Shown here: piece by piece, positions 1-64,000 of the stretch
Numbering within the stretch: the stretch's first letter is position 1
Layout of the letters: every line of letters starts with the position of its first letter
Assembly: GCF_029893325.1 (NCBI RefSeq)
Contig: NZ_JARXWL010000016.1
Coordinates: 1-64,000, forward strand
DNA from: Enterococcus sp. PF1-24
GTDB taxonomy: Bacteria > Bacillota > Bacilli > Lactobacillales > Enterococcaceae
DNA length: 64,000 bases
Direction of reading: 5' to 3'
Program-made: the position numbers and the translations under genes
The notes under the pieces: generated by a model
What the model saw: only the letters and a program-made list of their open reading frames with translations
Databases searched by the model: none
Told to the model about the DNA's origin: nothing

Positions 1-1
1 G

Positions 2-37
2 AAAAAAGCAGTCAAGCAATGAAAGCTGCTTGACTGC
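2..37 (-). terminator. Intrinsic terminator after the TetR gene
   Basis: A perfect 11-bp stem (8-18 pairs with 27-37) is followed on the minus strand by a run of six T (positions 7 to 2). It lies downstream of the minus-strand TetR gene. Confidence 0.8.
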
Positions 38-97
38 AAAAATCAAATTATTCTATTGGATTTTCTCTTCACCAACACCAGTTGACAAAGAGCCTTT

Positions 98-706
98 TTA
101 TTTCTCGATTTCGATGCCTAAAACGGTCAAATGCCCATTACCAATTAATTTAATCACTAAGCGGGCTAAATGATTAGCGGACATTTCCGTCTCGCTTGTT
201 AACCACCAATGCAAAGTACCAGTGAAGATGGAAGTCATATATTCCACAATAAAATCAATCGGCACTTCAATATCATTTTCAGTGATCCGTAGTTTCTGGA
301 ATAAATCATCATAAGTGTCGTAAAGAATTTCTGCTAAACGTTGTCGTAAGCGCTCGTTGGAAGAGGTATCCATAATCATTAAGAAGAAATTTTTATTCTT
401 TTGAATTTCTGTATAAATTTTAGTTAAAACAAATTCAATATTTTTAACTTTAATGCGGTTACCTTGTACCAGTTGTTCAGGATTTAAAACGGAAGTGAAA
501 GCTGTTAATGCAAAATTAAAAATATGATCATATAAATCAGGTTTATCTTTAAAATGGGCATAAAAAGTTGCTCGGTTAATCATCGCTTCATCGGCGATAT
601 CTTGAATGGTTAGATTATCATAACCTTTTTCGTTAACCAAACGAATAAAAGCTTCCACGATCATTTTTTGCGTTCTTTTGACGCGTAAATCGTTTTTTTT
701 TGCCAT
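98..706 (-). CDS. TetR/AcrR-family transcriptional regulator
   Basis: This 202-residue protein has the typical TetR N-terminal helix-turn-helix: RTQKMIVEAFIRLV at about 11-24, then the recognition region NRATFYAHFKDK at about 44-55. The all-helical C-terminal half would bind a ligand and dimerise. The ATG at 706 is preceded by AAAAGGAGC on the minus strand, which supports this start. The gene is divergent from the large activase-like gene at 959, so it may regulate itself and that neighbour; this is inferred from position. The ligand cannot be predicted. Confidence 0.9.
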   Translation of the reverse strand: MAKKNDLRVKRTQKMIVEAFIRLVNEKGYDNLTIQDIADEAMINRATFYAHFKDKPDLYDHIFNFALTAFTSVLNPEQLVQGNRIKVKNIEFVLTKIYTEIQKNKNFFLMIMDTSSNERLRQRLAEILYDTYDDLFQKLRITENDIEVPIDFIVEYMTSIFTGTLHWWLTSETEMSANHLARLVIKLIGNGHLTVLGIEIEK

Positions 707-815
707 AAAAAAGCTCCTTTTTCCGACAAATTAGTCTGTTTTGTTGTTTAACATACAACGAAAGGTAAATTGATTGTTGAAAAATAGTCGAAGTATCACT
801 AAAATAGACAATATT

Positions 816-845
816 AGTATAACAAATACTTTGTAGGATAATCAA
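816..845 (-). promoter_or_regulatory. Predicted promoter of the TetR gene
   Basis: On the minus strand, TTGATT (840-845) and TATACT (816-821) are separated by 18 bp, within the 250-bp divergent spacer. No clear matching promoter for the plus-strand gene at 959 was found. Confidence 0.5.
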
Positions 846-958
846 CAGTTTGTCGCTTTTAAGTTTGGAAATGACGTAAGTGTTTCTTTCCAAAGTGATT
901 AACTGTTTTTGTCGTTAATTATGAAAACAACTTTGAAAATAAGAAAATAGGTGAACAA

Positions 959-3900
959 ATGACTTTACGAGCAGGGATTGACGTAGGTTCAACTACTGTA
1001 AAATTAGTAATTTTGAATGAAACAAATGAAACGATTTTCTCAAAATATGAAAGACATTTTTCTGATGTGAAAACTGCGACTGAAAAAGTTTTGCAAGAAG
1101 CTCAGGAAATTATTCACAATCAAGAGATAACCATGTCGATTACTGGTTCAGGGGGCATGGGCTTAGCTGATGTTTTAGAGATTCCTTTTGTTCAAGAAGT
1201 AATTGCTTGTACGAAAACTGTGGAAGAAATTATTCCTGAAACAGATGTCGCTATTGAGTTAGGTGGGGAAGATGCCAAAATCACTTTCTTTGAAGGTGCT
1301 TTAGAACAGCGAATGAATGGTAGTTGTGCTGGCGGTACTGGCGCCTTTATCGACCAAATGGCGGTTTTATTAAAAACTGATGCCAATGGTGTAAATGAAT
1401 TAGCGAAAAACTATCAAACAATTTATCCGATTGCTTCTCGTTGTGGGGTGTTTGCTAAAACGGATGTGCAACCCTTAATTAATGAAGGGGCAGCTAAAGA
1501 AGATATTGCTGCCAGTATTTTTCAAGCGGTAGTTAATCAAACAATTGCTGGTTTAGCAGCTGGTCGTAAAATTAAAGGGAAAATCGCCTTTTTAGGTGGC
1601 CCGCTTTATTTTATGTCAGAGTTGCGTCAGCGTTTTATTGAAACGTTAGATGTACAACCGGAAGATGTAATTTTTCCAGAAAACCCACAGCTGTTTGTAG
1701 CGATGGGGGCGGCTATTTATTCTGATGGTAATGAAACGACAACTTTAGCGGCTTTATTAGATCGCTTAGTGAATGGTAATCAAGAACAATTAAGTCCTAG
1801 TGATACCTTAGAGCCTTTATTTTCCGATGAAGAAGATTTAACGGCTTTTCGTCACAGACACGCGCAAGCGCAAGCTCCTGAAAAAGATTTAGCTAGCCAT
1901 CATGGTGTGGCTTTCTTAGGAATTGATGCAGGCTCAACGACAACAAAAGTTATTTTAATCGATGAAGAAGGGCGCTTAATGTTTAGCCATTATGGCAATA
2001 ACCAAGGGCAGCCCCTTGAAACAACGATGGAAGTTTTACAAGAGTTATATCAACGATTACCTGAAGATGTTTTCATTGGTAAAGCTTGTGTGACTGGTTA
2101 CGGGGAACACTTAATCAAAAATGCTTTAAAAATTGACCTTGGTGAAGTAGAAACGATGGCTCATTACAAAGCATCTAATTTCTTTCAACCAGGCGTAGAT
2201 TTTATTTTGGATATTGGTGGTCAAGATATGAAGGCCATGACTATTAAAGATGGTGCCTTATCTTCCATTCAGTTAAACGAAGCTTGTTCATCAGGTTGTG
2301 GTTCGTTTATCGAAACTTTTGCAAAATCTTTAAATTATGATGTTAAAAACTTTGCCTTAGAAGCTTTGAAATCACAAAAACCAGTAGACTTAGGTTCGCG
2401 TTGTACGGTATTTATGAACTCAAAAGTAAAACAAGTGCAAAAAGAAGGGGCTTCTGTTGGTGATATTTCAGCGGGGTTATCTTATTCAGTTATCAAAAAT
2501 GCCATTTATAAAGTAATCAAAATCCGTCGTCCTGAAGAACTTGGCGAAAAAATCGTCTGCCAAGGGGGAACTTTCTATAACGAAGCTGTTTTACGAGCTT
2601 TTGAAAAAATTAGTGGTCGTGAAGTAGTGCGGCCATCAATTGCCGGATTAATGGGCGCTTTCGGGGCAGCCTTGATTGCTTTAGAAAATTATGAAATTGG
2701 TGAAGAAACAACTTTATTATCATCTGAAGAGTTAACAAATTTCACTTCTGAAAAAGAATTTACCCACTGTGGTTTATGTGAAAATAACTGTATGATGACA
2801 GTGACAATTTTCTCTGATGGTCGTCGTTTTGTCACAGGGAATCGTTGTGAACGTGGTGCCCGCATTAAAGTTACTAAAGAAGAACGTAAAGTTAATTTAA
2901 TTGATTATAAATATAAACGTTTATTTAAATACCGTTCTTTACGGAAAAAAGATGCTAAACGGGGAACCGTGGGCATTCCACGGGTTTTAAATCTCTATGA
3001 AAATTATCCTTTATGGCATACTTTCTTTACCGATTTAGGTTTCCGTGTGCAACTTTCACCCCGTTCTAATAAAGATGTTTATGAAAAAGGGATGGACACA
3101 ATTCCTAGTGATACTGCTTGTTATCCAGCGAAAATCACTCACGGTCATATTCAAACTTTAATTGAAGATGAAGTCGATATGATTTTTTATCCCGGTGTTG
3201 TTTTTGAACGAGAAGAATCTGATAAAGCAGATAATCATTTTAACTGTCCAATCGTTCAAAGTTACCCAGATGTAATTCGTAATAATGTGGATGATATTCG
3301 TGAAGGAAAAGTTGATTATCGCAATCCTTTTGTCAATTTAGCCAATGAAGAAGCTATGGTTAAAGTTTTAAGTGAAACCTTTGCGGATTTAGGGATTACC
3401 AAAGATGAAGTAGCCGCGGCTGTCAAACACGCTTATGAAGAACTTGATGCTTTCAAAAATGATATTCGTGAAAAAGGGGAAGAAACTTTACGAATGTTAA
3501 ATATGAAAGGCGAACGCGGTGTAGTTCTTTCTGGCCGGCCTTATCATTTGGATCCAGAAATTAATCACGGTATCGCTGATGTCATCACGCAAGAAGGGTT
3601 CCACGTATTGACAGAAGACAGCATTTCCCATTTAGGCGATGTTGGTGGCCTACGGGTAGTGAATCAGTGGGTTTACCATTCACGCCTATATGCAGCAGCT
3701 CGTGTGGTTGCTAAATCACAAAACTTAGAGCTAGTTCAATTAAATTCTTTTGGTTGTGGTTTAGATGCTGTAACTACCGACCAAGTAGAAGAAATTATGA
3801 ATCAATATGGTAAAATTTATACAGTATTGAAAATTGATGAAGGTTCTAACTTAGGGGCGGTAAGAATTCGTCTGCGTTCATTGAAAGCAGCCGTTAACGA

Positions 3901-5203
3901 ACGGGAAAAAATGAAATTTGTACCAACTAGACGTTTTGAAGAGCCTGAAAAAATTGTCTTTACAAAAGAAATGAAGAAAACACATACTTTATTATTGCCA
4001 ATGTTAAGCCCAATTCACCAAACTGGTTTAGTTGATGTGGCTTTGGAATCTTCTGGGTATAATGTGGTTTGTTTACCAGCTGACGATCGTGAAGCGGTCA
4101 ATGTTGGTTTGAAATATGTGAATAATGATTCTTGTTACCCAGCGATTATTTCCATTGGTCAATTGGTGGAAGCTTTGCAAAGTGGTGAGTATGATGTTAA
4201 TAATACCAGCGTGATGATGACGCAAACTGGTGGTGGCTGTCGGGCGACTAACTATATTCCATTATTGCGAAAAGCCTTAAATGATGCTGGTTTCCCACAA
4301 GTTCCGGTCGTTTCCATTTCAATGGGGAACAAGGGGGTAGAATCAAATCCCGGTTTCAAATTAACAATTCCGTTAATGAAAAAAGTCGCGGTAGCTTTTC
4401 TTTATGGGGATCTCTTTGAACGGGTGGTTTATCGCACACGTCCTTATGAGTTAGAAAAAGGTGCTGTTGATGCTTTGCATAGCGAATGGATTAAGAGAGT
4501 TGAAAAAAATGTCCGTAACGGCTCTTTAACTCAATTTAATAGTAATATGAAGAAAATTGTTAAAGATTTCGACACGATTCCAATTTCTGATGAAAAGAAA
4601 CCAAGAGTTGGGGTAGTAGGGGAAATTTTAGTGAAATATGCGCCAACTGCTAATAATGACATTGTGCGTTTATTAGAAGAAGAAGGGGCAGAAGCCGTAG
4701 TACCTGATATTGTTGGCTTTATGAACTATTCTTTATACAACCAAATTTGGAAATACGATAATATGGGAATGTCTAAACAAAGCAAAATTATCGCACAATT
4801 TGCAATTCGCTTAATTGAAATGGTTGAAAAACCAATGGATAAAGCGTTAAGAAATTCACAACGCTTTGACGGCATTGCTTCAATTTATGATTTAGCTGAA
4901 GACGCTAGTAAAATTTTATCAATTGGGAATCACACCGGTGAAGGATGGTTCTTAACAGGTGAAATGATTGAGTTGCTGAAAGAGGGCGTTAATAATATTG
5001 TTTGTATGCAACCTTTTGGCTGTTTACCAAACCATGTTGTAGGTAAAGGGGTAGTCAAAGAATTACGTCACCAATATCCAAAAGCTAACATTGCAGCGAT
5101 TGATTACGATCCAGGTGTTTCTGTTGTTAACCAGTTAAACCGGATTCGTTTAATGTTAGCGACCGCTAATAAGATGTTAGAAGAAGAAAAACAAAAGGTT
5201 TAA
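959..5203 (+). CDS. Giant 2-hydroxyacyl-CoA dehydratase activase-like protein (two ASKHA domains plus dehydratase-like C-terminus)
   Basis: This 1414-residue protein combines two BcrAD/BadFG-type ATPase activase domains (starting at residue 1, [12 protein letters not shown], and at about 318, [13 protein letters not shown]) with a DUF2229/HgdB-like C-terminal half. Each activase half keeps a glycine-rich Cys loop ([11 protein letters not shown] and [11 protein letters not shown]), which in the family binds a bridging [4Fe-4S] cluster between subunits. A further Cys motif, HCGLCENNC, sits at about 602-610. Known relatives inject an electron into (R)-2-hydroxyacyl-CoA dehydratases using ATP. 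The substrate of these large fused versions is not established. The start has an AGGTG ribosome site. It is the only gene of its transcription unit and ends in a strong terminator. Confidence 0.88.
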
Positions 5204-5207
5204 AAAA

Positions 5208-5257
5208 TAAAAGCATGAATGCTAGCTATTTTACCAATAGCGCATTCATGCTTTTTT
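5208..5257 (+). terminator. Strong terminator after the activase-like gene
   Basis: A 12-bp outer stem (5211-5222 with 5242-5253) continues into an inner GCTATT/AATAGC stem and is followed by six T. Confidence 0.9.
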
Positions 5258-5412
5258 ATCTAAACCAATTTCTTTGGTTAATGGTAGAAGACTAACAAAG
5301 CCTTGTTAATTTGGTGTAGACCAGTTATAATTAATTATGGTTATTAACTTTACAATAAGTTTAAATATTATAAAAATGAGTGAATAAAATGAAAAGGTAG
5401 GGGGAAAAAGCG

Positions 5413-6120
5413 ATGGCAACAAGTTTACCAATCTATATACAAATTCACGATAAAGTGAAAGAAGAAATAGAAGCTGGTGTTTGGAAAATTGGCGATCGTC
5501 TGCCTTCAGAACGTGAGCTATCTGTCCGCTTTGGGGTGAGTCGCATGACTTTGCGACAAGCGATTCAAACTTTGGCTGATGAAGGAATTTTAGAGAGAAA
5601 AATTGGTTCTGGAACCTATGTAGCCCGAGAAAAAGTGCAGGAAAAAATGAGTGGCACCACTAGTTTTACTGAAATCATGGAAGCTCAAAATCGAGTTCCT
5701 TCAAGCAAAACAGTTTCTTATTTTACAACAACACCAAGCTCTAGCGAAATGAAAAGGTTGCAGCTGGCGGAAAATGAAAGCATTATTCGTATGGAACGGA
5801 TTCGTTATGCGGACGGCCTACCGATTTGTTTTGAGATAGCCAGTATTCCTAGTCATTTAGTTCAAAATTTTAGTAAAAAAGAAATTAGCGACTCTTTTTA
5901 TCGAGCCTTAGAAAATAAAGGCGGTTATAAAATCGGAAATGCCAATCAAACCGTTTCAGCGATGTTAGCTTCTGAACAAATTGCTGATTATTTAGATATT
6001 AAAAGAGGCGATGCGGTTTTACGTTTGCGACAAGTTTCTTATTTACAAAATGGCGAGCCTTTTGAATATGTGCGAACCCAATATGTTGGCAATCGCTTTG
6101 AATTTTATTTAGAAAAATGA
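5413..6120 (+). CDS. GntR-family regulator with UTRA ligand domain
   Basis: This 235-residue protein has a winged-helix GntR domain (residues about 5-72, with GDRLPSERELSVRFGVSRMT) and a C-terminal UTRA effector domain (about 95-230). The family includes NagR/YvoA-type repressors of sugar and amino-sugar genes that respond to phosphorylated sugars. The ATG follows an AGGGGGAAA ribosome site. No sugar operon adjoins it, so the regulon is unknown. It is the first of two GntR-UTRA regulators in the window. Confidence 0.9.
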   Translation: MATSLPIYIQIHDKVKEEIEAGVWKIGDRLPSERELSVRFGVSRMTLRQAIQTLADEGILERKIGSGTYVAREKVQEKMSGTTSFTEIMEAQNRVPSSKTVSYFTTTPSSSEMKRLQLAENESIIRMERIRYADGLPICFEIASIPSHLVQNFSKKEISDSFYRALENKGGYKIGNANQTVSAMLASEQIADYLDIKRGDAVLRLRQVSYLQNGEPFEYVRTQYVGNRFEFYLEK

Positions 6121-6122
6121 CA

Positions 6123-6167
6123 AAAACTGATGACCTCTTTTTTTAGAAGCGGTCATCAGTTTTTTTG
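6123..6167. terminator. Bidirectional terminator between convergent genes
   Basis: A 13-bp stem (6123-6135 with 6151-6163) is flanked by T-runs on both strands. It serves the GntR gene and the convergent Mga-like gene, whose stop codon lies at 6170-6172. Confidence 0.85.
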
Positions 6168-6169
6168 TT

Positions 6170-7663
6170 TTAATTTTCAGTATCTAAATATTTTTTCAAG
6201 GCGAAGAAAGACTGAATAATTTTTTCGATTTGTTTAATATCGTAAGCATTCGTGCAATCTGTATAGGTGTAGATATAATTAATCATGGACTGTTTCGTAT
6301 CAATTTCGCGATTAGTTAATAAAATATCATAATTGTTGTTCTCTTCATAAGGAACAATTTCGCAGCTGTATTTCGTGCCTAAGGCGGTTTGGATAAACTG
6401 CATCGTTAAGCCGCGTAAATAGGTATTTTGCGAGTGATAGACAGCAATTGTTACTTGTCGTTGATTGACTTCGGTCAACTGATAAAAAAGAGTCGTGTAG
6501 TTAAATTCTGCTTGTAAATCATTGAAACCATTTTTATAAGGTAATCGATTGAAAAATAGTTGGCAAAACTCCATTAAATCAGTAACATCTTTACGGGTAA
6601 AGGAAGTTTGCATTTGCTGAAGTAATTTATCAATACCCCAACTGTCGGTGCTTAAAATAAAACCTTTAAAATAGTAATTTTTAGCATGAATTTGAAATAA
6701 GAGATTTTCAATATAATTTTGACGGACTTCAGTTATATTTTCAGAAATATAATTTTTATCAATTAAATATTGAAAAACACTCTGATTAATTTGATTTAAC
6801 GTTGTTTGATTTTTTTCGTGAGCTTTCGTCAGCCGTACTGCAAAAGAAGAAACTGGCGAGTAATTCCGCATCGAAACAAAGAAGTCGTAAAACATCATTT
6901 GCTCGTGGTGATTCGTATCTTCATTTAACCAAGAATCTTCAAAAGCTTTTGTAATTTCCGATAAAAGCGGACGGTCCATTTTTTCATAGTTTGCGGGAAA
7001 AACAAATTGTTTTTGACAAACCATGCGTTTAACAGCGATATCTAGCCACAAAGATTGTTGATAACATTCTGAACTATCCAGCTGCGTTTGTAAAATCTTT
7101 TCAAGATTTCTATAAAATTCGCTATAGTCATGCAAAGGATAAGCTTCTGGTGGGGTATTTTCATCAACAGCCCAAAAGACTGAAAAGAAAAAATAGCGAA
7201 TCTGCGGTTCATCACCAACGATTTGATTTCTTTTAATACTTAAATCAAAGACACTTAGTAGCTCATTAAGTTCACTAATTTTACGATAATAAGTAGCTGG
7301 GCTGATGCTGTGTTGTTTTTGAAAAGTCTCGCTATCAATTTTAGCATTTTCAAATAGTTCCCGTAGAATTTGATATTTAATTGATTTTTTCAAAAAGAAA
7401 AGATGACAACGATTAATTGAAAAATCTGCTGATTTAGAAAAAGTCAGCTTATCACTATCGGCAGTAATAACTAAATCATTTTGAAAGTTTTGTTCTCTTA
7501 TGAAGCTGTTTAATAGAATAATATATTCATTTAAAGTATTCATACTAATATTAAAAATCTTTGTTAACTCTGTTTTTGAACCGCAACCATCATTGTTATA
7601 TAAGAAAAGCAAGATATCATTCATGATGTCATAAGGCTTTTCAATAAAGGCACGTTTTAACAT
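6170..7663 (-). CDS. Mga/AtxA-like helix-turn-helix transcriptional regulator
   Basis: This 497-residue protein has an N-terminal helix-turn-helix (residues about 15-60, GSKTELTKIFNISMNTLNEYIILLNSF), a second HTH region near 110-150 (FQKQHSISPATYYRKISELNELL) and a long helical centre like the PRD-like part of Mga-family virulence regulators. The C-terminal end resembles an EIIB-like fold region. The start at 7663 has a CGGAGGAA ribosome site. Family members are often global activators tied to PTS-dependent phosphorylation. The target is unknown. Confidence 0.75.
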   Translation of the reverse strand: MLKRAFIEKPYDIMNDILLFLYNNDGCGSKTELTKIFNISMNTLNEYIILLNSFIREQNFQNDLVITADSDKLTFSKSADFSINRCHLFFLKKSIKYQILRELFENAKIDSETFQKQHSISPATYYRKISELNELLSVFDLSIKRNQIVGDEPQIRYFFFSVFWAVDENTPPEAYPLHDYSEFYRNLEKILQTQLDSSECYQQSLWLDIAVKRMVCQKQFVFPANYEKMDRPLLSEITKAFEDSWLNEDTNHHEQMMFYDFFVSMRNYSPVSSFAVRLTKAHEKNQTTLNQINQSVFQYLIDKNYISENITEVRQNYIENLLFQIHAKNYYFKGFILSTDSWGIDKLLQQMQTSFTRKDVTDLMEFCQLFFNRLPYKNGFNDLQAEFNYTTLFYQLTEVNQRQVTIAVYHSQNTYLRGLTMQFIQTALGTKYSCEIVPYEENNNYDILLTNREIDTKQSMINYIYTYTDCTNAYDIKQIEKIIQSFFALKKYLDTEN

Positions 7664-7810
7664 AAAATATTCCTCCGTTCATTCAAAGAATACTTGATTT
7701 GTTATTATAATTCAATAATATTGATTTTCAATAACTAATGTATATTTTTCTTATTTTTGATTTTCTCAAAATTATTAAGATAATGAATGCTTAATGATAT
7801 AAAAATATTT

Positions 7811-7864
7811 AAAAAAAGAAAAGACTATGCAATTCTAGTACTAGCTAGAACTGCATAGTCTTTT
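7811..7864 (-). terminator. Terminator of the YigZ-family gene
   Basis: A long stem (about 7819-7837 with 7845-7864, one mismatch) is followed on the minus strand by a T-rich stretch. It lies just past the stop codon of the gene at 7873. Confidence 0.85.
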
Positions 7865-7872
7865 GTAATCAT

Positions 7873-8514
7873 TTATTTTTTTACAACTAAAGTTTCTGCA
7901 TATTGGGTGTTGCCTTCTGTAAAAGTGACTTGATTATTTAATAAATCAATCAGCTTTTCTTGAAAATCAGCGAGAGCTGTTTCGTCAACCAAGCAAATTA
8001 AACTTACATTTTCGGAAAAATTTGTTGTTACTAAGTTAATTTCTTGATTTTCAATAAAATTTTGAACTTTACCTAACAGCGGGTAGGGGATAGTTACGGT
8101 CATTTCTTTCTGCAATTTACCTTCCACAATGCCGACTTCTTGAATCGCGTGAGCCACGGCTTGTGAATAAGCACGAATTAAACCGCCAGCGCCTAGCTTT
8201 GTGCCACCAAAATAGCGAGTAACAACAGCCACAACATTGATCAGTTGATTTTTTTTCAAAACTTCTAGCATAGGAACACCGGCTGTGCCACTTGGCTCGC
8301 CGTCATCGCTGCTGCGCTGAATTTCGCTATGTTCACCAATTATAAAAGTATTACAATTATGAGAAGCTTTCCAGTGTTCTTTTTTGATTTCTTGAATAAA
8401 AGCTTTGGCTTCTTCTTCGGTAGTTACCCGTTTTAAAGAACAAATAAAACGCGATTTTTTTATTTCAATTTCAGCAGTGTGATTTTCTTTAATCGTAAAA
8501 TAGCTATCAATCAT
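7873..8514 (-). CDS. YigZ/IMPACT-family protein
   Basis: This 213-residue protein matches the IMPACT/YigZ (YvyE) family. It has an N-terminal UPF0029 domain with the signature GEPSGTAGVPMLEVL (about 72-86) and VAVVTRYFGGTKLGAGGLIRAY (about 95-116), and a C-terminal EF-G-V-like domain. Eukaryotic IMPACT binds GCN1 and ribosomes; the bacterial role is not settled. A GAAAGGAAC ribosome site precedes the ATG. It is monocistronic, with its own terminator. Confidence 0.9.
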   Translation of the reverse strand: MIDSYFTIKENHTAEIEIKKSRFICSLKRVTTEEEAKAFIQEIKKEHWKASHNCNTFIIGEHSEIQRSSDDGEPSGTAGVPMLEVLKKNQLINVVAVVTRYFGGTKLGAGGLIRAYSQAVAHAIQEVGIVEGKLQKEMTVTIPYPLLGKVQNFIENQEINLVTTNFSENVSLICLVDETALADFQEKLIDLLNNQVTFTEGNTQYAETLVVKK

Positions 8515-8572
8515 GGAATGTTCCTTTCGTTAGGGCTAACAATATTATCTTCATTATACCAAAAATCTGCTA

Positions 8573-8620
8573 AAACTAAAAAATTCTAGCTAAACTGAAA
8601 AAATTCAGCTTAGCTAGAAT
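8573..8620 (-). terminator. Terminator at the far end of the proS 3' region
   Basis: A stem pairs 8583-8599 with about 8604-8620 and is followed on the minus strand by a T-run (AATTTTTTAG). It is about 320 bp beyond the proS stop, so the 124-bp repeats would be transcribed as a 3' untranslated region. Confidence 0.7.
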
Positions 8621-8662
8621 AAATATTATCTTATTAAGGTAGTTACAAAATTTTACCGTAGG

Positions 8663-8941
8663 GTGCAAGACAAGCCGCTTGAATTTTCTAATAATCTAGC
8701 TGCGAAACTTTGCACCACTCGATAAAGTGAAGAAGAAATTCGTAGCAACAAAACGCCACTATCATTTATTCTTGCACTTTACTCGGGTGCAGACCAAGTT
8801 TCTCCGCTTTTCTGATGATCTAGCTACGTGGCTTTGCACCACTCGGCAAAGTGATAAATAAATTCGCGGTACAAAACACCGCTATAATTTTTTTATGTAC
8901 TTTGCTCGGGTGCAAGACAAGCCACTTCGCTTTTCTATTAA
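8663..8941. repeat. Tandem 124-bp structured repeat (two full copies plus a partial one)
   Basis: Units at 8695-8818 and 8819-8941 align along their whole length. Each begins TCTAGCT and ends near GCTTTTCT. A partial unit precedes them (8663-8694). Each unit holds nested inverted repeats: GCACC...CAAAGT pairs with ACTTTGCTCGGGTGC, and GCGGT pairs with ACCGC. The array starts exactly at the proS stop codon when read on the minus strand. The same family recurs at 25248. Confidence 0.8.
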
Positions 8942-10377
8942 TAGGCTCTGGCGATCCAGACGGTGTGTTTGGCTGGTTTGCCGCTGACGATGTCGACAGT
9001 TTTTTCCATTGGTGGATTAAATGGAATATTTCGGGTCGTGAAACCTGTTTCTTCTTTGATTTTGGCTTCGGTTTCTTCAGAGCCGTCCCAACCGATTAAA
9101 ACAAAGCCTGGGATTTCGTTAGCGGTTTTTTTCGCTTCAATATGAGCTTTTAAATCATCTAACGTTTCAATATCAAAATATTCATTTTCAGCGTTGCGTT
9201 TTTGAGCAGAAGTTAATAAGCGCGTTTGCATGATTGTTAATTGTTCTTCGACATAAGCAATTAAGTTTTCTAAGCTAACCGCTTCTTTATCGGCTAAATC
9301 TCGCATTTTAACCATTACTTGATTGTTTTCTAAATCTTTTGGTCCGCATTCTACTCGTAATGGGATACCTCGCAGTTCCCATTCGTTAAATTTGAAACCT
9401 GGTGAGTTAGCAGAATCATCAATTTTAACACGAATGTTTTTGGCTTTTAATTCTTCAGCGACGGCTGTTAATTTTTCCATAACTGCTGGATTTTTCTTCC
9501 AAGGACCCATTGGTAGTAGGACAACTTGGGTTGGCGCAATCGCAGGTGGGAAAACTAAGCCTTGCTCGTCGCCATGAGCCATAATTAATGAACCGATTAA
9601 ACGGGTTGAAACTCCCCATGAAGTTGTATGAGTATATTCATGTTTGTTTTCTTTGGTTAAATATTTAATATCAAAGGCTTCCGCAAATTTTGTACCTAAA
9701 TAGTGAGAAGTACCTGCTTGTACGGCTTTACCATCGCGCATCATTGCTTCTACTGAATAAGTGTCAACAGCTCCCGCAAAACGCTCAGATGGTGTTTTTT
9801 GACCGCGGTAAACGGGAATGGCTAAGAAGTTTTCAATCATATCCGCGTATGCTTCTAAAACACTCATAGTTCGTTTGCGAGCATCGGCTTCATTTTCATG
9901 AGCGGTATGACCTTCTTGCCATAAAAATTCTGAAGTTCTTAGGAAAGGTAAAGTTTTCTTTTCCCAGCGAAAAACATTGGCCCATTGGTTAATTTCATAA
10001 GGTAAATCACGATAAGAGTTAATCCAATCGCTAAAAGCCGAACCAATCATAGTTTCAGAAGTTGGTCGTAGCGCTAGTGGTTCTTCTAATTTTTCGTTGC
10101 CGACTTCAGTTACCCAAGGAAGTTCAGGGGCAAAGCCTTCAATGTGTTCTTCTTCTTTTAAAAAGAAACTTTGGGGAATTAATAAAGGAAAGTAAGCATT
10201 GCGAATGCCTTCTTTTTGTAAAAATTTATTAAATTCTCCTTGAATTCTTTCCCATAATTCATAGCCATCTGGTTTGAAAATGATACAGCCGCGAACAGGG
10301 GAATAAGCCATTAAATCAGCTTTTTGAATGGTTTGTAAATACCATTTTGAAAAATCTTCTTTTTGTAAATTTGACAT
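8938..10377 (-). CDS. proS: Prolyl-tRNA synthetase, type 3 (archaeal/eukaryotic-like)
   Basis: This 479-residue class II synthetase charges tRNA-Pro with proline. It shows motif 2 (RWEKKTLPFLRTSEFLWQEGHT) and motif 3 (GVSTRLIGSLIMAHGDEQGL), and it lacks the large editing insertion of bacterial type 1 enzymes. The longer reading frame begins at 10440, but the ATG at 10377 is preferred because CAGGAGG lies 12 bases upstream and the extra residues would be inside the T-box terminator. Most lactic acid bacteria use the longer type 1 enzyme, so this form is notable. Expression is controlled by the T-box upstream. Confidence 0.93.
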   Translation of the reverse strand: MSNLQKEDFSKWYLQTIQKADLMAYSPVRGCIIFKPDGYELWERIQGEFNKFLQKEGIRNAYFPLLIPQSFFLKEEEHIEGFAPELPWVTEVGNEKLEEPLALRPTSETMIGSAFSDWINSYRDLPYEINQWANVFRWEKKTLPFLRTSEFLWQEGHTAHENEADARKRTMSVLEAYADMIENFLAIPVYRGQKTPSERFAGAVDTYSVEAMMRDGKAVQAGTSHYLGTKFAEAFDIKYLTKENKHEYTHTTSWGVSTRLIGSLIMAHGDEQGLVFPPAIAPTQVVLLPMGPWKKNPAVMEKLTAVAEELKAKNIRVKIDDSANSPGFKFNEWELRGIPLRVECGPKDLENNQVMVKMRDLADKEAVSLENLIAYVEEQLTIMQTRLLTSAQKRNAENEYFDIETLDDLKAHIEAKKTANEIPGFVLIGWDGSEETEAKIKEETGFTTRNIPFNPPMEKTVDIVSGKPAKHTVWIARAY

Positions 10378-10422
10378 CTTGTAATAAAGCCTCCTGTAAA
10401 TAAATTTCTTTAAATGAAAATA

Positions 10423-10651
10423 AAAAAACTGCTTCGTCACAAAAGGACGAAACAGTGAGTTTCCGTGGTACCACCTTAATTAATCTTAAACAGTTAAGAT
10501 TCTCTTAATTTCGTTAACGCTGAAAAAGCGTACTGTTTTCACAGTAATCTTCTCTGGTAGGTTCACAAAATAGCGGGCTATTTGCCTTTCAGCCAATGGG
10601 CAAATTCTCTAACAACCATTAAATTGCTACTAATCCAAATGCTAAGCTTCA
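10423..10651 (-). promoter_or_regulatory. T-box riboswitch, proline specifier, controlling proS
   Basis: The minus-strand leader carries the T-box core AAGGTGGTACCACG (10464-10477). It is followed by a terminator whose stem ACTG(T)TTCGTC pairs with GACGAA(G)CAGT, then a T-run (10423-10456). Upstream, stem I has GTGAA-CCT-ACC, which gives a CCU proline specifier at 10559-10561. Uncharged tRNA-Pro should stabilise the antiterminator and allow proS transcription. Confidence 0.93.
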
Positions 10652-10657
10652 ACATAG

Positions 10658-10686
10658 ATGATATAAAGAAAAAGGAACTTTGTCAA
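10658..10686 (-). promoter_or_regulatory. Promoter of the proS T-box transcript
   Basis: Consensus TTGACA (10681-10686) and TATCAT (10658-10663) on the minus strand are separated by 17 bp, directly upstream of the T-box. Confidence 0.8.
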
Positions 10687-10821
10687 ACAAGAATTTTAAT
10701 TTCTTGAAAGCTTTAAGTTGCAGGCTGTTGCTGGCTAAGCAGAAAAATTGGCAAAAAAAGTAAAATAGTTGTTATTTTTCTGCTAATTTATTAAGGAATA
10801 AAGCAATCTAAAAGTTGAAAA

Positions 10822-10857
10822 GGAAAGCGTTGACATCTATAACAAGTACGTTATAAT
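10822..10857 (+). promoter_or_regulatory. Promoter overlapped by a cre-like CcpA site
   Basis: TTGACA (10830-10835) and TATAAT (10852-10857) are 16 bp apart. The 14-mer GGAAAGCGTTGACA (10822-10835) matches the cre consensus TGWAANCGNTNWCA at all but the first base, and it covers the -35 box. CcpA would then repress the downstream PTS gene in glucose. Confidence 0.7.
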
Positions 10858-10906
10858 TAAGGTAGAAATGAAAATAACTAAATAAAAATGAATAGGGGTA
10901 ATCAAT

Positions 10907-11224
10907 ATGTCTAAAAAAACAATTATGCTAGTCTGCTCAGCAGGTATGAGTACTAGTTTATTAGTAACAAAAATGCAGAAAGCCGCTGACGCTCAAGGAC
11001 TTGAAACAGATATTTTTGCTGTATCAGCATCAGATGCCGATAACCATATCGCTAATAAACCAGTTGATGTGCTATTATTAGGCCCTCAAGTTCGCTTTAT
11101 GAAAGGCGATTTTGAAAAACGTTTAGCACCAAAAGGCATTCCGTTAGATGTTATTAATATGGCAGATTACGGCATGATGAACGGTGAAAAAGTTTTACAA
11201 CAAGCTTTAGAATTAATCGGCTAA
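10907..11224 (+). CDS. PTS lactose/cellobiose-type IIB component (stand-alone)
   Basis: This 105-residue CelA-like IIB protein would carry phosphate on the Cys of VCSAGMSTSLL (Cys at about residue 10) and pass it to a sugar bound by a IIC permease. It has its own promoter and terminator and no IIA or IIC gene beside it, so its partners must be elsewhere. The start follows AGGGGT. The cre-like site suggests catabolite repression. Confidence 0.9.
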   Translation: MSKKTIMLVCSAGMSTSLLVTKMQKAADAQGLETDIFAVSASDADNHIANKPVDVLLLGPQVRFMKGDFEKRLAPKGIPLDVINMADYGMMNGEKVLQQALELIG

Positions 11225-11240
11225 AAATTAAAAAAATGTT

Positions 11241-11269
11241 AACCTCTGGCGTAAGCTGGAGGTTTTTTT
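11241..11269 (+). terminator. Terminator after the IIB gene
   Basis: AACCTC (11241-11246) pairs with GAGGTT (11259-11264) around an inner GC...GC pair, followed by seven T. Confidence 0.85.
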
Positions 11270-11294
11270 GCGTAGTTTAATATGAGGTGAGGAG

Positions 11295-12605
11295 ATGAGT
11301 GAGCTAGCAGGTCGCAGAAAAGTTGTTGCTAAAAAACAGCAATATCAAGAAAATAAAAATTTGTTTTATCAAGTCGCTATGAAAAAATCAGGCAAATATA
11401 TTTGCTGTCAGCGCTGTAATCGTCGCTATCTTTGTCAAGAAGTGATGCTACCTAATAAAAACTATTATTGCCCAGGTTGTATTCAATTTGGACGGATTAC
11501 TAGTCGCGATGCTTTGATTTCAGAGCGTTTTCAGTCTTTAAAAAGGCAAGAAATTACTTTTAAATGGCGAGGACAGTTAACGCAAGCGCAGCAACAAGCT
11601 TCTCGTTTAGTTGTGAAAGCCATTCAAGAACATAAAAATTTATTATTGTGGGCTGTTACTGGCGCTGGCAAGACAGAAATGCTATTTGCTGGTCTTTTGC
11701 AAGCTTTACGAGCTGGTAAGCGGGTGGCGATTGCGAGTCCGCGAATTGATGTTTGTCGCGAATTATTGCCGCGTTTTCAGGCTGTTTTCCCTGATGTTGA
11801 CCTTTTACTTTTATACGGAGAAACGCAAGGGGCTTATCGTGAAACGAATTTCTTGATTTGCACCACCCATCAGTTGTTACATTTTTATCAAGCGTTTGAT
11901 GTTTTGATTATTGATGAGATTGATGCTTTTCCTTTTGATGTTGATGAGCGTTTAGCTTACGCTGCCAAAAATGTGGTAAAACCTTTGGCGTCGGTGATTT
12001 ATTTAACTGCCACGCCAACTAAACAGTTTTTTAAGGAGCTACCTACTGATTTTGTCGTTCATAAAATTCCTGTTCGCTATCACGGGCGGCCGTTGCCAGA
12101 ACCTAAATTATTTTGGTGGAATCAGTGGCAACGTAAAAGTTTACAAGGAAAAAAATTAAAACCGTTAATCAAGCTAATTCAACAATTATTAAAGAAGAGT
12201 CATATTTTGCTGTTTTGCCCAAGTATTGATTTAATGACAAAATTGACTAAACAGCTCCAGCAACAACTAGCAGAAGTTGACTTGACAGCCGTTTCAGCGG
12301 AAACATCAACTAGAGAAGCGATTATCTTGAAAATGCGACAACAGGAATATCAACTATTACTTTGTACCACCATTCTTGAACGGGGAGTAACTTTTGAAAA
12401 GATTTCCGTGATTGTTTTAGGCGCCAATCATCGTGTTTATACGAAAAAAGCTTTGATTCAAATTGCTGGTCGGGTGGACCGTACTGGTAGTAAAGCTTGT
12501 GGAGAGGTCTATTATGTCTATGATGAAATGACCGCCGCCATTCGTCAAGCTTGTCGTGAAATTCGCGAAATGAACCAACGAGGAAGCAAGAAGGGATTTT
12601 TATGA
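11295..12605 (+). CDS. comFA: ComFA, competence DNA-uptake helicase
   Basis: This 436-residue DEAD-type ATPase helps pull transforming DNA across the membrane. It shows a four-Cys zinc site (CCQRC...CPGC, about 37-61), Walker A AVTGAGKTEM (about 118-127), DEID Walker B (about 206-209) and a helicase C lobe with QIAGRVDRTG. It overlaps comFC by four bases (ATGA), so the two are translationally coupled. Its presence argues that the strain keeps, or once had, natural competence. Confidence 0.95.
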   Translation: MSELAGRRKVVAKKQQYQENKNLFYQVAMKKSGKYICCQRCNRRYLCQEVMLPNKNYYCPGCIQFGRITSRDALISERFQSLKRQEITFKWRGQLTQAQQQASRLVVKAIQEHKNLLLWAVTGAGKTEMLFAGLLQALRAGKRVAIASPRIDVCRELLPRFQAVFPDVDLLLLYGETQGAYRETNFLICTTHQLLHFYQAFDVLIIDEIDAFPFDVDERLAYAAKNVVKPLASVIYLTATPTKQFFKELPTDFVVHKIPVRYHGRPLPEPKLFWWNQWQRKSLQGKKLKPLIKLIQQLLKKSHILLFCPSIDLMTKLTKQLQQQLAEVDLTAVSAETSTREAIILKMRQQEYQLLLCTTILERGVTFEKISVIVLGANHRVYTKKALIQIAGRVDRTGSKACGEVYYVYDEMTAAIRQACREIREMNQRGSKKGFL

Positions 12606-13300
12606 AATGCAGTTACTGTCAAAAAACAATTACGCGCTCCTTAACTTTAAAAGAAATTTTTCTGCCTATTGCCAGTATTGAAGAAGAGCTATGCTCCGCT
12701 TGCTTGCAACAATTTCGTTTTGTAGAAACCAGCAATGCTTGTGTAGGCTGTCAAAAGCAATTATTAGCTGGTGAAGAAAAGTATTGTCAGGACTGCTTAA
12801 CTTGGCAGCGGTGTTATCCAGATTATGATTTTCATCATCAAGCCCTATTTTGTTATGATGAAGCCTTCAAAAATTGGATTCATCAATATAAAATTGCGGG
12901 CGATTATCGCTTGCGCACGACTTTTAACAAAGAAGTCAGGAAGTCTTTGCAGCCTTATTTAAAAGCTGGTTATTTAATTGCCTATTTACCACTATCAGAA
13001 AAGCGTTATCGCCAAAGAAGATTTAATCAAGTTTTAGCTTTTTTACAAGCTGCTAATATTCCTACTCAGCCCTTATTGAAAAGAAAAAAACATTTACCCG
13101 CGCAAGCAGAAAAAAATCGTCAAGAACGCCTGTTAATGCCCCAGCCATTTGAGCTAGCTGCTTTGCCAGAAACATTAAAAAATCAGAAAATTTTATTAGT
13201 AGATGATGTTTATACAACAGGGCGGACGATGTTTCACGGAGCGAGTTGTCTCCTTGCCGCTCAGCCACAAATCTTACGAACTTTTTCCCTTGCTCGCTGA
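12602..13300 (+). CDS. comFC: ComFC phosphoribosyltransferase-like competence protein
   Basis: This 232-residue protein has an N-terminal Cys-rich zinc region (CSYCQ at 3-7, CSACLQQF, CVGCQ, CQDC) and a C-terminal phosphoribosyltransferase fold with the PRPP loop LLVDDVYTTGRTM (about 198-210). In the family it acts with ComFA in DNA uptake; its enzymatic role is not firmly known. The start overlaps the comFA stop. Confidence 0.93.
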   Translation: MKCSYCQKTITRSLTLKEIFLPIASIEEELCSACLQQFRFVETSNACVGCQKQLLAGEEKYCQDCLTWQRCYPDYDFHHQALFCYDEAFKNWIHQYKIAGDYRLRTTFNKEVRKSLQPYLKAGYLIAYLPLSEKRYRQRRFNQVLAFLQAANIPTQPLLKRKKHLPAQAEKNRQERLLMPQPFELAALPETLKNQKILLVDDVYTTGRTMFHGASCLLAAQPQILRTFSLAR

Positions 13301-13365
13301 AAATCGAAAATTTGCAAATAATGTTATAAAAAAAGAAAAAATTGTTAAAATTGGTAACGATTTAA

Positions 13366-13393
13366 TTGCAAAAAACTGATAGTTCGATATAAT
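13366..13393 (+). promoter_or_regulatory. Predicted promoter of hpf
   Basis: TTGCAA (13366-13371) and TATAAT (13388-13393) are separated by 16 bp, about 70 bp upstream of the hpf start. Confidence 0.65.
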
Positions 13394-13462
13394 AGAATTA
13401 AGAAGAAAACTAAGAGTGGTCCTTAATTTTCTTTATTGGCAGAGCAGAAAGGGGAAATTGTT

Positions 13463-14014
13463 ATGTTTAAATACAATGTCCGCGGAGAAAATATCGAAGT
13501 TACTCAAGCAATTCGTGAATATGTGGAGAAAAAAGTTGGTAAATTGGAGCGCTACTTCTCTGATGCACCAGAAGCAACAGCCCATATTAATTTGAAGGTT
13601 TATACCGAAAAAACTGCAAAAGTAGAAGTAACAATTCCACTTCCTTACCTAGTGCTTCGTGCAGAAGAAACATCACCAGATTTATATGCAAGTATCGATT
13701 TGGTAGTTGATAAATTAGAACGCCAAATTCGTAAATTTAAAACAAAAATTAATCGTAAATCTCGCGAAACGGCTTTAGAAGTACCACCAGTTTCATTTTC
13801 TATTGATGATGAAGTGGAAGAAGATGCTTCTTCAGAATTAGATATCGTTCGTACAAAACGTTTATCTTTGAAACCAATGGATAGCGAAGAAGCTGTTTTG
13901 CAAATGAATATGTTAGGCCATAATTTCTTTATCTTTGAAGATGTTGAAACAAATGGCACCAGCATTGTTTATCGTCGTAAAGATGGTAAATATGGTTTAA
14001 TTGAAACTAACTAA
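13463..14014 (+). CDS. hpf: Ribosome hibernation promoting factor, long form
   Basis: This 183-residue protein has the S30AE/HPF N-terminal domain (MFKYNVRGENIEVTQAIREY, about 1-105), which binds the decoding site of 30S subunits. Its C-terminal dimerisation domain (about 125-183, ending GHNFFIFEDVETNGTSIVYRR) pairs two ribosomes into 100S particles in stationary phase. An in-frame ATG lies upstream at 13436, but the one at 13463 has the AAAGGGGA ribosome site and the conserved N-terminus. The comF-hpf-secA order is typical of Bacillota. Confidence 0.95.
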   Translation: MFKYNVRGENIEVTQAIREYVEKKVGKLERYFSDAPEATAHINLKVYTEKTAKVEVTIPLPYLVLRAEETSPDLYASIDLVVDKLERQIRKFKTKINRKSRETALEVPPVSFSIDDEVEEDASSELDIVRTKRLSLKPMDSEEAVLQMNMLGHNFFIFEDVETNGTSIVYRRKDGKYGLIETN

Positions 14015-14062
14015 TAGTTAACTATATTTAATTCAGTTGATTAAAGTTTAATTTAAAAGAGA

Positions 14063-14104
14063 GATGATTATTCTATTTTATTTGGATAATCATTTTTCTT
14101 TTTT
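14063..14104 (+). terminator. Terminator of hpf; rest of the hpf-secA gap is unremarkable
   Basis: ATGATTAT (14064-14071) pairs with ATAATCAT (14086-14093) and is followed by a T-rich tract. The remaining 290 bp up to secA hold no open frame. They must contain the secA promoter, but no box pair stands out clearly. Confidence 0.8.
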
Positions 14105-14393
14105 GTGGGATTAGTTAGTCTATTCATGATTCAGGTATGATAACAGTTAATCACCACCTACATAGTTATTTTTCTAGCAAAGTTTAGTTGTAGTTAGCCT
14201 AAAGTGTGGCTATTTACTTCAAAACTAGCAGTATTTTAGTCGTTTTTTTGATTTTTTCTTAATATATAGCAATTAGATAGCTTAAAAATGTTTCATTTCT
14301 CCGAAAGTAATGATAGAATAGTTTGGAGATTCTGTTTTCAGATACGGAAAAATTAATAGTTTGTATTAGACAGTAAGGAGTAGAATAAAAGAC

Positions 14394-16931
14394 ATGGCGA
14401 ATTTTCTTCGAAAGATGATTGAAAATGATAAAAAAGAATTAAAGCGTTTGGATGGGATTGCCAATAAGGTTGAAAGTCACGCAAGTGAAATGGAAGCTTT
14501 AAGTGATGAAGAAATCAGAGGCAAAGCTGACGAATTTAGAGGCCGTTATAAAAACGGTGAAACATTAGATAGTTTATTACCTGAAGCTTTTGCGGTTGTT
14601 CGTGAAGGAGCGAAGCGTGTTTTAGGTTTATATCCTTACCATGTTCAGTTAATGGGTGGTATCGTTTTACACGATGGTAATATTCCTGAAATGAGAACTG
14701 GTGAAGGTAAAACTTTAACAGCGACAATGCCAGTGTATTTAAATGCTATTACTGGTGAAGGGGTTCACGTTGTTACTGTTAATGAATACTTAGCAACTCG
14801 TGACTCAAATGAAATGGGTGAGTTATACAATTTCTTAGGCTTAACAGTTGGGTTAAACATCAACTCTAAAAGTCCTGAAGAAAAACGAGAAGCTTACAAC
14901 TGCGACATTACTTATAGTACAAATAGTGAATTAGGTTTTGACTATTTACGTGATAACATGGTTGTTTATCGTCATCAAATGGTTCAACGTCCGTTAAACT
15001 ATGCAATTGTCGATGAAGTTGACTCAATTTTAATTGATGAAGCAAGAACACCATTAATCATTTCAGGTCAAGCTGAAAAATCAACAGCGCTTTATACACG
15101 AGTTGATAATTTTGTGAAACGCTTGAAAGACGAAGAAGACTATAATATTGATTTACAGTCTAAAACAATTGCTTTAACAGAAGCTGGTATTGAAAAAGCG
15201 GAAGAAAACTTTGGCTTACCAAACTTATATGATATTCAAAATACAGCGTTAACTCACCATTTAGAACAAGCTTTGCGAGCTAACTACATTATGTTATTAG
15301 ATATTGACTATGTGGTTCAAGAAGGTAAAGTCTTAATCGTTGACCAATTTACTGGTCGGATTATGGATGGCCGTCGTTATTCTGATGGTTTACACCAAGC
15401 GATTGAAGCTAAAGAAGCTGTTGAAATTGAAGATGAAACAAAAACAATGGCGACAGTAACTTACCAAAACTTCTTCCGGATGTATAAAAAACTATCTGGG
15501 ATGACTGGTACTGCTAAAACGGAAGAAGAAGAATTCCGTGAAATCTATAATATGCAAGTTATTCAAATTCCAACCAACCGTCCGATTATGCGGGATGACC
15601 GTCAAGATTTACTTTATCCAACACTGAAAAGTAAATTTGAAGCGGTAGTTCAAGATATTAAAGAACGCTATCGTAAAGGCCAACCAGTTTTAGTTGGTAC
15701 TGTAGCAGTTGAAACTTCTGAATTAATTTCTAACATGCTAAATAAAGAAAAAATTCCTCATGAAGTGTTAAATGCGAAAAACCACTTTAAAGAAGCTGAA
15801 ATCATCATGAACGCTGGTCAAAAAGGGGCAGTAACGATTGCCACTAACATGGCTGGTCGTGGTACCGATATTAAATTGGGCTTAGGTGTGGTTGAATTAG
15901 GCGGTTTAGCTGTTATTGGTACTGAACGTCATGAATCACGTCGGATTGATAACCAGTTACGAGGCCGTTCTGGTCGTCAAGGAGATCCAGGTGTTTCTCA
16001 ATTTTACTTGTCTTTAGAAGATGATTTGATGAAACGTTTTGGTTCAGATCGAATTAAATCTTTCTTAGAACGTATGAAGATTGATGAAGAAGATGCTGTA
16101 ATTCAAAGTCGCATGATTACTCGTCAAGTTGAAGGCGCTCAAAAACGAGTTGAAGGTAATAATTACGATACTCGTAAAAACGTCTTACAATACGATGATG
16201 TTATGCGGGAACAACGGGAAGTTATTTACCGTCAGCGTCAATCAGTAATCATGGAAGAAAACAGTCTATCTGATGCGGTTATCAACATGATTAATCGTAC
16301 GATTGAGCGGGTTGTTGACAGCCATACTCAAAACGAAAAACCAGAAGATTGGAACATTAAAGGCATTGTTGATTTTACTAGTAATGCTTTAGTTCATGAA
16401 GATAAGATCAAACAAGAAGATTTAGCTGGTAAAACTGCTGCTGAAATCAAACAATATATTAATGATTTAGCTCAAACAACTTATGATGCTAAAATTGCGC
16501 AATTAAATGGTCCAGAGCAATTGCTTGAGTTCCAAAAAGTTGTTATTTTACGAGTAGTTGATGCGAAATGGACTGATCATATTGATGCGATGGATCAATT
16601 ACGTCAATCAGTAGGTTTACGTTCTTACGGACAAAATAACCCATTAGTTGAATATCAAACAGAAGGTTTCCAAATGTTTGAAGATATGGTTGGTGCCATT
16701 GAGTATGAAGTTACTCGCTTGTTTATGAAGGCTGAGTTACGTCAAAATGTTCAACGGGAACAAGTCGCTACAGGTCAACCAGTTCAACCGATAGCTAGTG
16801 AAGACGCTGCTGCTAACAGTCACGTCAACACCAAATCAAAACCAGTTAAAGTTGAAAAAGTCGGTCGCAATGATTTATGTCCATGTGGTAGTGGTAAAAA
16901 ATACAAAAACTGTCACGGTCGTAACGAATAG
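14394..16931 (+). CDS. secA: SecA preprotein translocase ATPase
   Basis: This 845-residue motor drives export of proteins through SecYEG. It has the DEAD motor with Walker A MRTGEGKT (about 100-107) and [11 protein letters not shown] (about 206-216), the preprotein cross-linking and helical scaffold regions, and a C-terminal zinc motif [14 protein letters not shown] (about 829-842). The full canonical length is present, and it directly precedes prfB as in other Bacillota. Confidence 0.97.
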
Positions 16932-17071
16932 ACGATAAACGTGTTTTAGATTAATAATTTAATAGCTGAATTTAAAGGGGAGGATGGGATGTTAAGTAGT
17001 TTAATAATATTTCATTCTCTCTTTTTTCTGTAAAATAGTGAAAGCAAGTAAAAAGAAAGGTGGTTTTCAAG

Positions 17072-18173
17072 ATGGAAGTTTCAGAAATTCGTAATTCATT
17101 AGAAACCATGGCAACACAGATGATAAGTTTTAGGAGGTCTCTTTGACTTAGAAGGTTTAGAAGAAGCAATTGCTGAAGCCGAAAGTCAAATGGCTGATCC
17201 AACTTTTTGGGATGATACTGCGGCGGCCCAAAAAGTCATCGATCAAAATAATGCCAATAAAGCAACTTATGATCAATTTCATCAATTGGAAGAAGAAGTT
17301 GATGAGTTAGCAGTAATGGCAGAGATGCAACAAGAAGAGTTTGATGAAGATTTACAAATAGAGCTAGAGGAGCGCTTGTTACAGCTGCAAGAGCGAATTG
17401 CTAGCTATGAGCTATCTTTATTGCTAGATCAACCTTATGATAGTCATAATGCAATTATTGAGTTGCATCCAGGGGCTGGTGGTACTGAGTCACAGGACTG
17501 GGGCAGTATGCTTTTAAGAATGTATACGCGTTGGGCTGATAAACATGGTTTTCAAGTAGAAACTTTAGATTATCAAGATGGTGATGAAGCAGGCATTAAA
17601 AGTGTTACTTTACTAATTAAAGGTCACAATGCCTATGGTTATTTACGTTCTGAAAAGGGCGTTCACCGTTTAGTACGGATTTCACCTTTTGATTCTGCCA
17701 GTCGGCGACATACTTCTTTTTGTTCCTTAGATGTGATGCCTGAGTTAGATGGTACGGTTGAAGTGGAAATTAATTCAGATGATTTGAAAATTGATACTTA
17801 TCGAGCTAGTGGTGCTGGTGGTCAGCATATTAATAAAACGGAATCAGCGGTGCGAATCACCCATTTACCAACCGGCGTGGTGGTAGCGAGCCAAGCGCAA
17901 CGTTCACAGTTAAAAAACCGTGAACAAGCCATGGGGATGCTTAAAGCCAAACTTTATCAACTAGAAATTGAGAAAAAAGAACAAGAAGCAGCTGCTTTAC
18001 GAGGGGAACAAATGGAAATCGGCTGGGGTTCACAAATTCGTTCTTACGTTTTTCATCCTTATTCCATGGTGAAAGATCATCGCACTAACTATGAAACAGG
18101 AAACGTGCAAGCGGTTATGGATGGGGACTTGGATGGCTTTATTGATGCCTATTTAAAAATGACTTTAAAATAA
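17072..18173 (+). CDS. prfB: Peptide chain release factor 2, with programmed +1 frameshift
   Basis: RF2 ends translation at UGA and UAA codons. The gene starts at ATG 17072, reads 24 codons, meets an in-frame TGA at 17144-17146, and continues in the +1 frame from GAC at 17145 to 18173, giving about 366 residues. The SPF anticodon-like tripeptide (about 205-207, ISPFDSASR) and the GGQ catalytic loop (SGAGGQHIN, about 248) are intact. This is the usual autoregulated arrangement and not a broken gene. It is followed by ftsEX. Confidence 0.97.
17132..17147 (+). promoter_or_regulatory. RF2 programmed frameshift site
   Basis: An internal Shine-Dalgarno AGGAGG (17132-17137) lies three bases before CTT-TGA-C (17141-17147). 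Slow termination at UGA when RF2 is scarce lets the ribosome slip from CUU to UUU and resume at GAC. Confidence 0.96.
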
Positions 18174-18242
18174 AGTGTGTCATTTTTTGAAGGAAAATGA
18201 TATAAAAATGTAATATATTGAAAGCCCTATGCAATATTTACA

Positions 18243-18280
18243 TGCTATAATGCAAATATTGAGCAATGAATTGCTATAAT
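18243..18280 (+). promoter_or_regulatory. Two tandem extended -10 promoters before ftsE
   Basis: Two copies of TGCTATAAT (-10 boxes at 18246-18251 and 18275-18280) lie 29 bp apart upstream of ftsE. Neither has a good -35 box, which fits extended -10 promoters. Confidence 0.55.
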
Positions 18281-18331
18281 AATGGAGTAGATGCGTTTTG
18301 CATTTGCTACTAGAGTATGGAGAGATAACAT

Positions 18332-19018
18332 ATGATTGAAATGAAGGATGTAATGAAAAAGTACTCTAATGGTACGACAGCCATCCGTAATATCTCGGTT
18401 AAAATTGAACCAGGTGAATTTGTTTATGTAGTAGGACCTTCTGGAGCTGGTAAATCTACATTTATCAAATTAATGTATCGTGAAGAAAAGGCGACAAAAG
18501 GCCGCTTAAATGTTGCGGGCCATGATTTAATAAGAATTAAAAACCGAGAAGTACCACTTTTACGTCGTGAGATTGGGATTGTCTTCCAAGATTACAAACT
18601 ATTACCTAAGAAAACTGTTTATGAAAATGTTGCGTATGCAATGCAAGTTATTGGTCGTAAACCGCGAGAAATTAAAAAACGGGTAATGGAAGTTTTAGAT
18701 TTAGTTGGTTTAAAACATAAAGTTCGCGTTTTTCCAAGTGAACTTTCTGGTGGGGAACAACAACGGGTTTCAATTGCACGAGCGATTGTAAATACCCCTA
18801 AAGTGTTGATTGCCGATGAACCAACCGGAAACTTAGATCCTGAAAATTCTTGGGAAATCATGAAGTTGTTAGATCGCATTAATGCGCAAGGAACTACAAT
18901 TGTTATGGCAACACATAATAGTACAATTGTAAATACAATTCGCCACCGCGTAATCGCAATTGAAAATGGTCGGATTATACGTGACCAGGCGGAAGGAGAA
19001 TACGGATACGATGATTAG
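18332..19018 (+). CDS. ftsE: FtsE, cell-division ABC ATPase
   Basis: This 228-residue ATPase partners FtsX to control peptidoglycan hydrolases at the division site. It shows Walker A GPSGAGKST (about 36-44), signature LSGGEQQRV (about 137-145) and Walker B VLIADEPTGNLDP. It overlaps ftsX by 8 bases. Confidence 0.96.
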   Translation: MIEMKDVMKKYSNGTTAIRNISVKIEPGEFVYVVGPSGAGKSTFIKLMYREEKATKGRLNVAGHDLIRIKNREVPLLRREIGIVFQDYKLLPKKTVYENVAYAMQVIGRKPREIKKRVMEVLDLVGLKHKVRVFPSELSGGEQQRVSIARAIVNTPKVLIADEPTGNLDPENSWEIMKLLDRINAQGTTIVMATHNSTIVNTIRHRVIAIENGRIIRDQAEGEYGYDD

Positions 19019-19895
19019 TACATTTTTTCGTCATTTATTAGAGAGTATGAAAAGTTTAAAACGTAACGGCTGGATGACGATTGCTTCAGTCAGTGCGGTA
19101 ACAATTACTTTAACCTTAGTAGGTATCTTTTTAGCTATTATTATGAATACAACTAAATTAGCTGACGATGTTAAAAGTAATGTTGATGTTTCAGTTTTTA
19201 TTGATGTAGGAACAGAACAAAATGAAATTGATAATTTAGAGTATGAACTACGCAACCTTAAAAATGTTGAAACTGTTATTTTTTCAAGCAAAGAAGATGA
19301 GTTACAAAAACTACAAAGTAAATTTGGCGATGCCTTCAATTTATTTGACGGGGATAGTAATCCTTTATATGATGTTTTTGTAGTCAGTGCCAATGATCCG
19401 GCTTTAACAGTTGAAATTGCTGAAGAAGCTGCTAAGTTGCAACATGTCTTTAAAGCCGATTATGGTGGTGTCAGCTCTGAAAGAATCTTATCTTTATCAA
19501 ACGGTGTGAAAACGTGGGGATTAGCCGCTGCTGCTTTACTAATTTTTGTAGCGATTTTCTTAATCTCAAACACGATTCGGATTACGATTTTATCTCGTCA
19601 ACGAGAAATTCAAATCATGCGACTTGTTGGGGCGAAAAACGGTTATATTCGTTGGCCATTTTTCCTTGAAGGTGGTTGGATTGGCTTGTTTGGCGCAATT
19701 ATTCCAGTGTTAATCATGATTTTTGGTTATCGGGTAGCTTATGACGTGATTAATCCTAACTTAGTAATGTTGAAATATGAAATGTTAGCACCAGCTGAAT
19801 TTTTATTGATGATTAGTGGCTTTTTAGTAGTAATTGGTATGCTAATTGGTTCAATTGGTTCAGTCATTTCAATGCGAAGATTCTTAAAAATTTAA
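19011..19895 (+). CDS. ftsX: FtsX, cell-division membrane protein
   Basis: This 294-residue membrane partner of FtsE has an N-terminal transmembrane helix (about 22-45), a large extracellular loop that contacts murein hydrolase activators, and three C-terminal helices. The longer frame from 18960 is rejected, because the ATG at 19011 gives the conserved MISTFFRHLLES start with a GGAGAA site 12-13 bases upstream and overlaps the ftsE stop. Confidence 0.95.
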   Translation: MISTFFRHLLESMKSLKRNGWMTIASVSAVTITLTLVGIFLAIIMNTTKLADDVKSNVDVSVFIDVGTEQNEIDNLEYELRNLKNVETVIFSSKEDELQKLQSKFGDAFNLFDGDSNPLYDVFVVSANDPALTVEIAEEAAKLQHVFKADYGGVSSERILSLSNGVKTWGLAAAALLIFVAIFLISNTIRITILSRQREIQIMRLVGAKNGYIRWPFFLEGGWIGLFGAIIPVLIMIFGYRVAYDVINPNLVMLKYEMLAPAEFLLMISGFLVVIGMLIGSIGSVISMRRFLKI

Positions 19896-19911
19896 TTTGT
19901 GACAATTTAGT

Positions 19912-20053
19912 GAGTGGGACAAAAGCCGACTCCGTTATAAATCAAACATTACCAAAAATCGCTTTTGTGGTTTAGTAGGGTCTCGTCGGAAATTTGACCG
20001 GATTACTTGTAAGGTTTGATTTAAACGGAAGTTAAAGCTTGATTGTGCCACTC
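19912..20053. repeat. 142-bp long imperfect inverted repeat between ftsX and cls
   Basis: Outer arms GAGTGGGACA (from 19912) and TGTGCCACTC (20044-20053) pair with one mismatch. Inner arms at 19931-19947 and 20013-20029 pair over about 16 of 17 bases. The whole spacer could fold into one long stem. It resembles a small interspersed element and carries no gene. Confidence 0.65.
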
Positions 20054-20120
20054 GCTTTTCTTTACTTTCCTAAAGGGTTTGGGTATGCTTTAATTAGGAA
20101 AAAGTTGTTGGGTGAGGTGA

Positions 20121-21572
20121 ATGATGAGTTTTGTTGTTGAAAATTTAACTTGGATTATCATTGCAGGGAATATTTTATTTTCCCTAGTCATTGTTTTTCG
20201 AGAACGCAGAGAAACCGCTCAAACTTGGGCGTGGCTGTTGGTTTTATTTTTTATTCCAATTTTAGGCTTTGTTTTGTATATTTTCTTTGGTCGGGGGATT
20301 TCCAAAGATAAAATTTTTGATTTGAAGATGCAAGAGAAAATTGGGATGAATGTCGAGATGGAGACACAGAAAGAAGCCTTGAATAGAGGGCTATTTCCAC
20401 ATCCTAGTACCGGTCAAGTTGATCCACGTCAATTGATTTATATGTTAACTTTTTATGAGAGTTCTTTATATACAACAAGAAATGATGTGCGACTTTTTAC
20501 TGATGGTCGGGAAAAATTTGATGCGCTAATTCGCGATATTGCTAAAGCTGAAAATCATATTCATATGGAATATTATATTTATCGGAATGATGATTTAGGG
20601 ATTGAAGTTCGAGATGCTTTAGTTGCGGCTGCTAAACGAGGGGTCAAAGTCCGTGTTTTGTTAGATGCGTGGGGTTCAACGCAAGTTAATGAGAAATTTT
20701 TTGCCCCATTAATTGCTACTAAAGGCGAAGTGGCTTTTTTCTTTCCTTTATTTTTGCCTTTTGTTAATCCACGCATTAACTACCGTAATCACAGGAAAAT
20801 TGTCGTGATTGATGGTCAAGTGGGTTATACTGGTGGCTTTAATATCGGGAATGAATATCTAGGATTAGTTAAAAAATTCGGCTATTGGCGGGATAATCAT
20901 TTAAGGATTCATGGAGAAAGTGTTTATTCTCTACAAAACCGTTTTATTATGGATTGGAACTCACAAAATACCCAAGAGATTCGCTATCAACCTGATTTGT
21001 TTCCTTTTATTCAATCACAAGGCAGTCGGGCGATTCAAATGGTAACTAGTGGTCCCGATTCAGAGCATGAACAAATTCGTATGACTTATTTAAAAATGAT
21101 TACTATGGCTAAAGAAGAAATTTTGATTCAAACGCCTTATTATATTCCTGATGAATCCATTCATGAAGCTTTAAAAATGGCATTATTATCAGGGGTTAAA
21201 GTTCATTTGCAGATTCCTAACAAACCAGATCATATTTTAGTTTATTGGGCAACCTACTCTTTTGCAGCTGAGCTGTTAGAGTATGGCGCAGTAATTGAAA
21301 CTTATGAAAATGGCTTTATGCACGCTAAAACGATGATTATTGATAGTGGCATTGTTTCAGTTGGTTCAGCGAATATTGACGTGCGCTCTTTCCGCTTAGA
21401 TTTTGAAGCCAATTGTATTATTTACGATGAAGAGATGGCGCAAGAAGTTCGTCAGGCTTTTTATCAAGATAGTAAAGTTTCAGAGAAATTAACGATGGAA
21501 AAATATCAAAAACGTAGCTTCTTCATTAAATTAAAAGAAGGTTTAGCTCGCTTAATTTCACCATTGTTATAA
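20121..21572 (+). CDS. cls: Cardiolipin synthase (PLD family)
   Basis: This 483-residue membrane enzyme joins two phosphatidylglycerols into cardiolipin. It has two N-terminal transmembrane helices (about 5-25 and 35-57) and two HKD motifs, HRKIVVID (about 223-230) and HAKTMIID (about 400-407). A GAGGTGA site precedes the ATG. Cardiolipin synthases of enterococci are linked to daptomycin response by general knowledge; nothing here shows an altered allele. Confidence 0.94.
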   Translation: MMSFVVENLTWIIIAGNILFSLVIVFRERRETAQTWAWLLVLFFIPILGFVLYIFFGRGISKDKIFDLKMQEKIGMNVEMETQKEALNRGLFPHPSTGQVDPRQLIYMLTFYESSLYTTRNDVRLFTDGREKFDALIRDIAKAENHIHMEYYIYRNDDLGIEVRDALVAAAKRGVKVRVLLDAWGSTQVNEKFFAPLIATKGEVAFFFPLFLPFVNPRINYRNHRKIVVIDGQVGYTGGFNIGNEYLGLVKKFGYWRDNHLRIHGESVYSLQNRFIMDWNSQNTQEIRYQPDLFPFIQSQGSRAIQMVTSGPDSEHEQIRMTYLKMITMAKEEILIQTPYYIPDESIHEALKMALLSGVKVHLQIPNKPDHILVYWATYSFAAELLEYGAVIETYENGFMHAKTMIIDSGIVSVGSANIDVRSFRLDFEANCIIYDEEMAQEVRQAFYQDSKVSEKLTMEKYQKRSFFIKLKEGLARLISPLL

Positions 21573-21583
21573 TCATCAATAAA

Positions 21584-21618
21584 AACACCACAGAAAACAA
21601 TTTTCTGCGGTGTTTTTT
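21584..21618 (+). terminator. Terminator of cls
   Basis: A 14-bp stem (21584-21597 with 21601-21614, one mismatch) has a 3-base loop and is followed by T-run to 21618. Confidence 0.88.
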
Positions 21619-21621
21619 GAT

Positions 21622-21665
21622 AACAGAAAACCATTAAAGCTAGATTGCTGGTTTTCTGTTATAAT
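21622..21665 (+). promoter_or_regulatory. 11-bp inverted repeat abutting an extended -10 box
   Basis: AACAGAAAACC (21622-21632) pairs perfectly with GGTTTTCTGTT (21650-21660). The right arm runs into TGTTATAAT (-10 at 21660-21665), so this looks like an operator at the promoter of the following ABC-F gene or a second small hairpin. Confidence 0.45.
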
Positions 21666-21710
21666 AATTGAAGTGAGTAAACTGCTTTGGCAGCTAAGGA
21701 GAACAAAATA

Positions 21711-23597
21711 ATGAAAGAATTAATAGTAACTGACTTAACAAAAACTTATGGCGAAAAAACGCTTTTTGATAAAATTTCTTTTTTAATACATGAAAAAGAC
21801 CGCATCGGCTTAATCGGTGTCAATGGAACTGGTAAAACAAGTTTATTAAATATTTTAGCGGGCAAGGATAGTGGTGACGGCGATACTTCAGCACTACAAG
21901 TGGCCAATGATTATCGGATTGGTTATTTATCACAAGCTACGGTTTTTGATGAAACACAAACTGTTTTAGAAGCGGTTTTTCAAGGCGAAAATGATTTAAT
22001 TCGAACGGTTCGTGAATATGAAGCCGCCCTGTTAGCTTTGGAAAAAGCTGGAGGCAATGAAGCTAATCAAAAACGCTACACTAAAGCGGAAGAGGCTATG
22101 AATGAAAAAGACGCTTGGTTAACCGATACTAACGCGAAAATTATTTTGCAAAAATTAGGGATTCAAGAGTTAGGCAAAAAAATTGGTGAATTGTCTGGTG
22201 GCCAAAAAAAGCGGGTAGGTTTAGCGCAAGTTTTAATTGATGAGCCAGATTTATTATTATTAGATGAACCAACCAACCACTTGGATTATCAAGCAATTCA
22301 ATGGTTAGAGAACTTTTTAAATCAATATCGTGGCGCATTATTAATGGTAACTCACGATCGCTACTTCTTAGATCGAGTAACCAATCGAATTTTTGAATTA
22401 AGCTTTGGTAAACTTCATGAATATAAAGGCAATTACGAAGCTTACTTGTTAGCGAAAAGTGATCGGGAAAGAGTGGCACAAGAGCAAGAGGGCAAACGTA
22501 AACAGCTTTTCAAACAAGAGTTGGCATGGATTCGGGCCGGGGTTCAAGCTCGCGGAACGAAGCAACAAGCCCGAATTAACCGTTTTGAAGATTTAAAAGA
22601 AAATCTTCATCAAGTGAAAACTAATGATAAAGTGGAAATGAACTTAGCCACACAGCGTTTAGGGAAAAAAGTTTTAGAAATTGATGCCGGCAATTTTCAA
22701 ATTGAGCAGCAAGTATTGTTGAAAGATTTTGATTTATTAATTCAAGCTCGAGAGCGTTTAGGAATTACTGGGAAAAATGGTGCTGGTAAGTCGACTTTAC
22801 TGAATATTTTAGCAGGACGCTTGGCGTTAACTTCAGGTAATTATCAAATTGGCGAAACCGTTCATTTAGCTTATTACACGCAAGAAAATGAAAAAATGAA
22901 TACGGAACAACGCATGATTGCTTATCTACAAGAGGCAGCGGAAGAAGCCAAACAAGCTGATGGTAGTCAAATTGGGGTAGCCGAACTGTTGGAACGCTTT
23001 TTATTCCCACGCTTTATGCACGGCACCAAAATCGCTAAACTTTCCGGTGGTGAGAAACGGCGTTTGTATTTATTAAAATTATTAATTCAACAGCCGAATG
23101 TTTTATTATTAGATGAACCAACCAATGATTTAGATATTGATACATTAACGATTTTAGAAGATTATCTGCAATCTTTTCCGGGTGCAGTCATTACTGTTTC
23201 CCACGACCGCTATTTTCTCGATAAAGTAGTTGAAAAGTTGTTAGTTTTTAATGGTAACGGGGAAATCACTAGTTATTTTGGCAATATGAGTGAATATTTA
23301 GCAACACTTCAAGAAACAAAAGAAGTAACCGTAGCTAAAGAGAAAAAAGTGGTAGCACCTGCACCAGCCGCAACTACGGTGAAGAAAAAATTATCTTATA
23401 TGGAGCAAAAGGAATGGCAAACCATTGAAGATGAAATCAGCCAGTTAGAAGAGAAAATCGCCGAAATTAGCGAAATGATGAATCATCAAGGGGATGATTT
23501 TGTTCGTCTGCAAGAGCTACAAAAAGAATTATCTGATAGTGAAACAGCCTTAGAAGAAAAAATGGCTCGTTGGGAGTATTTAAGCGAATTTGTTTAA
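21711..23597 (+). CDS. ABC-F family ATPase, Uup/YfmR-like
   Basis: This 628-residue protein has two ABC domains (Walker A GVNGTGKTS at about 36-44 and GKNGAGKST near 357; signatures LSGGQKKRV and LSGGEKRRL), a linker with arginine and lysine between them, and a C-terminal coiled coil (about 550-628) typical of Uup. ABC-F proteins act on ribosomes. Uup-like members resolve stalled or colliding ribosomes and are not classic resistance determinants. The ATG at 21711 with AAGGAG is preferred over the in-frame one at 21687. Confidence 0.92.
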   Translation: MKELIVTDLTKTYGEKTLFDKISFLIHEKDRIGLIGVNGTGKTSLLNILAGKDSGDGDTSALQVANDYRIGYLSQATVFDETQTVLEAVFQGENDLIRTVREYEAALLALEKAGGNEANQKRYTKAEEAMNEKDAWLTDTNAKIILQKLGIQELGKKIGELSGGQKKRVGLAQVLIDEPDLLLLDEPTNHLDYQAIQWLENFLNQYRGALLMVTHDRYFLDRVTNRIFELSFGKLHEYKGNYEAYLLAKSDRERVAQEQEGKRKQLFKQELAWIRAGVQARGTKQQARINRFEDLKENLHQVKTNDKVEMNLATQRLGKKVLEIDAGNFQIEQQVLLKDFDLLIQARERLGITGKNGAGKSTLLNILAGRLALTSGNYQIGETVHLAYYTQENEKMNTEQRMIAYLQEAAEEAKQADGSQIGVAELLERFLFPRFMHGTKIAKLSGGEKRRLYLLKLLIQQPNVLLLDEPTNDLDIDTLTILEDYLQSFPGAVITVSHDRYFLDKVVEKLLVFNGNGEITSYFGNMSEYLATLQETKEVTVAKEKKVVAPAPAATTVKKKLSYMEQKEWQTIEDEISQLEEKIAEISEMMNHQGDDFVRLQELQKELSDSETALEEKMARWEYLSEFV

Positions 23598-23694
23598 CTC
23601 TTGGCAACTCAGTTACAAAAAAAGGTTTTCGATTTCATTTTAGAGTGTTATAGTATTAAAAGTATGTTTGATTAATGAACTAGGGGGAATCATC

Positions 23695-24642
23695 TTGGAG
23701 CAAGCTTATCTTGATTTAGGAAAAAAATTATTAGCTGAAGGAAATTACAAAAGCGATCGCACGGGTACCGGAACTTATAGTTTATTCGGTCATCAAATGC
23801 GTTTTGATTTGCAGCAAGGTTTTCCTTTATTGACTACGAAAAGAATTCCTTTTAGCTTAATTAAAAGTGAGTTATTGTGGTTTTTAAAAGGTGATACAAA
23901 TATTCGCTATCTTTTGCAAAATAATAATCATATTTGGGATGAGTGGGCTTTTGAGCGCTTTGTAAAAAGTGCTGACTATACCGGTCCTGATATGACTGAT
24001 TTTGGTAGAAGATGTTTAGTTGATGAAGCTTTCAATGAAGTTTATCAACATGAACTAACCACTTTTTGTGATAAAATAGTTAATGATGAAGCTTTTGCTG
24101 AGCAATATGGTGATTTGGGGCATATTTACGGCTACCAATGGCGTCATTGGGAAGCTCAAGATGGTTCTTTTATTGATCAAATTAAAGAAGTCATTGAAAT
24201 GATTCGTACCAATCCTGATTCTCGTCGTTTAATGGTTTCAGCTTGGAACCCAGCAGATATACCATCGATGGCATTACCACCTTGTCATGCGCTGTTTCAA
24301 TTTTATGTTAATGACGGTAAATTAAGCTGTCAGCTTTATCAAAGAAGTGCCGATGTCTTTTTAGGCGTACCATTTAATATTGCTAGTTATGCTTTATTGA
24401 CGCATTTAATCGCTCATGAAACAGGTTTAGCGGTAGGTGAATTTGTGCATACTTTAGGGGATGCTCATTTATATAGTAATCATGTAACGCAAATGGAAGA
24501 ACAAATCAGTCGGGAAGTTCGGCCTGCGCCTACATTGATTTTAAATTCAGAGAAGCAGTCTGTATTTGATTTTGAAATGGAAGATATTAAAATTGAAAAC
24601 TATAATCCCCATCCAACAATCAAAGCACCGATTGCGGTTTAA
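23695..24642 (+). CDS. thyA: Thymidylate synthase
   Basis: This 315-residue enzyme methylates dUMP to dTMP using methylene-tetrahydrofolate. The catalytic Cys is in PPCHALFQF (about 197), and the folate/dUMP motifs SDRTGTGT and [14 protein letters not shown] are present. A TTG start at 23695 is chosen because AGGGGG lies 7-8 bases upstream and the product then begins like other ThyA proteins. The dihydrofolate by-product is recycled by the next gene. Confidence 0.95.
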
Positions 24643-24703
24643 TTTAAATCTTTAAATTGAAGGAATTTTAACTTACTAAGAAGCAAACTGAAGGAGTCAT
24701 ATT

Positions 24704-25195
24704 ATGTTAGCTGTTATTTGGGCACAAAATGAAGAAGGCTTAATTGGAAAAGAGAATCATTTACCATGGCATTTGCCAAATGATTTAAAATTCTTTAAGC
24801 AAATGACAGAAAATAATACGATTATCATGGGGCGAAAAACCTTTGAAGGCATGGGCAGTCGCTTATTGCCTAATCGTGAAACGATTATTTTAACAACTGA
24901 TTTAAATTATCAAGTGGCAGGAGCAACTGTTCTTCACGATATTTCATCGGTTATTAGCTATAGTGAAGCCAATGAGGGCATTACTTTTGTGGCAGGGGGT
25001 TCTTTAATTTATAAAGAATTATTACCTTATTGTAAAGTTTTATACCGAACGGTGATTACTGGCGAGTTTGAAGGCGATGCTTATTTTCCGACAATTGATT
25101 GGGACCAGTGGCATTTGGTGAGCGTTAGTGATGGAGAAGTGGATGAAAAAAATCTTTATCCCCATTCTTTTGAAACTTATCAAAGAGTAGACTAA
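24704..25195 (+). CDS. folA: Dihydrofolate reductase
   Basis: This 163-residue NADPH-dependent enzyme regenerates tetrahydrofolate after ThyA. It shows IWAQNEEGLIGKENHLPWHLPNDL (substrate loop, about 4-27), IIMGRKTFEGM and FVAGGSLIYKELL. An AAGGAG site precedes the ATG, 60 bp after thyA. No unusual substitution for trimethoprim resistance can be asserted by eye. Confidence 0.95.
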   Translation: MLAVIWAQNEEGLIGKENHLPWHLPNDLKFFKQMTENNTIIMGRKTFEGMGSRLLPNRETIILTTDLNYQVAGATVLHDISSVISYSEANEGITFVAGGSLIYKELLPYCKVLYRTVITGEFEGDAYFPTIDWDQWHLVSVSDGEVDEKNLYPHSFETYQRVD

Positions 25196-25216
25196 AACTA
25201 AAAAATGACCATAAAA

Positions 25217-25240
25217 AAAGGACTGAAAAGTCCTTTTTTT
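25217..25240 (+). terminator. Terminator of thyA-folA
   Basis: AAAGGACT pairs with AGTCCTTT across a short loop, followed by a T-run. Confidence 0.88.
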
Positions 25241-25247
25241 GTGATTG

Positions 25248-25425
25248 TCTAGCTACAGGCACTAGCTCCTCTCGGCAAAATGAGAATAAAATTCGTGGCA
25301 GAAAACACCACTATAATTTGATTCTGCATTTTGCTCGGGAGCTGAACAAGTGACTTCCGCTTTTCTGATTGTCTAGCTACAAAACTTTACTTGGGTGCAA
25401 GTCAAGTTTCTTTGCTTTTCTGATT
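25248..25425. repeat. Second locus of the 124-bp structured repeat
   Basis: A full 124-bp unit (25248-25371) and an internally deleted one (25372-25425) match the family at 8663. The array again starts at the stop codon of a minus-strand gene (hemolysin III). Confidence 0.78.
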
Positions 25426-26077
25426 AAGTATAAAATAAAACTGAGAAATACATTAAGCCAGCACCTAACATAACGAATAAATGCCAGACCACGTGCATAA
25501 AACGAACGCTCTTTAAGCTATAAAAAGCGGCACCAATTGTATAAGCTAAACCGCCACCAACCAATAAGATGGTTCCGGTTAAACCTAGGGAAGTACATAA
25601 TGGCTTAGCAGCGATTAAACAAAGCCAACCCATCACAACATAAATGATAGTAGAAACCTTTGAAACATTGTCCTGTTTATGAAGTGTCAGGGATTTATAA
25701 ATCACGCCGCTAATTGCTAGCGCCCAAATCAAACCAAATAAAGTCCAGCCTAACCAGCTTTTAATGCTTAATAAACAAAAAGGCGTATAACTACCGGCAA
25801 TTAAAAGAAAAATCGAGCTGTGGTCAAAAACTTGAAAAACTTTTTTTGCTTTAGTAAAAATTAAACTATGGAAAAGGGTTGAAGATAAAAATAGTAAAAT
25901 CATCGTCGCACCAAATAAAGCATAGGATACAACATGTAAAGCTGAGCCTAAACGAGCCCCTTTAACTAAAAGAATCACTAAGCCAACAATACTTAAACCA
26001 GCGCCGATTCCGTGAGTGACTGCATTTAAAACTTCATTGACAATAAAATATTTTTTGGTAAATTTTAATGAATTCAT
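25424..26077 (-). CDS. Hemolysin III family (PAQR-like) membrane protein
   Basis: This 217-residue protein has seven predicted transmembrane helices and the family signatures NAVTHGIGAGLSIVG (about 17-31), FLSSTLFHSL (about 63-72), FDHSSIFLLIAGSYTPF (about 84-100) and a late HVVWHLFVMLGAGLMYF. The conserved His/Asp residues form a metal site like that of PAQR receptors. Despite the name, hemolysis is not generally shown. The gene stands alone. Confidence 0.92.
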   Translation of the reverse strand: MNSLKFTKKYFIVNEVLNAVTHGIGAGLSIVGLVILLVKGARLGSALHVVSYALFGATMILLFLSSTLFHSLIFTKAKKVFQVFDHSSIFLLIAGSYTPFCLLSIKSWLGWTLFGLIWALAISGVIYKSLTLHKQDNVSKVSTIIYVVMGWLCLIAAKPLCTSLGLTGTILLVGGGLAYTIGAAFYSLKSVRFMHVVWHLFVMLGAGLMYFSVLFYT

Positions 26078-26206
26078 AGCATCAACTTCCTTAATTTTTA
26101 GAGCGGAGAGAATTTAAGCTAACACGCGATAGTTCGCTAATTTCTAACTTTTTAAATTCCCGCAGCTAGATTAATAGATTTAAATGATGAAAAATGTACG
26201 TGTTTT

Positions 26207-26215
26207 TGTTATACT
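26207..26215 (+). promoter_or_regulatory. Possible extended -10 promoter of degV
   Basis: TGTTATACT (TGn plus -10 at 26210-26215) lies about 120 bp upstream of degV. A second TATACT occurs near 26252. No good -35 box is seen. Confidence 0.4.
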
Positions 26216-26335
26216 AGATATTAACAAGATATTCTATATTAAAGAAAAAACTATACTAAATATTTCAGTAGAATCAATCCTTAATAGTATTCTATCATGA
26301 ATAGTGAGCTTTTGTTGAAGAAAGAGAGAAAAATT

Positions 26336-27178
26336 ATGAAAAAAGTAAAAATTGTAACAGATTCTTCTTGTACCATGGAAAAATCTTTGAGAGATGAATT
26401 AAATATTCACGTTGCGCCCCTTTCCGTGATGATTGATGGTGTCGTTTATCGTGATGATGATAATTTGGATGGTAAGCAATTTGTCGATATGATGCTAGTA
26501 GCCCAAAATTTACCAAAAACTAGTCAACCACCAATTGGTGAATTTGTGGATTTATATGATGAATTAGGCAAAGATGGCAGCGAAATTATTTCCATCCATA
26601 TGACAAAAATGCTAAGCGGAACTGTTGAGTCTGCTCGCCAAGCGAGTCAATTAACTAATAGTAAAGTTACTGTAATTGATAGTGATTTTACTGACCAAGG
26701 CTTATCTTTCCAAGTAATTGAAGCGGCAAAATTAGCTGAAGCTGGTGCTAGTGTGGAAGAAATTTTAGCAGCAGTCGAAAAAATTCATCAACATACAAAA
26801 TTATATATTGGCGTAGCTAGCTTAGATAATTTAGTTAAAGGTGGTCGAATCAGCCGTGTGACTGGGATGATTTCTAATTTTTTAAATATCAAAGTTGTGA
26901 TGGATTTAAAAGATGCGGAATTAATCACAATCGCTAAAGGTCGTGGCAACAAGACCATTATGAAATGGTTTGATGGTTTGAAAGAAGAAATGAGCAAATT
27001 AACCAATGTAAAAAGCATCGGTATTTCTTATGCTGGCGAGCCTGGTTTAGCTGAAACTTTTAAACAGAGTCTTCAAGGGCTTTTTCCTGAAATTAAGATT
27101 CCTGTTTTGCATACCAATCCCGTAATTGCCACTCACACCGGTGAAGGCGCTTTTGCCATCATGTTTTATACAGAATAA
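26336..27178 (+). CDS. DegV-family fatty-acid-binding protein (FakB-like)
   Basis: This 280-residue protein starts KVKIVTDSSCTMEK and carries DegV hallmarks: PKTSQPPIGEF (about 60-70) and IHMTKMLSGTVESARQA (about 85-101). Homologues bind a fatty acid and present it to the FakA kinase for incorporation into phospholipid. The ATG at 26336 is preferred over the upstream one at 26297, which has no ribosome site. No fakA lies nearby. Confidence 0.92.
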   Translation: MKKVKIVTDSSCTMEKSLRDELNIHVAPLSVMIDGVVYRDDDNLDGKQFVDMMLVAQNLPKTSQPPIGEFVDLYDELGKDGSEIISIHMTKMLSGTVESARQASQLTNSKVTVIDSDFTDQGLSFQVIEAAKLAEAGASVEEILAAVEKIHQHTKLYIGVASLDNLVKGGRISRVTGMISNFLNIKVVMDLKDAELITIAKGRGNKTIMKWFDGLKEEMSKLTNVKSIGISYAGEPGLAETFKQSLQGLFPEIKIPVLHTNPVIATHTGEGAFAIMFYTE

Positions 27179-27188
27179 TAGAGCTTTT

Positions 27189-27220
27189 AAAACAGCACTG
27201 AAATTTTTAGTGCTGTTTTT
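27189..27220 (+). terminator. Terminator of degV
   Basis: AAAACAGCACT (27189-27199) pairs with AGTGCTGTTTT and is followed by T. Confidence 0.88.
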
Positions 27221-27383
27221 ATATAAAAAAGTATAAAAGAAGCTAAAATAAATAATTTTTGATGGTATTTTTAGTAAGAAAAATGTATGATATTTGTACA
27301 CCGTTTCTTAAAAGAGAGCTTAATAGATGAGTGTTTGTTGTTTTTTTGCAAGCATTGATTGTAAAAATAGAGGAGTGAAGAGC

Positions 27384-28268
27384 GTGCCAAAGAAGTTTCA
27401 AAAATTTTTGGTAGGACTACTTTTTTTTCTTAGTGTAACTGGGGTAAGTTATTTAGCTGCGACAGCATTATTTCCAAAAGCTACCCCTCGCTGGAATCAA
27501 GCGGCACCTAAAGTTGAAAGTAGCGAGAATAAAGAAATTATTCATTACACAGCTGTTGGTGATTCTTTAACTGAAGGAATTGGCGATGTCACCCAGCAAG
27601 GGGGCTTCGTTCACCTATTAGCTAGTGATTTACAAGAAAAATATAATTTTAATGCCATTACTGAAGATAATTATGGCGTATCTGGCGATCGTAGCGATCA
27701 AATAATTAAACGTCTAAAAAAAGATGAAGAGTTAACTAAATGTTTAGCAAAAGCTGATTTTATCACAGTTACAGTTGGTGGTAATGATTTAATGAAAGCT
27801 TTTCAAAGTAACTTTTTTAATTTGACGGTGGAAACCTTTGATAAGCCGATGGAGCAATATCAAGAAAATTTAGTTGAACTGTTTGAATTAATTCGTAATG
27901 AAAATCCGCAAGCGCCAATTTATGTGTTAGGGATTTATAATCCTTATTATGTTAATTTCCCTGAAATTACTGATTTACAAACAATTTTTGATAATTGGAA
28001 TATTGCTACCCAAGAAGTTGTTAGAGATGTAAAAAATAGTTATTTCATTCCGATTAATGAATTACTATATCAAGGAATTGATGGCAATATGGGGATTGAT
28101 GTGCAAGAAACTCCAGAAGGTAAAGATGGTTCTTTTACTTTAAATGATGCGTTATATGATGGAGATAGCTTTCATCCTAATAATTTAGGCTATCAAATTA
28201 TGGCCAATGCGGTCAAAGAAAAATTGATTGAAACTGAAAATCAATGGGTTTTAAAAGGAAAAGAATAA
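27384..28268 (+). CDS. Membrane-anchored SGNH/GDSL hydrolase (YpmR-like)
   Basis: This 294-residue protein has an N-terminal transmembrane or signal segment (about 6-28), the GDSL block AVGDSLTEGIGD (about 56-67), GGND (about 134-137) and the catalytic DSFHPNNLGY (about 257-266). It probably removes acyl groups from lipids or cell-wall polymers outside the cell. A GTG start at 27384 is chosen because AGAGGAG lies just upstream; the longer frame from 27327 has no good site. It is followed by a YpmS-like gene, the same order as ypmR-ypmS in Bacillus. Confidence 0.9.
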   Translation: MPKKFQKFLVGLLFFLSVTGVSYLAATALFPKATPRWNQAAPKVESSENKEIIHYTAVGDSLTEGIGDVTQQGGFVHLLASDLQEKYNFNAITEDNYGVSGDRSDQIIKRLKKDEELTKCLAKADFITVTVGGNDLMKAFQSNFFNLTVETFDKPMEQYQENLVELFELIRNENPQAPIYVLGIYNPYYVNFPEITDLQTIFDNWNIATQEVVRDVKNSYFIPINELLYQGIDGNMGIDVQETPEGKDGSFTLNDALYDGDSFHPNNLGYQIMANAVKEKLIETENQWVLKGKE

Positions 28269-28317
28269 GCATTTAAGCTTAAACATAGTAGTCAGCCAAA
28301 GAGGAGGCAGAAACATT

Positions 28318-29001
28318 TTGCAAGTGGAAGAACAAAAAGTCAAAAAAAGAAAAGTTTCAAAAGAGAAAACGCCGAAGCAACCCTTAAATATTTGGAAAGT
28401 TGCTTTTCTTAGTTTAGCAGGAATCTTATTAGGGGCGACCATCTTGATTGTAGGACGGATTTATTTGCCGAGAGAAGCAAAAGAAGATATGCCTAGCACC
28501 ACTTTAATCGCTAGTGAACCAATTTTAACAATTAACAGCACCAAAGACCAAGTGAACCAATTGATTGATCACTATTTGCAATCTTTTCTGAAAGATTCAG
28601 ATGTACAATATCATTTCTATTTGAAAAATGAAGCCTTATTGACTGGCGAGTTTGAGTTATTTGGTTTTGCTACGCAATTTTATTTGTATTTTGAACCTTA
28701 TGTCATGGAAGATGGCAATGTACAGTTGCGAACAAAAAGTTTATCTTTAGGTAGTTTAAATTTACCTGTTACCGATTTATTAGGAATGGTTAAACGAGCT
28801 TTTGATTTTCCTGAATGGGTGGAAGTAAATGAAGAAGAAAAAATGATTTTGCTACACTTAGATAAATTTGAAATTCCGAGTGGTTTATTTATCAAAGCTG
28901 AAAAAATCAATTTGGTTGATGATGAAATTCGGTTTAGTTTATACTTATCAGAAACAAATGAAGAGACAGATGCAACAAATGAAAGTAATATTGAAGAGTA
29001 A
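28318..29001 (+). CDS. YpmS-like (DUF2140) membrane-anchored protein
   Basis: This 227-residue protein has a lysine-rich cytoplasmic start, one transmembrane helix (about 28-48), and an extracellular domain with paired stretches such as LTINSTKDQVNQLIDHYLQ and IPSGLFIKAEKINLVDDEI, characteristic of DUF2140. Start is TTG, with AGAGGAGG about 10 bases upstream. It probably shares a transcript with the SGNH hydrolase. Function is unknown. Confidence 0.88.
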   Translation: MQVEEQKVKKRKVSKEKTPKQPLNIWKVAFLSLAGILLGATILIVGRIYLPREAKEDMPSTTLIASEPILTINSTKDQVNQLIDHYLQSFLKDSDVQYHFYLKNEALLTGEFELFGFATQFYLYFEPYVMEDGNVQLRTKSLSLGSLNLPVTDLLGMVKRAFDFPEWVEVNEEEKMILLHLDKFEIPSGLFIKAEKINLVDDEIRFSLYLSETNEETDATNESNIEE

Positions 29002-29034
29002 AAAGTTACTTTATAATCTATAAGGAGGAGCGTA

Positions 29035-29577
29035 ATGACAGAAAAGTTAGAGCAAGCTATTTTTGCTGGTGGTTGTTTTTGGTGTATGGTCCAACCTTTT
29101 GATACTTTACCAGGGATTCATTCCGTTCTTTCTGGCTACACCGGTGGGCATACCGAAAATCCAACTTATGCTGAGGTGAAGCAGGGGAATATCGGTCATA
29201 CGGAAGCGGTAGAAATTATTTTTGAACCAGCTTTGATTAGTTATCAAGAATTATTAGCGATTTATTGGCAACAAACAGATCCCACTGATGCTTTTGGTCA
29301 ATTTGAAGATCGTGGAGATAATTATCGTCCGATTATTTTTTTTACTAATCAAGAACAGCAAAAATTAGCTGAAGCCAGCAAACAAGCTTTAGCTGACAGT
29401 GGCAAATTTAACGAGCCAATCGTGACCACTATTGAAGCCGCTAAACCTTTTTATGTGGCGGAACTAGAGCATCAAGAATATTATAAAAAGCATCCTATGA
29501 ACTTTGCTCGCAATCACGAAAGACGGGCGAAATTTATCAATAATCATTGGGAAACTAGCAAGGAAGTGCATGAATGA
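29035..29577 (+). CDS. msrA: Peptide methionine-S-sulfoxide reductase
   Basis: This 180-residue enzyme repairs oxidised methionine (S-form). The catalytic motif [13 protein letters not shown] is at about 11-23, and [13 protein letters not shown] and [20 protein letters not shown] complete the active site. AAGGAGGAG precedes the ATG. It overlaps yozE by four bases. Confidence 0.95.
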
Positions 29578-29795
29578 GGCGGAGTTTTTATCACTATGTA
29601 ATGACGTTAAAAGGACCAAATTTAAAAAATAAAGAAATGAATTTCGCTAACCATGTTGCTGTCGACATTCAATTTCCTAAGCAGTCAGAAGACTATCATG
29701 AATTATCTTCTTACTTAGAAATGGAAGCTAATTATGTAGATACCATGGCTTTATTTGATGAAATTTGGGAGAAATATATCGAGAATAATCAATAA
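29574..29795 (+). CDS. YozE-family SAM-like small protein (UPF0346)
   Basis: This 73-residue protein matches YozE, with [14 protein letters not shown] at the start, [15 protein letters not shown] and [24 protein letters not shown]. Its fold is a sterile-alpha-motif-like helical bundle; its role is unknown. It is translationally coupled to msrA (ATGA). Confidence 0.92.
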
Positions 29796-29821
29796 AGAGA
29801 GCGAAAGCTCTCTTTATTTTT
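29794..29821 (+). terminator. Terminator after yozE
   Basis: AAAGAGAGC and GCTCTCTTT form a 9-bp stem with a GAAA loop, followed by a T-rich tail. Confidence 0.88.
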
Positions 29822-29961
29822 ATAAAAAATAAAAATTGCTGGCTAATGTGGTCTGGACTTCCGCTTTTATTGTTTTCATGTTACTATTAAGGGTAGTTAA
29901 GAGCGGGGTTAGTGAGTTTTAAAGCTCTTTATTCAACTTCAATTTAGTAAGGAAGTTTGCG

Positions 29962-30603
29962 ATGTTTCCGAAAATAAAAAGATTTCAAAAAAGACTGAAT
30001 AATCGGCTACATTTGTTATTTTCAAAAAATGATGTTTCGCCGGAAGAACGCCGCAAACGTCAAGTGAAAATTGATCGTTTTTGGTTAACGATTAAATATT
30101 TAATTGTGGCGGTAGCGATTGCTGTAGTTGTACGGGGATTTTTGTTAATTCCGGTGCCGGTAACTGGTAATTCAATGGAAACCACTTTATATCAAGATGA
30201 TATGGTGGTGATGGAGAAATTCACCAGTATCAGCCGTTTTGATATTATTGTTTTTCAACAAAGTGATGGTAAAATTTATATTAAACGAGTGATTGGTTTA
30301 CCTGGCGAAAATGTCGTTTATCAAGACGATCAGCTATACATTAATGGCGAAGCGATTGAAGAGTCATTTTTGAAGCAGAGAAATAAAGTGAAGGACAGAC
30401 CGTTTCCTTATACTACCAATCTGACATTAGAAGGTTTGATAAATAGCAGCACTTTACCCGAAAATAATTATTTTGTGTTAGGAGATAATCGCGGTAGCTC
30501 TAAAGATAGTCGTACATTTGGAGCGATTAATGAAGATATGATTTTAGGGAAAGTTCGTTTTGTTTATTATCCCCTTGACCATATCAAGTTGATTGATGAT
30601 TAA
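29962..30603 (+). CDS. lepB: Signal peptidase I
   Basis: This 213-residue protease cleaves signal peptides from exported proteins. A transmembrane helix (about 46-66) precedes the catalytic Ser in GNSMETTL (about 71) and the catalytic Lys in IKRVIGLPGE (about 108). Box E reads GDNRGSSKDSR. AAGGAAG lies upstream of the ATG. Confidence 0.94.
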   Translation: MFPKIKRFQKRLNNRLHLLFSKNDVSPEERRKRQVKIDRFWLTIKYLIVAVAIAVVVRGFLLIPVPVTGNSMETTLYQDDMVVMEKFTSISRFDIIVFQQSDGKIYIKRVIGLPGENVVYQDDQLYINGEAIEESFLKQRNKVKDRPFPYTTNLTLEGLINSSTLPENNYFVLGDNRGSSKDSRTFGAINEDMILGKVRFVYYPLDHIKLIDD

Positions 30604-30670
30604 ATGGCTTATTTTAAAAATAGGAAAATGCTGAACGAGCCACTTCCACTTTTTGAAGTAAGCACAAAAC

Positions 30671-30726
30671 TTGAAAAAATTTGAATAAATGATATAGTCA
30701 AAAGAGAAGTCTGAGAATTATTATCA
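30671..30726 (+). promoter_or_regulatory. Promoter with Fur-type box for sufB
   Basis: TTGAAA (30671-30676) and TATAGT (30693-30698) are 16 bp apart. TGAGAATTATTATCA (30712-30726), just past the expected start site, matches the Fur 7-1-7 consensus TGATAATNATTATCA at 14 of 15 positions. Iron-dependent repression is therefore likely. Confidence 0.65.
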
Positions 30727-30796
30727 TTCAAATAATGAAGCACTTTAAATAGATTTAGTGAATAAATGGCATTGAAGAAAGGTCTGGTGGAAATAG

Positions 30797-32188
30797 ATGA
30801 CTGTTAAAGCAAGAGATTATCAATATGGTTTTCATGATGAAGTAGAACCGTTATTTACTAGTGGACAAGGTGGTTTAACTCGTGAATTGGTTCAAGAAAT
30901 TTCTGAAATGAAGCAAGAGCCACAATGGATGTTAGATTATCGCTTAAAAGCTTTTGAACTTTTTGAAAAATTACCGTTGCCAAAATGGGGGCCTGATTTA
31001 TCAGAAATCCGTTTTGAAGATGTTATTTATTATCAAAAATTAAACAATGAACCTAGTCGTGACTGGGAGGATGTTCCTGATAAAATTAAGGATACTTTTG
31101 AACGCTTAGGGATTCCCGAAGCTGAAAGAAAATTTTTAGCAGGCGCGGCGGCTCAATATGAATCTGAAGTTGTTTATCATAATATGAAAGAAGAATTTGA
31201 AAATCTAGGAATTGTCTTTTTAGATACCGATAGTGCCTTGAAAGAATATCCTGGTTTGGTGAAAGAATACTTCGGCTCTTTAGTAAAAGCTTCGGAACAT
31301 AAATTTGCGGCTTTAAATGCAGCGATTTGGTCTGGTGGAACTTTTATCTATGTTCCTAAAGGCGTGCAGTGTGATATTCCGATTCAAACTTATTTCCGAA
31401 TCAACGGCGAAAATGCTGGGCAGTTTGAACGCTCTTTAATTATTGTTGATGAAGGAGCTTCTGTTCATTATATTGAAGGCTGTACCGCACCAAGCTATAC
31501 AACTAACAGTTTGCATGCGGCGACTGTCGAAATTATCGTGAAAAAAGATGCTTTTTGTCGCTATACTACGATGCAAAACTGGTCAGATAACGTTTATAAT
31601 TTAGTTACTGAACGGGGCAGTGTTGAAGAAAACGGTATGTTGGAATGGATTGACGGCAATTTAGGTAGTAAAGTCAATATGAAATATCCTTGTACTCATT
31701 TAAATGGACGCAATGCGAAAACTTCTGTTTTATCAATGGCTTTCGCTAATTACGGACAACATTTAGATGCTGGTTGTAAAGTTTATCATAATGCATCACA
31801 AACTTCTAGCACGATTGTTTCAAAATCAGTGGCTAAAGATGGTGGTCGGACAGATTATCGCGGTTCAATTTATTTTGGCAGAGATAGTTCTGGTTCAAAA
31901 TCTCATATTGAGTGTGATACTATTTTAATGGATAATGAATCGAAAGCTGATACAATTCCTTATAACAAAATTTTAAATGGCAACGTAACTTTAGAGCATG
32001 AAGCAAGTGTTTCAAAAGTTTCTGAAGACCAATTATTCTATTTGATGAGTCGTGGGTTAAGTGAAGAAGAAGCCACTGCCATGATTATCAACGGTTTTAT
32101 GAATCCAATCACCAAAGAACTACCGATGGAATACGCCGTGGAATTAAACCAATTGATTACGATGTCAATGGAAGGTTCTGTAGGTTAA
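30797..32188 (+). CDS. sufB: SufB, Fe-S cluster scaffold subunit
   Basis: This 463-residue protein is full-length SufB, which with SufC and SufD builds Fe-S clusters. Typical blocks are [37 protein letters not shown] and [19 protein letters not shown], with the conserved Cys of EGCTAP and [10 protein letters not shown]. In most Bacillota it closes a sufCDSUB operon; here it stands alone between lepB and a terminator, so the partner genes are elsewhere. It could serve the Fe-S-rich hydrogenase encoded about 22 kb away. Confidence 0.95.
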
Positions 32189-32199
32189 GATGTTTATTA

Positions 32200-32242
32200 A
32201 GTGCTAAAACCGCTATATATTAGCGATTTTAGCACTATTTTT
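32200..32242 (+). terminator. Terminator of sufB
   Basis: AGTGCTAAAA(C)CGCTA pairs with TAGCG(A)TTTTAGCACT, followed by ATTTTTT. Confidence 0.88.
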
Positions 32243-32320
32243 TGTGATTTTTGAAAAAGTTATCCCTAATTTTGTCCCTTTAGCAGAAATTTCTTCAATA
32301 ATATCTAGCCACGCAACATA

Positions 32321-32365
32321 TAAAGCCACTAAAAAGACTAACCTTTAATCTTTTTAGTGGCTTTA
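32321..32365 (-). terminator. Terminator-like hairpin of the C39-like protease gene
   Basis: A perfect 17-bp stem (32321-32337 with 32349-32365) lies 10 bp beyond the minus-strand stop. The T-run on the minus strand is weak. Confidence 0.65.
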
Positions 32366-32375
32366 TATAAATTTC

Positions 32376-33083
32376 TTATTTCTGATAAACCCAATAATTA
32401 ACCCCGTCCTGTAAAAATACTTCCGCATCATAACCTTGTAAATAATGGGATTTTTCCGCTGTATCATTGGGGTCGTTCACGTAAATGCCAGTTTCATCCC
32501 AGTTTCGTAAAACCATAATATGTCCACCGTCGGTAAAAGTGCCACTTTGAACGGAAACGATAACAGGGATACCTTGACTCAGATAAGCTTGAGCTGCATA
32601 TAAATCATTTTCTAAATTGTAAAAATTTAAGCCATATTGAATAGCAAAATCTTCAAAAATCTGCCAAGCGGTGCCTTCATTTTCTACATAATAATCATTT
32701 TGTGCCCAACCAAGAATTTCGGTAGGTAAGACTTCACGTTTTTCCCAATAGGACAGTACCATTGCTAAAGAGGCGATGCCACAACCGTTTTTGGCGAGAT
32801 TATTTTCACTTTCGCCACTGCCGTAAGCAACTTCTTGCCAGCGTTCATCAGTCTGCAAAATTAAACGGGCTAATTTTAAATCAGCATTTTCTGTTTGAAT
32901 TTGTTGATTGGCTTCTTGAGCAAAAGCTGTTTGTTGATTATTATTGCTAAAACTCGGAATTGCTGCGAGATTATCTCTTTGTAAAAAGAAAACAAATAAA
33001 ATAATGCTTAGTAATGCTACCATTAAAACACGCGGGAAAATATTTTTACTGCGACTATTATTTTTCTTTTTCAGCAAAATCAA
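32376..33083 (-). CDS. Exported C39-like cysteine peptidase family protein
   Basis: This 235-residue protein has a positively charged start, a transmembrane or signal segment (about 16-36) and a C39-like papain-fold domain. The likely catalytic Cys is in KNGCGIASLAMVLSYW (about 101), His in DGGHIMVLRNW (about 189) and Asp in YVNDPND. Such proteins cleave or bind peptides outside the cell; no ABC transporter domain is attached. It starts with TTG (33083, or 33077); a single AGTAGG site could serve either. Confidence 0.82.
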   Translation of the reverse strand: MILLKKKNNSRSKNIFPRVLMVALLSIILFVFFLQRDNLAAIPSFSNNNQQTAFAQEANQQIQTENADLKLARLILQTDERWQEVAYGSGESENNLAKNGCGIASLAMVLSYWEKREVLPTEILGWAQNDYYVENEGTAWQIFEDFAIQYGLNFYNLENDLYAAQAYLSQGIPVIVSVQSGTFTDGGHIMVLRNWDETGIYVNDPNDTAEKSHYLQGYDAEVFLQDGVNYWVYQK

Positions 33084-33186
33084 TCAACCTACTTTCTTAT
33101 CTTTCTTCAGTTATACAAAAAAAGTTAGTCTTTCGTCAATTGCTGGCAACAAAGGCTAACGTTTTCTTTAAACTTTTTGGAAATTA

Positions 33187-35127
33187 TTAATTTTCTTCAA
33201 ATGCTTCTAACTCCAGACTGGCTTCTTCCCAAGCCAGCATGATTTCTTCTTGTTGTGTTTGCAATTCTTCTAATTCCCGATTCAAATTCATCAATTCCAC
33301 ATGATTATCGGCGTATTCAGGTTTACTCATTTTAGTTTGTAAGTGAGCAATTTTTTCATCTAATTCACTTAATTCTGTTTCAAATTGCTGAACTTTACGA
33401 GTTAAAGAACGCAAGATTTTTTGTTGCTCTTTATTTAACTGGAACTGATTTTTATTAGTTGTAGCAGCAGGGGTGGAAGCTTTTTGTTCTTCTGCAGCAA
33501 GGGCAGCTAATTCAGCTTCTTCTTTTTTCTTCTCTAAATAATAATCATAATCCCCTAAATAAAGTTTGCTGCCAGTTTCTGATAGCTCAATCACTTTTGT
33601 TGCTAAGCGGTTGATAAAATAGCGGTCGTGAGAAACGAAAAGCAGGGTGCCTTCATAATCAATCAAGGCATTTTCTAAGACTTCTTTATTATCAATATCT
33701 AAATGGTTGGTGGGTTCATCGAGAATTAAGAAATTTTCTTTATTCATAGCAAGTTTTGCTAAAGCAACCCGGGCTTTTTCGCCACCACTTAATAAAGGAA
33801 TCGTCTTTTCAACGTCATTACCACTAAAAAGAAAGCCACCTAAAACATTGCGAATATCTTTTTCAGGGGTGGTTGGATGTTCATCCCACAATTCAGCTAA
33901 AACTGTTTTATTGCCACTTAAATGAGCCTGTCCTTGATCGTAATAACCAATTGTAACGTTGGTACCAAAACGGGCTTCTCCTTTAATAAAGGGAATCTGT
34001 TTAATCAAAGATTTCAGTAAAGTTGATTTGCCAATTCCGTTGGGGCCAACTAAAGCAATGGCTTCTTGCCGACGGATATCTAAATCAATCGGCTCAGATA
34101 AAATGATATCTTGATAACCGATTGCCGCATCTTCCAATTGCAAAACCACATTACCAGAAGTTTTTTCAATTTCAAAAAGAAAATGAACAGACTTTTCATC
34201 TCCTTCAGGGCGATCTAGGCGATCCATTTTCTCAAGTTTTTTGCGGCGACTTTGCGCTCGTTTCGTTGTAGAAGCGCGCACTAAATTCCGGGCGACAAAA
34301 TCTTCTAATTTAGCAATTTCTGTTTGTTGCTTTTCAAAAGCTTTGCGTTCAGTCATTAGTTGTTCAGCTTTTTTATCTAAATATTGGGAATAGTTTCCAT
34401 GATAATGACGCATTTTTTGCCGACTTAATTCGTAAACTTCACTAGCGACTTTATCTAAAAAGTAGCGGTCATGAGAGACGATTAATAAAGCGCCAGTGTA
34501 GCCTTGTAAATAATTTTCCAACCAGCTTAACGTATCAATATCTAAATGGTTGGTGGGCTCATCCAAAATTAAAATATCCGGACGTTGTAAAAGCATTCGC
34601 GCTAAAGCCAAACGGGTTTTTTGTCCTCCAGAAAGGCTACTAATAGGTTGTTCATAAAAACTACTATCAAAATGAAAACCATGTAAAACTGAACGAATTT
34701 CATTTGCATAGCCGTAACCATTTTTTTCCGAAAATTCATGTTGCAAACGGTCATATTCTTTTAAAAAGCTATCGTATTTTGGTCCAGTCGGTGGTGTTTG
34801 ACTAATTAATAGCTCTAATTCTCGCATTCGAGCTTCCATTTTACGGACAGCTTCAAAGGCTTTTAGCATTTCTTGCCAAACGGTTTCTTCAGAAACTAAA
34901 CCAGTATCTTGGGCTAAATAGCCTAAAGTAGCAGTTTTAGCTTTAGTAACACTACCTTCATCGGGAGCTTCTAAGCCCGCAATTATTTTTAAAAAAGTTG
35001 ATTTACCAGCACCATTTCGGCCAACTAAGGCGATTCTTGCGCCGCTGCTAATTTCTAAATGAATATTTTGAAACAAGCAATCTGCTCCGAAAAAACGTGC
35101 AACTTGATTCGCTTGTAATAAAAGCAT
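33187..35127 (-). CDS. ABC-F family ATPase, YdiF-like
   Basis: This 646-residue protein has two ABC cassettes (Walker A GRNGAGKST at about 36-44, GPNGIGKST near 355; signatures LSGGQKTRL and LSGGEKARV), a basic linker rich in Arg/Lys (RASTTKRAQSRRKKLEKMDRLDRP) and a C-terminal coiled coil. It most likely acts on ribosomes as a translation factor. It is not adjacent to any resistance gene. Confidence 0.92.
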   Translation of the reverse strand: MLLLQANQVARFFGADCLFQNIHLEISSGARIALVGRNGAGKSTFLKIIAGLEAPDEGSVTKAKTATLGYLAQDTGLVSEETVWQEMLKAFEAVRKMEARMRELELLISQTPPTGPKYDSFLKEYDRLQHEFSEKNGYGYANEIRSVLHGFHFDSSFYEQPISSLSGGQKTRLALARMLLQRPDILILDEPTNHLDIDTLSWLENYLQGYTGALLIVSHDRYFLDKVASEVYELSRQKMRHYHGNYSQYLDKKAEQLMTERKAFEKQQTEIAKLEDFVARNLVRASTTKRAQSRRKKLEKMDRLDRPEGDEKSVHFLFEIEKTSGNVVLQLEDAAIGYQDIILSEPIDLDIRRQEAIALVGPNGIGKSTLLKSLIKQIPFIKGEARFGTNVTIGYYDQGQAHLSGNKTVLAELWDEHPTTPEKDIRNVLGGFLFSGNDVEKTIPLLSGGEKARVALAKLAMNKENFLILDEPTNHLDIDNKEVLENALIDYEGTLLFVSHDRYFINRLATKVIELSETGSKLYLGDYDYYLEKKKEEAELAALAAEEQKASTPAATTNKNQFQLNKEQQKILRSLTRKVQQFETELSELDEKIAHLQTKMSKPEYADNHVELMNLNRELEELQTQQEEIMLAWEEASLELEAFEEN

Positions 35128-35346
35128 AATATCTCCTAATCTAGCTTGCTGAGAGGCATTTTTTAAGTAAAGATGAATCCGCTCAGACAGCTTTTGTTAA
35201 ATTAATCTCTTTTGTCAGTGTAACATATTTTCCTTAAGGCAGGTAGTTCTCTATCTGATTTTTACAGGTCAGAAGTAGGTGAGCAGGCAGTGATTTTTAT
35301 ATGGAAAAGCCACTTTTTTCTGGCAAGTGAAGTAACTTTTAAATGT

Positions 35347-35374
35347 TTGTGAATTGATTTGGAAAAATTCACAA
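35347..35374. promoter_or_regulatory. Split Rex-type inverted repeat upstream of rex
   Basis: TTGTGAA (35347-35353) and TTCACAA (35368-35374) are exact Rex half-sites, but 14 bp apart instead of the usual 4. The extra 10 bp is one helical turn. It lies just upstream of the rex promoter in the 340-bp gap between the ABC-F and rex genes. Confidence 0.5.
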
Positions 35375-35390
35375 TTTATTGCAGAATACA

Positions 35391-35420
35391 TTGCTTTTTA
35401 CTACTGATTACTGATATTAT
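35391..35420 (+). promoter_or_regulatory. Predicted promoter of rex
   Basis: TTGCTT (35391-35396) and TGATATTAT (-10 at 35415-35420, extended) are separated by 18 bp. Confidence 0.55.
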
Positions 35421-35464
35421 GGAGGAGTGAGATTTGTGAAATAAATGAAGACAGGGGTAAAAGT

Positions 35465-36091
35465 ATGAAAGATCAGGTTATTCCAAAGGCAACTGTCAAA
35501 CGTTTGCCTTTATATTATCGCTATTTAAGAATTTTGCATAACGCTGGCAAAAAGAAAGTTTCTTCAACTGAATTAAGTGAAGCGGTTCAAGTGGATAGTG
35601 CGACTATTCGCCGAGATTTTTCTTATTTTGGAGAATTAGGTAAAAGAGGCTATGGCTACGACGTTGAAAGCCTAATGAATTTCTTTGCCCGCACGCTAAA
35701 TGATGACCAGTTAACTAATGTGGCTTTAATCGGGGTGGGGAATTTAGGTAGTGCTTTACTGAAATATAAATTCCATCAAAGCAATAGTATTCGGATTAGT
35801 TGTGCCTTCGATATTAATGAAGAAATTATCGGCAGAATCGTTGATGGTGTGCCAGTTTATCCTATGAGTGATATGATTGAACAAATTAAAATTCAACAAA
35901 TTGAAATTGCTATCTTAACTTTACCAGCAGCTAAAGCTCAAGATGTGATGAAACGTTTAGCTGAAGCGGGAATTAAAGGGATTTTAAACTTTACGTCTGC
36001 TCGTTTATCAGCGCCAAAAGATATCTTAGTGCAAAATGTTGATTTAACTAATGAATTGCAAACACTGATTTACTTTTTGCATAACGATTGA
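35465..36091 (+). CDS. rex: Rex, NADH-sensing redox repressor
   Basis: This 208-residue protein has an N-terminal winged helix (about 1-78, with [14 protein letters not shown] and [21 protein letters not shown]) and a Rossmann domain ([15 protein letters not shown], about 87-101). Rex leaves DNA when NADH is high, releasing fermentative and NADH-oxidising genes. In this window the hydrogenase operon is an obvious possible target. AGGGGTA precedes the ATG. Confidence 0.95.
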
Positions 36092-36097
36092 AATAAA

Positions 36098-36140
36098 AAA
36101 GAGGATGAAAGCCGATTTTTGCTGGGCTTTCATCCTCTTT
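36098..36140. terminator. Bidirectional terminator between rex and the thioredoxin gene
   Basis: A perfect 16-bp stem (36098-36113 with 36125-36140) separates the two convergent stop codons. Confidence 0.9.
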
Positions 36141-36498
36141 AACTGTGGGAATTGAATAAATCTTCATAATCAAGAGTAGCATCAGCTTTTTGTAAAGCGT
36201 CAATTAACTGGGATAATTTATTAAAATCAATAAAGCGTGCTTGTCGCTGTTGTTCTTTACCATAGGAAAAAAGCAAAACAGCCGGTGCGGTTAAAACTTG
36301 AAATACACTAGCGACTAAAGGTGTTTCTGCGGCATCCATCTGATAAAGGGGAATTGTTTTTTCAACAGCTAACTTTTCCAGACGAGGTTTAACAGCGGTA
36401 CAGACACTACAGTTAGGCATCGAAATATAAAGTAAGCTAACTTTTTGTTGCGATAGTAAGTTTTGGAGTTTTGGCATATCAGAAATTTTTTCCATCAT
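36139..36498 (-). CDS. Thioredoxin-family protein
   Basis: This 119-residue protein has a thioredoxin fold with active-site CSVC in MPNCSVCTAVKPRLEKL (about 27-43) and a cis-Pro near TAPAVLLFSYG. The dipeptide between the Cys differs from the GP of classic thioredoxin, so its redox partner is uncertain. AAAGGTGG precedes the tandem ATG codons. Confidence 0.88.
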   Translation of the reverse strand: MMEKISDMPKLQNLLSQQKVSLLYISMPNCSVCTAVKPRLEKLAVEKTIPLYQMDAAETPLVASVFQVLTAPAVLLFSYGKEQQRQARFIDFNKLSQLIDALQKADATLDYEDLFNSHS

Positions 36499-36587
36499 TT
36501 AATCGCCACCTTTCACGCGTTCTTTCTATTATAATTGTAAACTTTTTTCAAGTGATAAGTCAAAAATCTTGATTTTAATAATAGACA

Positions 36588-36627
36588 CAAAAAAGATAAA
36601 ATTTTCAACGAGTAAAAATTTTATCTT
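36588..36627 (-). terminator. Terminator of the second GntR gene
   Basis: AAGATAAAATTTT pairs with AAAATTTTATCTT and is followed on the minus strand by TTTTTT. Confidence 0.85.
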
Positions 36628-36638
36628 GGTAGTTGCGA

Positions 36639-37361
36639 TTAGGTATTTAGCGTGTTTACTAAAGTAATCACTCGTGCTTTATTAATACTGCGGCAAAGTG
36701 AAAATTCAACGGGACGACCGTCTTTTAAATAAGCAACTTGCTCGGTCACTAACATTGCTTCATCTTCATCACAACCGAAATAGCCAGCTGTTTCGGGATG
36801 TTGTTCGGCATAAATATTACGATAAGTTCCAGCAAAATGAAGGTTTAATTCTGAAATTAAATAGTTATAAATTGATTTTGAAATGACTTCTTGTGTCAAA
36901 CCGGGAACTAGAAAAACAGGAATGGATAAGTCTTCTAAAACATAAGGCTGCTCATCATCTAATGAAAATAAACGTTTAATGTGATAAACGGGTTGTTCTT
37001 TAGTGATGGATAATAATTCCTGAATATGTGGCTTAGGAAAAGTAACTTCAAAACTCAGAATTTCACAACTAAGACGTTGCTGCTCCATTTCCGTAATTTG
37101 GAGTTTTTCCAGCTCAAACTTGTTGGTAGCATTGGTAATAAATCCCCATAAAGAAGGGCTCATCACTTTAGTACCAGCGCCCCGTTGTGAGTTAATTAAA
37201 CCTTCTTTAGTCAGTAAGTTCAGCGCTTTTTTAATCGTCATACGACTAACTCCAAATTCATCAACAAAGTCAGTTTGGTTTGGCAGCAAAGTTTCAGGTT
37301 GATAAGTACCACCGGTAATTCTTTCACGGATGGTTTGTGCGATTTCTTCATATTTTGTCAT
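36639..37361 (-). CDS. GntR-family regulator with UTRA domain (second copy)
   Basis: This 240-residue repressor has a GntR winged helix (about 1-66, with LPNQTDFVDEFGVSRMTIKKAL) and a UTRA domain. The ATG at 37361 with AGAGGGGGA is chosen over the upstream in-frame start at 37412. It is divergent from the nuclease gene, and a palindrome lies at its promoter. The effector is unknown; relatives sense sugar phosphates. Confidence 0.9.
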   Translation of the reverse strand: MTKYEEIAQTIRERITGGTYQPETLLPNQTDFVDEFGVSRMTIKKALNLLTKEGLINSQRGAGTKVMSPSLWGFITNATNKFELEKLQITEMEQQRLSCEILSFEVTFPKPHIQELLSITKEQPVYHIKRLFSLDDEQPYVLEDLSIPVFLVPGLTQEVISKSIYNYLISELNLHFAGTYRNIYAEQHPETAGYFGCDEDEAMLVTEQVAYLKDGRPVEFSLCRSINKARVITLVNTLNT

Positions 37362-37383
37362 AAACGTTCCCCCTCTAAAAAGC

Positions 37384-37436
37384 AGTATACAGGGATGTTT
37401 AAAAGATAACAATATTCAAAAGTTTCAACTTTTGAA
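37384..37436 (-). promoter_or_regulatory. Promoter and 22-bp palindrome of the GntR gene
   Basis: On the minus strand TTGTTA (37407-37412) and TATACT (37384-37389) are 17 bp apart. Just upstream, TTCAAAAGTT and AACTTTTGAA (37415-37436) form a perfect palindrome around TC. It may be the operator of the regulator. A second small palindrome, TCAACTTGTTGA, lies at 37468-37479. Confidence 0.5.
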
Positions 37437-37652
37437 CAAAAATGTTAAGTTTTTGGAAAAAGATAAGTCAACTTGTTGAAATATCAACGTTTTCCGTTGT
37501 TTTTTTTCGCGGGTTTGATTTTTTCTATTTTAGTAAAAAAACTTATAGAAAAACGAAAAACTTCAATAATAGGAATTTTTTTCAATCTTAACTATTATTT
37601 TTACAGGAAAATAAGCTAAAATAGATAAATAAAGAAAATAAATAAGGATGGG

Positions 37653-38417
37653 ATGAAAATCGCTAAGAAAAAAACAACTAGAAAACAAAGCAGTAAGCTA
37701 ACTTTTAGCAGCTTATTAATATTAATTGCTGTCAGTTTAGGTGTTTATTTAACGAATGGTGAATTTGGCAATGGCAATTCACCGCAATTTTTCGATTGGC
37801 TTTTAGAGAAATTTGAACCACAACCAAGTTATGAGCAATTAGCTGATGTGGGAGATTACGTTGCTGGGCCGCAAGAAATTGAAATTAATAATAATCACCC
37901 GGTTTTTACAGCAGAAGAATTATCTTTGGCAGAAGGTAGCTGGGAAAGTTATTCGCCGCTAGATAGATCTGGAAGGGTAGGTGTAGCTAATGCCATGTTA
38001 GGAACAGAGCTCCTTCCCACCGAAAAAAGAGAACCATTAACCATTGATCCGACTGGTTGGAATCAGTTGCAGCTAGGTGAAAATCAATGGCTGTATAATC
38101 GCAGTCATTTAATCGGTTTTCAATTAACTGGCGAAAATAATAATGAAGAAAACTTAATGACCGGAACCCGCAGTTTAAATACACCATATATGTTAGCTTA
38201 TGAAAATGATTTGATATACTATATTAAAGAAACTGGTCATCATGTCCGCTATCGCGTAACGCCTTATTTTAAAGAGCGTGAATTAGTTGCTAGAGGGGTA
38301 CAATTAGAAGCTGAGAGCATTGAAGATGATGTAATTTCTTTTAATGTCTTTATTTACAATATTCAAGAAGGCATTGAAATCAATTATCAAACTGGTGTAG
38401 CCAAAAAAGTTGCCTAA
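37653..38417 (+). CDS. Exported DNA/RNA non-specific endonuclease (EndA/NucA-like)
   Basis: This 254-residue protein has an N-terminal transmembrane segment (about 16-36) and a beta-beta-alpha-metal nuclease domain. The catalytic block is NRSHLIGFQLTGENNNEENLMTGTRSLN (about 150-177), with His as general base and Asn for the metal. Homologues degrade external DNA or process it for uptake, which would fit the comF genes. AAGGATGGG precedes the ATG. Confidence 0.9.
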   Translation: MKIAKKKTTRKQSSKLTFSSLLILIAVSLGVYLTNGEFGNGNSPQFFDWLLEKFEPQPSYEQLADVGDYVAGPQEIEINNNHPVFTAEELSLAEGSWESYSPLDRSGRVGVANAMLGTELLPTEKREPLTIDPTGWNQLQLGENQWLYNRSHLIGFQLTGENNNEENLMTGTRSLNTPYMLAYENDLIYYIKETGHHVRYRVTPYFKERELVARGVQLEAESIEDDVISFNVFIYNIQEGIEINYQTGVAKKVA

Positions 38418-38504
38418 TTTTTACTTTTATAACGAAAAAAGGTTATCTTTTGTCAAAAAATGATTAGAAATTCATAAAATTTTTGTTTGTCACAATTATT
38501 TAAT

Positions 38505-38533
38505 TTGTTATTTAGCCTATCTTTTAGTAGAAT
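38505..38533 (+). promoter_or_regulatory. Predicted promoter of ireB-ruvX-yrzB
   Basis: TTGTTA (38505-38510) and TAGAAT (38528-38533) are 17 bp apart, 45 bp upstream of ireB. Confidence 0.5.
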
Positions 38534-38578
38534 GAAGGAGTGTATAATAAATCTCTAAAACGAAAGAGGTGTAGATTT

Positions 38579-38845
38579 ATGGGTTTTACAGATGAGACAG
38601 TCCGTTTTGACTTTGATGATAGTCATAAAAAAGCGGTTAGTGAAACACTATCAATTGTGTATCGAGCATTAGAAGAAAAAGGTTATAATCCGATTAACCA
38701 AATCGTAGGTTATCTACTTTCAGGAGATCCAGCTTATATTCCTCGTTATCGGGATGCTCGTAATTTAATTCGTCGCCATGAACGTGATGAAATTATGGAA
38801 GTGTTAGTAAAACATTATTTATCAGATTATGGGATTCAATTCTAA
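38579..38845 (+). CDS. ireB: IreB / YrzL family protein (UPF0297)
   Basis: This 88-residue protein starts [12 protein letters not shown] and has [23 protein letters not shown]. In Enterococcus faecalis IreB is a substrate of the kinase IreK and dampens cephalosporin resistance. The ATG at 38579 with AAAGAGGTG is chosen over the longer frame. Its stop overlaps the next start (TAATG). Confidence 0.94.
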
Positions 38846-39267
38846 TGCGGGCTATGGGATTAGATGTTGGTTCAAGAACTGTCGGCGTTGCGGTGAGTGA
38901 TTTACTAGGTTGGACCGCTCAAGGAATCGAGACGATTCGCATCAATGAAGATTTAGGTGAATTTGGTTTCGAACGCTTGCAAGAACTTGTAACTGAATAC
39001 GAAGTTACCCAGTTTGTCATTGGTTTACCAAAAAATATGAATAATACGATTGGTCCACGGGCAGAAGCTTCACAAGCTTATGGGGCAAAAGTACAAGAGC
39101 TGTTTAATTTACCAGTTGTTTATCAAGATGAGCGTCTAACAACTGTTCAAGCTGAACGAATGTTAGTTGAACAAGCCAATACTTCTCGCGCCAAGCGCAA
39201 AAAAGTCATCGACAAATTAGCAGCTGTAATGATTTTACAAAACTATTTAGATAGTAATAATAAATAA
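38845..39267 (+). CDS. ruvX: RuvX/YqgF Holliday-junction resolvase-like, pre-16S rRNA nuclease
   Basis: This 140-residue RNase H-fold protein has [19 protein letters not shown] at its start and [16 protein letters not shown] near 92-107. Family members process the 5' end of 16S rRNA. It is coupled to ireB by a one-base overlap, the usual order in Bacillota. Confidence 0.94.
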
Positions 39268-39316
39268 TAGCTAAAGGTGTTCCTGAAGCTACATCATAAG
39301 AAAAGAGGAATTAACT

Positions 39317-39640
39317 ATGTCAGAGCACCATCACGATCATGATTGCAATCATGACCACGACCATGACCACGAACAAGAATTAATCACTTTGGTGGATGAT
39401 CAAGGCAATGAAACTTTATTTGAAATTCTTTTAACCATTGATGGACAAGAAGAATTTGGCCGCAATTATGTCTTGCTTTATCCAGCAGGCACGCCAGAAG
39501 ACGAAGAAGTTGAATTGCAAGCTTATGCTTACAAAGAAAACGAAGACGGCACAGAAGGCGAATTAGAACCAGTTGAATCTGATGCTGAATGGGATATGAT
39601 TGAAGAAGTTTTTAATACTTTCATGTCAGAAGAAGAATAG
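39317..39640 (+). CDS. YrzB family protein (DUF1292/UPF0473), with integrated element at its 3' end
   Basis: This 107-residue protein has the DUF1292 core ([34 protein letters not shown]) and the usual acidic tail [17 protein letters not shown]. An unusual His/Asp-rich N-terminus (residues 4-19) may bind metal. The last codons lie in the 19-bp attachment core. The phage satellite inserted here keeps the protein sequence and only changes the stop from TAA (still visible at 51988-51990) to TAG. Confidence 0.93.
39621..39639. other. attL core of the phage satellite
   Basis: TCATGTCAGAAGAAGAATA is identical to 51972-51990 and encodes the end of YrzB. The flanking bases differ, so the core is at most these 19 bp. 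Confidence 0.92.
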
Positions 39641-39654
39641 TAAACTAAATTATT

Positions 39655-39692
39655 AGGAGAAACCTTGATTTAATAGGGTTTCTCCTTTTTTA
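39655..39692. terminator. Island-borne terminator now serving yrzB and the integrase
   Basis: AGGAGAAACC pairs with GGTTTCTCCT and is followed by TTTTTT. The original yrzB terminator has been displaced to 52006-52039, past attR. Confidence 0.85.
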
Positions 39693-39700
39693 TTTTTGCA

Positions 39701-39726
39701 TTGACTCCGCTTTTGACTCCGGTTGA
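39701..39726. other. Left arm-type integrase site (paired TTGACTCCG)
   Basis: TTGACTCCGC-TTTTGACTCCGG occurs 62 bp inside attL. A matching pair lies inside attR at 51848-51873 in the same orientation. This is the expected layout for integrase arm-binding sites. Confidence 0.6.
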
Positions 39727-40875
39727 TTAAAAATTTAGGTGTTTTACGAGCTTTTCAACGGTCTTTTCTTTGGTTTCTTTACTAAGATGACCGTATGTGT
39801 CCATAGTCATACTTATTGAAGCATGGCGTAAACGTTCTTGTACTTCTTTCATGGTTGCTCCAGCATCTAACAATAAGCTTGCGTGAGTATGCCTGGTAAC
39901 ATGAACGCCTAGAAATGGTAGATTGGTTTTTTCAGCCATAGTTTTTATACGAATATAGATTGCGTGGTGGGTAACCAACTCTTTGTATATTCCACAAAAT
40001 ATCATTGTTGGGTCTGTAATACCAACCGATAGCATATATTTTCTTTGATTGATTTGCCAATGCTTTAAAATGGCCAGAGTTTTATCATCTAGCGTTACTG
40101 TGTCTTTGCTGCTATCTGTTTTTGGTTCAGAAATCTCATAACCATTTTTTGTTTGAGTTAAAGTCTTATCAAACAAGACAAGATTATTATCGAAATCAAT
40201 GTCTGACCAACTCAAAGCTAAAGCTTCACTAACACGACAACCACTGTAGAACAAGAACCTTAGCAAAGTTTTATTAAAATCATTCTTATAGCTAGGGAAT
40301 TTTGCGTTAACATAATCAATTAACGTTTTTACTTCTTCTTTGCTGTAAACTTTGATTACCTTTTTAGAAATAATGGTTTTATTTCTGTTAGGCATCATGA
40401 TATGAGCTAATGGGTTGTATTGAATTAAGCCTAAGTTAATAGCATACTCAAAAATCCTTTTAGCTGTAGAATGCAGCACTTTGTATTGGTCAGTTTCTTT
40501 TGCCCAGGTATTAACGATTTGTTGAGCACGTTGTACAGTTACTTCTTTAATTCGTAAATCACCATAGACCGGTAAAATCCACTTAGTAAATTTTATTTCT
40601 GTTTTGATAAGCGTTACTTCTTTGACGGTAGTCTTGTAAATTTCTAACCATAATTCATAAACTTGTTGAAAGGTGTCTTTAGTTTCTTTCTTAAGACCCT
40701 CATTCTCAAAGCCCACTTGCAAACGTGATAATGCTAGTTGGGCTTCTTTTTTTGTTTGGAAACCTCGACGGGTTGTCCGAATTTCTTTACCGTTTATTGG
40801 GTTAGTGCCAAGGTATGCCTTAAATTGCCATGCCTTAGTACCGTCTTTCTTTTCGTATTGCTTGAATGTTGCCAT
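39727..40875 (-). CDS. int: Tyrosine recombinase integrase of the satellite
   Basis: This 382-residue phage-type integrase has an N-terminal arm-binding domain (KDGTKAWQFKAYLGTNPINGKEIRTTRRGF), a SAM-like core-binding domain, and a catalytic domain with Arg in SGCRVSEALALSW, HVTRH, an invariant second His/Arg region (LRHAS) and Tyr in MDTYGHLS. The ATG at 40875 with GGGAGGAAAA is chosen over a frame reaching 41040. It would integrate and, with an excisionase, excise the island at yrzB. Confidence 0.95.
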   Translation of the reverse strand: MATFKQYEKKDGTKAWQFKAYLGTNPINGKEIRTTRRGFQTKKEAQLALSRLQVGFENEGLKKETKDTFQQVYELWLEIYKTTVKEVTLIKTEIKFTKWILPVYGDLRIKEVTVQRAQQIVNTWAKETDQYKVLHSTAKRIFEYAINLGLIQYNPLAHIMMPNRNKTIISKKVIKVYSKEEVKTLIDYVNAKFPSYKNDFNKTLLRFLFYSGCRVSEALALSWSDIDFDNNLVLFDKTLTQTKNGYEISEPKTDSSKDTVTLDDKTLAILKHWQINQRKYMLSVGITDPTMIFCGIYKELVTHHAIYIRIKTMAEKTNLPFLGVHVTRHTHASLLLDAGATMKEVQERLRHASISMTMDTYGHLSKETKEKTVEKLVKHLNF

Positions 40876-40887
40876 GTTGATTTTCCT

Positions 40888-40921
40888 CCCAGTACCTAAC
40901 GTGGGGCGTTTATGTAGTGGG
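40888..40921. repeat. 34-bp direct repeat, copy 1 (5' of int)
   Basis: CCCAGTACCTAACGTGGGGC... recurs with one mismatch at 41691-41724 upstream of the Fic gene. It is an imperfect palindrome (CCCAGTACCTAA against CCCCACTACATAA), suggesting a regulator or recombinase site. Copy 1 directly abuts the int ribosome site. Confidence 0.8.
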
Positions 40922-40960
40922 TTCCTTAGATAGCTAAGGTAAGCGTATGTAAGGGGAATA

Positions 40961-41629
40961 TTAGTAGTTAATGCCAAAAATACAATTTGTATATAGGAAT
41001 TGCTTAATTTTCGTCTTGTCTGCTGTTTCATAGAAATCAATCATTAATTTATTAAAACGGCGAAGATGTTTCTCATCTATAATCATCACACCAACCCCGC
41101 CACCAATTAAGATTTTATTAGCACAAATGGAAGCTGTCCGTTTGTTACCGTCCCAAAATAATTGACTTCTACAAGCGAATAGGAAATAATCTAGTGCTTT
41201 TTCTGTCATGCTAACATCGCTTTGTAGTATGTTTTTGATTTGTTGCGATGATTCTTTCTCATTAGGGATAATCGGCTGATAGAAAGACCCTCCAATGCCT
41301 ACATCGCCATTTCTAAGCGTATTCAACATTGTAGGGGGTAATTCACCATACGCCACCATTGCATGAACTTGCTTCGCATAATCAAGCGTTAATGGCTCGT
41401 TGATGTTCGCTAAAGTGTACTGCCAAGCGTTGCGTAAGTTAAGCACCTTTTGCACATCATCAGCCTTTAGACCTGATATGCTCATGCCATCAATGATTGT
41501 CTTAGTATCGGGGAAAGTGATATTGATATTTTCCATCTTGGCTTGACTATAAATGTTTTCTACTAGTGTCTTCTTAGCTAAAAACAAGTTTTCTTCTTGC
41601 GTTAGATTGTATTTGTCTGTGTATGGCAT
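40961..41629 (-). CDS. Fic-fold protein with degenerate catalytic motif
   Basis: This 222-residue protein shows a Fic core: flap GGSFYQP (about 113-119) and an active-site loop QLFWDGNKR (156-164). In active Fic/Doc enzymes this loop starts with a His that acts as base (HxFxDGNKR); here Gln replaces it. The Asp-Gly-Asn-Lys-Arg anion-binding nest is intact, so it may still bind nucleotide. The ATG at 41629 follows AAAGGAGG. It lies between integrase and repressor, a spot often used for exclusion or defence genes; that role is inferred. Confidence 0.82.
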   Translation of the reverse strand: MPYTDKYNLTQEENLFLAKKTLVENIYSQAKMENINITFPDTKTIIDGMSISGLKADDVQKVLNLRNAWQYTLANINEPLTLDYAKQVHAMVAYGELPPTMLNTLRNGDVGIGGSFYQPIIPNEKESSQQIKNILQSDVSMTEKALDYFLFACRSQLFWDGNKRTASICANKILIGGGVGVMIIDEKHLRRFNKLMIDFYETADKTKIKQFLYTNCIFGINY

Positions 41630-41690
41630 TGTGTACCTCCTTTCAATTTGTAAATCATTCAAAATATACATATCTCTAAATAATGCTTCA

Positions 41691-41724
41691 CCCAGTACCT
41701 AACGTGGGGAGTTTATGTAGTGGG
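41691..41724. repeat. 34-bp direct repeat, copy 2 (5' of the Fic gene)
   Basis: It is identical to 40888-40921 except one base in the centre (A for C) and lies 62 bp upstream of the Fic start codon. Confidence 0.8.
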
Positions 41725-41750
41725 GAAAAAATTAATAATACTTAGTTTGT

Positions 41751-42521
41751 TTATTCATTGGCTGGTGTATCAGATAACTGAGCTTTTTTTACCATCTTTC
41801 CATATTCAAGAAAAAGCTGTTTATGTTTATCGTCTAAATCATTATAGAGAAATAACAGTTCGCTATGTTCAGGTTTGATTTTAGCGATTGTTTGATAATA
41901 TTCATACGCTAATGGTTTGAATAGTAATGATTTAAGACGGTTATTCTCGGGTGCATAATCAATAACGAATTGATGTGATAAAACATTTATGATTTTTTCT
42001 AATTGTTCGGGAGTAGGAACTGCTAAGCCCTCACACATCGCTTTCAATGCGTTAACCTCAAAGCCTAGCATTCGAGATATTTCTTCAAATGAAAGTTGTT
42101 TATTATCTCCTAGTTTTCCTAGTTTCATTTTTTCATCTAAAACAGCTTTGAATTGATGAGAAAAAGACCGACCTTTAATTTTTTGAGCGTTTTGTCGCTG
42201 GTAATAGATGTCGTGTACATCTTTTATAATATCATCATTATTTTTCTCAACAATATCAGACATAGAGTGAACATTAGCGTCTTTTATTAAGTCTTCTAAA
42301 ACGGCTCGTTCTAGCTCTTCGTTTGTTTTGTAATCGTCGATTTCCATGAGATAGGATAAAGTAACCCCGAAATGTTTTGATAGCTCACGAGCGTTGCGAA
42401 TAGTTATTTTTGAGCGGTCATGTTCATAATTACTTAGTGTTGATTTTGGTATTTTTGTAAGGTCGCTTAGTCGTTGTAAGGAAAGACCACTTTCTAATCT
42501 CAATTCTTTTACTCTATTCAT
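41751..42521 (-). CDS. CI-like HTH repressor of the satellite
   Basis: This 256-residue protein has an N-terminal XRE helix-turn-helix (about 1-62, with LSLQRLSDLTKIPKSTLSNYEHDRSK) and a second HTH-like segment (about 150-195, LSFEEISRMLGFEVNALKAMCEG). No LexA-type autoprotease Ser/Lys pair is obvious, so induction may depend on an antirepressor. The ATG at 42521 with GAAAGGAG is preferred. It is divergent from the early genes and probably binds the three operators between them. Confidence 0.88.
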   Translation of the reverse strand: MNRVKELRLESGLSLQRLSDLTKIPKSTLSNYEHDRSKITIRNARELSKHFGVTLSYLMEIDDYKTNEELERAVLEDLIKDANVHSMSDIVEKNNDDIIKDVHDIYYQRQNAQKIKGRSFSHQFKAVLDEKMKLGKLGDNKQLSFEEISRMLGFEVNALKAMCEGLAVPTPEQLEKIINVLSHQFVIDYAPENNRLKSLLFKPLAYEYYQTIAKIKPEHSELLFLYNDLDDKHKQLFLEYGKMVKKAQLSDTPANE

Positions 42522-42544
42522 TATATATTCTCCTTTCAAGAATA

Positions 42545-42627
42545 AGTATAGCATGATGTGTTAAAAAAAGACACAAAAACTTGACAGTGTTAAAAAGTAA
42601 TACTATAATCGTGTTAAATGTTAATAC
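42545..42627. promoter_or_regulatory. Genetic switch: divergent promoters and three 17-bp operators
   Basis: Three related 17-mers of form GTGTTAAA...NAC start at 42558, 42587 and 42611. The rightward promoter is perfect, TTGACA (42581-42586) and TATAAT (42604-42609), and its 17-bp spacer is exactly operator 2. The leftward promoter has an extended -10 TGCTATACT (box at 42545-42550), and operator 1 covers its -35 region. Confidence 0.85.
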
Positions 42628-42644
42628 GGAAAGGAGAGATAGAA

Positions 42645-42833
42645 ATGATGATTACAGAGAATCAAGCCCAAGCGTTAAGAGTAAAACGAGCTAGATTAAA
42701 TTTTACAAAAAAAGAAATTAGCAAAATAATGAAAATTTCAACAAAAACATATTCTCGCTTGGAAGTTGGTAATTGGAATGCAAATCGAGATATTTATGAA
42801 AAAATGTCTAATTGGCTTGCTGAAGACTATTAA
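42645..42833 (+). CDS. Small Cro-like HTH protein
   Basis: This 62-residue XRE-type protein (ALRVKRARLNFTKKEISKIMKISTKTYSRLEVG) is the first rightward gene after the switch. Two consecutive ATGs follow AAGGAGAG; 42645 is used. By position it is a Cro-like or Str-like regulator. Confidence 0.85.
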   Translation: MMITENQAQALRVKRARLNFTKKEISKIMKISTKTYSRLEVGNWNANRDIYEKMSNWLAEDY

Positions 42834-42849
42834 GAAAGGGGTGTAGCAA

Positions 42850-43557
42850 ATGCAAAATCTAGTATTAGCACAGGAAGAATTATTTCAAGGCATTCATTGC
42901 GATGTGTGGGTTGATAAAAATCGAAATCCGTTTATGACAATCCAACAATTAGCAAATGCTTTGGAGTACAAAAGTAGAAACGGCATCGAAAAAATGCTAA
43001 AAAGAAATCCTTATTTAAGAAATAAAGAATTTTCAACTACCGCCAAATTGTCTGTAGTTGAGGGTAAGAGATTTGTAGAACGAGAAACCATTGTTTTTAC
43101 GAAAGACGGAATCATGGAAGTTGGCTTTTTATCACCAAAACCAAAAGCACGGGAATTTAGAGCTTGGGCAAGAAGTGTATTAAATGCTTTTATAGATGGT
43201 CAAATTGTTTGGAAAGGTCATCGCGAACAACTAAAGAATACGAATAAAACATTAAGCGAAGCAATTAAAGAAGCTGGTTATACCAAACCGTATCATCATT
43301 CAAATTTTTATAATCTTATCTATCAAACTGCCATCGGTTTTACTGCGGTTTCGTTAAGAAAAGCCAGAAATGCTAAACCAAAAGCGGTAGCGACTGATTT
43401 TATGACGACCGAAGAACTTAAAGCTTGTGAAGAACGAGAAAAAGAAGTCATTACTTTATTAGGATTGGGATTTAATCGCGATGAGATGAAAGAAATTTTT
43501 GAAAGAAAAGGTGTATTGTATCAAACAACTCTTAAATTGCCAGAAATGGCTCGATAG
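42850..43557 (+). CDS. BRO-family antirepressor-like protein
   Basis: This 235-residue protein has an N-terminal Bro-N domain (CDVWVDKNRNPFMTIQQLANALEY, then FVERETIVFTKDGIMEVGFLSPKPKAREFRAWARSVL, about 18-120) and a helical C-terminus. BRO proteins bind DNA and in phages often act as antirepressors. The start follows AAAGGGGTG, 16 bp after the Cro-like gene. It may relieve the CI-like repressor. Confidence 0.88.
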   Translation: MQNLVLAQEELFQGIHCDVWVDKNRNPFMTIQQLANALEYKSRNGIEKMLKRNPYLRNKEFSTTAKLSVVEGKRFVERETIVFTKDGIMEVGFLSPKPKAREFRAWARSVLNAFIDGQIVWKGHREQLKNTNKTLSEAIKEAGYTKPYHHSNFYNLIYQTAIGFTAVSLRKARNAKPKAVATDFMTTEELKACEEREKEVITLLGLGFNRDEMKEIFERKGVLYQTTLKLPEMAR

Positions 43558-43569
43558 GACGGTGAGAAC

Positions 43570-43869
43570 ATGGCAAAACTAAGCATTGATGAATTAGACC
43601 TATCGCCTGCATTGCGTGAGGTTATAAAAGAAACAGCCGCACAAGAAGGAAGACAGCAAGCAATAACTTTTATTGAAGAATACAAGAAGAAGCTAGAACA
43701 GCCTGCAGTGATGAATTATACGCAAGCTGCTAAGTATCTGGGTACAAGTTACAACACCTTGACAAAAAAGCTCATGAAAAAAGGTTTAATCAAGGTCATT
43801 TTAATTGATGGCTATGAGCGAATTAGCAAAGCTGAAGCAGATAGATTTTTAAAAGAGAATGCAAAATAA
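43570..43869 (+). CDS. Excisionase-like helix-turn-helix protein
   Basis: This 99-residue protein has a MerR/Xis-like winged helix in its C-terminal half (MNYTQAAKYLGTSYNTLTKKLMKKGLIKVILIDGYERISKAEADRFL). It is a candidate recombination directionality factor or an accessory DNA-binding protein. A GGTGAG site precedes the ATG. Confidence 0.75.
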   Translation: MAKLSIDELDLSPALREVIKETAAQEGRQQAITFIEEYKKKLEQPAVMNYTQAAKYLGTSYNTLTKKLMKKGLIKVILIDGYERISKAEADRFLKENAK

Positions 43870-43970
43870 TTCCTAGCGTGGGGCAGGATATTCCAGTAAT
43901 GGAGCACATAACAGCAAAGTCGCTAAAGTCAATTGTCAGTCGCATAAAGTCTAATTTGGAGGTATTAATC

Positions 43971-44144
43971 ATGCAACGTTTAAAACAGTACAGGGGCTTA
44001 CTCATCGCATTTACGAGCGGTTTAGTATTATCGAATCATCTATCATTAGGATTTAAGGTTAGCTTAGTGGTGCCTGTAGCATTGGTGCTATTAATGGATT
44101 TTGATAGCAAGAAGTTTGAGTCAAAAATTTTAGGAGGACGCTAA
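43971..44144 (+). CDS. Small two-helix membrane protein
   Basis: This 57-residue protein has hydrophobic segments GLLIAFTSGLVLS and VSLVVPVALVLLM and charged ends. The ATG at 43971 follows TTGGAGG, better than the longer frame from 43878. A partial copy of the 34-bp repeat motif (CCTAGCGTGGGGC, 43872) lies upstream. Function unknown. Confidence 0.65.
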   Translation: MQRLKQYRGLLIAFTSGLVLSNHLSLGFKVSLVVPVALVLLMDFDSKKFESKILGGR

Positions 44145-44145
44145 A

Positions 44146-44346
44146 ATGAACAAGGAAATTATACTAGCTATTGGCAATATAGAAGATGTTTTAACTGCTA
44201 TTTGTAGTTTAGAAGACGGCAAGATGTATCGGTGCAAAATTGATGGTGTAGATGGCATTGAAACAGCGTTAGAGCGTGCTAAAACATTAGCGGAGTATTT
44301 ACTGGAAAATACATTAGGAACGCTAGAACAAGCTTTAAAGGAGTAA
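44146..44346 (+). CDS. Hypothetical satellite protein, 66 residues
   Basis: The ATG follows TTAGGAGGA and lies one base after the previous stop, so it is cotranscribed. The sequence is acidic and helical (IETALERAKTLAEYLLENTLGTLEQALKE). Not recognised. Confidence 0.7.
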   Translation: MNKEIILAIGNIEDVLTAICSLEDGKMYRCKIDGVDGIETALERAKTLAEYLLENTLGTLEQALKE

Positions 44347-44351
44347 TTTCG

Positions 44352-44432
44352 ATGAATGAGAGCAAAGAAAAAGCCTTAACGATTCCACCGACCAAAGCGA
44401 ACGTTAAAGGCACACAAAAAGGCTTGAAATAG
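44352..44432 (+). CDS. Possible 26-residue small ORF within a hairpin
   Basis: ATG at 44352 follows AAAGGAG with an 8-base gap and encodes MNESKEKALTIPPTKANVKG plus six residues. The same DNA forms an inverted repeat (GCCTTAACG with CGTTAAAGGC), so it may instead be a structured leader or terminator. Confidence 0.35.
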   Translation: MNESKEKALTIPPTKANVKGTQKGLK

Positions 44433-44517
44433 CCATTTCTTTGTTCTCATTATAACACAAAAAATTGATGATTGAAAACTGAATATAATGCATGCAGTTT
44501 ATTTTTTAGAAAAAGTG

Positions 44518-44562
44518 TTGACCTATGTTGCTACATGAGTTATTATTTATGTAGCAACATAG
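44518..44562 (+). promoter_or_regulatory. Promoter with 14-bp perfect inverted-repeat operator
   Basis: TTGACC (44518-44523) and TATTAT (44541-44546) are 17 bp apart. CTATGTTGCTACAT (44523-44536) and ATGTAGCAACATAG (44549-44562) flank the -10 box. This fits an autorepressor site for the ribbon-helix-helix protein that follows. Confidence 0.75.
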
Positions 44563-44578
44563 AAAGAGGTGAATAACT

Positions 44579-44764
44579 TTGATTGCTAAAAAAGAACGTT
44601 TAGCTGATAAGCCAAAAGATTATATGTTACGAGTAAGGATTGACGATGAGTTGTTAACAAAGCTTGACATCATCGTAGCCAGAAACGACAGTAGTCGCTC
44701 TCATGTAGTACGTGAAGGGATTGAAAGGATTTATCAAGAATTAGACAAAAAAGAAACTCTATAA
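44579..44764 (+). CDS. Ribbon-helix-helix (CopG-like) regulator
   Basis: This 61-residue protein has the pattern YMLRVRIDDELLTKLDIIVARNDSSRSHVVREGIERI, a classic beta strand plus two helices. It starts with TTG at 44579 after AAAGAGGTGA. Preceded by a perfect inverted-repeat operator, it probably represses itself. No toxin partner is seen beside it. Confidence 0.82.
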   Translation: MIAKKERLADKPKDYMLRVRIDDELLTKLDIIVARNDSSRSHVVREGIERIYQELDKKETL

Positions 44765-44807
44765 TTGTTCTCCCCGTCGAAAGTTTGAACAACTATAGAG
44801 CCACCAC

Positions 44808-44853
44808 CGTATAAACGGCATGTAAATATAATACCACTGCATGCCGTTATACG
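44808..44853. promoter_or_regulatory. Long inverted repeat downstream of the RHH gene
   Basis: CGTATAAACGGCATG (44808-44822) pairs with CATGCCGTTATACG (44840-44853), one bulge. There is no T-run, so it may be a protein site or processing hairpin. A further hairpin AGGGTA...TACCCT lies at 44886-44904, before the next gene. Confidence 0.55.
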
Positions 44854-44931
44854 TCAATTCAGCTTATTTGCTGTAACTAAGTATAAGGGTATTTTTTGTA
44901 CCCTAAAATCGAATGAAATGGGGATTTAATT

Positions 44932-45240
44932 ATGAATAACAAATCAGTTAAAAATATAGATGAAGCTATAGAACAAGTAGGCGATGTAGCAAAAGATTTG
45001 TACGTTGTAAAAGAGTTGATGAAAGTTTTGAGCGATAAAATAGTTGCGATTCAAACATTAGTATTGCGATACGAAAAAAGCCAACAAGAAGCGAAGGGGT
45101 TGCTTTTGTATCAAACGATACGAGATGTAAAACCAATGGGCGTTTTAAGCCAAGAGTGCATAATTAAACTAGAAAATAGTTATGAACAGCTTAGTGAACA
45201 GCACAAAATCTTAATCGTGGAGGTAAATAGCCATGAATAA
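44932..45240 (+). CDS. Hypothetical helical satellite protein, 102 residues
   Basis: Predicted coiled and helical throughout (DEAIEQVGDVAKDLYVVKELMKVLSDKIVAIQTLVLRYEKSQQEA). ATGGGGA precedes the ATG. It overlaps the next small gene by 8 bases. Not recognised; similar proteins sit upstream of replication genes in phages. Confidence 0.7.
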   Translation: MNNKSVKNIDEAIEQVGDVAKDLYVVKELMKVLSDKIVAIQTLVLRYEKSQQEAKGLLLYQTIRDVKPMGVLSQECIIKLENSYEQLSEQHKILIVEVNSHE

Positions 45241-45409
45241 ACTAAAAATAGGCGATGTTTGCCGAGTGAAGCAATCAAAATTTATCAGTGCAGGTTCTTT
45301 TGTTGAAATCCTGCAGGAGCTACAAACTGGCATTTTTCTATGTTTGGATAATCAAGGCTATACGGTTGTTGTTGAAAGAAATCTTGAGAAAATGGACGGT
45401 GAAAAATAA
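45233..45409 (+). CDS. Hypothetical satellite protein, 58 residues
   Basis: ATG at 45233 follows TGGAGG and the frame runs to TAA at 45407-45409. The product starts MNKLKIGDVCRVKQSKFISA and looks like a small beta-barrel. It overlaps its neighbours on both sides (8 bases and 1 base), which supports translation. Confidence 0.72.
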   Translation: MNKLKIGDVCRVKQSKFISAGSFVEILQELQTGIFLCLDNQGYTVVVERNLEKMDGEK

Positions 45410-45702
45410 TGAACGATTTAAAAACAAACGAAACTAACTTATTTGAAAATACTAAGCATTTTGTAAAACAAGCGAACAACTCACTATTGGAAAGAGAACA
45501 GCTTCTTGATTCTTTAGAAATTGCCATTGATAAGTTTGAGGACATTTATTTCGATGATGACCAAACACGAAGAGAATTTGCTAAAGCTAAGAACTTACTA
45601 ACGGTGCTTTTCTACTCATACAAGGATTTGTATGCGATAGATGAGGATTTGGTTAGGAGTTTTGAAAGTTGTAATCTGTTTGGCAAGAAATGCGATGTTT
45701 AA
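45409..45702 (+). CDS. Hypothetical satellite protein, 97 residues
   Basis: It starts in TAATG with the preceding gene. Acidic and helical (NSLLEREQLLDSLEIAIDKFEDIYFDDDQTRREFAKAKNLL). Not recognised; part of the operon leading to the replication genes. Confidence 0.68.
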   Translation: MNDLKTNETNLFENTKHFVKQANNSLLEREQLLDSLEIAIDKFEDIYFDDDQTRREFAKAKNLLTVLFYSYKDLYAIDEDLVRSFESCNLFGKKCDV

Positions 45703-45766
45703 TTGGTTGATTCTTAACTAATCCAATTGTTACGATGAATAAAAATTTAATTACGGGGTGTTGAAG

Positions 45767-46612
45767 ATGAGCTTTAAGAATAATACAAAAGCTAAAAGGT
45801 ATTTTTGGTTGAAATTGAAAACAGATTTTTTTGACCAAAAAGAAATCAAATTATTAAGGCGTATTGCTGGCGGGGATACCTATACTATTATCTATTTAAA
45901 AATGTTATTAAGAAGTCTTAAAAACGATGGAAAATTATTTTATGAAGCGATGGGAGATAATTTTGCTGAAGAAATTGCTTTAGATATTAATGAGAATCCA
46001 GAAGATGTATCATTGACGATTAGTTATCTCGAATCTAAAGGGTTACTTGAGCTAATAGAAAATGATGAATATTTTCTTAACAAAGTACCAGAAATGGTGG
46101 GTTCTGAAAGCTATAGTGCTGAACGAGTTAGGGATTATCGAGCAAAGAAAAAGTTACAAAGTAACACAAAGGCGTTACATGGTAACAGCGATGTAATCTC
46201 ATGTAACGAAGAGATAGAGTTAGAGTTAGAGATAGATATAGAGTTAGAGAAAGAGATAGATAATAAACCGTCAAAAAAAGTTTTGACAGAACGTTTTGAA
46301 AACCTTTGGAAAGAATACCCAAATAAACAAGGTAAAGCAAAAGCATTTACTGCTTATCAAAAAGCAATTAAAGACGGTGTAACCGATGAAGAAATCTCCA
46401 AAGGCATAAAAGCTTATAAAAAAGAGTTAGCCCTTAAACAGACAGAACAGAAGTTTATAGCGCATGGTTCTACTTGGTTTAATCAAAGACGTTGGGAAGA
46501 TGAGCACGAATCTGAGCCAATCCGAATTGAACAAGATTATAGTTTACCCGAAGAATATCAAAATACTTTAGACGATTTACCAGAGATTGACGAATCACAA
46601 ATAATTTATTAA
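45767..46612 (+). CDS. Phage-type replisome organizer protein
   Basis: This 281-residue protein has the N-terminal replisome-organizer domain (KRYFWLKLKTDFFDQKEIKLLRRIAGGDTYTIIYLKMLL, winged helix, about 10-120), a low-complexity acidic linker (EEIELELEIDIELEKEIDN), and a C-terminal region common in phage Rep proteins (FENLWKEYPNKQGKAKAFTAYQKAIKDGV). It should bind the island origin and recruit the DnaC-like loader. The ATG at 45767 is preferred over GTG at 45758. Confidence 0.88.
   Translation: MSFKNNTKAKRYFWLKLKTDFFDQKEIKLLRRIAGGDTYTIIYLKMLLRSLKNDGKLFYEAMGDNFAEEIALDINENPEDVSLTISYLESKGLLELIENDEYFLNKVPEMVGSESYSAERVRDYRAKKKLQSNTKALHGNSDVISCNEEIELELEIDIELEKEIDNKPSKKVLTERFENLWKEYPNKQGKAKAFTAYQKAIKDGVTDEEISKGIKAYKKELALKQTEQKFIAHGSTWFNQRRWEDEHESEPIRIEQDYSLPEEYQNTLDDLPEIDESQIIY
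46153..46256. repeat. Repeat-rich segment inside the replisome organizer gene (candidate origin)
   Basis: Five GTTAC/GTAAC words lie in 55 bp (46153, 46161, 46174, 46182, 46203). They are followed by about 50 bp of degenerate hexamers (GAGTTA/GAGATA). Lactococcal and related phages often carry the origin inside this gene. Confidence 0.5.
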
Positions 46613-46627
46613 GGAGGTTGCCTAATT

Positions 46628-47458
46628 ATGAATCTATTAGACGGATTGCCAAAGGAAGTAGCAAACAGCCTTATTGAAAAATCTCATGGAATACTTGAAA
46701 CTGATGAATTTTGCGAGTTGCACCCGAGATATAAAAAGATGTTACGTCCGGACGGTGAAACAGTTTGCCCTGTTTGCTACAGGGAAAGACGAGATAAGAT
46801 TGTTGCTAATGAGAAGTCAAAAGAATACTACACTAATACGGTGGACGGAAAACGGCAATATTTGTATGAAGAAAGCATTGTATCCAACAAACTAATCTTT
46901 GACAAAGGCTTGAAAGAGTTTGAAGAAAGGTCAGATTTAGAAAAAGGGCTTAAAGAAAAATCCAAACGACTAATTCAGCCTTTAGCAAGCCTTGAACCAG
47001 TTACCGTTTATTTGCAAGGAAATGCCGGCACAGGTAAAAGCCATTTAGCCATGGCGATGTTGAAGAATGCTAATCAGCTCTCTAAAGGCAATCGCTGCTT
47101 GTTTGTTAACTTCCCTACTTTGCAACAAAGAATTAGAGCTAGCTATGATAACAAGTATGCGGAAGATTCGGAATCAGTTTATATAAACAAAATGGTTGGG
47201 GCTAGCATATTAGTATTAGACGACATCGCAAACGAAGTAAACCCTAGTAACCTACAAGGCAGGGTATCCGACTTTTCAGCAAGAATCTTGTATGCGGTAA
47301 TGGAAGCTAGAGCAGAATCTAAGCCAACGATTATAACGAGTAACATCGCATGGGAAGAATTGCAAAAGCTGCTTGACCCAAGAGTTGTTTCAAGAATGAG
47401 CCATCGCTTAACGCTGATTAGTTTTGATAAGGTGTCAGATAAGCGAAAAGGTAAATAA
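46628..47458 (+). CDS. DnaC/DnaI-like helicase loader ATPase
   Basis: This 276-residue AAA+ protein has a Cys pair region near the N-terminus (CELHP, CPVCYRERR, about 28-60), Walker A QGNAGTGKSHLA (about 134-145) and Walker B SILVLDDIANE (about 193-203). It should load the host replicative helicase at the origin marked by the previous gene. AAGGAGG precedes the start. Confidence 0.9.
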   Translation: MNLLDGLPKEVANSLIEKSHGILETDEFCELHPRYKKMLRPDGETVCPVCYRERRDKIVANEKSKEYYTNTVDGKRQYLYEESIVSNKLIFDKGLKEFEERSDLEKGLKEKSKRLIQPLASLEPVTVYLQGNAGTGKSHLAMAMLKNANQLSKGNRCLFVNFPTLQQRIRASYDNKYAEDSESVYINKMVGASILVLDDIANEVNPSNLQGRVSDFSARILYAVMEARAESKPTIITSNIAWEELQKLLDPRVVSRMSHRLTLISFDKVSDKRKGK

Positions 47459-48219
47459 TTTTAGAGCAAATATATTTAATAGCGATTCTAGGCTAACAGT
47501 AAGCGTTCAGAACGTATGTTCTTTCGTTTGTGATAAAATATATACACGAAAGCTAAAAAGGCTACAGTGACAAATTAGGGCGGTTAAATGCAATCAGGGT
47601 TTAAGAAGCAAGCTAAACAATGAAAGTAAAACTATTTAAAACAGGTCGTTCAGAACGATATGTTTTTAGAAAATGAATATCCGCTGAATCGTAGAACGAA
47701 TAGGAGCCGTTAAAAATGACGAGTCTTAAAAATTTAACCGAGAGCAAAATTGCGCTGAGCTCAAAAGTTAACGCCCACAAAGATGTGGTGGTTAAGCACG
47801 TATTGCAAAAATGCTGAGAAATGCTAAGGTTAGCACGCATTATAGAATTGTTGACATTAAAAAGTTAACCCGTGTTAACCTTATGCTTTTATAGCTAAAA
47901 ATGTAACTGTTAATAGCAGGGCAGAAGCAGGTTCGTAGATTAAGAAATCAAAAATCCTCGTTGTCACCTGCAGGTGTTAACGATAAAAAGCAAGTAATTG
48001 ACGGTGTGATTCTTCTCTTACACAAACATCGCTTTTCAACTTTTTTGTAAAAGAGAAACTGGAAAGGTTTTGGAAAGGTATTTAAACCTGTAGAAATGAG
48101 ATTATGACTAGGTAAACAATAGATAAGGTTTTGATAAGGTGATTTAGTTAAACCGCCACAGTTTTGTGGACGTTAATTATTTGTGGGTATATAAGAAATT
48201 TGAAAAGGTGGTGAAAAAA
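47459..48219. other. 760-bp noncoding region rich in repeats (regulatory or origin region)
   Basis: No convincing gene is present. It holds GAACGTATGTTC (47510-47521, SOS-box-like), a duplicated CGTTCAGAACG block (47504 and 47643), three to four about 33-bp hairpin units (47706-47840), two GTTAAC palindromes near 47870-47890, a hairpin at 48010-48060 and four 11-bp iterons (48061-48143). It is probably a control or replication region of the island. Confidence 0.6.
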
Positions 48220-48540
48220 ATGATTGAATTAACAATTATTGAACAATCGGTATTGGAATTATTACCAAAAGGAATTGAACGTAAAACTAAAACATCAGAA
48301 ATTAGTAAGTTAGTTGATTTATCTCAACGAGAAGTTTTTGCGGTGATTCAAAGCCTTAGAAGTAAAGGTATCCCCGTTTTAGCTTCACGAGGTGTAAATA
48401 GTGGTTTATACATCGCAATTAGCCAAGATGAGCTTAGCAATGGTTTACGAGCGTTCAAGAGCCAACAACAAAGCATGAGTGAAACAATCGGATACTTGGA
48501 AAATGCGGACGTTGAACATTGGCATGAACACATAGCTTAA
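48220..48540 (+). CDS. Winged-helix satellite protein
   Basis: This 106-residue protein has a winged-helix-like domain (TIIEQSVLELLPKGIERKTKTSEISKLVDLSQREVFAVIQSLRSKGIPVLASR). The ATG at 48220 follows AAAGGTGG and is preferred over 48166. It lies just after the 11-bp iterons and may bind them. Confidence 0.75.
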   Translation: MIELTIIEQSVLELLPKGIERKTKTSEISKLVDLSQREVFAVIQSLRSKGIPVLASRGVNSGLYIAISQDELSNGLRAFKSQQQSMSETIGYLENADVEHWHEHIA

Positions 48541-48679
48541 AAATGGTGGAAAAAGGTGGATTCTTTTGCTAGTGAGTGCCTGACTATAGCGCCACAAACG
48601 AAAAGAAATATTTTTTTAGGGTAATTATACCCGAATGAATTAAAATGCCTTATACGGGCTTACAGAGAGGAAAAAACAA

Positions 48680-48997
48680 ATGAATAATTTAGAACTAGAT
48701 AACATGAAAAATCGAATCACTGAGAATTTACAGAAAGCTTTTGACAATGGACTTGAAGAAAATAAATTGTTGATTGCGGAAGCTTCGGCAGATTTAGAAG
48801 AATTACAAGAAAAAGTTTATGGTACATCGCCGGCTACTGTTGCAAGTTTAATCAAAGATTTATACGAACTGGCTTCTGCTACAAATATTACCAGTAAAGA
48901 AACTGGCAACTCTATTACGGTTGATGATTTTCAAGAAATGATTTATTTAAAGGTTGAGTTATTGGCAGAAATGTTAGGGATTGACTTAGAAAATTAG
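48680..48997 (+). CDS. Hypothetical satellite protein, 105 residues
   Basis: Acidic and helical (NRITENLQKAFDNGLEENKLLIAEASADLEELQEKVYG). AGAGAGGA precedes the ATG. A hairpin AGGGTA...TACCC (48618-48632) followed by GAATGAA lies upstream, like the one before the gene at 44932. A weak terminator hairpin follows at 49010-49047. Not recognised. Confidence 0.68.
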   Translation: MNNLELDNMKNRITENLQKAFDNGLEENKLLIAEASADLEELQEKVYGTSPATVASLIKDLYELASATNITSKETGNSITVDDFQEMIYLKVELLAEMLGIDLEN

Positions 48998-49350
48998 AAC
49001 TTTATGCGATGATGAAGCTGAGGGGATACTTCCTTTCGGCTTTTTTGTGAGTAAAAATACGATATAACTTATTTAGAGATTTTAGAGGTCTTAAAAAAGT
49101 GGAAGAAGCAGTTAACGCCAAAATTGGTGAGTCCTAAAAATTACGAGGTAGCTTAGTGAGGTTTTGGGGAGGTAAAAAGCTTGTTGGTGATTTTGAATGT
49201 AATAAACGAACCCCTAGTTAGTTAATTATGGGCTTTTAAATATTCTAGTTACAAGTTGGCTAAAATAAAAAAGGCACCTTCTAAAAGGTACCTTAAGCCG
49301 AGTAATCGCCTAACTATAGTTATCCGCCAAATAATTATAGCATACTAGGA
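48998..49350. other. 350-bp noncoding stretch in the island
   Basis: It holds a weak terminator near 49010-49047, one 33-bp-type hairpin unit around GCCAAAATTGGTGAGTCC (from 49116), and an imperfect hairpin AAGGCACC/GGTACCTT near 49270-49295. No open frame is supported. Confidence 0.55.
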
Positions 49351-49740
49351 GTGATTATTATAACTTCATGTAAGAATTGCAATATTAAGAATCTAAAAAA
49401 GATATTGAGTGTATACCGTAGCTTAGCGCGTATGACTGGTAGATTTTATAGCTTAGAAGAATTAATCATCGCAGAAACTGGGAATGCTGTAACGACCGAA
49501 CAAATCAATGATAACCAAAAAGAAGTGAATCAAGAATGCGATGCGATTATAAAAGCGTGGCAAGCCATAGAAAGCGAGATAGATAGAGCAGTATTATTTT
49601 ATTCGTACTTCGATAAAGAAAGCCATAGCGTAAAAGAAATAACATTTATGTTAAATTGCTCTCGGCGGACTATTGAACGATACAAGCAACGAGCAGTTAT
49701 TGAGTTTGGCAAGTTTTATGAAAATGGCGCTTTATCATAA
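49351..49740 (+). CDS. ArpU/RinA-like late transcription regulator
   Basis: This protein of about 125-129 residues ends in a sigma-region-4-like HTH (SHSVKEITFMLNCSRRTIERYKQRAVIEFGKFY). ArpU- and RinA-type proteins activate phage late operons. The start is uncertain: AGGAG overlaps the GTG at 49351, and an ATT at 49354 or 49357 would be spaced better. It could act on the promoter before the TerS-like gene. Confidence 0.72.
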   Translation: MIIITSCKNCNIKNLKKILSVYRSLARMTGRFYSLEELIIAETGNAVTTEQINDNQKEVNQECDAIIKAWQAIESEIDRAVLFYSYFDKESHSVKEITFMLNCSRRTIERYKQRAVIEFGKFYENGALS

Positions 49741-49755
49741 CGGTAGTTTTGATAA

Positions 49756-49785
49756 CAAAAAAAGGAGCATGATAGCCATACTCCT
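49756..49785 (-). terminator. Terminator of the HicB-like gene
   Basis: AGGAG(C)ATG pairs with CAT(A)CTCCT, and seven T follow on the minus strand. Confidence 0.6.
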
Positions 49786-50236
49786 AAATAGAATCTATCC
49801 TTTTTTCAGCAATAGCTTCAGTCAGCGTTTTAGAGAAATTAAGGTGCATTTCTTTCCCTAATGAATCAGCCCATTTGGGAATTGTTAAAGTTTTCTTGAT
49901 TGGTTCCTGACTACCTAGATATTGTGACACATCAACGCTAACCATTGAAATAAACGACTTTTCTGGGTCGAAAACTAGTTCATCATCATCATCTTTAAAT
50001 GGATTATTTTCTATTAAGGATAACGATGAAATCAACGAAGGTTTAGGGATAGGCTTATTAGATTCAATCAAACCAGAAATAACCAAACCTAACCAATCGG
50101 AAGCCATTGCCATAGCGTCATTAAGGTTTTCTCCTTGAGTTGCAGAATGCTCAAAATCAGGAAAATGAATGATAAAAGGAATTTCCTTATCTTCGATATC
50201 TTGATAATAGAATAATGCTGGATACGTCACTAGCAT
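49784..50236 (-). CDS. HicB-like protein without a HicA partner
   Basis: This 150-residue protein has an N-terminal HicB/UPF0150 domain (YPALFYYQDIEDKEIPFIIHFPDFEHSATQGENLNDAMAMASDWLGLVI) and a C-terminal segment that could be a ribbon-helix-helix (KKTLTIPKWADSLGKEMHLNFSKTLTEAI). GAAAGGAC precedes the ATG. No HicA-sized frame adjoins it, so it probably works as a solitary regulator. Confidence 0.82.
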   Translation of the reverse strand: MLVTYPALFYYQDIEDKEIPFIIHFPDFEHSATQGENLNDAMAMASDWLGLVISGLIESNKPIPKPSLISSLSLIENNPFKDDDDELVFDPEKSFISMVSVDVSQYLGSQEPIKKTLTIPKWADSLGKEMHLNFSKTLTEAIAEKRIDSI

Positions 50237-50352
50237 AATAAATCAGTCCTTTCCACTATTTAGTTAAATTAAACATTTTTATATTGTACACGTGCGATAC
50301 GTATTAGTCAATAGTTTTTCCGAAGTATTTTACTTAAAAAGAATGTATGATG

Positions 50353-50497
50353 TTAGCAATGGTTAGCAAAATTGAACCCTAGTAAAACCTAGTATAATTT
50401 GTGTGTGCGATGCCCGTAATTATTTACTTACAACAGCCTAGCAAAACCTAGCTTAAATCCAATAACCGAAGTACATCGCTTATCATTCTAAACCTAG
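50353..50497. promoter_or_regulatory. CCTAG repeat cluster and putative late promoter
   Basis: CCTAG occurs at 50378, 50388, 50437, 50447 and 50493, in pairs spaced 10 bp within AACCTAGYAAAA contexts. TTGAAC (50372-50377) and TATAAT (50393-50398) bracket the first pair with a 15-bp spacer. GTTAGCAA is repeated at 50353 and 50363. A regulator such as the ArpU-like protein may bind here. Confidence 0.5.
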
Positions 50498-50502
50498 TAA
50501 TC

Positions 50503-50769
50503 ATGCTTAAATGCTACGATAAGAGGGTGCAAAAGGTTGCACACAAAATTGAAAAGGTTGCACACAAAAAAAAGTTGCAACCAGTTACAGATAATGATGA
50601 GCTGACAGAGAAGCAAAAGCTGTTCTGTCTGTACTTCCTAGACGGTTTCAACGCAACTAAGGCTTACAAGAGAGCTTACCAATGCGATTACAACACGGCT
50701 AAGTCAGAGGGGAGCAGGAACCTTGCGAAACCCAACATAAAAAAAGAAATACATAGGCTAATTAAATAG
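50503..50769 (+). CDS. Short small-terminase-like protein (TerS N-terminal part only)
   Basis: This 88-residue protein has the start of a Terminase_2-type small subunit (LTEKQKLFCLYFLDGFNATKAYKRAYQCDYNTAKSEGSRNLAKPNIKKEI), the DNA-binding HTH, but lacks the oligomerisation part; full TerS is usually well over 130 residues. No good ribosome site precedes the ATG. A 21-bp tandem repeat encodes KVAHKIE-KVAHKKK. In satellites TerS redirects helper packaging; this stub may be degenerate or an interfering form. Confidence 0.65.
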   Translation: MLKCYDKRVQKVAHKIEKVAHKKKLQPVTDNDELTEKQKLFCLYFLDGFNATKAYKRAYQCDYNTAKSEGSRNLAKPNIKKEIHRLIK

Positions 50770-50888
50770 TTAGTGATTAAGCGGACTATGGTAAATCCTT
50801 GTATTTGATGTTTGGAAATGTTCGGAAATTTGAAGTTGCTAATCATTGGTTAAAAAAATTATGGTAACAAATGCTAGCATAATAGGAG

Positions 50889-51024
50889 AGAGCAAAATTG
50901 CGCAGTCTTACTTTAACTAGAGCCAAAAATGGCTTGAGTGAATATTTTAGCTAAACACAAAAATGTGATGAGTGAATAATTTGACGAATCCAAAATAGGC
51001 TCGGTTGAGTATTCAAAAACTCGG
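50889..51024. repeat. Array of about 33-bp degenerate hairpin units
   Basis: Units begin near 50890, 50920, 50955 and 50987 with cores GAGCAAAATTGCGC, GAGCCAAAAATGGCTTGAG, ACACAAAAATGTGATGAG and ATCCAAAATAGGCTCGG. Each has short complementary arms around an A-rich loop, then GAGTGAATA-like bases. The same core is seen at 47742 and 49116. Confidence 0.65.
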
Positions 51025-51072
51025 AAAAAGATTGGGTGTGAAAAAATTAACGCTCTGCTAGCAAAATATAAC

Positions 51073-51252
51073 CTATACTAATTCCTTTTTACGTTCAGCA
51101 ATTAATCCCTCTAATTCGGCGATGTCATCTAAGGTTGCTTGCTTTCTAATAAATGAGCGAGAAGTTGAACGATTACGCAAATATTTAGCGTGTTCTTTAT
51201 TCTTTTCTTGCCAACGTTTATTAGCTTCAGTTTGTCTATTTTTTTCGGTCAT
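51073..51252 (-). CDS. Hypothetical helical satellite protein, 59 residues
   Basis: Highly charged (MTEKNRQTEANKRWQEKNKE...LDDIAELEGLIAERKKELV), probably a helical DNA- or RNA-binding protein. GAGGTG lies 9 bases upstream of the ATG at 51252. Not recognised beyond being common in phage-type elements. Confidence 0.7.
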   Translation of the reverse strand: MTEKNRQTEANKRWQEKNKEHAKYLRNRSTSRSFIRKQATLDDIAELEGLIAERKKELV

Positions 51253-51254
51253 AC

Positions 51255-51283
51255 TTAACACCTCGATTTAATTATGCTATAAT
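51255..51283 (+). promoter_or_regulatory. Promoter of the antisense RNA
   Basis: TTAACA (51255-51260) and TATAAT (51278-51283, extended by TGC) are 17 bp apart and face right, with no gene downstream but a terminator 95 bp later. Confidence 0.75.
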
Positions 51284-51289
51284 ACAAGT

Positions 51290-51381
51290 GAAGCCAGAGC
51301 CGTTAAAGACGGTGGCAGGAATTAATTAGTTATGATAACCATCTTAAACCGGCCAAAGTTTATAAGATGGTTATTTTTTTG
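51290..51381 (+). ncRNA. Antisense RNA antitoxin (RatA-like) of a type I system
   Basis: A roughly 92-nt transcript is predicted from the promoter at 51255-51283 to a strong terminator (ATAACCATCTTA 51335-51346 with TAAGATGGTTAT 51363-51374, then seven T). It also contains GCCA-CCGT...ACGG-TGGC as a second hairpin. Its 3' end overlaps the end of the toxin frame on the other strand, so it would base-pair with the 3' part of the toxin mRNA. Confidence 0.75.
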
Positions 51382-51454
51382 TGTTATCGTCTTTGAGTGT
51401 TAAGACTAACATTGCAAAAGCAATCATTAAGCTTAACGTTTCAAAAACAGACAC
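51371..51454 (-). CDS. Type I toxin peptide, TxpA/Fst-like ('putative holin-like toxin')
   Basis: GTG at 51454 with AAAGGAG 8 bases upstream encodes 27 residues: V/MSVFETLSLMIAFAMLVLTL followed by KDDNTKK. The single hydrophobic helix and charged tail match the small membrane toxins annotated as putative holin-like toxins in Bacillota. The stop codon lies inside the terminator stem of the convergent RNA, as in txpA/ratA. It would depolarise the membrane if its mRNA outlived the antisense RNA. Confidence 0.85.
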   Translation of the reverse strand: MSVFETLSLMIAFAMLVLTLKDDNTKK

Positions 51455-51527
51455 ATTCGGCGCTCCTTTCTTTAGGATAATGACTTACTTTCATAAGCAC
51501 CACCTCACTTCTCTAGCTTACATATTC

Positions 51528-51556
51528 ATTATACTATAGATAGTATCGGCTTGCAA
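51528..51556 (-). promoter_or_regulatory. Promoter of the type I toxin
   Basis: TTGCAA (51551-51556) and TATAAT (51528-51533) on the minus strand are exactly 17 bp apart, with a leader of about 65 bases before the toxin start. Confidence 0.8.
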
Positions 51557-51584
51557 TAGTTTTTTTATAAAGGAGGTGGGAATT

Positions 51585-51836
51585 GTGAGAAAAAACCGAA
51601 GATTTGCTAAAGAGGATTTTCTAGCTATGATAGCCATTAGTACTTTATTAGTCATAATTATAACTTTTATGGAACATACTAATCCAGAAAGCTTCATGAC
51701 AAAACTTTTGAGAAATTCTGCTGAGTTCATTTTTGTTCCAGTGTTTATTGCCAATGCAATTATATATTTGGAAAAATACTATAAACTTACGAATCAATTT
51801 GAAGATGATACAAATGAAAATAACGCCCCACGTTAG
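51585..51836 (+). CDS. Small two-helix membrane protein at the right end of the island
   Basis: This 83-residue protein has membrane segments about 13-31 (FLAMIAISTLLVIIITFM) and 49-67 (FIFVPVFIANAIIYLEKYY). GTG at 51585 follows AAAGGAGG by 8 bases. The last codons and stop coincide with AACGCCCCACGTTAG (51822-51836), the inverted copy of the repeat core near int. Not recognised. Confidence 0.72.
   Translation: MRKNRRFAKEDFLAMIAISTLLVIIITFMEHTNPESFMTKLLRNSAEFIFVPVFIANAIIYLEKYYKLTNQFEDDTNENNAPR
51822..51836. repeat. Inverted copy of the 15-bp core of the 34-bp repeat
   Basis: AACGCCCCACGTTAG is the exact reverse complement of CTAACGTGGGGCGTT at 40896-40910 near the left end. It is a possible recombination-accessory (Xis-type) or regulator site. 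Confidence 0.7.
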
Positions 51837-51847
51837 ACGAGAATTTT

Positions 51848-51873
51848 TTGACCTCGATTTTGACTCCGGATGA
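51848..51873. other. Right arm-type integrase site
   Basis: TTGACCTCGATTTTGACTCC plus GGATGA matches the left pair at 39701-39726, in the same orientation. Confidence 0.6.
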
Positions 51874-51971
51874 TATTAATTTTATGAAATTCAATGAACT
51901 ATTATGTTGATATTTTATGGATAAAATACAAATTAGATGTGTTAATTGATACAGTGAAATCAATTCTTTAC

Positions 51972-51990
51972 TCATGTCAGAAGAAGAATA
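51972..51990. other. attR core of the phage satellite
   Basis: TCATGTCAGAAGAAGAATA is identical to attL, followed by the original yrzB stop (TAA) and its terminator. Confidence 0.92.
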
Positions 51991-52005
51991 ATTTTAAAAA
52001 ATGAG

Positions 52006-52039
52006 CTAAGCCCTTGATGAATAGGGGCTTAGTTTTTTT
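52006..52039 (+). terminator. Original terminator of ireB-ruvX-yrzB, displaced by the island
   Basis: CTAAGCCC pairs with GGGGCTTAG, then seven T. It lies 16 bp past attR. Confidence 0.85.
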
Positions 52040-52116
52040 ATTCACCATTTTTCAATCTTCCTCCTCATGTTATAATCAAAGCAAATAATATAAAGAGATG
52101 AATGGTGAGGGGGATT

Positions 52117-52572
52117 ATGATGAAATTTAAGTGTTATCTTTTATTAATCGGTGTTTTATGTACTTTAAGTGGTTGTGTGCATTTCAATTTCCGAGTGACT
52201 AAGCATCTTTCACCAGAATCATCTGAAACAGCAGATTCCATTGAAATAGTTGAGGAAGCTGATGTGATTTATATTGATGAAATAGATTCTGAAATTTGGG
52301 AAAGCATTGTTTTACAAGTTTGTCAGTTGCAGTCAATCAAGCGCGAACAAATGAAAATTGAAATCTTCACCAGTGAAGATTATAGGAATAGAGAAGTTTG
52401 GGTGGCTAAATGTACTTTAGAAAATTATGAAAAAACTTATTTTTACTATGATAAAGCTAGTTCTAAAGTAAAACAAATCAGTGAAGCTGATTATAAAAAA
52501 GAGCTAGCAATAGTAACTACCTTAAACGTACAACCTGAAATTCCTTTATATGAAGAAAACCACTTAAAATAA
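52117..52572 (+). CDS. Lipoprotein of unknown function
   Basis: This 151-residue protein has a short lipoprotein signal, with lipobox LSGC at about 16-19 (LLIGVLCTLSGCVHF). The mature part is acidic and not recognised (SEIWESIVLQVCQLQSIKREQMKIEIFTSEDYRNREVWVAKCTLENY). GAGGGGG precedes the ATG pair at 52117/52120. Confidence 0.8.
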   Translation: MMKFKCYLLLIGVLCTLSGCVHFNFRVTKHLSPESSETADSIEIVEEADVIYIDEIDSEIWESIVLQVCQLQSIKREQMKIEIFTSEDYRNREVWVAKCTLENYEKTYFYYDKASSKVKQISEADYKKELAIVTTLNVQPEIPLYEENHLK

Positions 52573-52613
52573 TTTCAAATTTTGTTTAGAGTGAGTTTAG
52601 ATTTTTGATTCCT

Positions 52614-52628
52614 TGATAATAATTATTC
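52614..52628. promoter_or_regulatory. Fur-like 7-1-7 box upstream of the hydrogenase region
   Basis: TGATAATAATTATTC matches TGATAATNATTATCA at 13 of 15 positions. A terminator separates it from the hydrogenase promoter, so its target is unclear. Confidence 0.4.
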
Positions 52629-52706
52629 TAATTTGCGTTTTTTTTAATAAGTTTTTTATTGAACGACTTGAAAAAAAGTAGTGAAATGCGCTAAATAGTG
52701 GATTGA

Positions 52707-52748
52707 AACTGATTTTTTCTATTTTTTTTAGAAAAAATCAGTTTTTTT
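52707..52748 (+). terminator. Terminator insulating the hydrogenase promoter
   Basis: A 15-bp perfect stem (52707-52721 with 52729-52743) is followed by T to 52748. It lies about 135 bp past the lipoprotein gene. Confidence 0.85.
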
Positions 52749-52859
52749 GTTGGATTTTTCACAAAAAGCAATTAATATTTGTTATAATCTACTTGTTGGA
52801 TGGAAGCGTTTGAATTTACGGATGTCGCGATAATTAGTACTTATTAATAATGATTATTA
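52747..52859 (+). promoter_or_regulatory. Hydrogenase promoter with Rex-like, cre-like and FUR-family sites
   Basis: The extended -10 TGTTATAAT has its box at 52783-52788. The -35 region is covered by an 18-bp Rex-like site (52747-52764) with a perfect right half TTCACAA and a 4/7 left half. TGGAAGCGTTTGAA (52801-52814), just after the start site, is cre-like. The palindrome TAATAATGATTATTA (52845-52859), just before the ribosome site, resembles Fur/PerR boxes (13 of 15 to each consensus). Confidence 0.55.
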
Positions 52860-52881
52860 TTAAAGGAGCGTGAAACAGCAA

Positions 52882-53391
52882 ATGGGTGTTAAGGAAATGG
52901 TTTTTGAATTCATTGAAACGGAAAGCCAAAAGCAAGAGCTTGAAGAGTCTTTAACATTATTGGAGGTGCAAGAAGGTGCTCAGATGCCTGCTTTGCAAGA
53001 AGCACAAAGGATTTATGGGTATTTACCAATAGAAATATTGGAGCGAATTTCTTGCAAGTTGCAAATTCCAGTAGAAGAACTTTATAGTACGGCAACTTTT
53101 TATTCCCAGTTTTCTTTTGTCCCTAAAGGTAAATTTACAATTAGCGTTTGTATGGGGACAGCTTGCTATGTTAAGGGTGCCGGAGATATTTTAGATTCTT
53201 ATGCGCAAGAATTAAATATTAAACCAGGTGAAACAACCGCAGATCGCAAGTTCACTTTAGAATCATGTCGCTGTATTGGTGCCTGTGGGTTAGCGCCAGT
53301 TTTAACGGTTAATGAAGAAGTTTATGGCCGTTTAACCAAGAAAAAAGGCGACAAAGTTCTCGTTACTTATCAAAAAATGGAAGATGAGTAA
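52882..53391 (+). CDS. hydC: NuoE-like [2Fe-2S] subunit of [FeFe] hydrogenase (HydC-type)
   Basis: This 169-residue thioredoxin-fold ferredoxin passes electrons between the flavin subunit and the hydrogenase. Four Cys ligands lie in CMGTACYVKGAG and CRCIGACGLAPV (about 96-150). An AAAGGAG site lies 13 bases before the ATG at 52882; a GTG at 52870 is too close to it. It is the first gene of hydC-hydB-hydA. Confidence 0.9.
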   Translation: MGVKEMVFEFIETESQKQELEESLTLLEVQEGAQMPALQEAQRIYGYLPIEILERISCKLQIPVEELYSTATFYSQFSFVPKGKFTISVCMGTACYVKGAGDILDSYAQELNIKPGETTADRKFTLESCRCIGACGLAPVLTVNEEVYGRLTKKKGDKVLVTYQKMEDE

Positions 53392-53448
53392 AATAGCATG
53401 ACTATCTATTGGTTATAAAACTAGATTGAAATGAGGAGAAAAGAGCAT

Positions 53449-55350
53449 ATGGAAAATTGGGAGCAATTACAAAAATTGCGAAATGTTTATCGGCAGCAAG
53501 TTGTCATGCGCTTAGAAGCAGAGCAAGCTGAAAATAATGAAGACGTTGAACAGCCTAAAAGCCAATTTGAAAAAGAAATTATGATTTGTGCTGGGACTGG
53601 CTGTATTTCTTCAAAAAGTGGAGAATTTACTGAAGCTTTGAAGGAAGAATTAGCGAAACATGAATTGACGGATAAAGTTAATATCGTTTCAACCGGTTGT
53701 TTTGGTTTATGTGCCCAAGGGCCGATTGTAATTATTTATCCTGAAGGTGTCTTCTATCATCAAGTTCAGGCTAAAGATGCTAAAAAAATTGTTGCGCAAC
53801 ATTTAGTTGAAGGTAAATTAGTTGAAAAATTATTGTATCATGATAATGATTCAAAAGAAATTATTAATAAATTGATGGATACGCCATTTTATCAAAAGCA
53901 AAAACGGGTTGCTTTAAGAAACTGTGGCCGAATTGATCCTGAAAAAATGGAAGAATATATCGCTTTTGATGGTTATCAAGCCTTAGCGAAAGTCGTTAAC
54001 AAGTATTCTCGTGATGATGTTTTAGAAATTTTAAAAGCTTCTGGTTTACGAGGACGTGGGGGAGCAGGTTTCCCGACTTTTATGAAATGGTCTTTTGCTA
54101 AAGAAAGCCCAGGTGCGCAAAAATATGTTGTTTGTAATGCCGATGAAGGAGATCCAGGTGCCTTTATGGACCGTTCTGTTTTAGAAGGGGATCCACATGC
54201 GATTATTGAAGCAATGGCGATTGCGGGCTACACGATTGGTGCTAATCAAGGCTATATTTATGTGCGGGCAGAATATCCGATTGCTGTTAAGCGTTTAAGA
54301 ATTGCTATCAAGCAAGCGCGAGAAGCGGGCATTTTAGGTAAAAATATTTTTGGCAGCGATTTCGAATTTGATTTAGATTTACGTTTAGGTGCGGGCGCCT
54401 TTGTTTGTGGTGAAGAAACCGCCTTGTTAGAAAGTATTGAAGGTCGCCGTGGCGAACCACGTCCACGTCCACCGTTCCCAGCGGTAAAAGGTTTGTTTGG
54501 CAAACCAACGATTGTGAATAATGTTGAAACTTATGCCAATATTCCACAAATTATTTTACGTGGCCCTGAATGGTTTGCGAGCATGGGGACTGAAAAATCT
54601 AAAGGAACCAAAGTTTTCGCTTTAGGTGGTAAAATTCAAAATACTGGTTTGGTTGAAATTCCGATGGGGACAACTTTAAGAGAAGTTGTTGAAGATATCG
54701 GTGGCGGTATTCCAAATGGTAAGAAATTTAAAGCCGCTCAAACTGGTGGTCCTTCTGGTGGGTGTATCCCAGTAGAAAATTATGATGTTGCGATTGACTA
54801 TGATAATTTAATCGAAATTGGCTCAATGATGGGTTCAGGCGGTTTAATTGTTATGGACGAAGATAACTGTATGGTTGATATTGCGAAATTCTTCTTAGAG
54901 TTTACCGTGGAAGAAAGTTGCGGAAAATGTGTGCCTTGTCGAGTAGGTACGAAGCGTCTGTTAGAAATTTTAGAAAAAATTACTAGAGGCCAAGCAACTT
55001 TGGAAGATTTAGATAAAATGGTTGATTTATGTCACTATATTAAAGAAAATTCGCTATGTGGTTTAGGGCAAACAGCACCAAATCCAATTCTTTCAACTTA
55101 TCACTATTTTAAAGAAGAATATATTGCCCATGTTGTTGAAAAACGTTGTCCTGCTGGTATTTGTAAAGATTTGATTTCTTATGAAATTATGGAAGACAAA
55201 TGTACTGGTTGTACAGCTTGTGCGAAAAAATGTCCTGTTGCTGCGATTAGCGGAGAAAGAAAAGAACCACATCACATCGACCCAGCTATTTGTATTAAGT
55301 GTGGTCTTTGTGTGGATACTTGCCGCTACAATGCTATCAGTGTCGGATAG
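53449..55350 (+). CDS. hydB: NuoF-like NAD(H)/FMN subunit of [FeFe] hydrogenase (HydB-type)
   Basis: This 633-residue subunit oxidises or reduces NAD(H). Domains in order: N-terminal [2Fe-2S] thioredoxin-like (CAGTGCISS...STGCFGLC, about 47-90), NuoF FMN/NAD core (GLRGRGGAGFPTFMKW and VVCNADEGDPGAF, about 199-240), [4Fe-4S] site SCGKCVPCRVGT (about 487-498), and a C-terminal 2[4Fe-4S] ferredoxin (CTGCTACAKKCP and CIKCGLCVDTCR). This matches bifurcating or NADH-dependent trimeric hydrogenases. ATG at 53449 is used; an upstream in-frame ATG (53431) is inside the AGGAG site. Confidence 0.94.
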   Translation: MENWEQLQKLRNVYRQQVVMRLEAEQAENNEDVEQPKSQFEKEIMICAGTGCISSKSGEFTEALKEELAKHELTDKVNIVSTGCFGLCAQGPIVIIYPEGVFYHQVQAKDAKKIVAQHLVEGKLVEKLLYHDNDSKEIINKLMDTPFYQKQKRVALRNCGRIDPEKMEEYIAFDGYQALAKVVNKYSRDDVLEILKASGLRGRGGAGFPTFMKWSFAKESPGAQKYVVCNADEGDPGAFMDRSVLEGDPHAIIEAMAIAGYTIGANQGYIYVRAEYPIAVKRLRIAIKQAREAGILGKNIFGSDFEFDLDLRLGAGAFVCGEETALLESIEGRRGEPRPRPPFPAVKGLFGKPTIVNNVETYANIPQIILRGPEWFASMGTEKSKGTKVFALGGKIQNTGLVEIPMGTTLREVVEDIGGGIPNGKKFKAAQTGGPSGGCIPVENYDVAIDYDNLIEIGSMMGSGGLIVMDEDNCMVDIAKFFLEFTVEESCGKCVPCRVGTKRLLEILEKITRGQATLEDLDKMVDLCHYIKENSLCGLGQTAPNPILSTYHYFKEEYIAHVVEKRCPAGICKDLISYEIMEDKCTGCTACAKKCPVAAISGERKEPHHIDPAICIKCGLCVDTCRYNAISVG

Positions 55351-55363
55351 GGGGGGACTGTAA

Positions 55364-57118
55364 ATGAAAGAACTTAATATTACTATTAATGGAAAAGCTT
55401 ATACAGCGCCTGAAGGTTCAACAATCTTAGATGCTGTTAGAAGAAATAATATTGATATTCCGACACTTTGTTATTTGAAAGAAATCAATGAAATCGGCGC
55501 ATGTCGGATTTGTGTGGTGGAAGTAAAAGGCAGTCGGAACTTAGTAACCGCTTGTGTGCATCCAATTAGCGAAGGCATGGAAATTGTCACTAACTCAGAA
55601 AAAATCTTTAAATCACGGAAAACTAGCTTAGAGTTAATTTTATCTACTCATAATAAGAAATGTTTATCTTGCGTGCGAAACGGTAATTGTGAGTTGCAAA
55701 AACTTTGTAAGGATTTCGATGTGGAAAATGAAAACCTTTATGAAGGGGAAAATTGTCAATACGAAATTGATAATTCTGCACCGCACATGTACCGCGATAA
55801 TAGTAAATGTATTTTATGTAAGCGATGCGTAGCAGTTTGTTCAAAAGTTCAAGCTGTCGGCGTGATTGGCGCCAATGACCGTGGTTTTAATACCCACATC
55901 GGTTGTGCTTTTGAGCAAGAATTAGGTAGTTCTGCTTGTATTTCTTGTGGTCAATGTATTGTCGCCTGCCCAACTGGCGCGCTTTCTGAAAAAGACCACA
56001 CGAAAGAAGTTTGGCAAGTTTTAGCAGATTCTACTAAACATGTGGTTGTTCAAACTGCACCATCTATTCGGGTGACTTTAGGAGAATCTTTCAATATGCC
56101 AATTGGCACAAATGTTGAAGGAAAAATGGTCGCGGCTTTACGACGTTTAGGTTTTGATCAAGTCTTTGATACAAACGTTGCTGCTGACTTTACTATTATG
56201 GAAGAAGCCAATGAGTTTGTATCTCGCGTGCAAAATGATGGACCATTCCCATTGTTAACTTCTTGTTCACCAGGTTGGATTAATTATTGTGAAGCTTATC
56301 ATCCAGAATTAATTCCTAACCTTTCAAGTTGTAAATCTCCACAACAAATGTTCGGAGCTTTAACAAAAACTTGGTATGCGGAAAAAATGAATATTGATCC
56401 GAAAGATATTTGTGTCGTTAGTATCATGCCATGTACAGCTAAAAAAGCCGAAGTAACACGGGAAGATGAAGCAGCTGCTGGTGTTCCTGATGTGGATGTA
56501 GTTTTAACAACCAGAGAATTAGCACGCATGATTGATAAGGCTGGGATTCGCTTTACTGAATTGGAAGATGAGATCTTTGATAATCCTTTAGGGGACGCAA
56601 CTGGTGCTGGTTATATTTTTGGAGCAACTGGTGGAGTAACAGAAGCGGCATTAAGAACAGCTGGCGAAATTATTGCTGGTGAGCCTTTAGCTGAAATTGA
56701 ATTTGCTGAAGTTCGTGGGATGAAAGGTATTAAAGAAGCAACTTATGAAATTAATGGGACTACTATTAAAGTCGCAGTCGCTTCAGGAATTACCAACGCT
56801 AAACATTTAATTGAAAAAATTCAAGCAGGTGAAGATTTCTATCACTTTGTTGAAATTATGGGTTGCCCAGGCGGTTGTATTAACGGTGGTGGCCAACCAA
56901 TTCAACCTGCATCTGTACGAAATTTTGTTAATTTAAGTGCCAAACGGGCGGCTGCTCTTTATGCAGAAGATCAAGAACGCCAAATTAGACGTTCAAATGA
57001 AAGTCCGATTGTGAAAGAAGTTTATCAAGAATATTTAGGAGAACCAGGTAGTGAAAGAGCACATCATATTTTACACACCACATATCAAGCTCGTTCACAA
57101 TATTCAACGGTTTCTTAA
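55364..57118 (+). CDS. hydA: [FeFe] hydrogenase catalytic subunit (HydA)
   Basis: This 584-residue enzyme makes or oxidises H2. N-terminal [2Fe-2S] (CYLKEINEIGACRIC), His/Cys [4Fe-4S] (HNKKCLSCVRNGNC), two [4Fe-4S] (CILCKRCVAVCSK, CISCGQCIVACP), then the H-cluster domain: L1 TSCSPGW (about 299-305), L2 MPCTAKKAE (about 355-363), L3 MGCPGGCINGGGQP (about 498-511). L1 reads TSCSP where the reference motif is TSCCP. The maturases HydE, HydF and HydG are not in the window. Such an enzyme is unusual for a lactic acid bacterium. Confidence 0.95.
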   Translation: MKELNITINGKAYTAPEGSTILDAVRRNNIDIPTLCYLKEINEIGACRICVVEVKGSRNLVTACVHPISEGMEIVTNSEKIFKSRKTSLELILSTHNKKCLSCVRNGNCELQKLCKDFDVENENLYEGENCQYEIDNSAPHMYRDNSKCILCKRCVAVCSKVQAVGVIGANDRGFNTHIGCAFEQELGSSACISCGQCIVACPTGALSEKDHTKEVWQVLADSTKHVVVQTAPSIRVTLGESFNMPIGTNVEGKMVAALRRLGFDQVFDTNVAADFTIMEEANEFVSRVQNDGPFPLLTSCSPGWINYCEAYHPELIPNLSSCKSPQQMFGALTKTWYAEKMNIDPKDICVVSIMPCTAKKAEVTREDEAAAGVPDVDVVLTTRELARMIDKAGIRFTELEDEIFDNPLGDATGAGYIFGATGGVTEAALRTAGEIIAGEPLAEIEFAEVRGMKGIKEATYEINGTTIKVAVASGITNAKHLIEKIQAGEDFYHFVEIMGCPGGCINGGGQPIQPASVRNFVNLSAKRAAALYAEDQERQIRRSNESPIVKEVYQEYLGEPGSERAHHILHTTYQARSQYSTVS

Positions 57119-57137
57119 TAAATAGTAAAGATAAAAT

Positions 57138-57172
57138 AAAGAACCCTAAGCCCACGGGCTTAAGGTTCTTTT
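57138..57172. terminator. Bidirectional terminator after hydA
   Basis: AAAGAACC(C)TAAGCCC pairs with GGGCTTA(A)GGTTCTTT, with T on both sides. Confidence 0.88.
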
Positions 57173-57192
57173 GCTGTTCAACTGAATTTTTT

Positions 57193-57738
57193 TTATTCTT
57201 TTGGCTTAGGAAGGGCACTTTTTACGATTGGCAATACCACAACAGCTAGGGCGCCACCGATTAGAGCGGTGATTAATTGTGGTGTTGAAAACATTGCTGA
57301 CATTTTAGCAGCTTGAGGCGCTGGTAATTTTGTTAAAACAACTGGAATCATAAATTTGACGATACTTAAGTAAAGTACACCGAATTTCACAACAGCTGCT
57401 ACAATCGCTGCAATAACAGTATTGACAACATTGTTTTCTTTCGTTTTGCCGGCAATTAAATACCAAACAAGCGATAAGCTAGCATTTCCTAAAGCAATAC
57501 AGATAATAATTTGCCACATCTGTGGTCCAATCCCGAAGAAAAATGCGAAGATTGGTGATAATAAAGCGACTGTTAAGCCGCTGGTTAAGCCTGAGATACA
57601 GACAGAAACAATCAAAATCAGATTTACCAATGACCCAGTAATAAAAGTATTTCCAAATCCTGAAGTTACTGCTTGGGTAGCGACTAATAGCGCTAACATT
57701 AAAGCGGTTTGTGTAATCCATAATGCCTTACGATTCAT
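57193..57738 (-). CDS. ECF-type transporter S component (substrate unknown)
   Basis: This 181-residue protein has five to six membrane helices and the N-terminal ALMLALLVATQAVTSGFGNTFITGSLVNLILIV typical of ECF substrate-binding subunits. No energising EcfA/T genes are nearby, which is common because they are shared. GAAGGAA precedes the ATG. Convergent with hydA; a metal or cofactor for the hydrogenase is a possible substrate, but that is a guess from position. Confidence 0.75.
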   Translation of the reverse strand: MNRKALWITQTALMLALLVATQAVTSGFGNTFITGSLVNLILIVSVCISGLTSGLTVALLSPIFAFFFGIGPQMWQIIICIALGNASLSLVWYLIAGKTKENNVVNTVIAAIVAAVVKFGVLYLSIVKFMIPVVLTKLPAPQAAKMSAMFSTPQLITALIGGALAVVVLPIVKSALPKPKE

Positions 57739-57784
57739 GTAAATTCCTTCTTTCCAACGTGTTTGATTTTTCCTTTTTTAATAA

Positions 57785-57869
57785 TTGCTCAAATATTCAC
57801 AAATAAAACTGAAAATAAAATAGTTCATAGAACCACCTTAATGATAACGCTTTTTTGATGAAGTTGCAA
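57785..57869 (-). promoter_or_regulatory. Promoter of the ECF gene with cre-like and Rex-like sites
   Basis: On the minus strand TTGCAA (57864-57869) and TATCAT (57841-57846) are 17 bp apart. AAAAAGCGTTATCA (57842-57855) fits the cre consensus at 12 of 14. TTGTGAATATTTGAGCAA (57785-57802) in the leader has one perfect Rex half-site. The weaker sites could be chance in AT-rich DNA. Confidence 0.45.
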
Positions 57870-58082
57870 TCAGATTTAGGCTTTTAAACAGAAGAAATTT
57901 CAAGGGATTTGCTAGTTTTTTTATTGAATAAGACCAGACTTTTTCAAATAAGAAAAAAATAAAAAAATTTAGCAAAATAGGGTGACATTTTGGTGGGAAA
58001 CTTTCGTATATAGAGTGTAAGGTTTTTATTCAGTGAAAGGGTAAAAATCAGATTGATTGATGAATGAGAAGGAGGGAGAAGC

Positions 58083-58295
58083 ATGTCAGATAACTTAATT
58101 GTGGCGTTAGTCGGCTTAATTGGCACGGGTTTAGGGACTTTTGGTGGAATTTTTACATCAACGAAATTGATTGCTTACCGCATTGATTTGCTGGAGAAAA
58201 AAGTGGAAAAGCACAATCAAGTCATGGAGCGAACTTTTATTTTAGAAGAAAAAGTCAATCATTTACAAAAAACGCTAAGTGTTAGGAAAGGTTAG
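58083..58295 (+). CDS. Small phage-type membrane protein (XhlA-like) of a lysis cassette
   Basis: This 70-residue protein has an N-terminal transmembrane helix (about 6-28, VALVGLIGTGLGTFGGIF) and a C-terminal coiled coil (LLEKKVEKHNQVMERTFILEEKVNHLQKTL). AGGAGGGAG precedes the ATG. It stands just before a holin and an endolysin, as XhlA does in phages. Confidence 0.72.
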   Translation: MSDNLIVALVGLIGTGLGTFGGIFTSTKLIAYRIDLLEKKVEKHNQVMERTFILEEKVNHLQKTLSVRKG

Positions 58296-58305
58296 GTGAG
58301 GAATA

Positions 58306-58563
58306 ATGGAACAGATTTTAGTGGCAATACCAGTTATTAGCACCGTGGTACTAAGCGTTGCCCAGCTGCTAAAGCAAGTTGTAGTCAATCATAGGTGGCT
58401 GCCCCTTTGGAACGTTGTGTTGGGGATTTTATTAGGCATGCTCTTTGCTGGGACCATTTTACATGATGAATTGGCGATTTATGCTTGGGCAGGTGGAATT
58501 TCTGGTTTAGCAGCTGGCGGATTTTATGATTTAGGCAATAGTTTTGTTAGGAAAGGAGAATGA
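58306..58563 (+). CDS. Phage holin
   Basis: This 85-residue protein has two to three hydrophobic helices (ILVAIPVISTVVLSVAQLL, WNVVLGILLGMLFAGTIL, IYAWAGGISGLAAGG) and a charged tail, like phage holins that release endolysin. Its start lies 10 bp after the previous stop and it is followed within 5 bp by the endolysin. Confidence 0.78.
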   Translation: MEQILVAIPVISTVVLSVAQLLKQVVVNHRWLPLWNVVLGILLGMLFAGTILHDELAIYAWAGGISGLAAGGFYDLGNSFVRKGE

Positions 58564-58567
58564 GAGG

Positions 58568-59446
58568 ATGCAACATTTAATTGTTTATGGTCATGGCGCT
58601 CGAGATAGTGGTGCAGTTGGTTCAGGCACCAATGAACGAGATTGGACACGGAAAGTTTTAGATGTTGAAATGCAGAAATATAATCAGCACTTACAGAAGA
58701 ATCAGCTGCTTTTTTACGATAAAAAACGCAATATGTTTTTGGATACTTGTTCAGGTGGTGGGGCTTATCAAGTGGCCAAGGAAATAGTTTCGGTAACCGA
58801 AATTCATTTAGATGCAGCTGCCGGGCTGGCGACAGGTGGTCATGTGATTATTTCCAATCGTGTAACAGCTAACCAACAAGATTTGGCAATTGCTGAAGTC
58901 GTTAAAAAATATGCGGGTTGGTGGCAAAAAGTTCAGTCAACTGCTGGCATTAATCAAAGAGGAGATTTAGCTCATTGTCAAATTTTTGCTCAAAGAGGAA
59001 TTTCCTATCGCTTAGTGGAACTAGGCTTTATTTCTAATCCACAAGATATGCAACTTTTAACAAGTCAGGTTGCTTCATTAGCTAGCGATTTAATCACTGC
59101 TATTACTGGTGAGTCCTTAACTGAAGCAGTTAAGGCAGAAAATAAAACATTACAGGAGTTGATAAACATGGAATTTTGTTATGCCGCAAGAAATGCGATT
59201 CATTACTACAACGGAAGAGAAGTACATGTTTTAGGTGCGAATCATGAGTTTAAAGTAATCAAAGATATTTACAGCCAATATACTGAAGCCGCAACAGGTG
59301 AAAGAAAGGATATGTTGGTTTTTGATTGGTCGGACAATATGACCACAGTGGATGCTTTTGAACGAATGGTTCGTTATAATGCCGAAAAAGATATTTATGA
59401 GTTGAAAAACTTTCGCTATAATCGGGAAACGAAGAAGACGAGATAA
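58568..59446 (+). CDS. Endolysin, N-acetylmuramoyl-L-alanine amidase (Amidase_3-like)
   Basis: This 292-residue enzyme begins MQHLIVYGHGARDSGAVGSG and has an Amidase_3-type zinc site: His in YGHGARD (about 8), a second metal ligand near HLDAAAG, a later His, and Glu in VELGFISNPQDMQLL (about 155). The C-terminal 100 residues form a separate domain, probably for wall binding, ending HYYNGREVHVLGANHEFKVIKD. ATG at 58568 with GAGAGG is used. No phage structural genes adjoin it. Confidence 0.8.
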   Translation: MQHLIVYGHGARDSGAVGSGTNERDWTRKVLDVEMQKYNQHLQKNQLLFYDKKRNMFLDTCSGGGAYQVAKEIVSVTEIHLDAAAGLATGGHVIISNRVTANQQDLAIAEVVKKYAGWWQKVQSTAGINQRGDLAHCQIFAQRGISYRLVELGFISNPQDMQLLTSQVASLASDLITAITGESLTEAVKAENKTLQELINMEFCYAARNAIHYYNGREVHVLGANHEFKVIKDIYSQYTEAATGERKDMLVFDWSDNMTTVDAFERMVRYNAEKDIYELKNFRYNRETKKTR

Positions 59447-59687
59447 ATATCTTTAATATAAAAGAATTCTTTAAAAATAAAGATTACAACCTGCAACTTA
59501 AAGCCGAAATTGTGCATTTCATGCTTTTTTGAGTGAAGTGTCGAGAAGTGAGCAGGCTAAAAACGGAATCAGATATAATTTTACCGCCATTTATGTGTAT
59601 TTTAGGTGGAAAATAGTCATTTTATATGAATTTAGAACAATAAAGTACTTGTTAGTATTTTCCTAGTTAGATTAAATAAAATAATAG

Positions 59688-59717
59688 TTGACACTAATAT
59701 TCGCAGGATGATAGTAT
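59688..59717 (+). promoter_or_regulatory. Predicted promoter of the GNAT gene; rest of the gap empty
   Basis: TTGACA (59688-59693) and TAGTAT (59712-59717) are 18 bp apart. The remainder of the 330-bp gap from 59447 shows no gene or clear terminator. Confidence 0.6.
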
Positions 59718-59775
59718 TATCTTCACGATTTTAAAGAGATGATGAGATACTGCCAAAAGTGAAAGAGGGAATCAA

Positions 59776-60300
59776 ATGAGATTAGAAACTGAGCGACTTA
59801 TTTTGAGAGAATTAACAATAAATGATTTAGATGATTTGCATGAAATACTTTCGGATCCTGAGTCAATGCTACATTATCCGCAACCATTCACTAAAGAGAA
59901 ATCAAGACAATGGATTGAATGGAATATTGATAACTATATCACCTATGGATTTGGTCTTTGGGCAGTCATATTAAAAGAAAACAATCGCTTTCTTGGTGAT
60001 TGTGGAATAACGTTGCAGTGTATCAATGGTAAGCAGGAGCCAGAAATAGGTTATCATATTAACAAAGTTTATACAGGCAGAGGTTATGCCACCGAAGCGG
60101 CAAGAGCTTGTAGAAATTATGTTTTTGATGTTTTGAATCTACAGGAAGTGTTTTCTTATATGAAATATACAAATATTGCTTCTCAACGAGTGGCACAGAA
60201 AAACGGGATGAAGCTGGTTGCTGAATTGCCTGATGATAAAAATACCTTAACTACAGTGTTTGCTATCACATTAGAAGACTATTTAAATACGAAATTCTGA
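59776..60300 (+). CDS. GNAT N-acetyltransferase (RimJ/RimL-like)
   Basis: This 174-residue enzyme starts LETERLILRELTINDLDDLHEILSDPESM and has the acetyl-CoA region IGYHINKVYTGRGYATEAARACRNYVF (about 93-119) and NIASQRVAQKNGMKLVAELPD. Relatives acetylate N-termini or small amines. AAAGAGGGA precedes the ATG. The acceptor is unknown. Confidence 0.9.
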   Translation: MRLETERLILRELTINDLDDLHEILSDPESMLHYPQPFTKEKSRQWIEWNIDNYITYGFGLWAVILKENNRFLGDCGITLQCINGKQEPEIGYHINKVYTGRGYATEAARACRNYVFDVLNLQEVFSYMKYTNIASQRVAQKNGMKLVAELPDDKNTLTTVFAITLEDYLNTKF

Positions 60301-60528
60301 TTTTTATAGCTATTCTTTCATCAATTTTTCCGCCAAAATACTGAGAAGAAATTCGGACTTTGGTCTTATGTGTTTTTTCTCAGTATTTGTTAAGATTATG
60401 ATAGTTGATAAAGAAAAACAATTAACTATTCATTAATCAAACAGAAAGCAATTTCATTTACTCAGAATACTTAAATTAATTTACATAAATTAGGTTTTGA
60501 TAAAAGATTTGCGAATGGAGGGAAAATA

Positions 60529-60771
60529 ATGACAAAGAAACAAATACAAGAAAAATATCAAAATAGTGCAAGTAGATATACAGTAATGGCAAAGATTTTA
60601 GAAAATTGGTTGTTTGTCGTATTTTTATTATCGCTGTTCACTTTTATAATTGCTGATACGTTTCTTCTAAAATTATTTATAATCAGTCTTTTTACAGGCT
60701 ATGCTGTATTAAGTTGGGCAACGACGCGGATGGACATTAGAGAACGAATCAAATTACGTAATATTTTTTAA
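60529..60771 (+). CDS. Small two-helix membrane protein, unknown
   Basis: This 80-residue protein has two adjacent hydrophobic helices (LFVVFLLSLFTFIIADTFLL and IISLFTGYAVLSW) and a basic C-terminus. ATGGAGGG precedes the ATG. Not recognised. Confidence 0.7.
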   Translation: MTKKQIQEKYQNSASRYTVMAKILENWLFVVFLLSLFTFIIADTFLLKLFIISLFTGYAVLSWATTRMDIRERIKLRNIF

Positions 60772-60803
60772 GCTATCATACTTTATTTAACTAAACAGGA
60801 ATA

Positions 60804-60855
60804 AACAAACCATGATTTTTCATCACTAAGATGAAGATTGTGGTTTGTTTTTTTG
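60804..60855 (+). terminator. Terminator after the small membrane protein gene
   Basis: A long stem (AACAAACCA...CATC with GATG...TGGTTTGTT) is followed by seven or more T. Confidence 0.85.
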
Positions 60856-60969
60856 TTATTTTTACAAAAATGAATATAAAAATCGGCTTGTATTTACTAT
60901 TTCTTATTGTTAAAATCGCATAAAGACCACTATTGTGAGAGGTCTTATTGAGTGAGATGAGGGATTCGA

Positions 60970-61992
60970 ATGGAGTTTTGGAAAAAATATACTTCAGATA
61001 AATTTCAAATTAAATATGATCAGCTAATCTATAAAGTTGGTAGTTATCATTATAATTGGCATGATGAGATTGAATTACTATGGCTTTTAAAAGGGAAGAT
61101 TGAAGTTAATGTTGATGGGAAGATTTGTACTTTAGAAGCAGGCGATTTATTTGTAATTAATTCTAATTGTGGTCACGCAACATTTGCCACTAAGCCTGAT
61201 AGTATAGCTATGAGATTATATGTATCTCCAAATTTTTTCTTATCTCAAGGAGTCAAATTAAATGTAGGCACATTTAATTTGAATTCCAATATAGATAGAA
61301 TTAATCCACAATATAATAATTTACGAGCTGATTTAGCTAATTTACAATTATTGATTTTATCAGAAAGTTCACCATTTCAAATTCATGCTTTATTTTTTAG
61401 AATAGCAGAAAGCATGTTACATTTTTTTGAGACTAACTCAATAAAGCAACCTAGATACTCAATTAGACAAAAGCGTAATTTTTTAGACCATGCGATTCAA
61501 TATCTTGAAGACAATTTTAAGAAAGAATTAACTCTAGAGCAATTAGCACAGAAATGTAATTATTCAACTACTTATTTATCTAAAATTTTTAAATCTGAAT
61601 TAGGTATTAATTACTATGAATACTTGACACGGTGCCGTTTACAGCACGCGATTCAGCAATTAGCAATTACGGATGAAAAAATTGCTAATATTGCATACGA
61701 TAACGGGTTTAATGATATAAAAGCTTTCAACAAGATGTTTAAAAAGCATTTTGGAACTACACCATCTGATTATCGGAAACAAATAAATCCTGATATTCAA
61801 GCGATTGATAAAAAATTTAAAACAGATTTGGATTATCAAGAGTATGAAACGATTATTCAAATTCTTCAAGAAAGTCAACAAAAAAATATGGGAACCTTTC
61901 AAGATCCTTGTCAAATTTGTAGTAAGAAGGAAATTGAAGAAAAGTATGTTAAGCTAGTAAAAAATTTGAAAACTATAGTATTAGAGGAATAA
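60970..61992 (+). CDS. AraC-family regulator, probable activator of the tartrate operon
   Basis: This 340-residue protein has an N-terminal cupin sensor (YHYNWHDEIELLWLLKGKIEVNVDG...GDLFVINSNCGHAT, about 17-75), and two C-terminal HTH motifs (LTLEQLAQKCNYSTTYLSKIFKSELG and IANIAYDNGFNDIKAFNKMFKKHFGTTPSDYRK, about 190-275). A tail with two Cys (DPCQICSKKE) follows. It is upstream of and collinear with ttdAB, so it probably senses tartrate or a related acid; inferred from position. Confidence 0.9.
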   Translation: MEFWKKYTSDKFQIKYDQLIYKVGSYHYNWHDEIELLWLLKGKIEVNVDGKICTLEAGDLFVINSNCGHATFATKPDSIAMRLYVSPNFFLSQGVKLNVGTFNLNSNIDRINPQYNNLRADLANLQLLILSESSPFQIHALFFRIAESMLHFFETNSIKQPRYSIRQKRNFLDHAIQYLEDNFKKELTLEQLAQKCNYSTTYLSKIFKSELGINYYEYLTRCRLQHAIQQLAITDEKIANIAYDNGFNDIKAFNKMFKKHFGTTPSDYRKQINPDIQAIDKKFKTDLDYQEYETIIQILQESQQKNMGTFQDPCQICSKKEIEEKYVKLVKNLKTIVLEE

Positions 61993-62040
61993 TTTATTTA
62001 CTAGAAAATTACTTTGTGATTATTTGATTAAAATATTTAA

Positions 62041-62083
62041 AAGACAAAAATAGGGATAGTCTATTTTTGTCTTATTTTATTTT
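62041..62083 (+). terminator. Terminator of the AraC gene
   Basis: AAGACAAAAATAG (62041-62053) pairs with CTATTTTTGTCTT (62061-62073), then a T-rich tail. Confidence 0.85.
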
Positions 62084-62239
62084 TGAAAACGTATTCTTCG
62101 ATGGCGAGTGTACACTTTATGACTGATTTTTTTTGTTCAAAAAAGTTTTATCATAGAAAAAATAGCCATCTTTTATCTAAACTTTCTTGTTAAAAGAAAC
62201 GAAAAATTGGCTAGCTGAGATTCCCATCTTTTAAGATAA

Positions 62240-62260
62240 TGTAAGTGCATTAAACTTACA
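62240..62260 (+). promoter_or_regulatory. Inverted repeat upstream of ttdA
   Basis: TGTAAGT (62240-62246) and ACTTACA (62254-62260) pair perfectly around 7 bp, 48 bp upstream of the ttdA start. It is a candidate operator in the 315-bp gap. Confidence 0.45.
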
Positions 62261-62307
62261 CAGAAGGTAAGACTAAATTATTTTCTGTGATAGAAAGAAG
62301 GAATAGT

Positions 62308-63231
62308 ATGGGTAGATATGCATATGCAGAAAAAGAGATGTCTTCAGAAGCAAAGAAGATGCGTGATATTTTAGTGGAATATATCACAGTTGTTGGTAGA
62401 AGATTACCTGATGATGTAACGAAAAAATTGGAAGAATTAGCAAAAATTGAAGTAGAACCTTTGCAACAACTCGTTTATGACACGATGAAAGAAAATCAAA
62501 TGTTAGCAGAAGAGTTAAATAGACCAAGTTGTCAAGACACTGGTGCATTACAGTTTTTTGTTAAATGTGGTACGAACTTTCCTTTATTAGCTGAACTAAA
62601 TGATATTTTAAAAGAAGCTGTATATCTAGCTACTAAAAAAGCACCGCTACGCCACAATGCAGTACAAACATTTGATGAATATAATACTGGATTAAATATT
62701 GGAACCGGTATACCTACAGTTTTTACTGAAATTGATGGGGATAGTGATATTCTGGAGATGTATGTTTACATGGCTGGTGGTGGTTGTAGTTTACCAGGAG
62801 CAGCAAAGGTTTTAATGCCAGGTGAAGGCTATGAAGGTGTTGTTCGATTTGTAATGGATCAAATGACTAGTTATGGCATTAATGCTTGTCCACCGTTATT
62901 AGTAGGGATTGGAATTGGTACCTCTGTGGAAACAGCTTCTATGAATTCTAAATTAGCTTTGATGCGTGAAGTTGGAAGTGTTAGTCCAAATGAAAATGCT
63001 GCTAAGATGGAAAAGTTGTTAGAAGATGGTATCAATAATATTGGTTTAGGTCCTCAAGGCTTTGGTGGCAAAAAATCGGTTATGGGTGTTAACATTATTA
63101 ATACAGGACGTCATCCTTCTGTAATTGGAGTTGCAGTTAATGTAGGTTGTTGGTCACATCGTCGTGGGAAAATTATTTTTGACAGTCAATTGAATTATGA
63201 ATTACCATTACACGAAGGAGTAGAGCTATGA
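62308..63231 (+). CDS. ttdA: L(+)-tartrate dehydratase, alpha subunit
   Basis: This 307-residue protein belongs to the class I fumarase / tartrate dehydratase alpha family. Its sequence follows E. coli TtdA closely: RLPDDVTKKLEEL, LNRPSCQDTGALQFFVK (Cys cluster ligand, about 75), APLRHNAVQTFDEYNTG, MAGGGCSLPGAAKVLMP and NVGCWSHRRG. The three Cys bind a [4Fe-4S] cluster that removes water from tartrate to give oxaloacetate. ATG at 62308 with AAGAAGGAA is preferred over 62287. A class I fumarase role cannot be excluded. Confidence 0.9.
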   Translation: MGRYAYAEKEMSSEAKKMRDILVEYITVVGRRLPDDVTKKLEELAKIEVEPLQQLVYDTMKENQMLAEELNRPSCQDTGALQFFVKCGTNFPLLAELNDILKEAVYLATKKAPLRHNAVQTFDEYNTGLNIGTGIPTVFTEIDGDSDILEMYVYMAGGGCSLPGAAKVLMPGEGYEGVVRFVMDQMTSYGINACPPLLVGIGIGTSVETASMNSKLALMREVGSVSPNENAAKMEKLLEDGINNIGLGPQGFGGKKSVMGVNIINTGRHPSVIGVAVNVGCWSHRRGKIIFDSQLNYELPLHEGVEL

Positions 63232-63839
63232 AAGAATATCATTTAAAAACACCAATTTCAGCAGAAGATATTAAAAATATTCGCATTGGAGATATCGTTT
63301 ATTTAGAAGGAACATTAGTAACTTGTCGTGATGTTGCCCATCGTCGTGTTGTAGAAGAAGGATTGACATTACCAGTTGATGTACGTGATAAAGCAATTTT
63401 ACATGCAGGGCCAATTGTTAAAGATCATGGAAATAATCACTATGAAATGATTTCAGTTGGACCTACTACAAGTATGCGGATGGAAAAATTTGAAGAGGAA
63501 TTTATTAAGGAAACAGGAGTCCGCTTAATTGTTGGAAAAGGTGGAATGGGTGTCAATACGGAAAAAGGTTGCAAAGAACATAAAGCCATTCACCTTGTTT
63601 ATCCAGCAGGGAATGCGGTTTATGCGGCTGAAAAGGTTGAAGAAATTGTAGATGCTCAATGGAAAGATTTAGGTATGCCTGAAACACTTTGGGTAAATGA
63701 AGTGAAAAATTACGGACCACTAATTGTATCCATAGATACACTGGGTCAAAATTTATTTGAAATTAATAAAATTGAATTTAACAAAAGAAAAGAAGAGGAA
63801 ATTGAGAAGATTTGTAAAGAAGTGCGCTTTATTAAATAA
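63228..63839 (+). CDS. ttdB: L(+)-tartrate dehydratase, beta subunit
   Basis: This 203-residue protein matches TtdB along its whole length: GDIVYLEGTLVTCRDVAHRR (about 23-42), AILHAGPIVKDHGN, SVGPTTSMRMEKFEEEF and VGKGGMGVNTEKGCK. It overlaps ttdA by four bases (ATGA), so the two subunits are made together. Confidence 0.9.
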   Translation: MKEYHLKTPISAEDIKNIRIGDIVYLEGTLVTCRDVAHRRVVEEGLTLPVDVRDKAILHAGPIVKDHGNNHYEMISVGPTTSMRMEKFEEEFIKETGVRLIVGKGGMGVNTEKGCKEHKAIHLVYPAGNAVYAAEKVEEIVDAQWKDLGMPETLWVNEVKNYGPLIVSIDTLGQNLFEINKIEFNKRKEEEIEKICKEVRFIK

Positions 63840-63865
63840 GCACTATCTCAATGAGGGTGATCAAT

Positions 63866-64000
63866 ATGTTATTAGTGTTAGCATTATTAATGATTGTGTC
63901 TTTTATCTTACTTTTATCAAAAAATAAATTATCTATTGTTGGTGCATTGTCATTAGTTCCGCTTTTCTTTGGTGTATTGGTAGTTTTATTAACTGACGCC
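63866..64000 (+). CDS. CitMHS-like carboxylate transporter, N-terminal part (cut by window end)
   Basis: ATG at 63866 follows GAGGGTGA. The 45 visible residues (MLLVLALLMIVSFILLLSKN, then KLSIVGALSLVPLFFGVLVV) form two membrane helices and resemble the start of citrate/proton symporters. Its place after ttdAB suggests tartrate or a similar acid as substrate. Confidence 0.7.
   Translation, partial: MLLVLALLMIVSFILLLSKNKLSIVGALSLVPLFFGVLVVLLTDA

Follow-up and report, generated by a model that had tools for sequence, protein, structure and literature searches.

Known regulation of related hydrogenase operons and the enterococcal locus

Hydrogenase and maturase operons of thermophilic clostridia (C. 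thermocellum, Thermoanaerobacterium) are known or predicted targets of the redox-sensing repressor Rex (PMC8457756, PMC5886521). C. thermocellum Rex also has the gene of an energy-coupling factor transport protein among its targets. In C. difficile, CcpA was found by ChIP-on-chip to bind the hymB operon in vivo (PMC3510511), and the Fe-S hydrogenase branch, for which a potential Fur box was described, falls at low iron (PMC6311696). Our literature search found no paper on the enterococcal hydCBA operon.

We analysed such an operon in a 64-kb stretch of DNA from Enterococcus sp. PF1-24 (hereafter the window; 64,000 nucleotides), whose genome (G000, Enterococcaceae) comprises 2.89 Mb in 74 contigs. 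We interpret the segment 52747-52882 as promoter plus leader of the operon hydC-hydB-hydA, which has the following genes:

52882-53391, plus strand: hydC, NuoE-like subunit (NCBIfam NuoE/HoxE models; start aligned with relatives)
53431-55350, plus strand: hydB, NuoF-like FMN/NADH subunit (NCBIfam nuoF_fam; Pfam Complex1_51K and NADH_4Fe-4S)
55364-57118, plus strand: hydA, [FeFe]-hydrogenase-like subunit (NCBIfam FeFe_hydrog_A6, 891 bits, cut-off 765)

The three-subunit layout, with NuoE-, NuoF- and HydA-type proteins in one operon, is kept in 21 genomes. Translation of hydC probably starts at ATG 52882 rather than at GTG 52870 of the listed open reading frame, since its M-G-V-K-E matches the M-S-V-K-E of the relatives.

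Several traits of the described systems recur at this locus. As in the thermophilic clostridia, a Rex site precedes hydrogenase genes (PMC8457756, PMC5886521), and the energy-coupling factor (ECF) gene beside the enterococcal operon recalls the C. thermocellum target. The clostridial operons are of other types, however, and Rex there also controls the maturase gene hydG, which is absent from the enterococci; stacking of a cre and a Fur box is not reported in the accessible parts of either paper (PMC8457756, PMC5886521). The enterococcal cre resembles the CcpA binding at the hymABC-type operon of C. difficile (PMC3510511), but the C. difficile site lies inside the operon, is of the C. difficile type and has no expression change on record, whereas the enterococcal cre is classical and lies at the start site. 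The iron-responsive C. difficile genes are hydN1-hydA-hydN2, different from the enterococcal hydrogenase genes (PMC6311696). Among solved structures, the closest relative of HydA is A. woodii HydA1 (7q4v), and the likeness to A. woodii HydABC extends over full-length HydA, its L1 motif TSCSPGW and the NuoE-, NuoF- and HydA-type subunits; unlike A. woodii, the enterococcal clade carries the L3 motif MGCPGGC in genomes without HydE, HydF and HydG. As single inputs, Rex and CcpA are of kinds already known. What would be new is their stacking in one enterococcal promoter, together with lineage-specific losses, one genus lacking the cre and another the upstream Fur box.

For the comparison, 106 genomes of the family were searched for the first operon gene, hydC, which was found in 22 of them, belonging to four genera (operon-bearing enterococcal genomes: G000, G001, G014, G027 and G062-G118, 22 genomes). 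Twenty-one hydCBA promoters, that of the window and 20 from other Enterococcaceae, were aligned on the -10 element. Because congeneric genomes are not independent of each other, the effective sample is four genera (g1, g9, g11 and g14), of which g11 includes E. raffinosus, E. malodoratus and E. devriesei. Matrix ranking covered the 63,983 positions of the 64-kb window, and genome-wide ranking was performed by pattern searches.

Promoter architecture and the Rex and CcpA sites

The first-pass annotation had proposed that the hydrogenase leader combines redox, carbon and iron signals through four sites, all of which lie where it had placed them. Across the aligned promoters the elements follow one order, namely a Fur box, a Rex operator over the -35 region, an extended -10 and a cre, with the Fur box and the cre depending on lineage. 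In the window the features are:

52614-52628, plus strand: second Fur-like box TGATAATAATTATTC, doubtful, behind the terminator (12/14)
52705-52745, plus strand: intrinsic-terminator-like hairpin of the upstream transcript (17-pair stem plus T run)
52747-52764, plus strand: Rex operator TTGTTGGATTTTTCACAA over the -35 region (10/12 to TTGTGA-N6-TCACAA)
52780-52788, plus strand: extended -10 TGTTATAAT, with TATAAT at 52783-52788 (sequence and alignment)
52801-52814, plus strand: cre TGGAAGCGTTTGAA at the start site (11/13)
52845-52859, plus strand: Fur-family-like palindrome TAATAATGATTATTA before the ribosome site, candidate only (12/14)
52862-52868, plus strand: ribosome site AAAGGAG (sequence)

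The Rex gene and a sufB gene with a Fur box, both annotated earlier in the same window, were likewise recovered:

30712-30726, plus strand: Fur box TGAGAATTATTATCA of sufB, control site (13/14, best Fur match in the window)
30797-32188, plus strand: sufB (NCBIfam sufB, 726 bits)
35465-36091, plus strand: rex, redox-sensing repressor (NCBIfam Rex, 339.6 bits, cut-off 177)

In addition to Rex, the window genome encodes CcpA (548.9 bits versus a cut-off of 442), Fur (L002, above the cut-off of the NCBIfam Fur model), a PerR-like protein whose best match is PerR at a score under the PerR model's cut-off, and a third Fur-family protein.

All 21 aligned hyd promoters carry TGN followed by a TATAAT-like hexamer, and a generic promoter scan missed the hyd promoter because it relies on this extended -10. 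Intrinsic-terminator-like hairpins numbered one (52705-52745) against 0.1 expected. The hyd leader RNA folds no better than shuffled sequences and gave no riboswitch and no Rfam match; a translational switch at the 52845 palindrome was dropped on these grounds. In one g9 genome (L110), the leader from the -10 to hydC is about 190 bp longer than in its relatives; the promoter block is intact, and the extra length looks like the insertion of an element after the cre. An Rfam match to the Listeria sRNA rli28 was observed at 51384-51543, minus strand (57.9 bits, gathering 45), some 1.2 kb 5' of the window's hyd promoter.

We consider the best explanation to be a hydCBA promoter with a Rex operator and a cre, to which an upstream Fur box would be added in the promoter family only (probability roughly 0.78). 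At high NAD+, Rex would block RNA polymerase, and it would leave at high NADH; in the presence of a preferred sugar, CcpA would block at the start site, and the operon would be on in NADH-rich cells without preferred sugar. A single promoter would read NADH and sugar and, in most of the relatives, also iron; its Rex spacing is base-exact over several genera.

The first-pass annotation had regarded each site as weak alone, and the counts agree. Patterns within two mismatches of the Rex consensus occur 195 times in the whole genome versus 183 times in the reversed control, so the Rex site would not be credible on its own, and the window count of cre-like 14-mers reaching 11/13 stays at background level (45 versus 44). 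Such background levels are what chance matches in AT-rich DNA would give for Rex and cre singly, but the joint occurrence of the sites argues against this reading. With thresholds of 10/12 for Rex, 11/13 for cre and 12/14 for Fur, shuffles of the segment 52740-52881 (n=4000) reached the threshold singly in 26 (Rex), 458 (cre) and 11 (Fur) cases, whereas at least two sites were present in 5/4000 and all three in 0/4000. At these thresholds the 64-kb window contains 5 Rex, 45 cre and 4 Fur sites, and the hyd promoter is its sole Rex, cre and Fur triple inside 150 bp. Because the triple is unique in 64 kb and was reached by no shuffle, the three sites together are more than chance; as the spacing is also exact across genera and the Rex site takes rank 1 with the relatives' matrix, chance matches are a very improbable account.

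In the alignment, the 18-mer slot starting exactly 36 nt before the -10 has at least 8/12 matches to the Rex consensus in 18 of the 21 promoters, and it stands out among 190 offsets (z=6.7, window genus excluded). In the window the Rex-like site begins 36 nt upstream of TATAAT, in line with its proposed position over the -35 region. Of the 63,983 window positions, 52747 is the best match (20.0 bits versus 13.8 for the next) to a Rex matrix derived from relatives outside the window genus. It is this conservation across relatives that lifts the Rex site and the cre above chance. Moreover, since redox and iron genes are among those fronted by the best own-genome matches of the Rex and Fur consensus motifs, both motifs are taken to be valid in the window genome; in the case of Rex, the genes are adhE, those of lactaldehyde reductase and an H2O-forming NADH oxidase, and a NirB-like gene. 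G001, the sole congener recovered, carries the cre and has no Rex operator in the slot (6/12), so the Rex site can be lost.

Operators of Rex and of Crp/Fnr-family proteins look alike, the inner TGTGA-N6-TCACA being common to both motif types. The TTGT-N10-ACAA of the hyd promoter might consequently be recognised by ArcR or another Crp/Fnr-family protein, either in place of Rex or besides it. In the hyd promoters, however, the outer TTG..CAA is kept while the inner left-half bases vary, and the best own-genome matches precede Rex-typical redox enzymes, adhE and NADH oxidase among them, which makes a Crp/Fnr-family reader unlikely. Predicted control of the window hyd promoter by Rex is well supported.

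The cre is present in all 12 promoters of g1, g9 and g14, the window included. In the other 11 of these it scores 12-13/13 and lies 11-21 nt after the -10 start, with two g9 genomes reaching 13/13; no cre was found after the -10 in the g11 promoters. The window cre, an 11/13 match at the start site, is weaker than those of the relatives (matrix rank 5 in the window), and a genome-wide search for the exact cre consensus yielded 2 matches, below the control, which left genome-wide cre ranking uninformative. With the cre kept in relatives of three genera, CcpA is a well supported candidate regulator of the window promoter. The redox and carbon inputs of the original proposal are borne out to this extent, by position-exact conservation across genera and by the presence of genes for both regulators.

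Putative Fur boxes in the promoter family and candidate sites in the window genome

Outside the window genus, 18 of 19 promoters carry a Fur-type palindrome 5' of the Rex site. Its position relative to the -10 is -69/-68 in g9 and g14 and -58 in g11, and the shift between -69 and -58 amounts to 11 bp, about one helical turn. Across 14 genomes the form TGAGAA-N3-TTCTCA is 13-fold enriched (39 occurrences versus 3 in the control); it fronts feoA in six cases and iron-siderophore ABC genes in seven, with one feoA and one binding protein identified by Pfam and the rest by the same sequence. The occurrence of the same form in front of feoA and iron-siderophore genes identifies the upstream palindrome of the relatives as a putative Fur box, and at the level of the promoter family predicted control by Fur is supported.

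Fur of the relatives might be an ordinary repressor, in which case the hyd operon would be induced by iron starvation. Identical boxes at feoA and the siderophore ABC genes are presumably repressor sites, which favours this possibility, but at the hyd promoters the box is found 5' of the Rex operator, beyond the core promoter, and occupies two positions about a helical turn apart. Furthermore, the Fe-S hydrogenase branch of C. difficile goes down at low iron (PMC6311696). Ordinary repression appears a serious possibility, with the odds leaning against it. For an upstream family box shifted by about one turn, an activator or a repressor acting through a loop would be a better fit than simple blocking, and the phase-keeping shift is compatible with a Fur activator while being no proof of one. 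The distinction bears on the first-pass rationale that an iron signal makes biological sense for an Fe-rich enzyme: since a simple Fur repressor would raise this enzyme in iron starvation, opposite to the rationale, the latter would require an activating Fur or some other mode of Fur action.

In the window promoter, no Fur box was found at -58 or -69, and the terminator-like hairpin lies there instead. Genome-wide, patterns within two mismatches of the Fur consensus are 2.8-fold enriched (125 versus 45 in the control), and feoA, a siderophore-type ABC divergon and sufB are among the loci preceded by the best own-genome matches. With a matrix of the iron-gene sites of this genome, the 52845 palindrome takes rank 2 in the window (11.3 versus 18.5 bits for sufB), but with a matrix of own and relatives' sites it falls to rank 13. 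It also lacks the G at position 2 and the C at position 14, both of which are carried by all iron-gene boxes found. The 52614 box ranks 6 with the own iron genes or 14 with the relatives included; it lies 5' of the terminator-like hairpin at 52705-52745 and probably belongs to the upstream gene's 3' UTR.

The 52845 palindrome may be no Fur site at all, being instead a PerR site or having no regulatory role. The missing G2/C14 pair, the rank of 13, a location outside the family position and the PerR-like protein encoded in the genome point in this direction; on the other side stand its 12/14 match to the Fur consensus, a quality seen in only 11 of 4000 shuffles, and its place as the second-best window match to the own iron-gene boxes. 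On balance, we regard a non-Fur nature of this palindrome as slightly favoured. If Fur does act in the window genome, the weak box after the start site and the one behind the terminator might replace the missing family box. Because they are displaced, have lost the symmetrical G/C pair and hold low matrix ranks, these two weak sites are only candidates, and Fur control in the window species is possible, yet uncertain. The iron input of the original proposal can thus be upheld for the promoter family, whose upstream box is of the iron-uptake type, whereas for the window itself it remains at the level of two candidate sites.

The hydrogenase-like enzyme, the missing maturases and neighbouring genes

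By homology, the enzyme is related to electron-bifurcating NADH/ferredoxin hydrogenases. In HydA, the L1 motif TSCSPGW has Ser in place of CpI Cys300, as in A. woodii HydA1, L2 is intact, and L3 reads MGCPGGC for MACPGGC, with Gly replacing Ala. L1-L3, including the Ser at the second L1 position, and most of the tested residues round the diiron site show no variation among 21 enterococci. TSCSPGW was considered as proof of inactivity and rejected, as the motif of A. woodii HydA1 is identical. In the congener G001, HydA (L167) has Phe for a conserved ferredoxin-domain Cys (KFILC versus KCILC) and the ECF gene is split into two open reading frames, which together hint at decay or sequence error.

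According to one report, the H-cluster requires the maturases (PMC6212873). Profile searches of six-frame translations detected no HydG in the window genome and no HydE, HydF or HydG in any of the 22 operon-bearing enterococcal genomes, two of which are single-contig, while all three proteins were present in a control genome with a different HydA (G008). Matches to the HydF model occurred in all genomes, but they covered the GTPase domain only (approximately positions 3-182 of 392) at scores below the family cut-off and were not accepted as HydF. A genome of another family (G043) likewise has a HydA without HydE, HydF and HydG. Because the known maturases are missing, the operon carries the hydrogenase name by homology only. 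The first-pass picture of an Fe-rich, NADH-consuming hydrogenase is accordingly weaker than supposed.

Next to hydA, on the opposite strand, we identified:

57193-57738, minus strand: ECF transporter S-component gene, convergent to hydA (Pfam PF12822)
57785-57802, minus strand: Rex-like site in the ECF gene leader (9/12, weak in the window)

The ECF gene adjoins hydA in 19 of 21 genomes. Its leader carries a 12/12 Rex site in three g9 relatives (L182, L183 and L185) and a 10-11/12 site in several others, and the window site at 57785 is the third-best window match of the hyd-promoter Rex matrix. Comparison of the ECF protein with solved structures revealed no relative. The hyd and ECF genes of most g9 and g14 genomes are followed by a flavodoxin gene and by two genes judged by eye to be NfnA/NfnB-like (loci L182, L183, L185, L186 and L177-L181), and this neighbourhood suggests a linked low-potential electron metabolism.

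HydABC, kept under predicted Rex, CcpA and Fur control and with a nearly invariant diiron pocket in genomes without HydE, HydF and HydG, may depend on an undescribed maturation route or may carry a different cofactor, and the Rex-co-regulated ECF transporter would supply what is needed. We put this forward tentatively, at a little under even odds. If true, an enzyme with a different cofactor would not turn over hydrogen but catalyse another NADH/ferredoxin (or flavodoxin) reaction. A conserved and regulated hydrogenase-like enzyme without the known H-cluster assembly proteins makes alternative maturation or different chemistry testable.

Elsewhere in the window, a T-box leader (10440-10652, minus strand) was observed in front of the gene at 8938-10440, and genes for a two-subunit fumarase of the iron-sulfur type (62287-63839, plus strand) follow an AraC-type regulator.

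Follow-up and report, generated by a model that had tools for sequence, protein, structure and literature searches.

An intact phage lysis cassette at a rearranged host locus of Enterococcus sp. PF1-24, with a Lys170-type binding domain in its endolysin

How does a complete set of phage lysis genes come to stand among the host genes of a bacterial chromosome, and is it put to use there? The question is raised by positions 1 to 64,000 of contig NZ_JARXWL010000016.1 of Enterococcus sp. PF1-24 (the 64,000-nt stretch of DNA analysed here, hereafter the window), where three intact open reading frames at 58083–59446, all on the plus strand and in phage order, form a lysis cassette. A preliminary description of this locus had offered two readings, a domesticated lysis module or the end of an eroded prophage. 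We consider it likely that a prophage once lay here, that deletion or rearrangement removed the rest of it, and that the cassette is its complete and undamaged lysis module. Every part of the cassette is of a known kind, and its features are as follows.

57739..58082, no strand: upstream intergenic region, where neither a convincing promoter nor a phage remnant was recognised
58083..58295, plus strand: small membrane protein, 70 aa, PHROG 1863 (E = 9.7e-11), hydrophobic N-terminal segment and then a charged C-terminal stretch
58306..58563, plus strand: Hol118-like holin, 85 aa, PHROG 1299 (E = 1.1e-15) and Pfam Phage_holin_5_1 (E = 3.6e-5)
58568..59446, plus strand: endolysin, 292 aa, Amidase_3 at residues 5–179 and a C-terminal binding domain
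59154..59158, plus strand: Shine–Dalgarno-like AGGAG (within cattacaggagttgataaac), preceding the internal ATG at 59168
59168..59446, plus strand: Lys170-type cell-wall-binding domain, from profile matches, with the in-frame ATG at 59168 as the probable start of a separate product

The family matches of all three genes are far beyond chance, and the intergenic gaps are only 10 nt (first ORF to holin) and 4 nt (holin to endolysin), so that the order and tight spacing given in the preliminary description stand. Its holin stands as well, the Phage_holin_5_1 match being above the Pfam cut-off. We have dropped the name XhlA-like that it gave to the first protein, because this 70-aa protein matches no Pfam family at E ≤ 1 and has its hydrophobic segment (residues 5–25) ahead of its charged stretch, the reverse of the order in XhlA; it belongs instead to PHROG 1863. 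The endolysin length of 292 aa counts from the ATG, and an alternative TTG start at 58544 would give 300 aa.

The endolysin is indeed a two-domain amidase. Its catalytic part matches Amidase_3 (E = 6.4e-16) and the endolysin family PHROG 489 (E = 5.7e-33), and H9, E23, H80, and E151, which we take to be the zinc-binding and catalytic places of Amidase_3 enzymes, are invariant in a four-protein alignment; a phmmer search with this part retrieved nothing from the solved structures at E ≤ 0.01. For the C-terminal 92 residues, Pfam gives no match that passes a family cut-off, and the PHROGs give none with E < 0.1; relatives of this domain were found at the C-termini of other lysins, one of these on contig C15 of the same genome. 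A profile of seven domain relatives, the window copy included, retrieves PDB 7d55 (E = 1.4e-11), presumably the Lys170 cell-binding domain, which the window domain used alone as a single sequence did not find. A separate profile test agrees, in that five relatives without the window copy recover the window endolysin at E = 1.7e-13, compared to 0.063 for the best-scoring of 1000 shuffles. A paper on the Lys170 cell-binding domain is among the references of PMC9430671.

The endolysin gene probably makes two proteins, by analogy with Lys170 and LysIME-EF1, because its second domain begins at an in-frame ATG behind a Shine–Dalgarno sequence. GGAG lies upstream of the initial Met in all eight domain copies read, which amount to six lysin types with little or no relation to one another, given that L030 and L031 are almost the same and one locus supplies two copies. 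By anti-SD pairing, ATG 59168 ranks third of 17 in-frame start codons, behind the endolysin's own start, which has a good ribosome binding site, and one TTG inside the domain. PMC7098653 describes the same internal start signals in LysIME-EF1 and its 36 homologues, and one full-length chain joined by three domain chains; a similar make-up, one full-length chain and three domain chains, is given for Lys170 in PMC9430671. Structure predictions made without an alignment had mean pLDDT values of 41.5 and 34.9.

The binding domain with an internal start was also seen at L032 (G112), L030 (G102), L031 (G109), L033 (G107), and L037, and by eye Lys170-type domains stand elsewhere behind GH25, PGRP-like, lysozyme-like, M23-like, and CHAP-like parts. 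A tblastn search with the domain retrieved nothing at E ≤ 0.1 from 50 697 phage records, yet this search missed MT836489, a carrier; among viral contigs, no relative of the endolysin was found. A model of the Lys170-type domain, joined here to an Amidase_3 catalytic part and with no convincing Pfam or PHROG match of its own, would better annotate enterococcal endolysins.

The cassette has an ECF transporter gene on the opposite strand as its left neighbour, and its wider surroundings hold HydCBA, an acetyltransferase-like gene, an 80-aa ORF, AraC, and FumAB-like genes. The preliminary description had stated that no phage genes flank the cassette, which is correct locally (we saw none other in 52–64 kb) and incorrect for the window as a whole, given a phage-type element at 39621–51990. 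It had also found no att repeat, and this agrees with the direct repeats of 57100–60600, which look like chance in the 20 of 31 families listed, with no att pair recognised. Neither an integrase nor structural genes nor an att pair were seen around the cassette itself; the integrase nearby is part of the element, which has its own end repeats. The sole promoter-like match upstream on the cassette strand is a weak one (9 of 12 positions, at 57796), from a scan whose 12 matches are hardly above the 8.6 in shuffles. Beside the cassette we saw no dedicated regulator or cargo gene of the kind that a holin-based secretion system would call for; the adjacent AraC goes with FumAB in relatives. A DNA search of 50 697 phage records with 57700–59800 found two records, with short matches in and just behind the first gene.

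To place the locus among relatives, we used HydA, which 23 of the 105 family genomes carry, PF1-24 included. In the 23 stretches around HydA from 21 of the 22 other genomes (G008 was left out, and two genomes appear twice), none of the three cassette genes was found at E ≤ 1e-4; the stretches vary in length, L150 reaching only 300 bases past ECF. The ECF gene was found in 21 of them (not in L137 or L148), and its right neighbour is, by eye, a flavodoxin-like gene in 12 of these 21 stretches (10 of 19 genomes), varying in the rest and unreadable in L150. FumA was found in three of 13 genomes searched (PF1-24, G001, and G064), and in both G001 and G064 the AraC, FumA, and FumB genes again stand together as a block, which is not on the contig that carries HydA. 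In G001, which represents the one other species of the genus in the comparison, ECF is adjoined by a flavodoxin-like gene, and the endolysin query found no match. Because the AraC–FumAB block lies elsewhere in both relatives examined and the cassette is absent beside HydA, we conclude that the cassette is at a rearrangement junction between two older host blocks, together with the acetyltransferase-like gene and the 80-aa ORF.

In a contig search, the best HydB matches were in Enterococcus sp. BWR-S5 (81%) and E. asini (77%). Two stretches, L139 (G060) and L140 (G073), have ∼4.7 kb of other genes between HydA and ECF; past ECF lie a phage-type integrase in G060 and a phage-lysin-like gene in G073. 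Insertions may be frequent in this neighbourhood. Matches to the endolysin query came from 14 of the 105 family genomes, again including PF1-24, and a related holin was found in the flanks of the match in three of the 13 others (G004, G087, and G093), where the genes upstream of the holin–lysin pair are, by eye, of phage tail or fibre type. No close orthologue of the cassette was found.

The phage-type element that lies to the left of the cassette has the following features.

39621..51990, no strand: satellite-like integrated element, 12.4 kb, with phage-type genes and 19-bp direct repeats, separate from the cassette
39621–39639, no strand: left 19-bp att-like direct repeat, at the 3′ end of a DUF1292-type gene
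39711–39722 and 51858–51869, no strand: second repeat, TTTTGACTCCGG, just inside both element ends
51972–51990, no strand: right 19-bp att-like direct repeat, at the right end of the element

Its genes encode an integrase, a Fic protein, an HTH repressor, an antirepressor, replication proteins, an ArpU-like activator, a HicB-like protein, and a PHROG 2277 protein, besides a truncated terminase small subunit of which residues 10–86 align to positions 65–141 of the 310 of PHROG 2606. Gene types and repeats like those of a phage-inducible chromosomal island are present, but the terminase gene is a fragment. The left and right border regions have nine 12-mers in common, compared to none in 21 of 23 control pieces, one in one, and five in one. 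In the 1.5 kb examined beside RuvX, three of 13 genomes (PF1-24, G065, and G091) have a related integrase. G065 carries an element of ∼10.4 kb flanked by 16-bp repeats, at the same end of the DUF1292-type gene, and the genes that follow the integrase in G065 and G091 include, by eye, nothing recognisable as a structural or lysis module of a phage, apart from a tape-measure-like ORF in G091. We rejected TTTTGACTCCGG as the att core, since the corresponding loci of the 12 other genomes examined lack it and the 19-bp repeat fits better; its copies are perhaps integrase arm sites. Shared control of cassette and element was likewise rejected: the upstream region of the cassette and the element share six 11-mers and one 12-mer, compared to means of 5.7 and 1.6 for 44 control stretches.

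Could the cassette be the right-hand end of the prophage to which this element belonged, split off by a later rearrangement? The cassette is on the same strand as the early genes of the element, the order integrase, replication, terminase, lysis fits a prophage, and most of a terminase gene has been lost from the element. We nevertheless regard this as very unlikely. The right end of the element, marked by the second copy of its 19-bp repeat, lies 6.1 kb to the left of the cassette, the intervening HydC, HydB, HydA, and ECF genes are an old host block, and the G065 element is likewise bounded by repeats at the same gene. Because the element has its own end repeats, it is a separate insertion and the cassette is not its end.

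Other phage-like and lysin loci of this genome (G000) provide further context. A phage-tail cluster on contig C15, at about 25676–46700 (L025:7676–13996 and L167:290–16700), encodes a tape measure, a tail protein with lysin activity, a fibre, a holin, an ArpU-type activator, a repressor, and a GH25-type lysin with the same Lys170-type binding domain; it adjoins rpoN-like and adcA-like genes, and no integrase, terminase, or portal was seen in it by eye. This cluster is possibly an F-type tailocin, against which speaks one of its proteins, whose PHROG match (phrog_14985, E = 1.2e-91) carries the label head and packaging. Relatives of its tail protein occur in 11 of 104 other family genomes searched, and in G102 a tail cluster stands between core genes, again with no recognised head genes. 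We regard the C15 cluster as a better lead than the orphan cassette. Portal PF04860 and TerL_ATPase PF03354 each have one match in the genome, both on contig C1, where a prophage at about 66–92 kb carries portal, large terminase, and tail genes and, by eye, apparently its own holin and amidase; it adjoins serine recombinase-like genes. A 465-aa amidase on contig C14, at about 52324–53721 (L024:12325–13722), is 45% identical to the cassette's catalytic domain; we rejected it as a second cassette on account of its signal-peptide-like start and its place among metabolic genes, and it is probably a host wall enzyme.

The host might itself keep the three genes in order to burst some cells, releasing DNA, proteins, or the tail-like particles of another contig. 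Such domestication, which would fit the intact genes with their conserved catalytic positions, the good ribosome binding site before the endolysin, and the tail cluster in the same genome, seems to us improbable, in that the cassette is not beside HydA in 21 other genomes, the endolysin search gave no match in G001, and the tail cluster comes with a holin and an endolysin of its own. There are known cases of holin systems turned to protein release (TcdE and type 10 secretion; PMC9527704), where, as in the window, a holin with or without an endolysin is found outside a working phage; those systems serve a cargo, whereas neither cargo nor regulator was seen beside the window cassette. With neither of these, no conservation, and a single weak promoter-like match, the domesticated module of the preliminary description thus lacks positive evidence. 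Alternatively, the three genes may have come alone by recombination of a lysis cassette, or the junction may be an assembly error. The assembly is a draft in 74 contigs, and no other phage remnant and no att pair were recognised around the cassette; yet the cassette lies inside a contig, and loss of a prophage needs no extra mechanism, so that we give this pair of alternatives very little weight. Least credible to us is a host-kept suicide or release device that is perhaps switched on by the element's ArpU-like activator or along with the tail cluster, such that a tail-like particle or satellite would use host-borne rather than helper-phage lysis genes.

We infer, rather, that the cassette is a relic of a lost prophage, because the module is complete, the phage is missing, the junction is rearranged, and the cassette is absent in relatives. 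The eroded prophage of the preliminary description is therefore the better supported of its two readings, through the phiEf11 and Javan59 gene order described below, the junction, and the absence beside HydA, although not as the end of the 39.6–52.0-kb element. Against a relic, none of the three genes is damaged, although a relic might well be, and no other fragment of the supposed prophage lies beside the cassette; the junction might also stem from an old rearrangement of the host in which a prophage had no part. In its present place the cassette is most likely silent or weakly transcribed, because no phage is there for it to serve and a late promoter was not found. If expressed, it would lyse the cell by ordinary holin–endolysin action. 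Judging from their families, the small membrane protein and the holin would gather in the cytoplasmic membrane, which the holin would open, and the endolysin would then reach the wall. By analogy with Lys170 and LysIME-EF1, the full-length amidase would be joined by extra copies of the binding domain from the internal start, and as an Amidase_3 enzyme it would cut the bond between N-acetylmuramic acid and L-alanine. The correct label matters, since an orphan lysis module should not be taken for a prophage or a secretion system; under host control, the cassette would be a compact lysis device.

Among the literature titles listed as matches, with most subscription journals outside their scope, there was no orphan enterococcal lysis cassette. 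Similar modules are known from phages. Over 70 residues, the 70-aa protein shares 47% identity with PHIEF11_0024 of Enterococcus phage phiEf11, and over 65 residues it shares 51% with a protein of Streptococcus phage Javan59. In phiEf11 the small protein of the same family precedes an annotated holin and endolysin, and in Javan59 it precedes a relative of the cassette holin and then a wall hydrolase, each tightly spaced on one strand, so that the window cassette shares this three-gene order. Yet those modules follow tail-type genes, whereas the window cassette follows host genes and does not stand behind tail or fibre genes, and their wall hydrolases are of other types (PF01183 in the phiEf11 annotation). 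In MT836489, a human-gut phage fragment, a first protein 56% identical to that of the cassette is followed by another small protein and then by an endolysin with the same kind of C-terminal domain. In the lactococcal prophage TP712, according to PMC6832245, holin and endolysin are likewise preceded by a small protein that has a single N-terminal membrane helix; this module differs from the window cassette in lying inside a prophage and in its GH25 endolysin with LysM domains. The window endolysin itself resembles Lys170 and LysIME-EF1 in its binding domain, related to PDB 7d55 and beginning with a Met behind a Shine–Dalgarno sequence, whereas its catalytic domain is Amidase_3 as compared to the CHAP domain of LysIME-EF1.
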